From assembly GCA_963971425.1 (NCBI GenBank), contig OZ020515.1, positions 14,028,291 through 14,092,290 on the forward strand: a DNA stretch of 64,000 bases, written 5' to 3'. Position 1 is the stretch's first letter. Every line of letters begins with the position of its first letter. A program made the position numbers and the translations under genes. Origin of the DNA: Bryoerythrophyllum caledonicum (taxonomy: Eukaryota > Streptophyta > Bryopsida > Pottiales > Pottiaceae). The notes under the pieces were generated by a model, which did not search any database, was not told the origin of the DNA, and worked only from the letters and a program-made list of their open reading frames with translations. Positions 1-64,000 of this stretch are shown in pieces.

Positions 1-3000
1 ATCATTGAACCCCCATTTTGTTACCAAGGTGTCAGATGGCGGGTTATTACCTTCCAAGCTTCGACAATGTGGTCTAACCTCCACTTGATGCAGTCCAATG
101 TTAAAAGTCTTGTTAAGGTGTTGCCGATACACAATAGGGTTGAGAACTTCGACATTGGTGGAACCATTGTGCTTGCCATCTTCTTTTCTGTGAAACCATA
201 CGTTGACAACATTCTTGGCCTCCAAAGCATGAGTGATGGCAGCCGTGGTATCATCCACGCTCATGAGGATGGGTAGCTGGGAGAGGGTGAGTGTTAAGGC
301 ATCCCTCTTGGCTCTGTCACTGGTGTTAAAAACACTAGAGCTACTAACCTTGGCAGGGAGGATCTCTTGGAAAGTCGTGATTTGATGGCGCTCCAACTTC
401 TTCGCTTGTGTGGGGGTAGGTGCAACAATCCAAGCATGGGAGTCTCCTGACTCCTTCTGCACGTCTGTCACCTCGAATTCAAGGTTTCTATCGAAACCAT
501 TCTTCACTACATCATAAAATAGTGCTCGTGCGGTGATGCCCTTGAGGTTGTTGCTTTTGATGCGGACCGAAAGGCCCTGGCGAGCCACCGCGTGCCATGT
601 TTTGCACACCTTCCCCAAGGTCACTGGGCCTAATGGGTCAAGAGGCAAAACGAAGTAACGGGTGCCGCGAAGGAGGGCGATAGCATCAGTCTTAGGGTGG
701 AGTAAGTGCAACTTGATAATACCTGAAAACACACCCTTCTACCCCTCTTTTTTGACCCCTTTGCAAAGGATTGCGAGGGGGTCAATGAGATTAGTACCCA
801 ATGCTATGTCCATATGTCTAAGTCTAGCCCTAGAGAGTTTTTTAATGTCATCGTGGAATAGAGGTTGACTAGGCAACTCAAAATGTATAGCGATGTGGAA
901 ATCGTTAGATAATCCAGTCTCAATGTTAGTAGGAATGTCAAAGGATAATTGTGTGATGTTGAAGTGTTGACCTTCAACACCGTCATTTCTCACCTTGGGG
1001 TAGAGTAACTGTGGGATCCTGGGGAAAGCTATTGTGGCCTCCAAAGCTTCCTCAGCTTCACTCTTGGGCACACCTCTTGTGATCATATCTGTGATACTCT
1101 CTCCTTTCTGCAAGACGGTTTGCCCTACATCTTGTGCGAGCTTCTCCATGGTGGAGAAACCAAGCCAGAAGTGGAATATAGATATAGCAGGTGAAGATAC
1201 ATGGTCTGTGGTTTGGGAATTACCTCTTGGTTTTTTGTGGGGGTTATGTGCCTTGGCAGAAGTGGAGGCTGAGGTCCTGTCTGGGATGGTTTGCCTGTGG
1301 TTGCTTCTCGGGGTTTCGATGTCCATTGCCTCTTCCTCTACTCGAGTCTCTTATTGCAGTTGCATTGTTTCTTGTGCAAGTAGCGTCCTAGGTCGAGAGA
1401 GAGATTGAGTGGGGCTGACCGGGGAGGCGGGGGATGTGTCATGGGCGAGTCGCATCATGCTTCCGCCTTGGCTTTGGCTGTTGGCGGGCTCCGATATTGG
1501 GGTTTGGACGGGTGCTGTCGATGCCTTCTTTAGTCTCGGCGATGTGCGGGTTATCGGTGCTGATGTCTGGCGTCTGCTTTTCTGACCGTTGGCTCTTGCG
1601 GATGCTGTAGGGACGCGGTTGCTGGCTTTCGTGTTGGCGTCGAGGCTAACTGCGAGTTGTTGACGTTCTTCCAGTATCGGCTCCTCTTGGTCTTCGTCAC
1701 TCTCTGCTACTGCTGGTATGTAGGTCCGTTTTCTCCTGCCGATGCGCTTCTTCGGGTGATCTACTTCTGCGCCTCTTTTCTCCTGTGTTCTCGGTCTCAA
1801 GGCTAAGGTTGGCAGCACGTCGTTGGGGTCTCCGGGGATTTTGGTTCTCCTTGCTGTTGGCTGCGGGGCTACGGCAGTGCTGCGATTGCTGTTGGTGTTA
1901 GGTACATTTGCTGGAGCTCCTACTTGGCTGTCTTGGGTCTGTTCGTCTGTTGACGATTTGATGATGATTCTGCGTTTGTGTGATTGTTGTCGTGCTTGCT
2001 TCCGCTGTTCTTGAGGTTCAAATACACGTCCTTCTCGTTGTAGTGTTGACGTATCTCTTCGTGTCTCGATGTTGCACTCCCTGGGTTTTCTTGATTTCTT
2101 CTGTTGCTTGCTTGTGCTATTGCTTGTACGGGTTTCTACTTCGTGTGTTGATTCGGTTTCGGTCTCTTTACTGCGGCGCGAACTTCTCTTTGCTGCGGTC
2201 CAGACTCTGTTTTTCCCAAGTTTCACCCTGTCCATTCCATTGGGTATGGTTTGGACGGATGAGTCGTATGTGCGGCGTGCAGGTGCTGATTTGTTGTTTG
2301 GTCTTTGGGCTCCTCTCTTGCGTCCTAATAAAGACGTGGATACGTGTGCTTGCTGCAACTGGTTTGTATAGTTATCTAGGTGACAGTCAAAATCTTGGTT
2401 GGGTTGGTTGTCGCTGAGTGGTGTCCTGACCTGTTGTGTTGGTGTGCAGTTTGCTGTTGTAGTCTCGGTGTGGCTCGGATGTCGAAGCTCTTGTAGCTGC
2501 AGGCTATCTTTCTCGTACGGTGGTGGAACTGGTTGTAGCTGAGTTATTTTGTATCGTTTCTTGCCTGATCTGTAGAAAAATGGACAGCGCTTCCGCACGA
2601 TTTTTAAAACCGAGTTATACAGCCAACTTCGTGTGTGGATTGTGGTGTTGCTATATGTGCTCGTGCCTAGTGTATGAGTGTATGTGTGCTGTAGCAGGTG
2701 TGCAATCGGTGGTTTGATTGTGTCTAGAACTGTGGTAAATGCTAAAATTTTGAGTGAGAATACAACATATAAGGAAGAGCAGTAAAGTTGAGTTGTAGGG
2801 TTAGAATGTGTAGACTGGTGTTGCTGCGGGTGGAATTGACGTCGGTCAGCAGCAGGTGTTGCGGCATTCTTACTCACTGGTTCCGTAGTCTGTTGATCTT
2901 GGGTGGTAGGTCTTGTGCTCGGGTGTCGATTTATGTTGTTGGCGTCAATTCGACTTGAGCTCCTGTTGCTGATGATTTCGTTACTGGGTGTCTCTCTAGC

Positions 3001-3192
3001 GTGCTTACGAATTGCTATGCGGTGGTTACTGGGTCTCTCAATTTTGGCAGATGTAGGTACTAGCTCAGAGTTCGCAGTGGAGTTTGTGCGGGCTATGGCG
3101 TTTCTGATGCTACTAGTTGTTGGATCTGGATCCGATCTAGATCTACATTCGTAAGGGTAGATCTGTAAGCCAACACCAAAATCCCAACGCTT
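1..3192 (-). pseudogene. Retroelement ORF1/gag-like long reading frame, two in-frame stops, runs off the left edge
   Basis: One minus-strand frame is open from about 3192 to base 1 except for TAA at 1351-1353 and TAG at 739-741. The three open parts are in register, so this was one protein of more than 1000 residues. No ATG is visible near the 5' end; the apparent starts are GTG. The first 600 residues are hydrophilic, rich in Lys, Arg, Thr, Gln and Ser, with a basic stretch of the type GRRKRT. The last 400 residues are more globular (for example VWFHRKEDG, KVCKTWHAVARQG). I do not recognise a catalytic domain. A basic, low-complexity N-terminus followed by a compact domain resembles ORF1 of plant non-LTR retrotransposons; the reverse transcriptase would lie beyond the left edge. 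A decayed host gene remains possible. Confidence 0.45.
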
Positions 3193-3460
3193 TCAGCTCA
3201 CTTTCTTGTAGATCAGTACCTCTACTAGTGTTTCTCTATCTCACTAATCCAGATCTGAGTTCTCTAAGTCCTTTCCAACACACGCTCTTCCCAAACCCAC
3301 ACATTTAATCACAGATCCTAGTGTATGTGGAATTTCAACAAGGCCAACCTTCTCTTGTTGCCATACACTTCTCCCTGAGACTAACTCCTTTGCAGCCCTC
3401 CTCACTAGAAAACGTGGAGCTCACTTAGCAGTTCATGATGGGCTAAAAATTTGCCCTAGT

Positions 3461-3609
3461 GAGCCACATTCATTGTATCTCTTCAAAATCCTTGAAATTG
3501 TTGATTTGGGTCTTCCTACAATGTTTCCAATTTTGTTCAATGTCAAGCCAACTATTCTCATACTAACTATCATATTTTGAACATCATCTGGTACAACACT
3601 TCTTGCCAT
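3461..3609 (-). pseudogene. Tc1/mariner-type transposase N-terminal fragment (helix-turn-helix only)
   Basis: From an ATG at 3609 the minus strand reads about 50 residues of a Tc1-type DNA-binding domain, including MIVSMRIVGLTLNKIG and GRPKSTISRILKRYNECGS. This matches the paired helix-turn-helix arrangement that opens Tc1-family transposases. The frame stops being homologous at 3461, where the sequence parts from the longer copy at 52802-53360. The catalytic DDE part is absent, so this is a dead fragment. Its start lies about 400 bp from a copia LTR, and the same junction recurs near 53.4 kb. Confidence 0.7.
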
Positions 3610-4002
3610 GGTGCAAAGTGAACTGAGACTACATGAAACCTCACAAAGTCTGTTTGCAGAATTTCTAGATATATCACATATACAATACCCAACACAAATA
3701 GCAATCTTTTCTCACAAAACTTCTACGCTAAGTCGGCAAATAAAAACCACCATAAGGATGCTAGCACTTATGTCTATCCTATCAACCCTAGAGCTCCTCA
3801 AAATCCAAGGGTTCAAATGTCTTTCAATGAGATTCTCAATAGATTCTAGATAAAAATTGACCAATTCTAAATGCAATAATCCAAACATTTTTTATTCAAT
3901 GTATCATATCTGTACTCTATCAATAGGCACTGTGGAGTATTGTGAAGATGGAGCAAAGCATATTAGATTTATCACATGACTTGGGAGAAAGCTCAAAACT
4001 AT

Positions 4003-4437
4003 TGAAAAAGAATACCTGACTAATTTATTCACCGCTTGCACGATCACACATGATATAAAACTCTCTAACAGATGCCATGCCATTTCATGCTCTGGACACA
4101 TCTCTTTTTTTGCAAAGCACAAAAAAAACCACAACATCGCTCAGGTGTTCCGCACCTACATAAGTACACCACACGAGAGAGACGACTGCATATGCCATCT
4201 ACGTGCGTTGTACATAAGCTGTACGTTCACGCTCTATCTATGATCTATCCCTACAGGACATAAACGATTATCTAGGACTATGGTACATGTGTACATCATA
4301 GACAGGCTAGACTAGGATTGTGGTACACGAGCCCGACAGACTTACTGAATTATGATTACAGATTATTATACAGTGTGTACGTGCTCACGTTGCTACATAC
4401 TAATGATGCAATGTACATCTATGTTGCATGACCAATA
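4003..4437 (-). repeat. Copia 3' LTR
   Basis: 435 bp, the same length as the 5' LTR at 9195-9629, and alignable along its whole length. On the minus strand it begins TATTGG, a likely decayed TGTTGG, directly after the purine tract. Confidence 0.85.
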
Positions 4438-4448
4438 CTCCCACTGAT
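4438..4448 (-). other. Copia polypurine tract
   Basis: The minus strand reads ATCAGTGGGAG and abuts the 3' LTR. This is the usual plus-strand priming site of copia elements, and the AGTGGGAG core is common in Tnt1-like elements. Confidence 0.75.
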
Positions 4449-4977
4449 AGACTGATAGTGTACATTGTATCTACTCCCACTCAATCAAGTACCACTTATC
4501 CTAATCCATTACTTTCTATTCTCCCACTTGTGGTACTGTCAGTTGGACAATGTGAAGAGAATTCCAAAACGTAAGAAACTTCTCAGGCGGTAAAGCTTTT
4601 GTAAATATGTCAGCTACCTGTTGATGAGAAAGAATGAAAGAAACGTCGATGATTCCACTCTCTTGGTGTTCCCGGATACAATAGTAGCAGACGTCGATGT
4701 GCTTGGTTCTCTTGTGGTACTCCGGGTTTCTAACAAGCCTTATAGTTGCTTGATTATCACAGTATATTGGAGAGGGGCCGAGAGAAAGGAGATGAAGATC
4801 TGCAAGTAAACGCCTCAGTTACTTAGTCTCTTCACTGCCTGTAGAAGCAGAAATGTATTCAGCTTCGGTTGTTGATGTGACAACACACCTCTGCTTCCTA
4901 CTCATCCACAAGACAAAAGCGCCATTCAAAAGAATAACCAATCCACTCCGACTAAGTCAATCATCAACATCCCCAGC

Positions 4978-7900
4978 TTAATCAACATCAACATAAACAA
5001 TGGGCTGATGACGAGTTTTCTGTGAACAATAACAGAGAGCATAGTGAGTGGTTCCCCGCACGTATTTGACGATTTGTATCGTTGCCATACAATAAATGTT
5101 CCTCAAATTGCTGGTATATTGAGCTACAGTCGAAACGGCTTGAGAGATATCCGGCCGAGACCACGTCTGAATGTAGAGAAGACTCTCGATACAACTTTGA
5201 TATAGAAAATCACCAGTAGCTGGAGCATCATTAGGTAAGGGCTTATGAAGTTTGACATTGGAATTGGCAGGAGAATTGACAGGAGTTACATCAGAGAAAC
5301 CGTATTTTGACAACATCGTTTCAATGTAACGATGTTGGTCAACATAAATCGCCCAAGAAAGCCTATCTCTTGTAATATTAAGGCCAAAATACATATCAGC
5401 AGCTCCAGTTGTCACATCAAAATGATCTTTGAGATAAAGCATCAAATTGTTGAGACAAGATGAATCGAAGCAAACAACCAGCCTGTCATCTACAAAAATG
5501 GTCGTTGCCAGTAAAGGTTTGACGGTTGAGAGAAAAACGCAAGGATCAACTGTGGATTGAACTAAGTCGTGTAACCTCTTCAGAAAGGATGTAAACTTTT
5601 GAATCCACTATGGGTTGGCTTGCTTAAGACCGTAGAGGCTCTTCTTCATGACATACTTTACCCTCGCTTTCATGAAAATGAAAGCCCTCAAGTAAATCCA
5701 TAAAAATGTCCTCCTTAAAATCGCCATGAAGGAAAGTTGTCTTGATATCAAAGTGTACCATATCGCAATCTTCAGTAGCAGCAATCGAAAGAAGAGTACG
5801 TATGTTGTCAGCCAAGTTTGCAGTTGGAGCGTAAGTTTCATCGTAATCAAGTCCATAGGATTGAGAGTAACCTTAGGCAACCAGCCTCGCTTTATAGAGA
5901 TCAACAGCCCCATGATCCCATCGGCTTTAACCTTGACTTTGAAAACCCGCTTGTTGGCAACTGTTTTCCTTCCAGGGGTAAATCAATAAGTAACCAAGTT
6001 TGATTCTGTAACAGAGAATCAAACTCCTCCTGCATTGCTACTTTCCATTTAGACGCTTCTGGCAATTTTAGAGCACTCGTATATGTTAGGGGTTCTGATG
6101 GCAAAATAACGGTTCTGGGATTGGATCCACGAGAACGAGCAAGGAGAGCCAAAGAATCAGAAGTCTCCAAAACAGGAATTGTATCTCCATAGATATCAAA
6201 AACTGGTCTTGTGCAAAGTACGACGTTCTCTAAGTCAGACTCAAGAGAATAAGAACTCGTGGAAATAGGCAAAGTACTGGCAGGAGACTGATTGTCAAAA
6301 ACCAAAGACTGGTAAGCAGCTAAACGAGCAAGTCTTTGACGAGGATAAGGTTGTAAGGTATCCTCAGATGAAGGAACTGCTTGGGAAAAATTTCTCCCAC
6401 TGTCTCGAATAGGACTACTACTCCCAGTACCACAACGACGCAGAGAACTCCCGCTGTCACAAGGAGCATCCATGTTGTCATCGGGAACAAGAGGAATTGC
6501 GACGTCTTGAGAACTTGTAATTTGTATTGTTATCTAGAAGAGTATCAGTTTTGCTAGAAGAAGTAGAGGCCATTGTAGAAGAAAGAGGAGATGAGTCACT
6601 GCTAGGACCTGAAGAGTGATGGTCTTCTGAAGTAGAATCGAGGATATAGAGAAAAATAATAAATATTCTCCAAAGTGACACGAGATGGCTCCTTAGTGGA
6701 AATAGAAGCATGGGAGTCTTCATCAAATATAACATCATGACTAGTGATTAATCGCCGCTTCTCGTAGCTACAAAGGCGACAATCTTCACTCGTTGAAGAA
6801 TAACCTAGGAACATGCACTCCTGTGACTTCCGATCAAGCTTCTTGCAAAGCTGTTGAGGAACATGGACATAAGCTAAACTTCCAAATATCCTGAAGTATG
6901 AGACATCTGGGATTGCACCAGTCCAGAACTCAAAAGGAGTACGACCATTGAGACCCTTCTTTGCTACTCTGTTATTAAGCACATAAACTGCGGTATCAAC
7001 CGCTTCTGCCTAGAACCGAAGTTGCACCTGCCGATGATGCAACATGCTTCAAGCGCACTCAACCACTGTTCTATTATCCCTCTTAGTGACAAAGTTCTGC
7101 TCTGGAGAATATGGGGCTGTCAGATCATGCCGAATTCCTCCTTCAACAAGGTAGCTTTGAAAAAAATGGTGCAGAAATGCTGTCCTATTGTCACTTCTCA
7201 ATCGAATCATTCTGTTGCCTGTAGTATTCTCCAAATATTTCACAAGCTTGCAAAAATAGTCGAAGACTTCCGACTTCCGACTTGTGCTGGAGAAACTAAA
7301 CAGCCCCATAGCTGCTATAATCAACTTTGAACATTACCGACCGACAGACGGAATCTGTCCCACCGACAGCCCCACCGACAGACGGAATCTGCATTGGTCC
7401 AAAACATCTTAATAAAAATATTGGCCAGGCTTCTGTGCACGATGGTGCTCACCAACGCTCTTGGGGAAAGAGGTACGTTGACTCTTGCCGTATGCACACC
7501 TTGTACATACAGGAAAATCTGCTCCCCGATTGAATGTGATTCCCTTAACTACAGCCGAATTTGCCATCTGTTTCATAGTGGTGATGGAAACATGGCCTAA
7601 AAGGTGTGCCATCGACATAAAGTAAGTGACGCTTTGTTCACCAGCCGAGGCTATGGATCAGCAGTAGCCGCAACATGTGCAGTACTAGAAGCAATCTGCG
7701 TTGTAAGATGTAAGTGCCATAGATTATCATGTTTAGACCCTATCATGATCAACTTCCCTCGACCGTGGTCTGAGAACATCTTGCACTCATCTCTTATGTA
7801 GATGATAGCCACCTTACTCATAGTTAACTGAGAAATAGAAATGAGATTTCAACAGAGGTGAGGAACATACAGGACGCCTTCGAGCCGTAAGAATGAAACA

Positions 7901-8930
7901 ATTCCTTTGATGCTGGAGTTAACAATAATATCACCGGTTCCCCGTACTCAAAGCCGATTGTTGTCAGCGATGGTGACCGACCAGCAATACTCCGGGATGT
8001 CCTGGAACTCCGTGAACGAATTCTTCTTATCGGTCATATGCTCACTGGCACCAGAGTCGGCAATCCAAACGAATTGATCAGGTGACGGGTTCGAAGCGGT
8101 TGCTGAATAAGCATCACTCGATGAGGGAGAAAGCACATCTTCATCAGAATCCGATGAGAGTAAACTTGCTTGAGGAAACATGCGCTTGACTCGTCTTGTG
8201 ACGCCTCTTCGCCTTGTACCGCTGAGGTTTGGTACGACTCTTGATAAGAGAATCAAAATCATCGTCACTTGCGGTTGAGTCCACTCTCTTGCAAAATGTC
8301 CTTTCTCACCACATTTATTGCAACCAGACATGGCTTTGCGTTTAGCCAGTCGTTCCGCCTTCTTTTGTTTCTGCTCAGCGGTTAAGTTCGATCGAGAAGA
8401 CTAACGGCTGGAGGAACTTTGACTGAAAAACGCTTCTTCAACCTGCATATCTATGAGACGTGATTGCTCCTAAGGATGATTCTCTCTCTTAACCAAACGT
8501 GATTGCAAACTCAGAAGAGTCTGATATGTTAGAGGAACACTATCCCATGCAAGAAGAAGAGAGTCATAACGAGGCGGTAATCCATACTTGATTTTACTGA
8601 GGATCTGGCGCTCTGTAATAGTCTGACCTAAATCGTTAAGCTGCTTTGCTAGCTTCTGCACCTTGCTAACTAAAACATCAATGGATTCAGACTCGCCTTA
8701 CTTGCACCTGTAATACTTCTCTTGCAAAGAAACTATGCATTCCTCAGAATGTAACCGATGATATGCTGCCAACTGTTTCCACAAATCATGATAGGTTGAA
8801 CATTTGATGACCTCATCATGATAGCGGTTAGAAATGGCGGAAAGGATGGTAACAATTGCTTGCTTATCACGTCTCTACTAGCGAGCCTTATCGTCATCAG
8901 TAGTCCACGCACTCTTCTGTTCACTGCCGC
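4978..8930 (-). pseudogene. Copia gag-pol polyprotein remnant
   Basis: Domains on the minus strand, 5' to 3': gag (about 8924-8470, with the segment LPPRYDSLLLAWDSVP); a zinc knuckle near 8325 reading CNKCGEKGHFAREW, in which the last Cys of CX2CX4HX4C has become Trp; aspartic protease near 8070 (WIADSGASEHM); GAG-pre-integrase 7618-7409 (HLLGH, then CTRCAYGK); integrase core about 7324-7049 (RSDN, YSPEQN) and its C-terminal part 6982-6602 (GRTPFEFWTG, FGSLAYVHVP); reverse transcriptase about 6100-5600 (FDIKTTFLHGD) and RT end/RNase H 5445-4978 (YFGLNITRDR, SRPDISQAVS). Frame changes and stops separate these blocks, so no intact polyprotein can be made. Confidence 0.85.
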
Positions 8931-9180
8931 TCACACTGTAAAATAGATCTCAAGACTGAAAGATAAATTGCATATGCATCTTCCACGTAGGAAAACTTGA
9001 GCCATCATAACGCTCTACACATGTTCTGTCCTTGTTGACTCATCGCTCATCAAGATCTGCCAAGCTCACGTCACTTCTAACCAAAATACAGGACTATCTC
9101 TCAAAGTAGGGAAACATAGCGCCGAAACTATTGCGGAATAAAAAAACGAGTGCTCTCTGTGGTTCTAGAAACAAACTAAA

Positions 9181-9191
9181 GGCCCATAACC
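9181..9191 (-). other. Copia primer-binding site, complementary to the initiator-tRNA-Met anticodon arm
   Basis: The minus strand reads GGTTATGGGCC, three bases inside the 5' LTR. The complement GGCCCATAACC contains the CAT anticodon and 3' side of the initiator tRNA-Met anticodon stem-loop. Priming from an internal cut of that tRNA (half-tRNA priming) is known for Drosophila copia. Most plant copia elements instead pair with the tRNA 3' end (TGGTATCAGAGC). Confidence 0.65.
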
Positions 9192-9194
9192 TAT

Positions 9195-9629
9195 TGTTAC
9201 AAGAATACCTGACTAATTTATACACCACTCACACGATCACACATGATATAAAACTCTCTAACAGATCCCATGCCATTTCATGCTCTGGACACATCTCTTT
9301 TTATTCCGAAGCACAGATAAACAACAACACCGCTTGACAGGTGTCCGGCAACTGCATAAGTACACCACACGAGAGAGACGACTGGATATGACATCTACGT
9401 GTGGTGTACATAAGCTGTACGTTCATGCTCTATCTGTCCCCACAGGACACAAACGACTATCAAGGACTATGGCACACGTCTCCATCACAGACAAACTAAA
9501 CTAGGATTGTGGTACATCCAGACTAACTAAACTATGATAACAGACTACAGTACATTACTGTACAGTCTGTACGTGCTCACGTTGCTACATACTAATGATG
9601 AAATGTACATCTATGCTGCATCACCAATA
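9195..9629 (-). repeat. Copia 5' LTR
   Basis: 435 bp. On the plus strand it starts TGTTAC and ends CCAATA. It shares the block GCTCTGGACACATCTC, the CACACGAGAGAGACGACT stretch and the TGCTCACGTTGCTACATAC stretch with the 3' LTR. Confidence 0.85.
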
Positions 9630-11263
9630 AGTACTGCCCTCAACCCTAAACCCTTAGACTAGCTGCCTTGAAGATCTTAGATCACCAACGCCAAGACTTC
9701 AAAGTTCCACTCATCACAATTTCCAGCTGATCGATGCGGATGCGACTGAAAGATTTCATTTTCATGAACTCTGATCTCCAGCATACAGAATTCAGTCCAA
9801 CTTTCAAATCAAACTTGCACCAACTTTGACGTGTTCATAGTTTGTGCTGTGAGAAATTGCTCACTCAATCACGTATCTATGTATGCATGTCTCTTGAGGT
9901 TATTCTCAGGATTATTCTCCAGACAACGTCGTGTTTTAAGAGGTAGCAGTGACTTCATTCAAGAAACCACCCGAAAGGGTTAGGGGGTTCATATAGTCGT
10001 ATCATATGAATTATAAGAACTTCTTCGTATCATAGGCGGATATTCATGCAAGTAGACTATTCCGTTAGCTGATCCATCGACATGCAAAGTCATCAGCTCT
10101 TAGGAAGTTTAGATGACCTTTCAGAAAACAGAAACAATGTCATGATTTGTATGCCGGCCATTAACAAATAAGGCACTTGCCATGTACGCAATTTATGCTT
10201 ATTCGCATAAAAGATCAACAGAACTAACAGTAGTCCCATGTATAATATGGAATGCAGACTAACCACAGAAGACTATATAATCAGCCACACTCGATCTTCA
10301 AGAGTGGTGTTCTTGACCGTACCAAGATTTGCACGCATACTTTGTATATATTGATCTCGAAGAGTAGTATCACAGTTTACTGTGTGTGAAGTAATGACCA
10401 CTTTCCTGGATCTGAAAGCTGGACAGGCTAGTCAATTCTTCAGCCTGAGTCTGTATCTTAAAAACATTCTTCCGCGGTCACAGTACAAAGAAATAGCCAG
10501 AAGTATAGATCCTGCGTTGACCTGCGAGCTTTAAGCAGCTCGCAGTACCCAACACTGGCTACAGACATAGTTTGAGATCAAGAGTCCCTTTCTTAATGAA
10601 ATATGCTCTGATCGATATGACCGTGGTTGATGCATGGTAACAACCAGCGCGACAAAAATGTGCTAACGGTCTGAATTTTATGGAAAATGATCATGTGAAA
10701 ACAACTGAAAACGTCTGAGACTCAATTATCACGTAACCTGTTGCACACTGCATTGACAAGATCTAACTACACTGCACAATAACTTGAGCTTTGACAGATT
10801 CACGGTATAAAACCCATTATATTCCATTGTGTTTTATTACAATCAACTGCTGCATGATGAGCGAAGGGACCCACCCCTCCTCCAACACCGACATGCACCA
10901 TAACAGGACGACATGGCTCCCCTTCTGCGGCAACGACAACAACAGCAGCCTCCACAGAAGCTGACATGTCGTTGGAGAAAAACAATAAGCTCAGATACAT
11001 ATGACCCAGGGTGCCATCTCACTCACGCACAGACACATACATGGCTCATAGGTACCTGTACTACATCTGGAATAGAGAATGGGATGACTCAAAAACAACT
11101 GGAAACAGAAACGAGTAAGCGAACCGCTACCCACGTGCATGAATCGGCTTAGACCATGCGTCCGACTACGCACACATCGCACGGACGTGAACCTCCTGCC
11201 GATGTGGTGACTCGGCGGCTGCAACATCACGAGCTGTACATGCTGCGGACGGTAGGCCAATTT
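9630..11263. other. No gene seen
   Basis: I see no coding region with family motifs and no RNA gene. Open frames here are short and lack motifs. The part from 10800 is probably the downstream region of the small secreted-protein gene. Confidence 0.5.
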
Positions 11264-11686
11264 CTAGTACAGAACGACAGTGCCCAAGCCGCCCGATATG
11301 AGGTGGAGGATGTCGCCGACCAGCGCGAGCAGGGCGCCGACCAGCCCGAGCACAACGTCGACCACCTCGACCACCACGCCGACGGTCACTTTCGCCTTCA
11401 CCTTGACTTTGATCACGTTCGATGGTACCTTGTAAACGCCGTGAACGACGACGCCCGCTTTGTCGACCACGCTGATGGTGAGCTTGAGGATGGGGTCGAG
11501 TTTCACCTTCTCAGTGGCGTCGGCTCCGATCGTTACGCCATTCGCCTTGATGTCCTTGCTCAAATCGTTGTGGACGTCCACATAGTCGTCGGCGTGCGCC
11601 GCCAGGACGGCCCCGAAGAGGAGCATGAGCACCAGGCTCGCCTTCATGGCACTGTTGCCGCCGGAGGAGGAGCACTTGACCGCCAT
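11264..11686 (-). CDS. Small secreted protein, family not recognised
   Basis: A GC-rich minus-strand frame in AT-rich surroundings encodes 140 residues from the ATG at 11686 (127 from the ATG at 11647). The second start gives a classical signal peptide, MKASLVLMLLFGAVLAAHA, so the product is probably exported. The mature part is Val/Lys-rich (VHNDLSKDIKANGVTIGADA) and ends in a hydrophobic stretch of alternating Val, Leu and Gly. An upstream in-frame ATG at 11791 is only about 14 bp from the TATA box, too close to lie in the transcript, so I start at 11686. It has few cysteines and I do not recognise the family. An intron or a further exon cannot be excluded. It has no related neighbours. Confidence 0.55.
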   Translation of the reverse strand: MAVKCSSSGGNSAMKASLVLMLLFGAVLAAHADDYVDVHNDLSKDIKANGVTIGADATEKVKLDPILKLTISVVDKAGVVVHGVYKVPSNVIKVKVKAKVTVGVVVEVVDVVLGLVGALLALVGDILHLISGGLGTVVLY

Positions 11687-11804
11687 TGCGAAGGGATCGA
11701 TCGAAGGCGGAGTAAAACGCGAGAGATCACGAGGAGGTGCAGGAGTAGCTAGCGGACTAGTGCAGGAGCAGTGGTGAGCGATGATTTGCATGGGAGCTGG
11801 AGGG

Positions 11805-11814
11805 CTTTATATAG
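11805..11814 (-). promoter_or_regulatory. TATA box of the secreted-protein gene
   Basis: The minus strand reads CTATATAAAG about 120 bp upstream of the preferred start codon. Initiation about 30 bp downstream would give a leader of roughly 90 nt. Confidence 0.6.
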
Positions 11815-11829
11815 GTCTGAGCGGAGATG

Positions 11830-12920
11830 CACTAGTAACTAGTGCTGTGGCGAAACGATGACTAGATCGGGCGATGCAGCTTTATCGACGTGCGAAAGTT
11901 GTCTATGATTTTGTCTTCTTGTGACTACTGGTGCAGAAGAAGGAGCAAGTCGAACTCTGAGGATTATCCACACTGGGTGGATTATCGTCATCATTTGCAT
12001 GGAGTACGAGATCATGAGATCAAGCATCATGCAGTTTGAAGGAGATCATGCATGTATGAACGTCGCTAAAAGCGGGTCACCACGTCGGTTTCCTCGAAAG
12101 TAATATCACTCGTCGAGTGTAGAGGCATCTTTTTTCTGAAGTCAATACCATCATCGTGCATTCTCTGAAACATCACTTGTAACTCTAGTCAGGTCTGACA
12201 CAACTCTTTGAAGACCATAGACCAATTGACTTGGCGAATCCAAGACCATGATGGTACTGTTCCAAGTCCTCAAATCTTCTCACCACTGGTTTCGGGGTTA
12301 ACTGGAACTGACGTAAGAACATAAAAATATTTCATTGAACCTTGCACTTCATATGTAAGTCCAGATCATCAGGTTCGAGATCTTGATCATGGAATTAAGG
12401 CTCGTATCGAGAAACTGACAGCATCAACAAAATTGGTACAAGTTTCTACAACTCATCCGTAATTTGGTAATATGAATGCCTCACGTTGCAGGAGGCCTTT
12501 TCTCTTATGCATCCTTCGGTGTCACCATAAACCAAGGGTTATTTGTGAAACAGATTGAGTAAGAAGCAGAACTTTCAAAACATCTTAAAAAGACGTCACG
12601 AGAACGTCATGCAATATGAATACAACACTATGCTTACATCAGGGTTTTTCCCACAGACAGGATATGAACTCATACGAACGCTTCTGTTGGTGATACTAAC
12701 ATTTTGTTTGTCCTTGATCCAGCAAATGTCTGTACTCTGGAGAAATGATCTGAACAGCCTAAGTTCCCTTTTCTGGGGTAGCACATGCAGTACAGTACTT
12801 GGGATTTTCATAGACCCGCTATTACAGAGCTGTGAGTCTGATTCTTTGTCTCGATCTCATAAAAGGCGCATGATGCTCATCCTTGAGTCACACATGTTTG
12901 AGGCTCAGAGAATATTGACC
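11830..12920. other. No convincing gene
   Basis: A plus-strand frame of 122 codons at 12555-12923 has no recognisable motif and composition like its non-coding surroundings. Nothing else is supported here. Confidence 0.4.
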
Positions 12921-12924
12921 TGAG

Positions 12925-13125
12925 TAAAAGTACCAGACTCCCTTCGCACACACACTCGCATTACTCATGATATACAACGAATTACAGACGCCAGGCCATT
13001 GATGCTCTGGACACGTCTCTTTTTAATTCACTAACCATGTACACAAAGACAAAGTGCCACAGCAATTGCACGACAGCACCTAAGTACCGCTCTCATGAGA
13101 GAGACGACATAAGTGCTGTACACGT
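12925..13125. repeat. Diverged relative of the copia LTR (fragment or solo LTR)
   Basis: Shares with the copia LTRs, in the same order, the block GCTCTGGACACGTCTCTTTTT, a CTAAGTACC stretch and ATGAGAGAGACGAC. It is clearly older or from a sister family. No internal copia sequence follows. Confidence 0.55.
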
Positions 13126-13283
13126 ACCCTACATCCTCAGATGGATACAAATGTACACCTACGCTAATTCTTCAGATGCTATATCTACACTAAAGCTAGA
13201 TCAACATCTATACTAATGTCGTGCCAATATCTACGTGTGCTCAACAATATGCTTTATCTACGAGTGAAAGAGCTGTCAATGTA

Positions 13284-13314
13284 CAGTCAGGTACACTTCA
13301 TTTACGAATTCTTG
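13284..13314 (+). repeat. Tc1-like left terminal inverted repeat
   Basis: Pairs with 15331-15361 at 29 of 31 positions. Outer end CAGTCAGGTAC next to a TA. Confidence 0.85.
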
Positions 13315-13498
13315 ACTGCAGCAGTAATGCACAGGGAAGTTCATGAACTTGGCAAAGCTGTATCATGCTCAAAAACAGTCCGATTTTCAAACCGAAAGTT
13401 GCTGTGGGTTCCTAGTGAGGAGTACTTTATTTACAAAAGAAATATGTACATGAAAACTTCAAAATAATGAAGCATTGTACAATGAATGTGCAAACTGC

Positions 13499-14512
13499 CT
13501 ACCATCGAGTGCTACCCCCCCTTGCTGAAATCACGGCTTGCATTCGTTTAGGCATGGTTTGAATCAGCCGTTGGAGTTGTTCAAGAGAAATGTCATTCCA
13601 AATGACTTGAATGAGTGCACTCATTTCCTCCTTGTTGCTCGGTCTCTTGTAATAACGAACCTTGTCTTTCATGGTTTTCCAAACGTTCTCAATGGGGTTC
13701 AAGTCGGGTGAATTTGCAGGCCATTGCAATTTCTGCATGCCATGTGCTTGTCTCCAAAGTTCAGAAAGCTTAGCACGATGCACAGGAGCGCCATCTTCCA
13801 TTAGGAGAAGTTCATGTGATGCATCGTGCATGAAATAAAAGCCACAGAGAACACTATCATAGACATGTTTCACAAAAGAAATTGTTGTTCGCTCCCCTTC
13901 TGGCAAAAAAACGAGAGGACTCTTGTCGAAGCCTGTGAATGCTCCCCACACCATAACGGATGTTCTCCCTGATTTGAATGTTGGCGCAAGACATCGGTCA
14001 GCATATCTTTCATGACTTTTTCGCCAAACTCGAATCCGTCGAGAATCTTTACCCAATTCAAAAGAACATTCATCGGTCCAGATAATCTTTGACCAATCCT
14101 CGGCTATCCAATGCCTGTATCTACGAGCAAAGGCTAATCTCTTTTTTCTATGAATTACACTAAGGTAGGGTTTCCTTACAGCTACTCGACTTCCAAATCC
14201 AAGTCGTCGGATGTGCTTGCGGATGGTGTTTCTATGAACTCCAAAAGTCTCTGCAAGTGATACTAAATTTAATCAACGATCTCCATGAATGAGGCGTGCT
14301 AGATCCCTAACTGTACGATCAGAGAGCTTTGGTGGTCGCGGTTTAGGTTTTTGAGTGGTATTCAACCCAAATTTCTTCCACTTTGTCAAAACTGTGGAAA
14401 CGGTAGAACGAGGCATTCCTAGTATTTCTGCAATTCGTCCAGATTTAATCCCACCATTTCTCATTTCTATGATTAGACCCCTCTCATGATTGCTCAATGT
14501 TCGTGTGCGCAT
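13499..14512 (-). pseudogene. Tc1-like DD34E transposase with one nonsense codon
   Basis: A single frame of 338 codons runs from the ATG at 14512 to the stop at 13499, the usual length for Tc1 transposases. It is broken only by TGA at 14273-14275, probably a former CGA. The N-terminal paired helix-turn-helix is clear (MRNGGIKSGRIAEILGMPRS, then PPKLSDRTVRDLARLI). The catalytic triad is present: D in IIWTDECSFELG, D in LLLMEDGAPVHRAK, E in NSPDLNPIENVW, with 34 residues between the last two. The enzyme cuts and pastes the element at TA sites. Only the stop codon seems to disable it, so the element was probably active recently. DD34E Tc1 elements are uncommon in flowering plants, whose mariners are usually DD39D. 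Confidence 0.88.
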
Positions 14513-15330
14513 GATAATCTGTAGATTGCAATTAAGTCTATGAGAATTGAAGAAAAAATTGAAAATTTATTGTAACATTAGACCAAAGGAGATATGGATA
14601 TAAAACTCACCAAGTATAGATTTGAAGATGATGTGGAATCGATGAAGAAACGATTGAAGTGGAGTTCAACTCTGAAGAAGCTGAGCTCAGAAGAAGCTGA
14701 AATAGCTCATCTTGACTCATCCATGATCTGAAATGGAGATGAACTGATTTGAAGATGAAGGCTACATGAGGTCAAATGAACTCAACATGCACTCAAAATG
14801 AGCTCAACATGCACTCAAAGTGGTCGGAGCTTCATATGGCTAGATCATGGCTAGAACATATCAATGAAGAAGAAGTCCAGACGGATTATCCCAGAAGCAT
14901 CGGCGCTCTGCAATCAGACAGTTATAAGTACCCCTTCCTCAAGATGTTGGGCACAATTGAACAAAATCAGTGAGCATTCAACTTCTGGGTGCAGCCCAAC
15001 GATGTTGGAAAATGCAGGGCGAGGGAGCAGTGCAGAATTTCAATCACATGGAAAGTTGATTCTAAGAGCATGGGGAGCAGGTTGATATACCCCTCAATCA
15101 GGAGAACAAAGGCGATAAGCATGAGGTGGCAGCGAGGCCATGTGAAGGAGTTATGAGTTTTGATTTTTTCAGCCCACAATGGTAATGCATTTGACGGCGG
15201 AGAATAAAGCCTTTGGAGTAGGTCTAGCAGTGGGACCAGGTCGCAAATTTTGGAAGTCAAAAGCCATCTCTACCAATGCTGGCAAATGGTGAAAATTTTG
15301 GGAACTGTGAGGAGCAGGGAAGGCTGAGGG

Positions 15331-15361
15331 CCAGAATTCGTAAATGAACTGTACCTGACTG
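15331..15361 (-). repeat. Tc1-like right terminal inverted repeat
   Basis: Reverse complement of the left repeat with two mismatches. Ends CTGACTG before the TA at 15362. Confidence 0.85.
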
Positions 15362-15363
15362 TA

Positions 15364-18300
15364 CATCAGGAAAATCCCAGACCCTCGCTGTCATGTAAAA
15401 AATATATAATCTTTATGTGAGAAAAACTGTATACAACTTGCATGTGATAATCATACACAATGTGTATAAAATCTAACTGCAAACGATATCATCTTGATAC
15501 CCCTCGAATTCATATCATAAATTTGCAATATGAAATTTATATGTTTTGACTTTTGATACAAATTTTATATAAAATTGATATGATTGTGATATATCTAAAA
15601 TCTTACACATATTTTATATGGAAAAAACTTTATATTGTAAATATATATTCTAAAATACGATATAGTGTACATAAAAATGTTATATCGTATTTGTGTAAGT
15701 TAAACTTGATATGATTTGCATTTAAAGTATTTCATATACAGAAACGATATAAATACTAAATAGAGTATTTTGTATACAAAAACAATATGGGAAATATATA
15801 GATTTCATATACAAGTACAATATTTACATAAGAATGGAACCATAATATGTTACAATGTATTTTGAAGCCTTCAACGTCTTTGTCCTACCAATATCATCAT
15901 TTTTTTTTATGTGTGAAAAAGAAAATTATGTGGATCATAATCAATTGTGAGTAACTAATTTTTTCCTCACCATTTTACAAATTCTCAATCAACTTTTTTA
16001 TCAGCTTTTTGACCAAATTTTACTGTCAAGAGTCCAAAACATCAAGAAAATCCTCAATGGTTAAATTGATGTAAAAACCATCTGGAGTTCATATAATCCG
16101 TATTGGCCCCTTTGATACAACTACCATACAAAGATTATGTCTTTAGTGAAAAGTATTTTTTATCTTTAGTGAATAATAACATATGAACCGAAGACAAACA
16201 TTTTCACACGTTGGCATACATTGTTAGGCAAGGTACTAAAAAAATTTCTTTTCCACATAAAGTTTCATGAGTATTAACACCAAAATGCAAAAAGTTCCAA
16301 GGTGGGCTTCTAGTGATTTTAAGTAGCTTACATGGGTGTCAATTTAGGTCATGAATCTTCAAAAAAATATCATTGATGTGTTTAAGTAATAGCTTTGTGG
16401 AAAAACAAATTCTTGAAACAAATGCACAAAACTAAAGTTATTGAGGTTCAAAGTTTGAAACGGGGAGGGCGGTCAGGGCGGGCAAGGAGGGCAAGGTATT
16501 GTAGGGCTGAATAGTACTATTGTCGAGCTTGTATGGTACCAATAGAAAGTTGAATAGTGTACTTTTTGGTGGTGGGTAGCAATAAAGGAAAGTTCTTAGC
16601 AACCTTCATCGTTTTTACTTGAAAACGCATAGAAATTAAGGTTTCATTTTTCATGAAGAAATATATTTTTTCTGTTGATGGAATTATGCATGATACTTCT
16701 ATCCACCATTCGGATTTTAAAACATTTTTCTACTTAGAGAATAAACTTACTTTCCTAAGAAAATGGCTAGTTTCTATATCTTTGCCATTGCAAGTTTCTT
16801 TCCTTATCCAAAGACCTCCATTACTTGTGATTTTTTTGTGTGCAATGACCTAACACAAGGTAGAACATATATCCAAAAAATTTATGCAATGTGTATTGGA
16901 AAAGTATGCAAATATCTTGAGTCAAAGTATGTTGACCCTGTTCAAGCCGGGAAGAAAAAACGACACTGCACTTTTCAAATGCATGTATCTTACAATTCGT
17001 ATGGTCAAAGTTTATGAAATTTTTTGAGTGTCACCTTGTAGCACTTAAATTGAGGATCCTATGGTTTAAAGTAGTAAAATTTTGTTTCAATCAGTCTTGC
17101 AATTGTGCATCTTAGAGAGGTAGTTTGATAAAGGTTTTGGTGTGAAATTGTCAAGGAATATTAGGGGTTAGTTGAGATCTTATCATAAAAATTGGAAATA
17201 AAAATATTTGTTTTCTTTCATACTCATTACACTAAATTCAGTGACTTTGAAATGTTTCTGGTGTAAAATTATGACGGTCCTTTAGGAGTTAATCCCTAAA
17301 AGCCCAATTGTACCCATAGGGTATATTTTGGATTTTGGGCAGGTACCTAAAATTCGGATAAAATCATTGTCTTATGAAAATTTTAGACTAGATTTTCCCT
17401 TGTAAGAGCTTCGTGGGGATATTTTTATAATTTTTTTGGATTCATGATTCAAAAGTTATCACCATTTAAAGGTCAATACGGGGAGTCCGGTAAGTTCGGG
17501 CAATTTGCTAAAAGTTTCTATTGACATTGAGATTTTTTGTACATATAAAGAATAATACCTCATTTTATGATTTAAAAAAAAAATCTAATCTTTAGTGTAA
17601 AAAGAGAATTTTTACTTATGTCAAACATTTTCACACATTTCGGGAAAGGGGGAAAAAAAAATATTATTTCTACATAAAACCTAAAGATTTTCAAATTTTC
17701 CACTTTTTATTTTTTTGACCACAGCATGTGGTGAAAACCTTCTTATCAATCGTTTGGATTATCATTCTAAAGTATATTGAATTCACAAAAAAATAATTCG
17801 TGAAATAGAAACTTTCCAAAAAAATTTCAACCTCCGCTTCTTGCACAAGTGTTTTGAATATGCTACACTCCTTTTCTATGCCTAAAAATTGGTGTGTAGG
17901 CAACTAACATCATATTAAACACAATTGTAAAAAATTTAGACCTTATGTAGTGCAAAAATTTGATAACAAGTGAAGTTAAAGCCTGTTGATCCACTTAATG
18001 CAGGGAAAAGAATGAGCCATTTTTTTAATTTCAAACACGATAATCTCTCAATCCGTGCGGTGGATTGTAGCCTTAAAAATATGGTGACTTTATATAGATA
18101 TTTAGTTTGAGTTCCTAAGGTTAAATGACCAAAATTTTACTTCAAAATTAAATGTTCTTGCCATTTTTTGGTAGTGGTAGGTTTGGAGTGTTTCTTGAGG
18201 AAAAATGGATTGGGTTTTTAGAGGTTAAGTAGGGAATCCTCATGTACGATTTTACACGCAAGGCCTGCAGCTGCTGATCCATGACCCGGTCGAGGAATGA

Positions 18301-18883
18301 ATCTGCGCATGATGGTGGCTGAGAAGTGTCCTAAAAACTCTCTCACACTGAACTCGAGTTCGAATCTGCTTGGGACCAGCTATCGTTGATCAGGTATCGT
18401 ATGCAGTAGGGTACTGCACACAGTGGGTTACTGTGCATGGAGCTATATGGGAGACTGAATACGGGGTACACGACTGTATACGGTGTATCGTATACCGAGG
18501 AGTATGGGATACTGTATGAAGTGGGTAACCGTATACAGATGGCTACGGTATATAGTGGTGTGGTACTGAATACGGTGGTGTCGAGATGAATACTTCTAAA
18601 TGAATTCATGATTTGCAATTTCATTGATTTTAATTGTGCCTTCAAAAATTTCATATCAGATTTCTATAAAATTATTTTCATATGGATTTGAGATATCATT
18701 TGTTTAAATCTTGTATTGAAACTTTGTGATACAAAATTTACATAATAACAATATAATTTTTTTCAAAAGATGCAAACGATATCGTTTCGACATACGGAAT
18801 ATACTAGACCCAGGAGCCCCTTGGAATGATATGATTTTCATATGCGAACGATATCATTCAAAGACCCTCGGATTTTTGTGATG
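15364..18883. mobile_element. Long TA-flanked non-autonomous inverted-repeat element, copy A
   Basis: This 3520-bp block is about 98% identical to 44198-47700 over nearly all its length, and both copies are flanked by TA. The ends are imperfect inverted repeats: CATCAGGAAAATCCCAG on the left, and on the right the reverse complement of CATCACAAAAATCCGAG. No transposase is encoded. Frames of 60-85 codons conserved between copies A and B show no family motif. TA duplication suggests mobilisation by a Tc1/mariner-type enzyme, but the termini do not match the neighbouring Tc1 element. Confidence 0.75.
18236..18600. repeat. Diverged GTATAC-rich block inside copy A
   Basis: Unlike the flanks, this segment matches its counterpart at 47078-47400 poorly, with many substitutions and indels. 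It is full of short palindromic units such as GTATAC and near-repeats of ACTGTATACGG and GAATACGGTGGT. Confidence 0.6.
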
Positions 18884-18904
18884 TACATCACAAAAATCCG
18901 AGGG
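18865..18904. repeat. Perfect 40-bp palindrome at a head-to-head element junction
   Basis: The sequence is its own reverse complement, centred on TA at 18884-18885. Imperfect arms continue for about 80 bp on each side, including GACCCAGGAGCCCCTTG. It is the point where the right end of copy A meets the same end of an inverted family member. Confidence 0.9.
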
Positions 18905-19040
18905 CCTATGAACCATATCTTTCGCATATGAAAATCATATCGTTTCAAGGGGCTCCTGGGTCTACTATGTTTCTTATGTAGAAACGATATCGTCCACATA
19001 TAGTGCAAAAGCCTATACAAATGCGATACAAAATTCTTAT
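18885..19040. mobile_element. End of an inverted family member (copy E) starting at the palindrome
   Basis: From 18885 the sequence is the inverted counterpart of copy A's right end and also matches the left end of copy C at 41950-42060 (GGGCCTATGAA, AAAATCATAT, AAGGGGC). A further family block reappears at 23560-23870 in the expected order, so the gene-fragment region 19.8-23.5 kb may lie inside this copy. I cannot find its far end. Confidence 0.5.
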
Positions 19041-19820
19041 TAATGTTATATCTTTAAGTTTTTATAGATAATCTACAGACAGAATATATAAACTCAATCA
19101 AACTTTATTGTTATATAAATTTTGTATATCTTTGCCTTTTTATCATACTCATATAATAGCTATATTTTAATACAATACAAAATTCATATTGATCATGTAC
19201 TTTTTTATATTGTTCATATTTAGAAATGCTATAAACCATATCCAAGTTCAATATATCAAAATTTGCTTATGATGTTTATATATTTTACTATTTATATAAA
19301 TCAGATATTGGTTTTTTACAATATAATTTTTCTAGAATTTTTTTATAAAGTGTGTATGGAAATTAAAGCTAACCAAGGGAAAGACCATAAAGGACATGCA
19401 TAACAAGTATTTGATTTTAGGACAATTGTTATATAGTTTTTAGTATATATAAAAGTTATATGCTTTTTATTTTATAAACAACATTTTTTTAATTGAATGT
19501 TATGTAAACTTCATATACTTTCATGTTAATTTTAGAAAATAGAAATAAAAAATGATATAAATGATTTTGGTAACACAAATGTAGAATTTCATAATTTTAT
19601 GTAAAATTGAATATTAAAATGTAATATACAAGAATTCACAAACTCCATGCAAGTATTTCAATAGAAATATAACATACAAAAAACATGAAATACATGATAA
19701 AAGAAATAACATATATTCCACATTTGCTTGACCACATGAGGCCATACACATAGTTCCCTTCACTTGCTTCTAATTCAAACACTCAAGCCCTTGAGTAGAA
19801 CCCATTAATAACAACATTCC

Positions 19821-19967
19821 TCACATTGAACAAAGATCAGCATCGAAGGAGGCATTATGAAACTTGCTAGACTCAAGTATGCAATTCACCTCATGATCAT
19901 CAATGCCTAGTTCCATATCAAACCACAAAGTTGCCTTTTCTTGGTTGTACACTTTGCGCTTAGGATC
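19821..19967 (-). pseudogene. Possible captured terminal exon, gene not recognised
   Basis: After a TTTTCAG acceptor the minus strand reads 48 codons to a TGA stop (starting DPKRKVYNQEKATLWFDMEL). This looks like real coding sequence with a splice acceptor, and it is the last exon-like piece of the fragment cluster. I do not recognise the parent gene. Confidence 0.35.
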
Positions 19968-20379
19968 CTGAAAACAAATACTGCTTTGATCAGATAATCA
20001 ACAATTTGTGCATCTCAAAATCAAGCTAGTGAATATTCACATAAAGAGACCTCAAAAGAATATTGTTTGCATCTTTCTTAATGTGCAATACAAATGAAAT
20101 TATGAAACACATGCTAATGTATAACCTAGAACATGACCACTCTTTCAATCTCATTCACGACTAAAACTAGTTATAACCTTATGAAAATTGCATCACAGTC
20201 TGAGGAGTTCTTAGTTCCAGTGCTAGTGAAACATAACAATTTGGGAGTATGAAACATAAAAACATATTCGCATCATAATAAATAATAGACAAGAATTTCC
20301 GCACCTCGTCATAATCAACATTGAAGATCGATAACCCACTTGTTCCGAATCATATGAGAAAGGCTGATAAATCATACAA

Positions 20380-20459
20380 GTAATGACTCCTGCATGTTGA
20401 CATCTTTCCACAGTTTGCTTCACACCAGCTCTTTGCTTCACACCAGCTCTCCAAGGTTC
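20380..20459 (-). pseudogene. Captured exon fragment of a P2B-type Ca2+-ATPase (second piece)
   Basis: After a TTTTTATGCAG acceptor the minus strand reads EPWRAGVKQ, then TVERCQHAGV. This corresponds to the nucleotide-binding/P-domain segment of autoinhibited Ca2+-ATPases (usual form KDPCRPGVKxAVxxCQxAGV). An 18-bp tandem duplication repeats RAGVKQ. The downstream TGDN motif is missing, so this piece cannot be functional. It is separated from the first ATPase piece by a helicase exon. Confidence 0.6.
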
Positions 20460-20661
20460 CTGCATAAAAATCAAAATAATTGAATACATGAGACATGTCC
20501 ATCAACACATATAGTAGACGAGTCCACTACACCGATCATCGAAATGCATATACCTTGATGCCACAAATGCTGAGCAGAATAAGATTGTCTTTGGCTGCTT
20601 CCATTTTGAGCTCTCGTCTATTGGGCTAAAATTGATTCCAAATTCATCTAGCATTTGGTAC

Positions 20662-20724
20662 CTGAGGCGGTCTACCAACTCGTCCAGCGTTGCATTCGAG
20701 GGAGCATACACCAAAATCATGGCC
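20662..20724 (-). pseudogene. Captured exon of a SEN1/UPF1-type RNA helicase
   Basis: A 63-nt exon between a GTAACAG acceptor and a CTCAG/GTACC donor encodes AMILVYAPSNATLDELVDRL. This matches helicase motif Ia of SEN1/senataxin-like superfamily 1 helicases (usual form LVCAPSNAAxDELVxRL). No Walker A or later motif is nearby, so only one exon was taken. Confidence 0.6.
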
Positions 20725-20927
20725 CTGTTACAATAATAAACAAGCAACAAGTCAGCACAAAGATTACGTTTATACAGACGGCAACAGATCCATAAACGTT
20801 TGTAATGTTGCATCAATGTTTAATGCAGGTAATGAAACTTACCATGATTCTTCGATCAGTACCGTTGAGACCATTCCTAGAGTTTCAGCATGCCCACGTT
20901 TGAGTTAGCGGAGAGTGCAGGGCGAAC

Positions 20928-21061
20928 CTTTCCCAAATGAAAGGGCTGAAATGTGCTCGCATGAAGGTTGATCCACGATCAAAAATAGGCCGATACACGA
21001 ATGCAATGCACCGCAGTGACTTGGCTGCCATGCCTCCGATAACGTTTTCGAGTTCATTTTT
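20928..21061 (-). pseudogene. Captured exon of a P2B-type Ca2+-ATPase (first piece)
   Basis: After a CACCTGACAG acceptor the minus strand reads KNELENVIGGMAAKSLRCIA, then FVYRP. This is the conserved segment before the LLGIVGIKDPCRPGV region of plant plasma-membrane/vacuolar autoinhibited Ca2+-ATPases (usual form IEDMAxKSLRCVAxAYRP). The rest of the exon is unlike ATPases. The donor AAAG/GTTCG is tentative. Confidence 0.6.
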
Positions 21062-21284
21062 CTGTCAGGTGCCATCATGAATTAGTCTCAGAGGCAGTGG
21101 CTATATTGTGCACGTCATGAGGATCCCATGAACCCACCTCCAAATGACTAGATGATGCCTGTAGAAAAGTTAATGCATCCCCTGATTGAATACTTCATCA
21201 CAAAATGGTTGAACAAAATCAGTGCAAAAAACAGCAGCGGATGAAGGATGTGAGGAAACCTCACTACAGTACTCATGTGGTTAC

Positions 21285-22129
21285 CTGTGACATGTTCTGC
21301 GGATATTCCACATTCCACAACACGAGTTTCTCCGCTCCTATGCTTGCAACTTGTGGATGCTGACCAGATGGCCACCACAGTGTGCTGCAGGTAGATGCAA
21401 GTGAGATAAATAGATACACGACGAGAATCACATCATACAGAGGAAAGACTTAATTGTTTTTGTATGATGATTCCTTACCACTTCCAGGGATGCGGTGCGC
21501 CTGGCAAGGAAGCGGCCTTCTCCACCGGTAACACAACCGACCGATTGCCTCGAGATGAATCAGGGATCTTCCACACAACCGTTCCAGTCTCTCCACCTTA
21601 CGTTGTAGCAAACAACACACCGCCAAATGATGATCTCATGACCTAGTAATCAATCGGTGCCCTTTTCATCACATGCAATCAGCTTCCACTCACCATACGC
21701 AACATGACGAATTACCTGAGGAGTAGACGGTGGTGAAGAGGGACGTGTTGAATGGGCAGGCTGCAATATCCCAAATCTCATCGCGGTGTGTGTACAATCC
21801 ATGACAAACGAGCTCAGTCGAGTTCTCTCCGACCTGAACCACATGAACCTACACAACGAAAACCATGATCTCTCGCGCGCATGTAATAAAGTGCTGGAGC
21901 AACTATGATGAGACTGTTACTGACCTTGTTTTCGTAGCGTAAGCTGAGGGTACCCACCAACCACCGGTTACTTTCATTCCCTGCTGTTTGCGCGGAGATG
22001 CACCTTGCCTGCACTAATTAATTTATGATCAATCCATAGCCTCAAATTTGTGCCCCAACTCGTGAAATCACAGACACTCACCTGGTGCTTGAGCCCATAC
22101 AAAACCGGACTTGAGTTGGGCGCCTGCAT
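21285..22129 (-). pseudogene. EIPR1-like: Captured 5' half of an EIPR1/TSSC1-like WD40 gene (five exons)
   Basis: Five exons splice in frame: 22129-22082, 22008-21925, 21848-21716, 21596-21479, 21384-21285, 483 nt or 161 codons. All introns are GT-AG, though the exon 4 acceptor has a poor pyrimidine tract. The product contains YGLKHQARCISAQTAGNESN, WLVGTLSLRYENKVHVVQVG, HRDEIWDIAACPFNTSLFTT, VVWKIPDSSR and CTLWWPSGQHPQVASIGAEK. It follows plant homologues of EARP-interacting protein 1, an endosomal WD40 protein that binds tethering complexes. Only the N-terminal half is present; the next exon-like sequence belongs to a Ca2+-ATPase, so this copy is truncated and chimeric. Intact splice sites show capture at the DNA level. 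It might still be transcribed as a fusion. Confidence 0.75.
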
Positions 22130-22256
22130 CCTGGCTCTAATCACTCAACCTTTACACCTTAATAAATTCACGTCCATGCGAAAAGCGAAAGAGGCATAAT
22201 GTATGTCCACCCGCGTTCAACTGACTGTTCTCTGGAACTATATGAGAAGATAAAAC

Positions 22257-22612
22257 TGACCTCTGCAGCTCAACATCGCTGAAGGGTGTGATTCCAACTG
22301 GATTTTGTCTAACAGGAGGATGGGCTACCACTGGAGCTGCCTTGCGCATGCGTGTGGCGCTGGACTTCCTGTTGTTAACATTCTGTTCAGTTTCCGCATT
22401 GTGAATCGGTCCACCAGGTCTAGCACCCTTGCAGGCATGCCGGCTAGAACCTGCTCCGGAGGCAGGCCCAGATGCAGCTACGACCTTTCGTTCCGCCACT
22501 CCAGCTCCCGGCTTCCCTGCCACAGCTGCTGCTGCTTTGCCAAAGACTACCCCCTGATGCCGCACCAATGGCACTGCAACCGCCCTTCCAGTATTGAGTG
22601 AATGCAGACGAA
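22257..22612 (-). pseudogene. Exon-like open frame upstream of the WD40 fragment, gene not recognised
   Basis: A minus-strand frame with GC-rich, Ala/Val/Lys/Arg-rich coding (for example VVFGKAAAAVAGKPGAGVAE) ends at a CTGCAGAG/GTCAGT donor, and a TTACAG acceptor precedes it near 22620. It is probably another captured exon. A disordered N-terminal region, as in cyclins, would look like this, but I cannot identify it. Confidence 0.35.
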
Positions 22613-23179
22613 TCCATCGCTGTAACCTATAAGGTGTAGATTAATACAACATCCTTATGATCTTCTGCTCATGAGCGACAGAATAGCTCATGTACAGGCT
22701 GCAGGAGACGAGAAGGGCATGAAAACTTAGTTGATGCCCAACAATCCCAAGGAATTTCTCCGCGTCTCTAAAAATATATGAGCGATACAAAAGCACCCAA
22801 AATATAAAAAGAAAAACACACCTAAAAGAAAGAGACATGCACCTGAATAGAACCGTGAAATCCAAGAAGCACCGAGATGAAACCCTAAAAAATTAAAATA
22901 AATTAGGAAAGGTGAAATTATCGACAGAACACACAGCAAGCTGAATCCTGAATCCGTTGATTGAGGAAGAGGACCAGAACCAGGGCGGATGATGGAGGTG
23001 AGATGACACTAGAGAAACGAAGGCCGGAGGCGGGAGGAAAGCAGAGAAATGCACTTTGACCAAACAGCATGAATCAAGTGAGGGGAGGCGACTTACGATG
23101 CACCGCTAAGGCTGCCAGGTCTTCTCCAACACGCCCCCTAGGCCATGCCAAGCAATTGCTGTGCCGAAGCTGCAACTGG

Positions 23180-23221
23180 TCTCTCCGGACCGATTAGGGC
23201 TCTCTCCGGACCGATTAGGGC
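23180..23221. repeat. Perfect 21-bp tandem duplication
   Basis: The unit TCTCTCCGGACCGATTAGGGC occurs twice without a gap at 23180-23200 and 23201-23221, beside a CT-rich, GC-rich stretch (23240-23360) resembling a plant 5' leader. Confidence 0.85.
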
Positions 23222-23559
23222 TTGAAGCAGTCAGGGTCCCTCCTCACACAATCTCTCTCGCGCGCGCACACACTCTCCATCAGGGCGACCCTACGATCCT
23301 CCCCTTCAGCGGAGTCGGTCTCCAATCTCTCTCTCACACCCCTCCTCGCAGTCCGACTCTAAGCCTTGTTCATCTTTTTCGGGCGCACTCGCACGCATGT
23401 TCATAATCGTCCCTTCTGTAGAAATTACGGCTGCAACGCACTCCTCTTCTTCTTTAGAGTTGAAGTTGAAGACGTGACACTTGGACCAGTTCCAGACGAC
23501 CGTCTAGCAAGTGACCACCGCAAGTGGATGACGCTACACCGTCTAGCACCAATTTTTAG

Positions 23560-24200
23560 AGGTAGAGAATTGGTGTAGCTTATTCAAAACAATTCTGCAA
23601 GGATTACAGGTTCAAAAATTGCCATTTCACATTTTATTTTTTGTGAACTAAATATGTTTTGGAATGATAATCCAAATGGTCAGTACAAAGGTTTACACCA
23701 CATCTTGTAGTAGAACAAATAAAATGTGAGACATATGAAGATCTCTAAGTTTTATGTGGAAAAGAAGAAGTTTTTTTGATACCTTGCCCTACAAAGTGTG
23801 ACAATGTGTGAAAATGTTTGACTTAGATTATTATGTTATTTTCCACTAAAGACAAGAGATTTTTTTGACAATATGAAAAGAATTAATATTTCTTGCTACT
23901 ATTGAAAATCCCACATTCAATAGAGTGTCCTAGCAATAGAAGCTAGAGTTGCCCAAAGTGCTCGCTCTCCCCAATTGAAATTCAAAACCCTATAACTTTT
24001 CCATAAAATGTTGGATTTAGGGGGAAAAAATTGGACTCACACGAAGCTTTTAGTAATGCCCATCTACAGTAGAAATTTCAAAGAGGAATGTCAAAAATTG
24101 ACACCATAGGAACCTTTCAAACTTTCAAGAGTCCCCAAGGGGACTATTGGGCCTTTAGGGGTTAACACATTCCTTTATAAAAAAATTACAGCATATTTAC
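23560..24200. repeat. Interior block of the TA-flanked repeat family
   Basis: Aligns in the same orientation with 43030-43350 and in inverted orientation with 17640-17950 and 46480-46780 (shared GGTTCAAAAATT, TGTGTGAAAATGTTTGACTT and CACTAAAGA). No gene is seen. Confidence 0.6.
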
Positions 24201-24272
24201 ATTCAAAATGCAAAACAAAAATTTCTACAACTACCTACTTTAATTTCAAGCACAATACAATCCGGTTTAGTT

Positions 24273-25953
24273 CTATTCCTCTATATCAGCATCAGTATCT
24301 CTGTCATTGTCATCATCACTTTGGATCTCGTTTTCATCATCATTTGTATCGGCCACAACCACATCAAATCTTCTCATTTCGTGTGCACTATTCTCGATGA
24401 AATTCTCTAAATCATTGATGTAACCCCAATTCTCCCCCAAGTTTCCACCTCCCATATTCTTGTTGTGTAATTCCAATTCCAACTCTTCCAACCATAATAC
24501 AATACTAAAATATATTCGCACCAAGATTATGAATACAAAAATTAGAATTAATTACACATTATCCGCATACTGCTTTATGCATGTAATGTAATTCAATCTA
24601 TCATAAACATCCAATTTGTTGTAGATAATATGAATTGCAACGTAAATATCTAAAAATCACAACTTGAATAAATATTAACTTATAAAAAAGAAAAACCAGG
24701 CGACTGCTGAGACTTCATTCGAATCTTGTTTTGGGGCCGATACTTCTTTCTATACACAACTTTCGCTACCGCTACATGGACAACATCTGTTCCAAATGGG
24801 TCATTTCCAATTTTACACCATTTGTCCTGGTCTATAAGTGGAAAGAACAATAATGTTAATAAACTCATTCAATTCATTCCATATCCCTACATTTCTACAA
24901 GCATAAAAGAAGAATATAATATTAACTTCCATTTAAATATTTAAAAAATTACACAATGCCATCATTGCTTACCTGGATAGACCCAACTCATCTTTTTCGC
25001 CTTCCATGCTTCAAGAGCAGGTCTCTCTTCTGAAGTTGTTTTGGGTTTCCTACCCACATTGAGTAGCCGCAACAACTCCTCGCGAGCTACACGAGTGTAC
25101 GTGCCTCTCCTTTGGCTCAAGTACACCACCATACGTGTCTTCAGAGAGGGGCCAGTGCTAGGACCTTTCTTCAACCATGCTATTTCCAATTGACTACAAA
25201 CCTCATCGTTATCCTCAACTCCAGAATGAGACAATACTGCCTTCTTTATATCTTCATGATGGGGATAAACACAGCTCTACGGCTTATCACTTAATAACAA
25301 CTCGTTAGCAATCTTGGAAACATGGGTTTTAAGATAAACCCAATCTGTGCACTCATGCACTTGTGGTTGTATGGTTCTACAGAATAATGCACTCAGTTGT
25401 CTAAATACTTGCGCATTTTGCTCTTCCGGATTATTGCCCACCCTTCCCGGGTTGCTTCCAGAGGGCATACCAACATTTGTAACCGAAGGACCTGAGAGAT
25501 ATATAAACAATTACTAACTTCCAATATAGCTAATAAATTTTTCATAATTTACAAAAATATGTTGCTTATTTTGATGACATCAATATTGGAATTACACACC
25601 TAAAAAGCAATATTCAATATTAGATGGAAAATAACTGTACCTTCAGGAATTCTAGTCAGTGTAGGGATTGCGGTATTCGTTGATGGAGAAGCCGCGGAAT
25701 GTGGTGTTGCTTCAGGTATTTGATATGGATGTTGCTCTGATCGGGCAACCCTTGGTCATTCCCTATAATGTCGCGCAGTGTTGTATGGGTTGTTACCTGG
25801 CCTTGAAGCAATCGAAGGGCAACATGAGGGAGGTGTTGTAGTGTGTCCAACACTACTAGTCGGAACCGAGGTTATTGGAGATGTTGATTCCACCGGAGTT
25901 GCCATCATAGTAGTTGATGACACCACTGGTGTTTCTCTACGTTGATCCTCCAT
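24273..25953 (-). pseudogene. Multi-exon gene remnant, family not recognised
   Basis: Exon-like frames follow one another on the minus strand: 25953-25656 (Thr/Ser/Pro-rich, from an ATG), 25497-24962, 24868-24680, 24524-24273 (acidic tail rich in Asp and Glu). The second block has a TCTCTCAG acceptor and a CCAG/GTAAGC donor and is interrupted only by an in-frame TAG at 25277-25279. It contains HECTDWVYLKTHVSKIANEL and LKTRMVVYLSQRRGTYTRVA. A DNA-binding or transposon accessory protein is possible, but I recognise no domain. With the stop codon it is probably dead. Confidence 0.35.
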
Positions 25954-25999
25954 AATAAATGCCTATTGTACTTAGAAACTCAAATGATATTAGTAAATA

Positions 26000-28000
26000 T
26001 ATTTCAGTAACTTGAAAAGCTTAGTACAAAAATGATGTATAAAAGTTCCATAGATAATATGTATTGTGAGGTTGGAAGTCTTTAAGTACTAGTGGAGTTG
26101 GAGTTAGAAATTATAAATCTGTAAGTACTACACCGTTCCGTGAATATAGTGTAGACCAGACTATTTGAAATTTCCTACACTAATTGAAAATTTATATGCA
26201 ATTGTTGACTGACACACACTTGCTTGAGAACAGATAGCCAATCAGAACTTGGCATGCACATGCTTTGATGGAAATTAGTGTGAGTGATCTACATCAATAA
26301 TCCCTCTACACTATATTTAGTGTTTAGTGTAGTGGAGTTGGAGTTGGAATTAGAAATCTACAAGTAATAATGGAGTTGGAGTTAGTATCTTTTTGTATTA
26401 TTAGTAAAGTAAAATATCACTTTTGGAAAAGTGAACTTTGAAGTGCAATAATTGGTTCTAAACTTAGAAAACTCATTTGTAAAGTAGAGTTCCCACTTCT
26501 AAATTTAGACAAAATTGTTTTCACTTAAAATGCATAGAAACCAAGAATTTTATTTTTTAGGAAAGAATATTTTTTATATTGTTAGAATAAGTCATGATTA
26601 ATCTATCCACCGTTTTGATTTTAGATCCAATGATTGTATCTCTATTTTTAAAATGAAATAGCTTTCCTAAGTAAAGGCCACTTTCTACACCCCTAGTCGT
26701 AGCATGATGGCTTTTACCTCAGTATATTCCAACGCCAAACTTGTCAAAGTAGAAACGTAAAAGAAAAGTATCAAAGAAAAAGCGTAGTGGAACCCTTGTC
26801 GTCGCGAATGGGCCAAGGGCAAATATATTGTATTACTTGCACATCATTGAAAAATGTACTAATGTTAAGGACATAGCTTCTAGAACCTTTATACTTTTTT
26901 ACATTTTCCTTTACTTTTACTTTGGAGTTCCTTTTACCTTTATTTTACTTTGGGCTATGATATATATTGGAGTTGAGGCTGAAAAGTTCTTCAGTCTCGA
27001 CAACGCATTTCTTGTACCTAGAAGCTCTACCTCACTCTTCTTGGTATTGTTTGTGTATTTGTCTTATTAATCCAAGTTCTTATCACTTTTGATATTATAA
27101 GTTTTTTTTTAGTTTCAAATTTCTTGTTGCGTATCCTCGTGTCCCTGATAAGTAAAGTGAGTTTGATGTGCAAGAAATCCAAAAGACAAATTACATTAGA
27201 TGCAAGTAAAATAGTGTTTTTAAGGTTCTATGTACTATCTTTGATGATATGTGAGATTGTAATTGTAAAGCTTATAATCTTTTATATTTGGTAAATTATA
27301 TACTCATATGTTGTGCAATTCAAAAGGTAGTAGCAATTTCAATAATATTTATTGTAAATTTTAGGCATTAAGAATGGACGAACGCACTTGGGATATTTGT
27401 GGATCTACGGGATTTTTGACTGGCGCCGCATTAGCTTCTCATAAAAGATCCAAATGTCCTACATATAAGAGAAGAAGACCGTCAATGCAAGCGAAACTAG
27501 GATCTTCATCGGAACAAATTGGTCGAGGAGAGTACAAGCATGTAGAAGTACGTGATGAAGATGCAGTGAGGAATATTGATAGTAAAGAAGAAGAACTCGA
27601 AGGTGGTTGGCCTACCATGGAAGAAGAAGATAGAGAAGGTGACCGACCTATGTTGGATTCAACCGACCGCCTAATTCGTTGGATTAGATAATCCAAAAGA
27701 CCTCTGGATTATCAAACAGAGCTATAGAGAAGTTATTCAATGATGTCTTGTTGCATCCATCATTCAAAGTGGAAGACTTGAAGGTAAGATCAGCTGCAAC
27801 CGTTAATAGTTATGAAGAGGTTATGTATACTGAAGTAGACGGTTGGAAAGAAGAGAACATCCGTGGAAATTCTTAAAATGTTCACCTTCTCAATTTCTCT
27901 GGAATGGAGTAGCCGAGTAATTTTAATAAGCACAAAGTTTAAATTTGTTTTGATAGAATTTAAAATTAAACAATGTATGTTTAAAATTTGTACAGAATGT
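26000..28000. other. AT-rich stretch with a degenerate plus-strand frame
   Basis: A plus frame at 27374-27691 (105 codons) has a C2H2-like segment (ICGSTGFLTGAALASHKRSK) lacking the first Cys, followed by an acidic region. After its stop a shifted frame near 27690-27860 continues with RAIEKLFNDVLLHPSFK. It looks like a decayed transposon ORF. Direct repeats of GTGGAGTTGGAGTTRGA occur near 26090 and 26330. Nothing intact is present. Confidence 0.3.
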
Positions 28001-30430
28001 TATAAAGTTTATAATTGTATTTTTTCAAAGATGTAGTGTTCATTGGAGAAGAAACAACCAGACACATTTGAGAATCAATTCAAATCCCCAACTGCTAACA
28101 ACTTCTAAAAACTTATTTTCCGCGCTAGAAATTACATCTACTCTTTGTACAGTACTTATGACCTCTAACAATAAACAAATACTATGCTTTTAATTCTATC
28201 ACATCACTTTGAAATAAATATGAAATACACATTTTGCTTTGTAACATTATCTAATATACTAATTGCAAACTCTTACATAATATGTCAAAGGTAGTACATT
28301 GTTGCTTGAAAAAAAGATTTCATGTCAAAAGTCAGAACATAGCAGAGGTGAAAATTTATCAGATCTTATAAGTTTGCACGGATTTTAAGTAAGTGCCAAA
28401 TACAACTTAAATCATGATACTTTATTTCAAGGATAAGTGTAGTAACACTATAAATCACTTTGTAGCAAATATGGGAATATCCAAGGATAAACATAAGTGG
28501 TATGCCTTGCAGTACACCCCTATACCTCATTGCATTGCAACAAGCTATATTGTACTCCTATGTAATAATCCACAATACGGTACATTTTGGATATGAAAAT
28601 AGATTTATAGTGTTACTATACTTAATTATTGGACATGAGAATATTGGATTCTATTTTCATGTTGGATTCATGTGAAATATAAGAGCAAAATCCAACATGA
28701 AAATATTAGTTTATTTGGACATGAAAATAAATTTAACAAAAACTAATATTCTAAGTAAGATAATTTTACACTATAAGATTTATTCCTCAAGTTGTATGTT
28801 ATGTGATTTTTAAACCTATGTCTACATTTATTTATTTAGCATTTGTTAAAGCCAACAAGCTATTCCTCACTAAAAAGGTATATATGTTTATATTCATCCA
28901 TATATTCCCTTTGGAAATTAGGGAAAAAACTTTAGAATTGTTGAATCTAGTGTAAAAAGTGCAAAAAGAAAAAGAAAAACTTATTATTTCCTACATATCC
29001 ACATAATCTTAATTAAGATGACATGGTCTAAACTTTGCACAACCTTTGACTCCCAATCAAAAAGGTTACAATTTTCAATGTAGAGAAAAATGCTCATTCA
29101 TTCCGTGTGTTGAGAGGATCAACAAAGTTTGACTTCACTTGATGTCAACTTTATACACTACAAAAGGTCTACATTGTATACCATCATGTTGAACATGTTA
29201 TTTGATCACTGAACACTCGTTTTAAAATCTATAGTTCAATATGAGTATAATATAGCCAATAAGAATTCAAAATTTAGAGTGTGATACATACAACACATCT
29301 TCTAGTACATAGAATAAAGAAGTAATATTTAGTATGATCCATAAATTTCATGTGGAAAATAAGAATTACTTAAGGTACCTTGTACTCTATTTTCTAAGAA
29401 ATTTGTATTTGAATTAAAATGCTCATTTATCCTAAAAAAAATGATCTACAACACCTTGATCATTTAGAGGTTAATTTAAAATGAAATTTATAGAAATGGT
29501 GATTAATTTATATGAAAAAGAAAGATGATGTTTTTTCCAACCTAAGAAGCAAAAAAAACTATTCTGTTAGAAAATGGCTAAGGAGAGGAGATAAAGGGAG
29601 TGGGGCCACATCAAGGAGGCAGGACATGCAGTACGAGCACCTTTCTAAAGGCACCACGTAAACCTCCCTTGTGTAAGATTGGACCATGCTCAATGAACAT
29701 TTGAATTCCAATGGTACAAGTCATGTTTGCACCTGAAGAAGAAGCAGAAGAACTTTGGTCCCCGAATGAAGCCCATGTGAATAGAGTGTCTATTTCTTCC
29801 ACCACTAAATTGATACATGCCCAAAATTGCTCCTTTATACACAACTATCGTGGATCTCACAATAAATATAGATAAGCGGGGGGGGGGCGGCAACATCATC
29901 AACCCTCATTTGCTTTATTGTAAACTATCAAGATACTAATTAACCTACAAAGGACATAATGTCCATGCTCGGGACAAAGTTTCTTACTTCAACTAAAATG
30001 ATCTTCAAACGATACAATCAAAATACTTTCATGAAAGTTTAACCTCTAAAAGGTCCTATTATTTTTGGACCCAAATTCATTGATTTGCCAGTGTCAATGC
30101 AAACAAAGAAAAAAAAAATTGTTTCAAATTTAACCATGGGATCTTGTATCAAAGATTGTCAAAGTCTGTGGGTAAAAGTTTTGTTCAGTTTTAGTACACT
30201 AAGTAATAGATATTATCATATTAGCCTTTGAAGTGAGGCATAAACTCTTATTGTGGTCATATAAAACACCTTTAACAAACTTTGACTACCTACTACAACA
30301 ATTTTTCCATTACAATTTTATAGGCTATAATATTCTAATTTTAAATTAAAGGGATCATGTTTGGTACATGTACACCAAATCTTATAAACAGTAGAGGGGT
30401 AGAAAATGTCCTCAATAATCTTGCAATGCA
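28000..30430. other. AT-rich DNA without genes
   Basis: Long A/T runs and fragments of dispersed repeats. No frame with motifs, apart from a possible SINE fragment at 29735-29825. Confidence 0.45.
29735..29825 (-). repeat. Possible diverged SINE 3' region
   Basis: The minus strand has a TTC-rich tail (CTTCTGCTTCTTCTTC) preceded by a segment resembling the 5S-headed SINE at 40872-41124 (GAATAGAGTGTCTATT against GAGTAAAGTGTCTATT on the plus strand, then CATGCCCA in both). No 5S head is visible. Confidence 0.35.
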
Positions 30431-30433
30431 ACT

Positions 30434-30437
30434 ATGT
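30434..30437. other. Gypsy target-site duplication, left
   Basis: ATGT directly before the LTR terminus TGTCGTG. The same ATGT follows the other terminus at 40394-40397. Confidence 0.6.
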
Positions 30438-30902
30438 TGTCGTGTAAAGAAAGATCGATAACCACAACAGATCGAGAGTCCTAACCAACATCAAATAAAC
30501 GAAAAACATACACTAAAACAAGTATACGTAATACACCCTCAAGGAATCACATGTGTTTTCCACAAGAAGTCAAGCGACACGCACTCCACAAGGGGAGAAT
30601 CAACGAGTGCAACTAAAGTAGAGAATGTGGAGCTTTCACTAATGATAAACCATCACTTTACAAGCAAAGAACTCACTAATCACTCTCTAACCTTACTCAC
30701 AAAGCTTGACTTGACAAAGACGTCAAGTCAAGGACGTGTGCGGCGCTATACGCACACGCATACAACCCTAAGTGGATGAAAATCATCCACGGATGAAAAT
30801 GGTGCGCCGCCGTTCGTCCCTAAACACACGTAGATTAGTAACAAACTAATCTACGCTAAAATCTACGATACGGAGAAACCCTCGACGCCACGTCCCGTGA
30901 CA
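30438..30902 (-). repeat. Gypsy 3' LTR (465 bp), with four successive hairpins
   Basis: Consists of a 106-bp block (30438-30543) and a 359-bp block (30544-30902) matching the 5' end of the element. Within it lie inverted repeats in series: 30705-30715/30722-30732, 30735-30742/30751-30758, 30772-30779/30783-30790 and 30830-30839/30845-30854. All arms are perfect and loops are 3-8 nt. Confidence 0.8.
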
Positions 30903-30904
30903 GC

Positions 30905-31010
30905 TGTCGTGTAAAGAAAGATCGATAACCACAACAGATCGAGAGTCCTAACCAACATCAAATAAACGAAAAACATACACTAAAACAAGTATACGTAATA
31001 CACCCTCAAG
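30905..31010 (-). repeat. Second copy of the 106-bp LTR block, between the purine tract and the 3' LTR
   Basis: Matches 30438-30543 along its length. It lies 2 bp from the LTR terminus and directly against the purine tract, so the 3' end reads purine tract, block, GC, 359-bp segment, block. Confidence 0.85.
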
Positions 31011-31021
31011 TGCCCCCCCTC
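31011..31021 (-). other. Gypsy polypurine tract
   Basis: The minus strand reads CGAGGGGGGGCA just downstream of the integrase frame, the expected position for the plus-strand primer. It touches the extra 106-bp block rather than the TGTC terminus. Confidence 0.6.
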
Positions 31022-31325
31022 GCGGATAAAGAGACCCTCTATCCAGCTAGGACCAAACAACACTAATAAGACTAAACGCCACGGTGATGTCGCTGCAACA
31101 ACTGTACGCATCCAGCCAAAGATGTCGCCGTCATCGAATCAATAAGCATATGAAGAAGTAACAAAGAGATGGTAGGCCGGGTGCAATGTGAGTCCCATCT
31201 TTAATCGCCTTAGGCAATTTTGTTGCCAATCCCTTGGTCAATCTCCACGTTGCCTATCCCTAAACCGAAACCAGGAATTCCAACTGGATGGCAACGCACC
31301 ACACAATGACAAGTCTATGAGGAAT

Positions 31326-32660
31326 TCAAGTCGTTTCATCGGGTGAAACGTGACTCGAAGACCTCCGACAACGAGGGCAAGTCCAATCCCCGGACGGTAG
31401 AGTAGAGAGAGGCGGCGTCAAGCAAGCCATATGCCAACCACACTGGCAATGGTCACAAAGCAACATAGTAGCCGCACCCTTCTTCTCACCACACACAAAA
31501 CACGGAAGACTCTGTGGCACAATGGCCAACTCAGGATGCACGGAGCCATCAATGGGCAAATGACAGGGCGCGCAGTTTTTGGAGTGCTCACGACACTCCC
31601 GGCCATCTTTGCCTTCGAGCAACAAGATGCCACTAGGCAACACATCCTTCACACGAAGAATGGTGCGCCCAGCCTTGACGTCCAACGTCGTAGGTGCCTC
31701 ATGCTGCAAATAAACGTAATCTCCAGTGGAGAAACGCCGCAACTGAGGTCGATAAGCGCCGCTGCGAATGCGAGCGTACCGTAATGTGTCGCGGTGCTGA
31801 GCGATGGATAAATTCTCCATGGCCATTGGCATGGCCCGCTTGAAGAACTCCGCTCGATCACGCAGACACTGGATCCAGACCTCTGGATCATCCAAGTCCA
31901 CAACTGGGGCCAACTTCTCCCGTACAGAACTGAGTAGAATCGGCTCCCGTCCGTACAACAACTGATACGGACTGAAAACGGCCAAAGAGGCCTGCCGGCT
32001 AAATCGGTATCCCATGGCGATCCATGGTATCATCAGATCCCAATCACGGTGGCCACCCTGAAGTAATCCATACTTCCGTAGTCCACGCTTGACGGTCTGA
32101 ACCACACGCTCCGCCAAACCGTCCGCTTCCGGATGATCCCTAGAAGTGGTACGGTGGTCAATCAAAGCCTTGGTGCACAAAGCCTCGAAAGCACCAAGGA
32201 ACTCACGCCCTTGGTCAGTCAACACCTCAGCTGGGGCTCCAAAATGAGCGAGCACCCGGTCAAGGAATGCCATGGCCGCCAACTCCGAGGAGTTCTGTGG
32301 TAATGCCACAAACTCAATCCACTTGCTGAAGTGCTCCACCATTACCAACACGTACTTGGCTCCACGTGGGGTGACTATAAGTGGCCCGGCAAAATCCAGA
32401 GACCAACGGTAGCCCAAACCCATGATGGGCAAAGGCTGCAACTGTGGTGACAAGGTGTTGAAGCTGGATCTGACCCGATTACAGACTTCACACCGTGAAA
32501 CGTACGTGGCAACCTGCTGATACATGCCGGTCCACCAATATTGGCTGCGCAACATCGAATGACTCCGCCGCACGCCAAAATAACCAAGGTCTTCGTGTAC
32601 ATGCCGTACCAACGAAGCCCTCTGATCCGGTCTGGGAACTATGCGCCTAGTTCCATCCGG
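31326..32660 (-). pseudogene. Gypsy integrase with a C-terminal PHD finger
   Basis: The frame continues from RNase H after TGA at 32661-32663 and is open for about 440 codons. An HHCC zinc domain comes first (HVHEDLGYFG, then CEVCNRVR). The DDE core follows: D in WSLDFAGPL, D in VLTDQGREFLGAF and E in HPEADGLAERVVQTVK. The C-terminus carries a C4HC3 PHD finger at about 31362-31508: CFVC, then CDHCQCGWHMACL, then CPRC. All eight zinc ligands and the Trp before the last pair (GDWTCPRC) are present. PHD fingers commonly bind histone H3 tails; here one may guide integration, much as the chromodomain does in chromoviruses. That role is inference. Confidence 0.88.
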
Positions 32661-33434
32661 TCACAACCAAAATAGAAGGCCGTTCTCCCAACGGAACCTC
32701 GCTATCCGGTGTCCAACTCGATCGCGCTCCATGGCCGAAAGAGCGGGCGGAAGTGTGCCATGTTGCAGCTTGTGCAAGACTGGAATGTCTTCCCACACGT
32801 CACTAACAGCCTGGGCCTTGTCCGGTTCCTCATCCGCTGCCATATCAGGCAACGTCGATGTGGATCCAGACATCAATGTGAGGTAGGCTGCTGCATGCCA
32901 CCCTGGGACTGACTCCCTGTCACAGTTTCCATGCCACCTAGCACCAGTCAAATCCTCCTCCGATGGACTTGGATTGTGAGATAGACCATCCGCATCCAAG
33001 TTCGTGATGCCCGCCCGGTGTACAACCTCAAAATCATACTCCTGGAGCAACAAAGCCCACCTGGCAAGCTTACCAGTAAGCTTGTCAGACTCCATGAGCC
33101 ACTTCAAAGGCTGGTGGTCGATCACCAAAGTAAAACGTTGCCCATACAAGTAGGGCCTAAAATGAGCTATGGCCCAAACCGCGGCCAAGGCCTCCCCCTC
33201 ATAGGACGAATAGTTGGACTCCGCGTTGTTGTTGCTCCTAGAAGCAAACGCCACAACGTACTCTCGTCCCTCATCATCCTTTTGAGTCAATACGGCTCCC
33301 AATCCTATTGCACTCCAATCTGTGTGCAAGTGGAAAGGCCGTGTAGCATTTGGACGCCGCAGTACAGGCGCTGAACCGAGCTTCAGCTTCAAAGTAGCAA
33401 ACGCCTGCTCTTGCTCCCGTCCCCAAGTCCATGG
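32661..33434 (-). pseudogene. Gypsy RNase H domain
   Basis: Same frame as the reverse transcriptase, after TAG at 33435. Contains FHLHTDWSAIGLGAVLTQKD (first Asp), SSYEGEALAAVWAI (Glu) and FTLVIDHQPLKWL (Asp), the RNase H catalytic set. Followed by the linker typical of gypsy elements (LARWALLLQEYDFEVVHRAG). Degrades the RNA strand of the hybrid during reverse transcription. Ends at TGA 32661-32663 in FWL(stop)PDGTRR, a probable CGA to TGA change. Confidence 0.88.
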
Positions 33435-34469
33435 CTAATCCTTCCCTGTGAGAATAGTCAACGGCTTGGCAATTAAGCTGAAGTTCTTGACAAACCGGCG
33501 ATAGTAATTCGCAAGGCCAAGAAAAGCTCTGAGCCGTGACACGTCGATTGGGGCTGGGATCTTCTGTAGCGCGTCAACCTTCGCCTGCTGCACGCCAAGA
33601 CCTCCTGGAACAATCATATGTCCCAAATATGGCAACCGATCGTGGAAGAACTTGCATTTGCCATGGTGCAAGCGCAATCCCCACTGTCGTAACCTCTCAA
33701 ACACCGCCTGAAGATGCCTCACATACTCCTGTGGGCTGCTACTAAAAATGATAACATCATCAATATAGCATCGGGCAAACGGTAAATCGGTCAACACCCG
33801 GTCCATCACCCTCTGAAACTCAGCGGGTGCGTTCTTGAGGCCAAATGGAAGAAACTTCCAATGGTAGAGCTGATCTCTCCCATCCAGATCAACTCCCCAG
33901 AACGCGGTCTTCACCCGGTCTTCCACCATCAATAGTAACTGGTGGTAACCGGACCGCAAATCCAGAGTATTAAATACTCTGGCGTGTCCCACCGCATCAA
34001 ACAACTCCTCTGGCGTGGGCATGGGATACCGATCCGACTTGGTCTTACGATTGACCGGTCTATAATCCCCACACATCCGCTTCTCCGTCCAGTTGCCAAA
34101 GATGTCCTTCTTCGATGGCATCACCGTGGCACAAGCGTACTCGCCGTTGGAGAGCTCAATCAAACTGGCGGCCAACAACTCCTGACAACGAGTCTGAACC
34201 CCAACTTTCTCAGAAAGACTGAGCTTGTACGGTCGTTGGAAGATCGGGTGGTCATCCTCCAACTGAATGTGAATCGGTTTGCCTCTATAGCCCTCCAAAT
34301 CATGGAGACTAAAGGCAAAACAACTACGATACGAACGTATAAACGCTCGTATCCTTCGTGCCTCGGCACTAGTAAGATGTGGCCCCAAATCCAGAGGCCA
34401 ATCATCAAACTCCGTGGTCTCCTTCTCCACCGTAGAAGACTCACCGTGTACCGGCACGGCCGGTGATTG
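33435..34469 (-). pseudogene. Gypsy reverse transcriptase
   Basis: Contains the core motifs in order: KRMCGDYRPVNRKT, FNTLDLRSGYHQ, FLPFGLKNAPAEFQRVMD, CYIDDVIIFS with the two catalytic Asp residues, and YLGHMIVPGGLGV. The palm, fingers and thumb appear complete. TAG at 34470-34472 separates it from the methyltransferase and TAG at 33435-33437 (LTGKD, stop, PWTWG) from RNase H. No upstream ATG exists, which fits synthesis as part of a polyprotein. Confidence 0.92.
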
Positions 34470-35849
34470 CTACTTGGTAGCAGAGAGGGCATTAATGCCC
34501 CCAGACCCCTCTCTCATAGGATCTACAGAAAACCCCGTGTCGTGATGATAAAACTGAGAAAAGATATCTCGAGCATCCTCACGGCCAAAGTCCTCTACCA
34601 AGGCTGCAAAGACACGCTGAGCACGAAGCTCCTCAGCTGCATGCCTCTTCAAACGGAAAAGCAACTCCGCTTCCTCGATCTCTGTGAGATGTGGCACCGC
34701 TGCCCCCTGACCATCAGAGTCTGCCCCTTGCACACGTGGATGGTTACTTGAACGGCGTTGAGCGGCGAAACAGAGGCCACATATCCAAACAAGGGTGTTG
34801 AGGTCAATGGCTTGACCCAACAAATAACGGCGTTGGCCCTCAGAGATATCCGGTGCGGCGGTGGTGCCTGTCAAAAAGCCCATCGCCCGCTCCCTCTCAT
34901 CGGCAGAAGGCTCCTCGAAAGTTTGGGAAGAAGAATCCCAAACCATGCCCGGACCGCGTGTCCTGAAGGCAAAAGAGCCTGGATAGCACATCAAAGTGGG
35001 AAATGCCCTCCAAGTGAAACTAACGCGGTTGACCACCGCCAATGGTGGCTCATCATCCTTCGTAACCTCCGTGGAAACACGGTGGTCGTCTAAAATGTCA
35101 TCGACCTCACGGCGCACGGGCCGTTGCACTTGAGTAAGTGCAGAAGTGAGCGTCGTGGATGATGCCATGTTGGTCCAAATCCAACGTGGCCGATGGGCGT
35201 AAGATCCCAACGCCGCGGCATCAACAAACGTAGGGGGACCAAGAAGGTGATGGATGTACGCCCCATCCTCACGCACTTTCGTCCGTGTATCTCCCAATGG
35301 GGGTACATTCTCAAAAATGTACCCCGGTGGTGTCGATTGGTGGGTAATCCACCACTGGACGAGCCTGAGCAAATCCGCAAAGAGACCCGACCGTGGATCA
35401 TCCAAGCCACGTCCACTTTCCGCCCGTGAGTGGCCTTGGCAAGGCCATCCGGCAATCACCAAGTCCACGTGACCTAACCGGCGAAGATCATCCTCACTGA
35501 TCAACGTCACATCACGTGGCAACTTGCCAAAACACCCTCGAATCGCAGAAGATGGTAACTGCTTTAGATATAACGCCAGAAGACGCTGAATGTGATGGTG
35601 AGCGGCACGGTTGGCTGCAAAGCCACTATCCACATGGATATACCGTCGTACCTTGAGCCCGGCCTCCAACACAACCGCGAGCCCCGTACCGATACCGGCA
35701 AATAACTCCACAAGGGTAATACCCTCATCCGGTGGTCGCCACTGAATAGTACGAGCCAACAACGGAGTGGAAGAGTCCACTGAAGGCAGTGGAGCATCAA
35801 GAGCATCCACGATCTCTCCACTACGACAAGTGAGCTCCAACGGTGTCCC
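34470..35849 (-). pseudogene. Cytosine-5 DNA methyltransferase domain inside the gypsy polyprotein
   Basis: 456 uninterrupted codons between TAG at 35850 and TAG at 34470. Motif I, which binds S-adenosylmethionine, is LVELFAGIGTGLAVVLEAG (residues about 43-61). Motif IV is DLVIAGWPCQGHSRAESG, with catalytic Cys at about 134. Motif VI is YIFENVPPLGD (Glu about 177). Motif VIII is AHRPRWIWTNM. Motif IX-like is WRAFPTLMCYPGSFAFR, and motif X is RRYLLGQAIDLNTL. The ERERAMGFLTG segment before motif X recalls DNMT3/DRM-type enzymes. The order is non-permuted (I before IX and X), unlike plant DRM2. No ATG opens the frame, which argues for a polyprotein domain. Expected activity is methylation of C5 in DNA; specificity cannot be read. 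Published precedents, as I recall, exist in Klebsormidium and dinoflagellate retrotransposons. Confidence 0.9.
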
Positions 35850-36092
35850 CTACGGCGGAAGCGGATCCTTGCAATGACGGGCAGGGATCGCCAATGGTGG
35901 GTGTTCGTGTGAATCTTCCACCACAGACATAAATGCATATGTCTCCTCCAAAAGTGAAGAAGCACACGGCAAGTCTGATGCCAGAGCACTGCACTCAAAC
36001 ATAGCGTCTGTCGTTGAAGTCACCGCGCTAGCTGCGAAGACTACGGGCATGAGCTCCTTCCTGCCATCACCGGCAGACCACCCTCGCCTAAT
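35850..36092 (-). pseudogene. Protease-methyltransferase linker of the gypsy polyprotein
   Basis: Same frame as its neighbours, between TAG 36093-36095 and TAG 35850-35852. Reads RRGWSAGDGRKELMPVVFAA, then an Asp/Glu/Ser/Pro/His-containing stretch without a recognised domain. It probably held a processing site. Confidence 0.6.
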
Positions 36093-38509
36093 CTAGGCCT
36101 CCTCCGTCCAGTTATCCACCCCAAATCCAAGTGGATATAGTGCCTGCTGGCCCACCAAAATATCGTAGTTGGTGGCGCCAGTAAGAGCGCACTGAAGGGA
36201 GACATGGGAGAACAATGGACCAGATCCCACGCCAAACATCAACTGCAACGGATGTCGGGTGTAGCCCATGGTCTTCTCCGTGCCCCAACCGATGTAACAA
36301 TCGTGAATGGACAAGGCTCGAGGTCCAAAGCACCTAGACCCAAATCCTGGGCTAGCTGCTTGCCAATCATCACTCGCTGAGCCCCGGAATCCAACATAAC
36401 ACGTAGGGGGGTAGCTCGAGTGGAGTTGCCATCCGTACGGCCTACCACCATGACTCCATCGTCATTCACCAAACGTACCACCCCTGGACGTACACTGCGT
36501 CGCTCCCGTGCCGACCGGGCTGCAACGTCAGACAAATAAGCCACTCCAGAGATCAAGGCCCGATCCCCGGACGACTGCTCCATAGGTGTGGAAGTGGCAT
36601 TGGCCTCGAACGCGGAAATAGCCTCCGCCGCCAACTTGGCCTGCATTGCCACCAAATCCTCCTCAGTGGGTGGAGCGGTCACTGCCTGTGACACCTCCAA
36701 CGACGGAATGGGCACTTTGCCTTCCAACATACTACCCGCCAAGTGGAATACACCGGATGGTTGAAAATCTAGTGTGGAAAAGTCCACACCAGCAAACACC
36801 GGCAATTGCAACACCTTATACGCCAAGGTGTGTATAACATCTCCAAGACTGGAAGAAACCGGTGGGACCGGAATCAAAGTGGGAGCGGCAGCAGAAGTAG
36901 CCGCATCCGCGATGCTGAACGAAAGAGGTAGCCGGGACTGTCCAATGTGGTCCGGCAAACCCGCATGGCGTGAACGACCGCTACTACCCGGCATAGTGGA
37001 AGAGGGTGCCACCGCGTGTGTAATGGTCTGAGCACGAGTGGCAACCGCTGCCACCACCTCCCCCGAAGCGCCATACAAGTAGCGATCTAAGGCTGAAGAT
37101 GAGCCCTGACCCGTCACCACAGGCCGTGTGTCTGCCACTTGCCCCAAAGAAGCCATTGCGCTCATCTGCTTCTTCAGCTCCGCCAATTCGGATTGAAGTG
37201 ACTTCACGGCATCCGATCCAACAGCCGAAGATCCTGGGCACTTCTCCGGGTGAAGAGAAAAGCAGTTCTCATCACTGTGGCCAGGCTTGCCACAGTGAGA
37301 GCATGTCACAGGCTTCTTCCCCTCGCCCCCAGTCTTCTCCGTAAGCTTGGCCGCCTCGGTCTTGGGCTTGGCCTTCCTCGCCACTGCTTCCTTCTTCTTC
37401 GGACAATTGGGGTCCCTCTTGGTGTGACCGGCCTCTCCACAAGCCCAACAATGCACAACCTTTTCAGGTTGTGCTTCTGCCAAGCTACTAGTCGCCGTAG
37501 CAAGCTTCTTGGGCTTCGGAGCATCCATGAGCGACGTGACCAAGTCTGTGGCCTCACTCACACCCAACGCCCGGTCAAGCGCTTCCACCTCGGCGAACGC
37601 CTGAGCCAAGGTCGCATTGCCGTGGTACCGGAAGAGCAAATGCGGACCGATCAACTCTACCATCCGCTTGTCGAGCTTGGAGATAAAAATCTTCACAAGT
37701 TGGCGCTCCGTGAAGACATTACCAGCCTCCGCCGCCAACCGCGCCAACCGTGTGTACATGGTGCGTGGCGTGTCTTCCTTCTCACGACGGAAGTCCTGAA
37801 TGCGGTGCATCTGATCGCGCCGAAATCCCCCGTACTCCACCTCCAGATGCGCCATGAGATGCGCCAGAGGATCGAAGGCTGGCGGGTTGCCAACCGCCAC
37901 CAATGCCGCACGTGTGGCTACGGCCAAACGAGACATGGCCCTCATGCCAGCTCGTTCGCCCACAATGGCAACACCCTTGCCCTTGGAGTCCTCACCGAGG
38001 AAACTTTCCTCCTCATTGGGCTCCTCGGTGGAAGTCGAGAGTTGGGCAACCGCACTCTCCTTGAGTGCAGTGACCAACTCCACACATTGGCGCCAATACT
38101 CCTCAACCGGGCGCAACTCTGCCTCGTGCTGCGTGGTCCACCTCCCATATGTCTGAAGTGCCTCCAGCTCCAAATGCTGGGGCAAAAGCTCGAACGCGTA
38201 CCAATCGTTGAACGACGGCGTCCGCTGGAGCTTCTCCTTCATCCAAGTTTGGAATCGGAGACGCCAATCGGGTAGGGAGATGCCCCCAGCCCGTCCCGAG
38301 AACCTGTCTCGCACGACATGACGGTGATCGTCCTCCATGTCGTCAAACGTGCCCACACTCCAGACCCGAAGCCTACGGTCGGTATCCAACGCCGAAACAG
38401 GCTCAAAAGCCTCGTCGGTATCCGACCCTGGCCCAAAGTCTGTGGTGGAAGCACTCTCCGAGTGGTTTGGTGAGGGAGAGCGGTAATACCGACTCCGGGT
38501 ACTCACCAT
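36093..38509 (-). pseudogene. Gypsy gag and aspartic protease
   Basis: The start is the ATG at 38509 (MVSTRSRYYRS). Gag contains the capsid-like segment YWRQCVELV...FRREKEDTPRTMYTRLARLA, then two zinc knuckles: CWACGEAGHTKRDPNC (six residues before the last Cys) and a standard CSHCGKPGHSDENC. The protease has LRVMLDSGAQRVMIGKQLAQ with the catalytic Asp in DSGA. Near 36283-36286 a run of four C on the plus strand marks a frameshift. Upstream coding is in one frame and the protease end (GPLFSHV, NYDILVGQQALYP, NWTEEA) is in the pol frame, as if one base of a G run was lost. Gag packages the RNA; protease cuts the polyprotein. Confidence 0.85.
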
Positions 38510-40034
38510 AAACAAAAACCACCTTGGGATCTATCTACGAGTACTATCTAAAGGGTAAGGGTACGAACGGGCAACCTGCACCTGCAAAATCACCAAGCTG
38601 TGTGGATCATCGGTCATCACCTCCGGCTACCACAGGTCCAACCACATCCCCCCACATAGAAAGGTCTTGCTGGCCATAAATCCGACTTCACCCCTACGGT
38701 ATCCTATCACAAACTGAAACAACAAGAAATGGGGCCACCGGAAAACACCGGCAACAAGTCCGCAACACAAAGGAGGTACCGCACAAGAATCCAGAAATCA
38801 AAATTGGATCTTCACCCCCAACAACATAAAAGCAGGAAAATGAAAGGGGCAGTGCCACTGGCACACGCCTGCAGTGGATGCCTCAAAGTCGCAAAACCTG
38901 CAAATCAAAGAGAAATACTAAAAGTGTTCTCCCCTAACGTCTAAAACTAAGGGAGTAGTGGGGATTGACCGTGGTGTTTAAAAACACTATCCATCCAATG
39001 AAATCACATACATTGGTGGATAATCACGACAAATGCCAAACTAATGCTAAAATTAGGTCAAATGGTGAAAACCCTAACTATAAGCATAAATGTCACTCAC
39101 ATCCGAGTAACAATGCCTTTGAAATCTACTCCCAAAGTTTAGCACTATTTTTTTTTTTTAAAAAAGATCACAAAACATGTGATTGTTTTCGTGACGTCCA
39201 AAAATTAGCCAAATATTTTATTTTTTTGTAAACTAGAAAATTTTCACATCACTAGTCTTACAATTTCTTCACGAATCTAAATCCGTTGTCGGAATCGCAA
39301 AATATTGAAAATTGCAAAATCTAAAATTCTAACATCCAACTCCAGGGACTTCTGAAGTTTTGGACTCAAATTAACGGAATAGGGGTCCGCGGCACGCAAT
39401 TGAGTACCTGCTGGAATTTGGAGCCTGGCGCAATTGAGCTCCCCCACGCCTGGGATGAAACCCGTCCCTCAATGAAGACTCGCTCGCAGCCACGTGTGGG
39501 CTTCGTCTCTCGCTCATCAAGTGGCCAGCCTCGAAACTCCACAGAATCGAGAAGTCAACTCTCGCTTCCTTCACGGCAGCCCTCGCGGCAGTCCTTTTGA
39601 GGCCTGATCATTTTTCGGGCAAAGCTCAATTATCAGCTCCCACGTCCCCCGAATCCTCGCCCACAGACTCTCACAGTCTATCCACTCACGGGCGATCTTG
39701 TTTGGAGCCCTTCACCGTGCTTCAGTCAAATGTGCGTCCTAGATCCCGTCGCCGTGGATGAAACCCTGTTGGAGATGAACTCCCTACTGGATGAGAAACC
39801 GAGGTTTCACCAACCCTCGCATACGACCTTCTCCACAGAACATCTCCAGCACATGAGCTCCTTCACTCTTCACTCAAGACATAGCTCAAATGGCGAATAG
39901 AACACACAAAATTTGTGCACAAACTAACGTGATATTAGTAATCCACTCTTTCTACTTATTCCTTTCTACTACAAACTCTTCGAATGCAAAAATGGAAAGA
40001 AACTATGGAAAATAAGAGGGGGTCTTTGTCAAGT
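38510..40034 (-). other. Gypsy leader between the 5' LTR segment and gag
   Basis: About 1.5 kb without a credible gene. I find no clear primer-binding site next to the LTR segment edge (minus strand ACTTGACAAAGACC). Such a long leader is unusual and may include a replaced or inserted piece. Confidence 0.4.
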
Positions 40035-40393
40035 GAATCACATGTGTTTTCCACAAGAAGTCAAGCGACACGCACTCCACAAGGGGAGAATCAACGAGTG
40101 CAACTAAAGTAGAGAATGCGGAGCTTTCACTAATGATAATCCATCACTTTACAAGCAAAGAACTCACTAATCACTCTCTAACCTTACTCACAAAGCTTGA
40201 CTTGACAAAGACGTCAAGTCAAGGACGTGTGCGGCACTATATGCACACGCATACAACCCTAAGTGGATGAAAATCATCCACGGATGAAAATGGTGTGCCG
40301 CCGTTCGTCCCTAAACACACGTAGATTAGTAACAAACTAATCTACGCTAAAATCTACGATACGGAGAGACCCTCGACGCCACGTCTCGTGACA
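40035..40393 (-). repeat. Gypsy 5' LTR segment (359 bp)
   Basis: Same length as 30544-30902, with seven substitutions. Six are transitions and about four fall at CpG. The 106-bp block that ends the 3' LTR is missing here. Confidence 0.85.
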
Positions 40394-40397
40394 ATGT
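40394..40397. other. Gypsy target-site duplication, right
   Basis: ATGT directly after the terminus GTGACA, matching 30434-30437. Confidence 0.6.
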
Positions 40398-40871
40398 GCT
40401 GATAATTAACAATACAATAATAAGTTTTCCATACATCATATGCATTTCATATTTTTGAAATTCAAAATTTATACAATAGATGCAAAGATTATTATTTCCT
40501 TCCAAATAGAGGTTTTTTTTTGGTAATATGGACAAAAACTTGAATTTATATTATATATAGAATTAATTAAACTTTTGCTACACTATTTGTATATGTCAAA
40601 CTAAGCCACTATATTGTTTGGATATGTTACTCAAATATGTTTGTAACTTTTGAATCAAAATGCGGATTTCCATAAAAAAATTATGTAAGTAGTAAGCTAT
40701 AAGAAAGATGCCCATTGAATAATAAATCTAAAAAAAAATCATGTCTAAGTTTGAGATTGAGGGACTCACTTGAACCTCAAAGAGGACTTTGGTTCTTTAG
40801 AGGTTAAAAGAAGATCCTACAAGTACATTCTTAAAACGATTATCACAACAATTTGAAATTGTTGGATTACA

Positions 40872-41124
40872 GAAGAAGAATAACGTCGGCCCCCACAGGG
40901 GCCGGCGTGAGTAAAGTGTCTATTCGTTCCACTTATTAAGACCATGCCCACTGGACAAGGAAAAGCAAGCTGGAACTACTCCCCTCTCTCGAGGGTAGAC
41001 TAAATGGATGCAGCACCGGGACTTCCCGGGAGGTCACCCATCCCAGTACTATTCCGGCCCAAAGGCGCTTAACTTCAGAGTTCTGATGGGATCTGGTGTA
41101 CTAGCCTTGGTATGACTGCATCAC
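40872..41124 (-). mobile_element. SINE with a 5S rRNA-derived head, perfect 13-bp target-site duplications
   Basis: The 253-bp insert is flanked by TTGTTGGATTACA at 40859-40871 and 41125-41137. On the minus strand it opens with a 5S rRNA-like sequence, continues into about 130 bp of unrelated body containing a GC-rich hairpin (40887-40893/40898-40904), and ends in a TTC-rich tail (TTATTCTTCTTC). Target-site duplication plus an internal RNA polymerase III promoter defines a SINE. 5S-headed SINEs (SINE3 class) are known from animals; most plant SINEs have tRNA heads. Confidence 0.8.
41004..41123 (-). rRNA. 5S rRNA-derived sequence (SINE head, probably not a functional rRNA gene)
   Basis: About 120 nt align end to end with plant 5S rRNA: GCAGTCATACC near the 5' end, GATCCCATCAGAACTC, GAAGTTAAGCG (box A) and GGATGGGTGACCTCCCGGGA (box C). 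It differs from typical 5S in several places, for instance around AGCGCCTTTGGGCCGG. It is single, has no tandem neighbours and lies inside a TSD-flanked insertion, so I read it as the promoter head of a SINE. Confidence 0.8.
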
Positions 41125-41779
41125 TTGTTGGATTACATAAGAGAATAGAGTCAATGACCTTATGTTATTCACTTGTTGTATGATAATCTATTATGGACAT
41201 AAAGTAAAAAAGTGCTCAACTCAAAAAAATTTATCTTGGAAATATACAATCAATGGCGTAAAGATTTCTCAAAATTCCAAGGCACTTCATGAGTTTATTT
41301 AATATTATATTTTTCATATACATAACCTATATTGAAAAATGAGTATAATATTTATCCGAAATGAAAATGTAACAATGTAATAGTATGTAATGGTCATGGT
41401 TTGTGACATCTGGTCAAATGTGACCAGTTCATAAATTTGAAAGTATTCAATGAATATGAAAGTAAGTATAAGAAAGTATAAGAATCAAGATTGCATAAGA
41501 AAAATTATAGAAATATCAATATATGATATTATGATAATACAATGTTTGAATTTTCAAAAACAATATAAAATCAATATATGCATATATTTTTTTGAACAAC
41601 ATTTTTTATGTGACACATTTAGATTTACACACATTATGATAAAGTAGTATGTATTTTATTATTATTAATATCCAAACACTATCATCTAAAAAATACAATG
41701 TTTTTCTAAAATATCTTTAGTATATGTTCTTTGAACAATATTTATATTAGAAATCAAGAAATATAAATTTTTTATTCCA

Positions 41780-41947
41780 AAATTACGATATGAATTTGAG
41801 TGGTCTATGAATGATATCATTTTGTATAAAAAATCTATACATAGTGTGTGTCACAATCTATATGCAAGTTGCAAATGATCTTTTTATATAAGCTCAATGT
41901 GCTTTTATGTGGAATTGAGGCTTGCGGACTTTCTTGAGGCTAAGTTG
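41780..41947. repeat. End of a further TA-flanked family member (copy D)
   Basis: Resembles the end of copy C (ATATGAATTTGAG, GATATCATTT, a TTTTTATAT stretch, then ATTGAGG) and stops at the TA at 41948-41949, where copy C begins. It is strongly diverged. Confidence 0.4.
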
Positions 41948-41949
41948 TA

Positions 41950-44165
41950 TTACAAAGATCCAAGGGCCTATGAATGATATTGTTAATATAAAAATCATAT
42001 TGTTCCAAGGGGCCATAGGGTGTAGTATCTTTTGTATATAGAGGCAATATTGTTCGTATCTTATGAAAATTCTTATATGGTTATCATATAAAAAATTTAT
42101 CACTAAGTTTTGAATGCAAAGTTCTAGCATATATTATCTCAAATCTATATAAAAAAACATTTATACAAATGATATATGACCTAGAGTTTTTAAATACTAT
42201 ATAGATTCTCTAAAGCTATAAAAGTAGAAAAGTAAAAGAACCGTGAACCTACAAACACTTCACCCAACCACAACTACCTCAACCAAACTCCACTACTAGT
42301 CTACTCCCTCCTCTACTCCAGTATTTGTTGATGACCAGATCCGGGTATCAGACCACTGACCACTGAGGATTCAAACTCGATTCGGCCCCGTTGCCAAGAA
42401 TACAATCTGCAACTCCCATTGATCAATTGCTTGGGTTCCCATAAAATGCCCATCTGGCTTAAGTGAAAAAGAAGGTTACATCACAAGAAGGGGATGACCA
42501 AGAGCTAGACCCATGCGTAGGAGGAAACATCGGGGCTAAGGCCAAACCGGTTGGCTCCTTGTGATCACATGTTCATTAAGTGATAGATACGATGTTAGAC
42601 TTGATAGAGTTGTCTATTAAGAAATAATTGGATAGTCATTTAGTTGTTTGGTTAGGATGATATCTTAAAGCAAAAATTTGATGCATCTATTATTGGTAAT
42701 TTTGTACTTAATCCCTGAAAAGCACTATCACAATTTCACACCAAATACACTTCAAAACTATAAGTATGGAAGGAAACTAAAATCTTTACTTCCATTTTTG
42801 ATTGTAGGATCTCAATTAAGACTTACGGAATTATTAAAATACTCCCAAAATTTTATAAGTTTTGACCGCATGGATTACAAGACTATAATAATTAAAGTAA
42901 AAAAAATAGTTCACTTTTTTTTCCACGTTACATAAATTTACATGGACTTTGACTTTACTTGGTGTTAAATTATTGCACCACACAAGGTCTAAATGCATCA
43001 CCATTCTGCCAAGCATGATCTTAGTTCCTTGTACACCAATGTTTAAAGGTCAAGAAGGGCTGTAGCGTATTCTAAACAATTGTGCAAGGACTAGAGGTTC
43101 AAAAATTTTCACTTTTTGTATTATTATTTTTTGTGAGCTTAATATGTATTACAATGATAATTCAAATGCTTACAACACATACTCTAGTGGAAAAAGTGAA
43201 AGTAAAAATAAAAGAATAAGAAGATTTCTAAGTTCTTGTGAAAAATAAGAAGTTTACTTGTACCTTGCATCACAATGTGTGCCAATGTGTGAAAATGTTT
43301 GACTTGGGTTGATATGATATTTTGCACTAAAGATAACAAGAGTTTTACTAAAAACGAAAACATATTTCACTAAGTAAAAAATAATTTTGACCAAAGACAA
43401 AATCTATGTTTGCAAATTATATCAAATAAAATAAGGACCATATAAGCTTCATTTGATTTTTTACATAAGTCCAAAAATTGAGGATTGCTCAAATGTTGTT
43501 TTGGACTCTTATCTCTGAATTGGTCAAGAAACTAATTAAATTGTTGTTTGGAAATTTGTGAAATGATGAGAAAAAAAACTTGTTACACAATCATTTATTC
43601 TTTGCATTGTTTTCACACTTAAAAAGAAAGAATGTTATTAGTAGTACAAATATATCAAAGGCTCCAAAACACATAATTACATGTTATAATTACATACTTA
43701 TGCAAATAGTTTACTTCTGTATGATTTCTAAATAATTCGCATATTGACAGCATATACAGAATATTTGATATAGATTTCATATCAATTTTGTATTAAAAAT
43801 ATCTTGTATGCACAACATATAAATTTTTACTTATACAAATGCAATACAAAATTGGTATGCATACTATATTTTATTTTTAAATAAATATTTTTAATATTAA
43901 GCTTTTGCCGTATCAAATATCCATAAGTCATGGATTACATCAAAAGTTTACAAATTTTATACAAAGTTTATATTTATAGCTAGAATATATGAATTTTGTA
44001 TGACATTCTTATGATATGAATTTGAGGGGTATCGAGATGATATCGTTTGCAGACAGATATCATACAGCTTGTTGACAACCATTGCATGCATGTTGTATGC
44101 GATTTTTTTAATATGAAGAATGTATATTTTTTACATGGGATTGAGGGTCAAGGATTTTCCAGATG
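41950..44165. mobile_element. Inverted member of the TA-flanked family (copy C)
   Basis: Its left end (41950-42060) matches the inverted right end of copy A. Its right end (44010-44165, ending GGATTTTCCAGATG before TA) matches the inverted left end of copy A, including GAGGGGTATCGAGATGATAT. It is shorter than copies A and B and more diverged. The part 42240-42620 is unlike the family and may be a nested insertion. No gene is seen. Confidence 0.55.
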
Positions 44166-44197
44166 TATCTACCAATAGAGAATACCGGTGGTGCCTA

Positions 44198-47100
44198 CAT
44201 CAGGAAAATCCCAGACCCTCGCTGTCATGTAAAAAATATATATTCTTTATATGAGAAAAACTGTATACAACTTGCATGTGATAATCATACACAACGTGTA
44301 TAAAATCTAACTGCAAACAATATCATCTTGATGCCCCTCGAATTCATATCATAAATTTGCAATATGAAATTTATATGTTTTGACTTTTGATACAAATTTT
44401 ATATAAAATTGATATGATTGTGATATATCTAAAATCTTACACATATTTTATATGGAAAAAACTTTATATTGTAAATATATATTCTAAAATACGATATAGT
44501 GTACATAAAAATGTTATATAGTATTTGTATAAGTTAAACTTGATATGATTTGCATTTAAAGTATTTCATATACAGAAACGATAAAATTACTAAATAGAGT
44601 ATTTTGTATACAAAAACAATATGGGAAATATATAGATTTCATATACAAGTACAATATTTACATAAGAATGGAACCATAATATGTTACAATGTATTTTGAA
44701 GCCTTCAACGTCTTTGTCCTACCAATAACATCATTTTTTTTTATGTGTGAGAAAGAAAATTATGTGGATCATAATCAATTGTGAGTAACTAATTTTTTCC
44801 TCACCATTTTACAAATTCTCAATCAACTTTTTTATCAGCTTTTTGACCAAATTTTACTGTCAAGAGTCCAAAACATCAAGAAAATCCTCAATGGTTAAAT
44901 TGATGTAAAAACCATCTGGAGTTCATATAATCCGTATTGGCCCCTTTGATACAACTACCATACAAAGATTATGTCTTTAGTGAAAAGTATTTTTATCTTT
45001 AGTGAATAATAACATATGAAACGAAGACAAACATTTTCACACGTTGGCATACATTGTTAGGCAAGGTACCAAAAAAATTTCTTTCCCACATAAAGTTTCA
45101 TGAGTATTAACCCCAAAATGCAAAAAGTTCCAAGGTGGGCTTCTAGTGATTTTAAGTAGCTTACATGGGTGTCAATTTAGGTCATGAATCTTCAAAAAAA
45201 ATATCATTGATGTGTTTAAGTAATAGCTTTGTGGAAAAACAAATTCTTGAAACAAATGCACAAAACTAAAGTTATTGAGGTTCAAAGTTTGAAACGGGGA
45301 GGGCGGTCAGGGCGGGCAAGGAGGGCAAGGTATTGTAGGGTTGAATAGTACTACTGTCGAGCTTGTATGGTACAAATAGAAAGCTGAATAGTGTACTTTT
45401 TGGTGGTGGGTAGCAATGAAGGAAAGTTCTTAGCAACCTTGATTGTTTTTACTTGAAAACGCATAGAAATTAAGGTTTCATTTTTCATGAAGAAATGTTT
45501 TTTTTCTGTTGATGGAATTATGCATGATACTTCTATCCACCATTCGGATTTTAAAACATTTTTCTACTTAGAGAATAAACTTACTTTCCTAAGAAAATGG
45601 CTAGTTTCTATATCTTTGCCATTGCAAGTTTCTTTCCTTATCCAAAGACCTCCATTACTTGTGATTTTTTTGTGTACAATGACCTAACACAAGGTAGAAC
45701 ATATATCCATAAATTTTATGCAATGTCTATTGGAAAAGTATGAAAATATCTTGAGTCAAAGTATGTTGACCCTGTTCAAGCCGGGAAGAAAAAACGACAC
45801 TGCACTTTTCAAATGCATGTATCTTACAATTCGTATGGTCAAAGTTTATGAATTTTTTTGAGTGTCACCTTGTAGCACTTAAATTGAGGATCCTATGGTT
45901 GAAAGTAGTAAAATTTTGTTTCAATCAGTCTTGCAATTGTACATCTTAGAGAGGTAGTTTGATAAAGGTTTTGGTGTGAAATTGTCAAGGAATTTTAGGG
46001 GTTAGTTGAGATCTTATCATAAAAAATTGGAAATAAAAATATTTGTTTTCTTTCATACTCATTACACTAAATTCAGTGACTTTGAAATGTTTCTGGTGTA
46101 AAATTATGACGGTCCTTTAGGAGTTAACCCCTAAAAGCCCAATTGTACCCATAGGGTATATTTTGGATTTTGGGCAGGTACCTAAAATTCGGATAAAATC
46201 ATTGTCTTTTGAAAATTTTAGACTAGATTGTCCCTTGTAAGAGCTTCGTGGGGATATTTTTATAATTTTTTTTGGATTCATGATTCAAAAGTTATCACCA
46301 TTTAAAGGTCAATACGGGGAGTCCGGTAAGTTCGGGCAATTTGCTAAACGTTTCTACTGACATTGAGATTTTTTGTACATATAAAGAATAATACCTTATT
46401 TTATGATTTAAAAAAAAAATCTAGTCTTTAGTGTAAAAAGAGCATTTTTACTTATGTCAAACATTTTCACACATTTCATGAAAGGGGGAAAAAAAAATAT
46501 TATTTCTACATAAAACCTAAAGATTTTCAAATTTTCCACTTTTTATTTTTTTGACCACAGCATGTGGTGAAAACCTTCTTATCAATCGTTTGGATTATCA
46601 TTCTAAAGTATATTGAGTTCACAAAAAAATAATTCGTGAAATAGAAACTTTCCAAAAAAATTTCAACCTCTGCTTCTTGCACAAGTGTTTTGAATATGCT
46701 ACACTCCTTTTCTATGCCTAAAAATTGGTGTGTAGGCAACTAACATCATATTAAACACAATTGTAAAAAATTTAGACCTTGTGTAGTGCAAAAATTTGAT
46801 AACAAGTGAAGTTAAAGCCTGTTGATCCACTTAATGCAGGGAAAAGAATGAGCCATTTTTTAAATTTCAAACACGATAATCTCTCAATCCGTGCGGTGGA
46901 TTATAGCCTTAAAAATATGGTGACTTTATATAGATATTTAGTTTGAGTTCCTAAGGTTAAATGACCAAAATTTTACTTCAAAATTAAATGTTCTTGCCAT
47001 TTTTTGGTAGTGGTAGGTTTGGAGTGTTTCTTGAGGAAAAATGGATTGGGTTTTTAGAGGTTAAGTAGGGAATCCTCGTGATCAGTTTCATGCGCAAGGC

Positions 47101-47700
47101 CTGCAGCTGCTGATCCATGTCCCGGTTGAGGGTGGAATCTGCGCATGCATTGTTGTGATGGTGGCCGAGAAGTGTCCTGGAAACTGTCACACAGTGGACT
47201 CGAGTTCGAACCTGCATGGGACCAACTATGGTCGGGTATCGTAGGCAATAGGGATACTGAATACGGTGGTACAGGACGGTATACGGTATACCATGTACAG
47301 AGGAGTACATGATACTGTATGTAGTGTGTTACCGTATACAGATGGCTACGGTAAACAGTGGTGTGGTATTGAATACGGTGGTGTCGAGTGGAATACTTCT
47401 ATTTCATTTCATTTGTTGTAACCTATGTTTTGCAATTTCATTGATTTTAATTGTGCCTTCAAAAATTTCATATCAGATTTCTATAAAATTATTTTCATAT
47501 GGATTTGAGATATCATTTGTTTAAATCTTGTATTGAAACTTTGTGATACAAATTTTACATAATAACGATATAATTTTTTTCAAAAGATGCCAACGATATC
47601 GTTTCGACATACGGAATATACTAGACCCAGGAGCCCCTTGGAATGATATGATTTTCATATGCGAACGATATCATTCAAAGACCCTCGGATTTTTGTGATG
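44198..47700. mobile_element. Long TA-flanked non-autonomous element, copy B
   Basis: Partner of 15364-18883, about 98% identical outside the GTATAC-rich block. TA at 44196-44197 and 47701-47702. Starts CATCAGGAAAATCCCAG and ends CGGATTTTTGTGATG. Outside both TAs the sequences of the two loci are unrelated, which fixes the boundaries. Confidence 0.78.
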
Positions 47701-47845
47701 TACTTCTGGCATTTTCCCAACTACCTCGTGATGCTAGCTGCTGCTACCCGTTTCCTGCTTCATCGTGATGGCTGAGCAGGATCTGCCACGTGTGCAGACA
47801 TCTGGAGTGCAGCCATGTTTGGCGCTTGCATTTTATCTAAAGTAT

Positions 47846-48262
47846 TTAAGCTATTGCTACCTGTATTCTATCTAGGCTTTCGCTACCTGCTCTGATCTTG
47901 GAGTCTCTACAATGTGACTTCTGGAGTTGACCAGCTGACGACTGAAGCTCGTTGCAGTTGTCGGTACCCTGATATAGATTCTTGTTTGGTCTAGACCTGG
48001 GTAACGTGTGAAATTTATAGTATTCAATTATTTTCAGACCTGCAAAGAAATCCGGTAGCCTATTGAGGCTACAACATGTGCTCAAATTCAGTATTTCCAA
48101 GATGCCAAGCTTTCCAAATGATTCTGGTGTCTGATGGATTCCAGAATTCGTAAGTTCTGAAGGCTTTGCAGACCCCAGATGAAGTTTGGCAGTGTGTTCG
48201 AGCTTCGCGACATCTACTAAGGCTCGTCTTACACTAAGGTGGAGAAGTCTCGGCCAAGACAT
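47846..48262 (-). pseudogene. Leucine-rich-repeat relic, NLR-like
   Basis: The minus strand has one recognisable repeat region: SFGKLGILEILNLSTCCSLN followed by RLPDFFAGLKIIEY, the LxxLxLxxCxxLxxLPxxF pattern of plant NBS-LRR proteins. The rest does not match the repeat and no NB-ARC domain is nearby. A 27-bp near-tandem repeat (GGTGGAGAAGTCTYGGCCAA) lies at 48239-48290. Confidence 0.45.
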
Positions 48263-48479
48263 GGTGGAGAAGTCTTGGCCAAGACATGGTTATTTGAGGC
48301 GAGCCGTGGAGGTTGGACAAGACAAAAAAAGAATAAAGTAATGCATGAAGAAGTCTTGACGGGTTAGTAGTATAAACACCCAACGGTGAAGTCCACCGGC
48401 CAACTTCATAAGGTGAAGACCACGGGTGAACTTCACCAGTGACCAAGAAAGTTTATGCTAGCCAATGGAAACCGCAATT

Positions 48480-50030
48480 TCTAATGGTCCCCATGGACAT
48501 ATTATATACATAATGGGCTCTGTCAAACAACAAAATTTATATCTTTTGCATCAAATGTCCAAATGTAGTAACAATTGTTGAGAAAAAAGCCCCTACTTGT
48601 CTAGTTTGTGTGTTAAGAACTTCACATGAATACAATATACATGATGTTAGCACACACAACCATGTTATAATTAATCCCTTTCAAACCTTTTAATTATTTG
48701 CTTGCCTTTTCTTCAATTATCACATAAAACTTGTTGATGCTGACATTAGTTTAAGTAACAACACATTTATGTGCTTACCGTGGGTTGTGCTTTATATTTT
48801 TTATACTACAAAAAAAAATCAATTCGGTTGTTCAAAGTCTATTTATCAAAAGTACATTAGGAAAATAGAAGGCACTTTTGTTCATATGTAGAATATATCA
48901 GAGATATTTGTTTCTTATAATCATATAGATTCCATATGGGTCATAATCGCATTCCATATCAATATTGACATAAAATTAATATTCTTTAAGTCCTTCTTGA
49001 GATCATATTGTAAAAAGACGGTATGAAGTTGGTATACAATATTTTCAATACAATAATTATAAAAATGAAATATGAAAAATAACACATAATTTGAAAACAA
49101 ATATTAGAATGAAATTTTAGGACGTTGTTTTTTTATGTGGACAATAATTGACCCAACTAATAGAAATGAAATGATTTTTGCACATTGGAAAAGTGTGAAA
49201 AAGAAATCTCAAAAGATTTCAACATAAAAATAAAAATAAAGATAAAGATAAGATATACCTTGACAACGATTGATGTCCAAATATAAGGTCAAACTTAAAA
49301 GAAACTATTCTAAATAAAACATGTACCATCAACATAAGCTGTCTTTTTTATTTCCTTACGGCTTTTTGCCAATGTCATCTTGTCTTTTCCTTTTAATTTC
49401 TTCAATGCGCCAACTCTTTATAGATGAAAAATCATTTTCCAAATTGGCTTTTGATTTCTTTGAACAAAGGATGGATATCTCCCATCTATTTAATGTTATA
49501 AGGTCCCTCATGCGTTTTTGGTCGCAATCACCTTTCAAAATCTATCCATTTTACATCAAGTGTAAAAATGTAGTTAAACTTGTTGGAAAAAATGGTTCTA
49601 CCTGTCTAGTTTGTGTGGTAAGAAGTTCACATGAATTCAACATACAATGTAATTTTGAGAGCCATTTATTACACCATGTTAACTCTACTTCCTGTATAGA
49701 AACATAATCTAGCATAGAGTTTTTGGGCTACAGTCAACTTTGAAAATCTATATCTAGACTTATATAAGGAGTTCAAATGTAGTAAGACTTGTTGGAAAAC
49801 GTGCGACTACTTGTCTACTTTTTGTGGTAAAAGTTCACATATATTCAATGTACAATGTAATTTGGAGGTCCATTCTAGTATACCGGATTTGATTTACTTC
49901 TTGTATAGAAAACATAGTCAAAGATGGAAAAGAGATATCCCATATTCATTGTATGAAAAACTACTCTTCGTCACTACATAGTACATGTTTTTTTCTTGTT
50001 CCTCCTCTCCAATTTCTCATTCCTTTTATA
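48480..50030. other. AT-rich DNA without genes
   Basis: Contains short direct repeats of the type TGTAGTWAVACTTGTTGGAAAAH...CTACTTGTCTAG near 48560, 49570 and 49780. No supported coding sequence. Confidence 0.4.
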
Positions 50031-50043
50031 TCAATCTAGCATT

Positions 50044-51417
50044 ATGGATGGTAAGAGAGAAAAGATTCTACTTGCTCTTGCAATTCTTATGGTTTTCAAG
50101 CATGTTATTGTTTCAACTATGGCGGTTCAAAAATTCATTATACATAAACACAATGCATCAATTATGACGATGGCATTTTTTATATTTGGGAGCAAGGAGT
50201 CTTAGAAAGTATGGGCATTCGATCGGCCAGGTGGATTTGTTTCACAATTTCTTCTTGGATCTTATAGTGCAAAAATGTTCAAGAATCATATCCGGGTGAA
50301 TAAACCTACATTTTTATACTTGTGCAATTTGCTTTCACCCATTTTAAGCAAGAAAGATACACGTTGGAGACATTGCATTCCAATTGAAGATAGAATTTCT
50401 TTAACTTTGCATTGATTGGTTATGGTGATGTTTTGCAAACACTTGCCGATTTATATGGAATGTCAACACCAAGTGCTTCAAACATTGTTAGAGAAACTTG
50501 TGAAGGAATTAGAATTCTTTTAAAACCATTGGTTTTCCAAAGACCTACTTTGCCTCGAATGAAGCAAATTTGTGCAGAGTTTGAAAGTTTGCATGGAATT
50601 CCTTATATTCTTGGAGCAGTAGTTGGTAGTCACATTCTGATTATTGCTCCTGTAGATCCGGCTTCCTATTATTGTAGAAATGGATTTTACTCGGTATTAT
50701 TGCAAGGTGTTGTGGATTATCAGTGCAAGTTTTGGGATCATGACTTCGGTTGGGCTCGAAGTATACTTGATTGGACTTTATTCCAAAAATGAGGTATTGG
50801 AAAAAAAACTATATCGGGAGCATTTTTACCTTATAAATTAATTGGAGATGTTGCATATCCAAATTCCAATGCGTCCATGGTTCTATTCACCTTTCAAGGG
50901 AGAAAACGCAAGTTTATCAAGAGAGAAGGCACATTGGAATTTTATTCAGTCTAGTACTAGAATGGCTGTTGAGTGTGCTTTTGGCATTTTAAAGGGGAGA
51001 TGGAGGATATTATTAAAGAGGATTGATATGCCACTTAGAAATATTCCTGATATTGTTATAGCTTGCTTGTGTCTTCACAATTTAATATGCATTATCCATG
51101 GAGAAGAATTTGATTTGGATTGGACAAAGACTATAGAAGGAGATATGAAAAAGGCTAGAACAGTGGCATTTGGTGTAGTGAACAATGGAGATATGTTCCA
51201 TGCACTTCAAGCCAGCATACTTAAAATGAGGAGCATCCAAGAAGAAGTAGTGCAAGTAGAATTCAATGATCCTGTGGAGAATGACACAACTAACTTTGAA
51301 GACATGGATATTAAAGATGAAACGAGACAACATCGTGAAGACATGATCAAAGCCATGTTACAGGAAGCTACTCGAACTCACAATCTTGGCCAAGAACTAT
51401 TAGATGGACCATCTTGA
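50044..51417 (+). pseudogene. PIF/Harbinger (HARBI1-like) transposase, inactivated
   Basis: Coding pieces follow each other on the plus strand: 50044-50205 (MDGKREKILLALAILMVFKH, stop TAG), 50206-50411 (FLLGSYSAKMFKNHIRVNKP, KDTRWRHCIPIEDRISLTLH), 50412-50792 (TLADLYGMSTPSASNIVRET, LGAVVGSHILIIAPVDPASY, YSVLLQGVVDY) and 50842-51417 (MAVECAFGILKGRWRILLKR). These are the HARBI1 HTH and DDE nuclease. The first catalytic Asp of GAxDGxHI is replaced by Val, the second Asp (VVDY) and the Glu (VECAFG) remain. In-frame stops and a frameshift near 50411 also break it. It ends 57 bp from the convergent Myb-like gene. Confidence 0.85.
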
Positions 51418-51474
51418 GAATACATCAACGGTAACATTTCCTGTAAATCCAAATGATAACATAGATGATATTAA

Positions 51475-52565
51475 CTAGAGTTTGTCAATGAGACAATCCA
51501 TTTGGACCTTCTGTAGCAATTCGTTTGTTTTACTCAAATGCTCCAACATTGTTCCATTGTCTACCATTTTTCCAAAATAAAGTAAAGCTTGATCTTGGAA
51601 TTTGGCCTTCCTTGGAGGTGGTGAAGATCTAGCTTGCGAGGTATGATCATGTAATAAATCTTGAGAATCATCACGGACGACATCTTCCCTTGCATCTTTC
51701 ATACCACCATCTATATTGTCCATTGTGGTTGCACTCACATGTTTCATAATGGATCGTGCTTGATGCCACCATTTCAGATCTAAAGAGTCATAAAACTTAC
51801 ATCCATGTCTGTCGTTCCCCGAGATTGAATTAAGAAGCTTGTCTTGTTTGTAAGACTTCAAAATGGTTTCAAACTTCTTCCGGCATGCTTCAGGAGTGTG
51901 GGAGAATTTAAGAATTGCGGCAAGCATGCATGCTTGAAGTCGAATTCACGTATCCACACCTGTAAAAATGTACCATGTTGTAAAAGAAAAGAATGTATCT
52001 AAATGTTATTGTATATAAAAATTGGATATTGCCAAATCAATAGAAATTTACAAGCATTAAAATTATTTTCAAAATTTAAGTACTTGTAATCTTACAAAAA
52101 ATGTAGTCACAATGAATGAAGAGCATACCTTGTTTTTTTAGCATTTCTTTCAAATTTTGCGTGCATTTCACCTCCAATTGGAATAAGTTGCTCAACTTCA
52201 CTGTCCAACTAGTTCTTCTTCTTCTCCTCCTCTATGTCTACTTCTTCAACCTTCAGTGTCTTGGCTTTCTTCTCTTTTTTGGCTCTCTTCTTTACTAGAG
52301 TCTTCCTCTTTGACAGTCCACTTCTTACTTTCTTGGTGGATTCAACAATCTGACAATCTTTGTGTTTATGTACTTTCTTCTCTTCAACATCCATTTTGTT
52401 CTCCTGTGGCACACTTTATCCAATCATGGCTGTAGTAGTCAATGAGGGATGCTCATTGTAGGTCTTGAAGGCACTTTCAGCTGGAATTGAAGGACTGTAA
52501 AAGTTTTCAGCTCCCACATATTCTTCCTCTTTGTTGGAAGCCAACGGTTGTTGGAAACTAGCCAT
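51475..52565 (-). pseudogene. Harbinger Myb/SANT-like (trihelix) accessory protein, decayed
   Basis: The first exon runs from the ATG at 52565 (MASFQQPLASNKEEEYVGAE) through a Lys/Glu-rich segment to about 52130, with a TAA and a TAG in frame. It includes LDSEVEQLIPIGGEMHAKFE, the first trihelix helix; the TAG just before LDSEVEQ may have been its Trp. An AG/GTATGC donor follows, then an exon from about 51960 with a frame disruption and the second part (FSHTPEACRKKFETILKSYK). Harbinger elements encode such a Myb-like protein that brings the transposase to the nucleus and DNA. The convergent layout with the transposase is typical. Confidence 0.7.
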
Positions 52566-52801
52566 CTTTACAAAGAAAAAGTAACAAGTAGTAATCTCCT
52601 ACCTGAAACACAAGCCCCACAATCATGTCATTCACAATTAAAGAACAATTGAAAATCAATAGCAATAAAAATTTGCAAATATGCAGAACCCCCATCCGCT
52701 AAAATGCACGTAACTCACTCAATACTAATTGAAATGACTTGAAATTTGTACCACATAAACTAGACAAAAATGCACAACTTATTCATCAATTTTTTTCAAA
52801 A

Positions 52802-53360
52802 TTATAGACACTCATGGAAGAGGAAGCCAACAAAGCTTTTGCCTTCGTAAAGTCTCCGTGATATAAAAATTTGACGTGATTGTTTTCCAACCTCAAATGA
52901 TGGCTCATCTGTCCAAATCACATTGCCCCAATCATCAACCGTTTGAAACAAATGTTGTTTTGCAAAGGCCAACCTCTTGGCCTTGTGTATGCCACTCAGA
53001 AACGGCTTCTTCACTGCAATGCAACTATTAACACGAAACTTATGAATCTCTTTCCATAAAGTCACCATGCCTACATGAGGTGCAACATTCTTATAAAATT
53101 TTACAAGAGGAGCACAACGGTTGCTACTAATATCTATCATGAGCCTTTTCCTACCCTTATCACTCAATTTAAATGGCCCACTGGGCTTCTTTGTTGGCTT
53201 GTTAGAGCCACATTCATTGTATCTCTTCAAAATCCTTGAAATTGTTGATTTGGGACCTGGGTCTTCCTACAATGTTTCCTATTTTGCTCAATGTCAAGCC
53301 AACTATTCTCATACTAACTATCATATTTTGAACATCATCTGGTACAACACTTCTTGCCAT
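52802..53360 (-). pseudogene. Tc1-type transposase, N-terminal half, frameshifted
   Basis: From the ATG at 53360 the minus strand encodes the same helix-turn-helix as 3461-3609, but a 7-bp insertion (AGGTCCC after GGAAGACCC) shifts the frame. The following frame, 53230-52802, reads KRYNECGSNKPTKKPSGPFK, RLAFAKQHLFQTVDDWGNVI and WTDEPSFEVGKQSRQIFISR, which includes the first catalytic Asp. The second Asp and the Glu are missing. It is a different subfamily from the element at 13.3-15.4 kb. Confidence 0.75.
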
Positions 53361-55804
53361 GGTGCAAAGTGAACTGAGACTACATGAAACCTTACAAAGT
53401 CTGTTTGCAAAATTTCTAGATATATCACATATACAATACCCAACACAAATAGCAATCTTTTCTCACAAAACTTCTACGCTAAGTCGGCAAATAAAAACCA
53501 CCATAAGGATGCTAGCACTTATGTCTATCCTATCAACCCTAGAGCTCCTCAAAATCCAAGGGTTCAAATGTCTTTCAATGAGATTTTCAATAGATTTTAG
53601 ATAAAAATTGACCAATTCTAAATGCAATAATCCAAACATTTTTTACTCAATGTATCATATATGTACTCTATCAATAGGCACTGTGGAGTATTATAAAGAT
53701 GGAGCAAAGCATATTAGATTTATCACATGACTTGGGAGAAAGCTCAAAACTATTGAACAAGAATACCTGACTAATTTATTCACCACTTACACGATCACAG
53801 ATGATATAAAACTCTCTAATAGATGCCATGCCATTTCATGCTCTGGACACATCTCTTTTTATTGCAAAGCACAGACAAAACCACAACATCGCTCAGGTGT
53901 TCCGCACCTACATAAGTACACCACACGAGAGAGACGACTGCATATGCCATCTACGTGCGTTGTACATAAGCTGTACGTTCACGCCCTATCTATGATCTAT
54001 CCCTACAAGACATAAACGATTATCTAGGACTATGGTACATGTGTACATCATAGACAGGCTAAACTAGGATTGTGGTACACGAGCCCGACAGACTTACTGA
54101 ATTATGATTACAGATTATTATACAGTGTGTACGTGCTCACGTTGCTACATACTAATGATGCAATGTACATCTATGTTGCATGACCAATACTCCCACTGAT
54201 AGACTGATAGTGTACATTGTATCTACTCCCACTCAATCAAGTACCACTTATCCTAATCCATTACTTTCTATTCTCCCACTTGTGGTACCGTCAGCTGGAC
54301 AATGTGAAGAGAATTCCAAAACGTAAGAAACTTCTCAGGCGGTAAAACTTTTGTAAATATGTTAGCTACCTGTTGATGAGAAAGAATGAAAGAAACGTCG
54401 ATGATTCCACTCTCTTGGTGTTCCCGGATAGAATGGTAGCAGACATATGTGCTTGGTTCTCTTGTGGTACTCCGGGTTTCTAACAAGCCTTATAGTTGCG
54501 TGATTATCACAGTATATTGGAGAGGGGCCGAGAGAAAGGAGATGAAGATCCGCAAGTAAACGCCTCAGTTACTTAGTCTCTTCACTGCCTGTAGAAGCAG
54601 AAATGTATTCAGCTTCGGTTGTTGATGTGGCAACACACCTCTGCTTCCTACTCATCCACAAGACAAAAGCGCCATTCAAAAGAATAAACAATCCACTCCG
54701 ACTAAGTCAATCATCAACATCCCCAGCTTAATCAGCATCAACATAAACAATGGGCTGATGAAAAGTTTTCTGTGAACAATATCAGAGAGCATAGTGAGTG
54801 GTTCCCCGCACGTATTTGACGATTTGTATCGTTGCCATACAATAAATGTTTCTCAAATTGCTGGTATATTGAGCTACAGTCGAAACGGCTTGAGAGATAT
54901 CCGGCCGAGACCACGTCTGAATGTAGAGAAGACTCTCGATACAACTTTGATATAGAAAATCACCAGTAGCTGGAGCATCATTAGGTAAGGGCTTATGAAG
55001 TTTGACATTGGAATTGGCAGGAGAATTGACAGGAGTTACATCAGAGAAACCGTATTTTGACAACATCGTTTCAATGTAACGATGTTGGTCAACATAAATC
55101 GCCCAAGAAAGCCTATCTCTTGTAATATTAAGGCCAAAATACATATCAGCAGCTCCAGTTGTCACATCAAAATGATCTTTGAGATAAAGCATCAAATTGT
55201 TGAGACAAGATGAATCGAAGCAAACAACCAGCCTGTCATCTACAAAAATGGTCGTTGCCAGTAAAGGTTTGACGGTTGAGAGAAAAACGCAAGGATCAAC
55301 TGTGGATTGAACTAAGTCGTGTAACCTCTTCAGAAAGGATGTAAACTTTTGAATCCACTATGGGTTGGCTTGCTTAAGACCGTAGAGGCTCTTCTTCATG
55401 ACATACTTTACCCTCGCTTTCATGAAAATGAAAGCCCTCAAGTAAATCCATAAAAATGTCCTCCTTAAGATCGCCATGAAGGAAAGTTGTCTTGATATCA
55501 AAGTGTACCATATCGCAATCTTCAGTAGCAGTAATCGAAAGAAGAGTACGTATGTTGTCAGCCAAGTTTGCAGTTGGAGCGTAAGTTTCATCGTAATCAA
55601 GTCCATAGGATTGACAGTAACCTTACGCAACCAGCCTCGCTTTATAGTGATCAACAGCCCCATGATCCCATCGGCTTTAACCTTGACTTTGAAAACCCGC
55701 TTGTTGGCAACTGTTTTCCTTCCAGGGGTAAATCAATAAGTAACTAAGTTTGATTCTGTAACAGAGAATCAAACTCCTCCTGCATTGCTACTTTCCATTT
55801 AGAC
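53205..55804. repeat. Duplicated composite segment, copy 2 (Tc1 fragment + truncated copia)
   Basis: Matches 3461-6054. It includes a copia LTR at 53754-54189, the purine tract, RNase H/RT end (about 55195-54720) and part of RT (about 55663-55358). The copia 5' half and 5' LTR are absent; similarity stops at 55804. Confidence 0.85.
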
Positions 55805-57760
55805 AATACCATAAAATCTACACATGTAACTATAATATACGTACAACAATATTTAATATGCTATAGTACTTATTCTTCTTGATACCGCTTTTGACAAATC
55901 TCTTGAATTTTCAAAAAAAAATTGGACATTAGTCTAGTGTTCTTGAAAGTCACCAAAGTACTTTGGATAGTCATCCTAAATATTAGGGTCTTAAACTTGG
56001 ACCACATGCACATGGTATCTTGGCTTGGGAAAGGTGTGGAGGAACCATTGATCAACTCTTTGAGAATTTAGGGTACTATGGAGGAGCTTTAGCTGGCATG
56101 GGGTGGGGCCAAAGAGCATTGATTGCCAAGCATTTCATTGGAGTAGAAAACAAGGGTTATAAAATTCTTCATGCTCTCTTTCTTTCTAGTTTTAAATCTC
56201 ATGCGGTCTGGCACCATATCCCTCTTGGCGTGCCTCTTCGGGAAGCACTTTCAGGAAAATTCTATTCTCCATTGTGAAATAACTATGTTCTAAATTGGCC
56301 ACAGTGTACAGTAAAATGCCAATTCCAACAATATTTGCCAACGCCAATAAATTATAGAGTACCAATTATTTTACTTTCTAACGTTTAGAGTCGAGTATTG
56401 ACTATATACGAAATATAGTATAACTTGTACAACCATCAGACATGATTGTATACTTTCAGGATTATATATCACGTAAGTACCAGACCTTGATAAAAACTAC
56501 ACATGTAACTATAATGTAGCATGCAATATTTAACCCCTAAAGGACAGAGCCTATGACTATGGCATCAATCCCACTTTTCATTCCACTGAGTGCTCTATTT
56601 CTTCATGAAATATAGGTGGAAATTTTCTTAATTTATTTTACACAAATGAAATCACATGTCTTGCTTATGTCACAAAAATTGTAGATTTTTTGGTGAAAAT
56701 TTATAATCATTGTGACTTTCCAAAGAAAAAGTGAAGACAATTCATATCATCATCATCATCATCTATTACGTATGCCTAAAAATTCTGAAAATTTCACCAG
56801 AGGTACACATTATAGTACCAAAACTTCAGGTGTAGATGAAACTCCCGTGTTCAGCTACAATTTAGAAAATCGGTCAACCATGGTTATAGGTCCAAAGTTC
56901 AAACTCCAATCACTTTTTTCATTTTACGTATTTTTCAAAATTTTAAATTGGAATGGAAACTAGACTTCATTAGCTTCGTTTCACTAGTCTAATTCAAATT
57001 TGAAAAATATCATTTGAATGACTCAAATTCAAAGTTAGAGCAAATGTTAGAAGTTTCTAAAATACACTACATTGAGATCCATGTCACAAAGATTTTCTTC
57101 TCTAGATAAAACATGACTACCTCTTCAAGGAGATTTTCATCATCATCTATTACTTACACATTCAATGAACTCTCCAAAAAAAATTGGACTTAATCATTCA
57201 CTTTGATTATCATCCTTGAAATGTCATCCGAGAGGCCAATTTCTGGCTTGAACATGCTACAGTACACACCCACTGCGTGAACAGTCTTAACTGCAGCAGA
57301 CACTCGCTACGTGCACAGTATACACTACAATACGCATCCAGTAAAATAGTGTAGTATAGTATTGTGAACCTCTTCACAGATAGTGTAGGAGGGGAACAAC
57401 ACCAAACATCATTTTTATGGTAATGATTCTAGTGTATACTTTTACACATGACGTATCATGTTCTATTATCTGGTGTAATGCAATCAAAACGTATGAAGAG
57501 GTCACATATTCAAATCAATCTACACAGAATGATCAGTATTCAATATTTTGGACTCGAATCAAGTTCTCATAGCGGTGGTATTTGGTCCTGAATCGTGTCT
57601 GTCTCAAAGTTGAGAGCATATTCATCCACATCGTCATCGACAACTGAAACACAGGAAGACATAGCTTTATTCACAAATGAATAGACAACAAAAATCATCT
57701 TTCTTTCGTGGAAAAGCAGCAACAATTTGGCAGAGCCATTATGATGATCTTGTTCTCAAT
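55805..57760. other. Non-coding or unassigned DNA between the copia fragment and the peroxidase gene
   Basis: A 45-bp direct repeat (CTACACATGTAACTATAAT and flanks) occurs at about 55817 and 56497. A plus-strand frame of 85 codons at 56020-56277 (containing RCGGTIDQLFENLGYYGGAL) has a protein-like composition, but I recognise no family. The rest is AT-rich. Confidence 0.35.
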
Positions 57761-57762
57761 TC

Positions 57763-57768
57763 TTTATT
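57763..57768 (-). terminator. Polyadenylation signal of the peroxidase gene
   Basis: The minus strand reads AATAAA about 15 bp after the stop codon. It is close to the stop but well formed; a further signal downstream is possible. Confidence 0.45.
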
Positions 57769-57783
57769 TTTATGATGCCCAAT

Positions 57784-58972
57784 CTACGTGTTCACGAACT
57801 GGCAACTCCTCCGAATCTCGCCCGCCGAATCTCCCGACAGCTTCACGCCGATGTTCGTCATGGCCACCATGGCATCAGCGAAATTCTGGTCGAACTTCTT
57901 CTGCTTCAGATTCTCCACCACGTACGGCCTCGTGTTGACGTCGCGGTACAGATCCTGGTCAGAGGTCATGAGGCCGTAGCCCTTCTGTATGTTGCGGAAG
58001 TAGGCCGTGTCGAACGTGTGCACAGATGTCCTGTCCATGACCAGCGCAGTCGGGGTGGTCGGAGCCGGGCATTTCTGCTGCAACCCCGCAAGCAGGTCCT
58101 TGGGCATGGACTCGTCGAGATTGTTGGGGGGGAAGATGCGGTCGCGCAGGTGAATGCAGTGCGTGAGGCCAATGGTATGCGAGCCGGAGAGGTCCACCAT
58201 CTGCTTGGCGTTCAGGCCCTTGGCGGCGAAGTTGGCCACGAGCTCTGAGCTGGTGAAAGTGGCGGGCGGCAAGTTCTGGAGAGGCTCTGAGGCGAGCGAC
58301 ACTTTGCCGTCCAGTCGCCCCGCGGGCACCTTCCATCCCATCCCCTTGGTCAGTATCACTGTGTCACGCGATGCGTAGGCCAGAATGTCCGCGCAAGACA
58401 CCACTCCGGGGCACGCTACCTCGAGCTTGGCCTTCGCAGCATCGATGGGTTCGAACCCGTGAAGGCCAAGGTTCGGTAGCGCCGTTCTCTCCGTCCCTGG
58501 CCCGCTAATCAGAACGGATCCGTCACAACCCTGCAACAGAAAATTCAGTCAGTCCAGTTGCAGATCATGAAGTATAAATTAAAGAGGTCACCAATCAAGT
58601 GATCTGAATCTTCGCAACTACGTGCTTCCAAACAAGCGAACTCAAGCTAGCACTGATTCAAGCTAGCACAGTTTCAATGTCATGTCTAATGACAGGGGTC
58701 CTGCATGGTTTGATATCTAAAAAACAGAGGAGTATGATTACGAGAATACATTGTGTACTTACGCGAACGAAGCAGTCGTGGAAGATGAGGCGGAGGATTC
58801 CAGGTGCAATAGTATTGTCCTTGTAGAAGGCCTTGCTAATCTCCTGGAAGATGATGTATTCCACATTGTGGCACGAATGCTTGTAGTAGTCGTACTTGAG
58901 CTGGGCGTCCACTCTTAGACTTAGAGTGACAATCAACGCCAGTACCCAGAGGAACTTGCAGCTGGGACCCAT
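57784..58972 (-). CDS. Class III (secretory) plant peroxidase, two exons
   Basis: Exon 1 is 58972-58763 and exon 2 is 58530-57784, with a phase-0 intron (GTAAGT donor, TTGCAG acceptor). The product is 318 residues, normal for the family. Residues 1-23 are a signal peptide (MGPSCKFLWVLALIVTLSLR...), and the mature protein starts QLKYDYY. Distal heme site RLIFHDCFVR has Arg61 and His65; after splicing GCDGSVL follows. Proximal site is DLSGSHTIGLTHC with His188. Cysteines for the usual disulfides are present (KHSC, HDC, GCDG, VACPG, SCADI, THC, RRSC). Such enzymes act in the cell wall or vacuole, oxidising phenolics with H2O2. I chose the second ATG because the longer start (58999) puts nine polar residues before the signal peptide. 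No defect is visible. Confidence 0.92.
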
Positions 58973-59138
58973 ATCAGTTGCAGAGTACCAATAGCTCACT
59001 TGGTCACACTACTTGCTGTATCAAGTTTGAACAACCAACAACATCAGCTCCCACACTAGAGCTAGGAGGAGAAGTACAACACCGATACCCGTGAGGAGAA
59101 GTACAGTACAAGTCGTAGGGAATGAGTGGGTAGTGCTG

Positions 59139-59146
59139 CCTTATAT
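59139..59146 (-). promoter_or_regulatory. Probable TATA box of the peroxidase gene
   Basis: The minus strand reads ATATAAGG 167 bp upstream of the chosen start, giving a leader of roughly 140 nt. Confidence 0.45.
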
Positions 59147-59149
59147 TCT

Positions 59150-62100
59150 ATGAACGGCAACTTTTTTTAACTAAAATAAATAAATAAGATACAGCAGGTG
59201 TCATAAAAAATCTACTTTAATTATTTACAGTCGTGCAAAATGCCTAATTTAGAAAATTACTTTCTAATACGTCTAAAGATGTTCTCTTTAAAGCGCCACT
59301 TCTAAAGGAGCAAGTTGAATAACAGCAGACTCGAATCTGTTTGGATGTGAAGGTTGACGTGCGACAAGAAACTATAAACTTACATGCGTTGACTTCGGGG
59401 GCCTTGCTGATCTCGAGGCCATACTCCGTTGACATAGAGAGCAAAACCACAGCGATTGTCGTGGATACGTCTCGGTATTTCAGCTCACTACGCACTCAAC
59501 GTAGTACCATTATTGTTAAGTCAGCTCCTAAGGACTCGGTAAGATGAGCGATAGCCACCCTCATCAAGTGCATTGCATGGTGATTCGCAGGTGATTCGCA
59601 GGTGATTTGTATGTGACTTGTGTTCCCTATTATAAGACGGCGTCGTCGAATTTTCTAAGCTGGAAATCCACGGTATAAATGCGAGTGGGCGACTGTTGTG
59701 CTACGAGACCTGTTGCGTATAGCTTTGTGAGAGCTTCTACGAGACAACATATGTATACAGTGAGCACGTAGTCTGTTCCCTAGTTTGAATTTCGCTTCGC
59801 TAGGCTTTTTGATGTCAACTTAGGCCCAGCAAGTTGACAACAGGAAGTGTGTCTGGGAATCTCGCAGATGCGCACGTCCATGCATGAGCTGTATTCATGC
59901 TTATCACCACGAAGTTACTGCTGAGACTCTGTTGACCCTTGAACGCCGGAGCAGGCAAAAAGTGGCTTCTCGGATGACATTTCGAGGATGATCATCGTTC
60001 TAAACTGTCCTTTTCATCCAATTCTTTTTGTGGAGAGTTCATTGAATGTGTAAGTGTTAGATGCTGATAAAATTTGCCTCATTGAGGTAATCATGTTATA
60101 TCTTAAGAAAAAAAAGTTTGTGACATGGATCTCAATGTAGTGAATTTTAGAAACTTCTTGCTCTAGCTCTAAATCTGAATTCAAGTCATTTAAAACACTT
60201 AATTATTGGAGAACTTTAGTGAAATTTTCAAAAAAAATTACTTTGTATTTGATATGAATTTTCTTCACTTTACTTCAAAAAATCACACTAAATTCAAATT
60301 TTCCCAAAAAAATTGTGATTTTTGTAACATAAACGAAGCATGAGATCTCATATCTGAAAAATGAAATTAAAAATTTTCCACTTATATTTGATGAAAATTC
60401 ATAGCACACAATAGAATGGAAATTGGGATTGATTCTACGATTACAGGCTTCGGCGTTTGAGGGTTAACGACAAGGCCATGGACGGAGCCCTCAAAATTAT
60501 TACAATTTAACCCTTAAACCTCAGAAGGTGCCTCTGGTGGCCAGTGTTTTTTACACGTATTATGTCATATTTGAACATGATATGGTTGAGATATTGAAGT
60601 GACCTCCAAATGAAAGATGTTAGTTGAAGAATTTTCAATCTGAAGGTGTAAGTCTTGCTAGACTTTAGTATTTTTTTTGGTATTCTTCATGGTAAAATAC
60701 ATCCCTATATTTATGGTTCCGACTAATGTTTAAGACTTAATAGATTCTCCACAACAGCAGCTACACAAATAGTACATTTCACTGTTCATTTTTTCACATA
60801 AATCATAGTAGTTTGTTATTGCCTTAAGCGAATGGAGATTAGAAAGATGGGTGAGATAGAGGAAAGAAAAATCCACTATGGCTCCGACTAGTGCAAATCA
60901 ATCTAACGGTTCAATCAGTTGTGGCTCTTCAAAATTGGTCTCATCAATTACATTCTAGTCCTTTCTTTGTCAAAAGGTTAACATCCTAGTAGATGTTTCA
61001 ATGTGCTATATGAAACCCCTCAAGGACCCTGACTATGTTTCCCAAGAAATTCTTCAAAACTATAGCCATTGAAGGACCAAGGCTTTTAGAGCAATCTCTA
61101 CCCTATTGTTTAAAAATTGTCAAGAAGGACTTTTTGAGAATGTAATTGTAGGATATTCTTCTAAACTCATATGAGAAGATGTGATGAAAATTTTGTGAAT
61201 TTGGACCATACAGATTGAAAGATAATTGCAGTATGTGAAAAAAATTGTTACTTGAACAGACTCTTGGTTCTCTCGAGGATAGTTTTAAATCTAAATAGCA
61301 CATACTAACCTTTTCTACTTCTAATTGTAAGACCATGTTGAAGACTACTAGCATAATACGTACAAATCAAGTATTTTTGACCACGTTGAATTCAAAACGA
61401 CTCATAAATGTCGAATAACCCCTAAAAGACCAAGACTATGTTTCACCAAAACCACCCCAAAATCGCCTCTTTGAAATGAGATGTTGCAGCACCAACTAAA
61501 ACAATGTCTTTACTGTTTTCAATCGTAGGATCTTCAAGTGAACTACTATAAGAGGATACTCTAAACATTTTGTAAACTTTGGCTGCACGGATTGTATGCT
61601 ACATGCATTTGAAGAGTGCAATATGGTTTTTTTCTTCCTCGCGAGGACATGGGTGTGTACTTTGAGTGAAAATAAGAGCATAATTTTTCAATACACATTG
61701 CATAAATTTTATGAATCCATGTTCCATCCTATATTAACTCCCAAATGCAAAAAGTCCCGAGGTGGGCTTCTAGTGATTTTGGGTAGCTTACACGAGTGTC
61801 GATTTAGATCATGAATTTTCAAAAAAATTATCATAGATGTGTATAAGTAATGCTTGGTGGGAAAAAATAGTTTCTAAAACAAATTCACGAAACTAAAGTC
61901 ATTGAGGTTTGAAGTTTGAAATAGGGAGTGTGGACAAGGCGGGCAGGGTACTGTAGTGTTGAATAGTACCAGTGTAGGGTTGAATAGTGCACTTTTTTGT
62001 AACGGTTAGCGATGAAGGAAAGTTTTTGGCAACGGTCTTTGTTGTTTTTCTTTTTAACGCATAGAAATTAATGATTTCAATTTATTTGAATTATTTACTA

Positions 62101-63650
62101 TTAATAGAAGTAGGCATGATAGTTCTCTCTACCGTGTGGATTTAAGATCCAAAAATATTTTCTATTTAAAAAATAAAATTGTTGTCCTAAGTGAATGGCT
62201 ACTTTCTATACCCCTTGTCATTGCAAGTTTTTTTATCCCTATCCTAAACACCTCTATTACTTGTGATTATTTGCATGCAATGACCTAACACAAGGCAAAA
62301 CATAGATTTATAAAATTTATGCAATGTGTAGTGGAAAAGTATGCCAATATCTTGAGTCAAAGTACCCTAACCCTATCCATTCACGGAAAAAAAAACCACA
62401 TTGCACTTTTTAAATGTATGTATCTTACAATCCGTGCGGTCAAAGCTTATGAATTTTATTGAGCGTCACCTTGTAGTAGTTGAATTGAAGATCCTATGGT
62501 TGAATGTAGTAAAAAAATTATTTCAATCAGTCATGCAATGTTGCATCTTAGAGAGGTAGTTTTGAAGTGTTTTCGGTGTGAAATTGTCAAGGAAATTTGG
62601 GGGTTAAGTCATTGCACCTCAAAAATCACAAGTAATGGAGGCTTTAAGGATAAGAAAATTGGACTTCAATGACTAGGGGTATAGAAAGTAGCCATATACT
62701 CAGGAAAGCAATTTTATTTTGTTAATAGTACAATAATTGTTGGATCTAAAATCAGAATGGTACATATAATCATTATGCTTTCTTTCATCAAATGAAAAAT
62801 GATTAAAAAAACCTTAAAACTCTAAATTTCTATGTATGTTTTAGTATTAAAAAATGGGTTTGCCAAGAACTTTCCTTCAATGCTACCCACCTCCAAAAAG
62901 TGCACTATTCAACTCTAGAATACTATTTTTCAACTCTATAATCATACTATTCACCTCTATAGTACCTTGCTCAATTGCCCAAGACTCAAACTTTTGATAT
63001 TTAAAGCACCATAATTTTGTCTTGGTAAGTCCCCCTCAAAAAATCTGTCCTTGCAAAGATAACCGATATTCCTTTTTTAGTAAAGTTTTCAACAATTTAT
63101 CTTCTTTTGAAATTCTATAAACAAGCATTATTTACAATAGAATCCATAATTTAATTAAATCAATGTGGTTGATGTTTTTAAAAATAGATATAAAACCCAT
63201 TGAATGCATGGTCTCCTAGTATTGTGGATTTTAAACTTTTGAAGCATTCTTAAATATGTTGTTTATAAGAATATCTTGACTGGTTTTTTCTCAAGAGAGT
63301 GTAAATTTTGTATATGTTTTAAAATTGATATTTAAGTGAATTTGAAGAGGCCTAAATTGCAATAATTTCTCTACTAGTTAATGAACCCTTAAAAGACCAA
63401 GTGTACCTACCAGGTACAAATTCTTTCACTTTGATTGTAATGATTCTTCAATCTGTACGCTCAAAATTCACAAATTTTTTACCACGCCGTCTAATATGAG
63501 TTTAGAAGAAGATCCTACCATTACATTCTTAGAAGTACATCTTAACGGTTCCTAATTAATGGAGTAGAGATTTCTCTAAATTGCCTTGGTCCTTTACGGG
63601 TTAAAACTTCATGTGTGAGATTCCATGTGATTGTAATAAATTAGTTTTTC
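59150..63650. other. AT-rich repeat-derived DNA without genes
   Basis: 61700-62620 is a diverged relative of 16250-17160 in copy A (CAAAAAGTYCCRAGGTGGGCTTCTAG, GGGTGTCRATTTAG, GACCTAACACAAGG). 62620-63010 contains related sequence in inverted orientation (AATCACAAGTAATGGAG; AAAAAGTGCACTATTCAAC). No coding region with motifs is seen. Confidence 0.5.
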
Positions 63651-63653
63651 GAG

Positions 63654-63845
63654 TTGCTCAACTTTGAAGACTTGACTTTAGTTTTGAGCAAGTGTGTGCC
63701 AGTCGGCGATTGCATGTATTTTACAGTTAGTGAAGAACCTCAAATTACTTTGGTCCATAGTACATTCAGGAACATTGTAACTCATTTACAGTTGGATTCC
63801 AAGCGGGGCTCCGGGCTCAACTTGGCGTTTGGCGACAAGATCTAG
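63654..63845 (+). other. Short open frame near the right edge, not recognised
   Basis: 63 codons (with CVPVGDCMYFTVSEEPQITL). From about 63800 the sequence becomes more GC-rich up to the window end, so an exon of a gene continuing to the right is possible. No motif is recognised. Confidence 0.2.
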
Positions 63846-64000
63846 ATGAAGACAATAAGACAAGGCTGTAGTTGGGAACTGTATCGGCTCTGATCACACG
63901 TGGGCCGTCGTGCCTGATTTCGCCTTTACGCATCAACTGGAAATCTCACACCTAAGGCTCATCCGTTAGCTCGCGCACCAAGTGACTAGCGAGCCTCAGA

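Follow-up and report, generated by a model that had tools for sequence, protein, structure and literature searches.

A DNMT3-type cytosine methyltransferase in a gypsy retrotransposon family of the moss Bryoerythrophyllum caledonicum

How does a cytosine methyltransferase come to lie inside a moss retrotransposon, and what might it do there? The question arises from an open frame at 34470..35849 of the window, i.e., the whole 64,000-nucleotide stretch of Bryoerythrophyllum caledonicum DNA analysed here. A first-pass annotation had read this frame as a cytosine-5 DNA methyltransferase (MTase) embedded in a gypsy polyprotein between protease (PR) and reverse transcriptase (RT). Judged by its sequence and that of its copies, the window element is a decayed member of a gypsy family that has many copies, was mobile until recently, and carries a DNMT3-type MTase.

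Elements of this kind are already known from the alga Klebsormidium. A Dnmt3 gene was reported in a gypsy element of Klebsormidium nitens (KnitGypsy-Dnmt3), and DNMTs were described from dinoflagellate elements of the DIRS and LINE types (PMC5890265); passages of another paper mention streptophytes and dinoflagellates (PMC12344493). Methylase-bearing transposons are said, in a passage of PMC6338049, to be absent from land plants such as tracheophytes. No bryophyte report of such elements was recognised by title and abstract, in a literature coverage that mostly lies outside subscription papers. As far as our searches go, the new features are the land-plant hosts, the placement of the MTase in ORF1, its PHD partner, and the breadth of the family.

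The methyltransferase and the element around it

The MTase frame lies on the minus strand and runs from stop to stop over 459 aa; it is uninterrupted, as first described, at a length of 459 rather than 456 codons. The motifs LFAGIGTG, GWPCQGHS, FENVPP, HRPRWIW, DERERAMGF, and LLGQAIDLN were read in it, Pfam returned DNA_methylase (C-5 cytosine-specific DNA methylase) at E=1e-10, and the closest PDB structures are DNMT3A/B (E=2.9e-8), all of which bears out the assignment to cytosine-5 MTases. Met is absent upstream of motif I, in agreement with the claim that the domain has no ATG of its own. The DNMT3-type region occupies 34473..35849 (minus strand, 459 codons), with the fold at approximately residues 40-365 (35732-34755). 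DNMT3 is both the nearest fold and the nearest profile, the DNMT2 match being weaker (7e-5), and the sole addition from NCBIfam was a dcm match under the cut-off. In DRM enzymes, the order of the motifs is rearranged. Here, motifs I, IV, VI, VIII, and X follow one another unrearranged, as in DNMT3, and a DRM identity was rejected on this ground. The DNMT3 enzymes encoded by plants themselves, e.g., PpDNMT3b of Physcomitrella, share the DNMT3-type catalytic domain and the unrearranged motifs (PMC6453930), whereas the present MTase is element-borne and intronless. Among 21 MTase sequences, motif IV is intact in all, and motifs I and VIII are each variable in four; the window copy carries 12 private residues, found in none of the 20 other sequences.

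The whole gypsy-type element spans 30438..40393 on the minus strand, with ends that read TGTCAC...ACGACA in element orientation, and is flanked on the low (30434..30437) and high (40394..40397) sides by the target-site duplication ATGT. Upstream of the MTase lie Gag with a zinc knuckle and the start of the protease (36239..38530, minus strand); the zinc knuckle and the weak aspartic-protease match both fall under the Pfam cut-off. Downstream, again on the minus strand, follow RT (33612..34088; RVT_1, 4.7e-29), RNase H (33036..33425; RT_RNaseH, 7.7e-38), the integrase zinc-binding domain and DDE core (32130..32630; Integrase_H2C2, 2.1e-15, and rve, 7.9e-14), and, 3' of the integrase, a PHD finger (31368..31502; PHD, 3e-9). 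By Pfam, these four are spread over three frames 3' of the MTase, and the MTase shares its reading frame with RT, RNase H, and integrase. The order PR-RT-RNaseH-integrase with a DDE integrase is that of Ty3/gypsy elements, as are the TG...CA ends and the short target duplications, and the MTase sits between PR and RT. DIRS elements possess a tyrosine recombinase and lack a target duplication; the DDE integrase and 4-bp duplications of the present element led us to reject a DIRS identity. SymbioDIRS-Dnmt3 and SymbioLINE-Dnmt likewise hold a cytosine DNMT within a retrotransposon, whereas they are described as DIRS (tyrosine recombinase) or LINE elements (PMC5890265).

The window copy itself is dead. 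In it, Gag-protease and MTase are out of frame with each other and separated by two stops, and ORF2 holds two further stops that are absent from copies with an open ORF2, one of the two recurring in copy L046. An Rfam scan of 30300-40500 gave no matches up to E 0.1, and no tRNA genes were found within the 64-kb window. Elsewhere, the window contains 2.6 kb direct repeats of 98% identity with copia-type RT pieces (RVT_2; 3461-6054 and 53205-55804), 3-kb direct repeats of 97% identity (15362-18426 and 44196-47269), a Tc1/mariner-like transposase piece (13499-14272, minus strand; DDE_3 with HTH_Tnp_Tc3_2), another transposase piece (50842-51417, plus strand; DDE_Tnp_4), and a peroxidase gene piece (57784-58548, minus strand; Pfam E 1.7e-61), which is probably a host gene.

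The solved PHD fingers nearest to that of the element include PHF12, CHD4, KDM5B, KDM5A, UHRF1, PHF21A, and ATXR5. Several of these bind histone H3 with unmethylated K4, and so does the ADD domain of DNMT3. On account of what these relatives read, the element may carry a putative pair consisting of a PHD reader and an MTase writer.

The conserved stop and the split terminal repeats

At the 3' end of the MTase frame, an in-frame TAG (34470..34472, minus strand), followed by CAATCA, separates ORF1 from ORF2 and is a putative site of readthrough. A stop is present here in all 20 copies read, the window copy among them (TAG in 19, TAA in one), CAATCA directly follows it in 20/20, and the diverged relative L049 has TAG-CAATCA with an identical two-ORF layout. 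The sequence UAG-CARYYA is a readthrough context. ORF1-type proteins end 85 to 151 residues past the MTase in all 16 cases checked (15 from other genomes and one from Marchantia). Because the stop at 34470-34472 is conserved, MTase and RT belong to two ORFs despite their common frame. As read from these copies, the MTase is the last domain of a Gag-PR-MTase ORF1 and does not lie within Pol; RT-RNaseH-integrase-PHD would be added via putative readthrough of the stop. The polyprotein first described thus keeps its MTase between protease and RT, in the common frame, and is divided in two.

RNA folding and synonymous change were also compared along the element. Over 126 nt at the stop, predicted folding is better than in all 200 shuffles for both relatives, i.e., the window element and L049 (z -3.79 and -4.83). 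In a scan of the window element, the lowest of 178 blocks is the one just 3' of the stop; in L049, four of the 12 lowest among 163 blocks are at the stop region, and the single lowest block is elsewhere. The first 40 codons of ORF2 show 1 to 3 synonymous differences per 35-36 comparable codons (four copies), with one other block equally low. Neither reduced synonymous change nor low folding energy is thus confined to the stop region, which counts against the account of the element that we favour below. No covariation was seen in the RNA 3' of the stop, where 37/37 predicted pairs are kept in a comparison of two rows only.

The element had been placed inside LTRs with ATGT duplications; the duplication is exact, and the repeats are not an ordinary pair. 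At the 5' end stands a repeat L with no repeat B adjoining (40035..40393). The 3' end, by contrast, consists of an inner B (30905..31010), the dinucleotide GC (30903-30904), a second L (30544..30902), and an outer B (30438..30543), all on the minus strand, with the palindrome GACA-GC-TGTC between inner B and L. A polypurine tract (31013..31021, minus strand) lies two bases before the inner B. In element orientation, the layout is L, coding, B, GC, L, B, i.e., split terminal repeats in place of the same complete LTR that Ty3/gypsy elements have at both ends. The fetched copies repeat this arrangement. Among 20 5' pieces, 17 contain L and none contains B, L standing alone at the 5' end in 17/17 of those that hold it; in the 3' pieces, B is followed by L in 8/8, and the outer B is full in seven and partial in L042. 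The junction reads GACA-GC-TGTC in 7/8 and GACA-AC-TGTC in 1/8. The 4-bp target duplications are exact in six of seven fetched pairs, as in the window copy, and the seventh pair is off by one base.

In the window copy, the 5' L is immediately followed by a putative primer site (40022..40034, minus strand), whose 13 nt are the exact complement of a stretch at L position 181 (40200-40212). The complementarity extends over at least 13 nt in 15 of the 17 fetched copies, 12 nt in one, and 10 nt in one; in L049, one pair is altered on both sides with pairing kept. Gypsy elements of the Tf1/sushi type self-prime, the 5' part of their RNA being complementary to a site after the 5' repeat. The putative primer arrangement of the present family resembles Tf1-type self-priming in that a complementary site adjoins the 5' repeat, whereas the split repeats, MTase, and PHD finger set the family apart from Tf1/sushi elements. 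Standard reverse transcription from the primer site and the polypurine tract would yield a linear product flanked on either side by B-GC-L. What is found integrated would then be a circular permutation of this product, with an L/B junction that looks like joined ends and could be accounted for by a circle cut at GACA-GC-TGTC. A two-LTR-circle model predicts a second permuted insertion form; since none was seen in the 17 5' and eight 3' pieces, the model stays an idea. The ends of the L049 contig overlap by 127 bp, an overlap that was set aside as evidence of a circular intermediate because repeats collapsed in assembly produce such an overlap too.

Copies, relatives, and descent

A protein search of the genome holding the window (437,360,962 bases, 894 contigs) scored at least 92 MTase copies out of 2510 first-look candidates, which contradicts a chance single insertion. 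The matched MTase part is stop-free in 53 of the 92, some matches being partial, and both ORFs are open in at least two of eight copies read on both sides. Eight pairs of L repeats show 1, 4, 1, 1, 4, 3, 0, and 7 differences per 345 positions, the last being the window copy; because the paired repeats are nearly identical, some insertions are recent. The 21 differences comprise 10 CG-site transitions, seven transitions elsewhere, and four transversions, and the CG transitions fit copies that were methylated, whichever party made the mark. Against a diverged relative, dN/dS is approximately 0.09 for the MTase core (four copies), from which purifying selection on the MTase is apparent; values of 0.01-0.04 for RT, RNase H, and integrase reveal tighter constraint than on the MTase, which again counts against our favoured account.

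Several protein searches, the largest of which found 307 proteins and listed 120 of them, gave named matches from Calypogeia fissa, Marchantia polymorpha, Closterium, Sphagnum troendelagicum, and Haematococcus lacustris, with Chromochloris recognised by record tag, alongside many nameless ones. Among the rows listed in these searches, most of them nameless, no protein bears a Klebsormidium name. Profiles were used to type 228 proteins, including one translated copy from the window's genome and two bacterial entries. In type I (49 of 228), the MTase stands after PR or before RT; in type II (121 of 228, e.g., P0104), it stands between RNase H and integrase or immediately upstream of the latter; its position is undecided in 58. 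A PHD finger follows the integrase in 111 of the 112 type II proteins with room for one and in one of two such type I proteins. A PHD finger beside an MTase is thus no special trait of the window element; the first-pass annotation knew of no described case that joined its domain order to a PHD finger. When matched with a simple pattern, motif IV reads PCQ in 42/49 type I proteins; in type II, it reads PCQ in 48/121 and ECQ in 50/121. Since about half of the type II proteins read ECQ and not PCQ, their MTase activity may be lost or changed.

Two of the relatives are filed under bacterial names. L049 (1-9285), which bears the name of an uncultured Synechococcales cyanobacterium (AVDCRST_MAG81), proves to be a gypsy element whose MTase identity is 90%; it probably represents plant DNA in a bacterial MAG, the label AVDCRST presumably meaning soil crust. 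P0005, labelled as a Candidatus Obscuribacterales DNA cytosine methyltransferase, is a 72% match to the element MTase and is probably plant DNA in a bacterial MAG as well. Among bacterial and archaeal contigs, 29 pattern matches included one relative, L049 itself; three pattern matches in viral contigs, obtained with one degenerate pattern only, included none.

The MTase tree has 76 rows: every type I protein with 270 or more matched residues (32), 36 of the 118 type II proteins that reach this length, seven undecided, and the window. A single branch (94) separates type II from all other rows, and the window row groups with Marchantia and Calypogeia in a starred set of 34. An RT tree of 30 rows (six type I, 24 type II) gives the same split (99). 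In an outgroup MTase tree of 37 rows, a chosen subset that includes a single fragment of human DNMT3A along with two bacterial sequences, the retroelement MTases group together (92/90), with type II inside a grade of type I; type I as a single clade is not rejected (p-AU 0.066). The lone DNMT3A row sits on a long branch joined to that of the bacteria, and because of this the tree points only weakly to a single capture of the MTase by retroelements.

Compared by description, KnitGypsy-Dnmt3 resembles the present family in having a Dnmt3-type domain in a gypsy element, there with gypsy domains but DIRS-like repeats, and in the purifying selection on its DNMT (Ka/Ks < 0.2) (PMC5890265). The two differ in placement, the DNMT being described in the Pol ORF there, whereas the present MTase closes ORF1 just ahead of a conserved stop, and in host, an alga there and a land plant here. 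Furthermore, the word PHD is absent from the main text of PMC5890265, whereas the present element has a PHD finger.

Possible roles of the methyltransferase

We hold with moderate confidence an account in which the MTase serves the element's own new copies. ORF1 (Gag-PR-MTase) would be the main product, and the MTase would consequently enter virus-like particles at the Gag level; a minority of ribosomes would pass the stop, appending RT-RNaseH-integrase-PHD. De novo methylation of new cDNA by the MTase would take place inside the particle or as the copy integrates, and the PHD finger would direct the integrase to chromatin with unmethylated H3K4. Methylated in advance, a copy would slip quietly into silent chromatin, with less damage to the host, and may escape treatment as foreign DNA; the cost would be the element's own transcription. 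Self-methylation of new copies, the role that the first-pass annotation suggested, is plausible; for related elements, cDNA methylation of new copies has been proposed (de Mendoza et al., 2018; PMC5890265), and SymbioDIRS enzymes methylate CG in yeast (PMC5890265). Counting against our account are the variation in motifs I and VIII, the ECQ of about half of the type II relatives, the lack of covariation 3' of the stop in the two rows compared, and the KnitGypsy-Dnmt3 MTase, for which no methylation was reported in yeast, a result that its authors judged inconclusive (PMC5890265).

Other roles can be weighed against methylation of the element's own cDNA. Were the MTase to act in trans on host or competitor DNA, e.g., as a decoy or by disturbing the silencing machinery, its place in ORF1 would make it abundant, and unwanted genome methylation by such enzymes has been discussed for Symbiodinium (PMC5890265). 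We consider such action unlikely, however, as its linkage to Gag and protease probably keeps the MTase with the particle, and nothing in this analysis points to a trans target. The enzyme's position next to Gag would also suit methylation or binding of the element's RNA in aid of packaging or reverse transcription, and RNA methylation has been raised for the Symbiodinium LINE enzyme (PMC5890265); with profile and fold nearest to DNMT3 and the DNMT2 match so weak, this role seems slightly less probable still. The MTase might instead be a passenger whose catalysis goes unused, retained for structural reasons or because it hitch-hikes. The 12 private substitutions of the window copy, the looser constraint relative to Pol, and the many type II relatives that depart from PCQ would all be expected of a passenger, but the dN/dS of the core in four copies, motif IV intact in 21/21, and PCQ in 42/49 type I proteins make it as improbable as action in trans.

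An origin outside the moss genome is hardly credible. Bacterial contamination and assembly artefact, named by the first-pass annotation as outcomes that would overturn its reading, were looked for and not found. The bacterial labels on P0005 and L049 might suggest contamination, but the 92 matches are distributed over many contigs, target duplications are present, named relatives are bryophytes and algae, and the one relative in 29 bacterial and archaeal pattern matches is itself a gypsy element. Chance insertion or misassembly was likewise rejected in view of the 92 copies, the conserved repeat layout, and the target duplications.

Beyond the methylation of new copies, a longer history can be sketched, which as a whole is doubtful. 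An ancient single capture of DNMT3 would have given rise to a gypsy lineage persisting from chlorophytes to bryophytes with a portable DNMT3 writer and an H3K4-type PHD reader, the MTase having later moved. The bryophyte branch would then combine a capsid-level enzyme, a readthrough switch, self-priming, and a circular form cut at GACA-GC-TGTC, with DNA methylated before landing.

PMC5890265 places the acquisition in the K. nitens lineage; the breadth of the relatives may point to an older one, and bryophytes would be an exception to the statement on land plants in PMC6338049. A land-plant family that keeps a DNMT3-type enzyme under selection and has recent copies makes self-methylation by transposons testable in bryophytes, with the relatives in Marchantia polymorpha offering a ready model. 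Cytosine methylation is seen as a weapon of the host against transposons; here, the silencing mark may also be the parasite's own tool.
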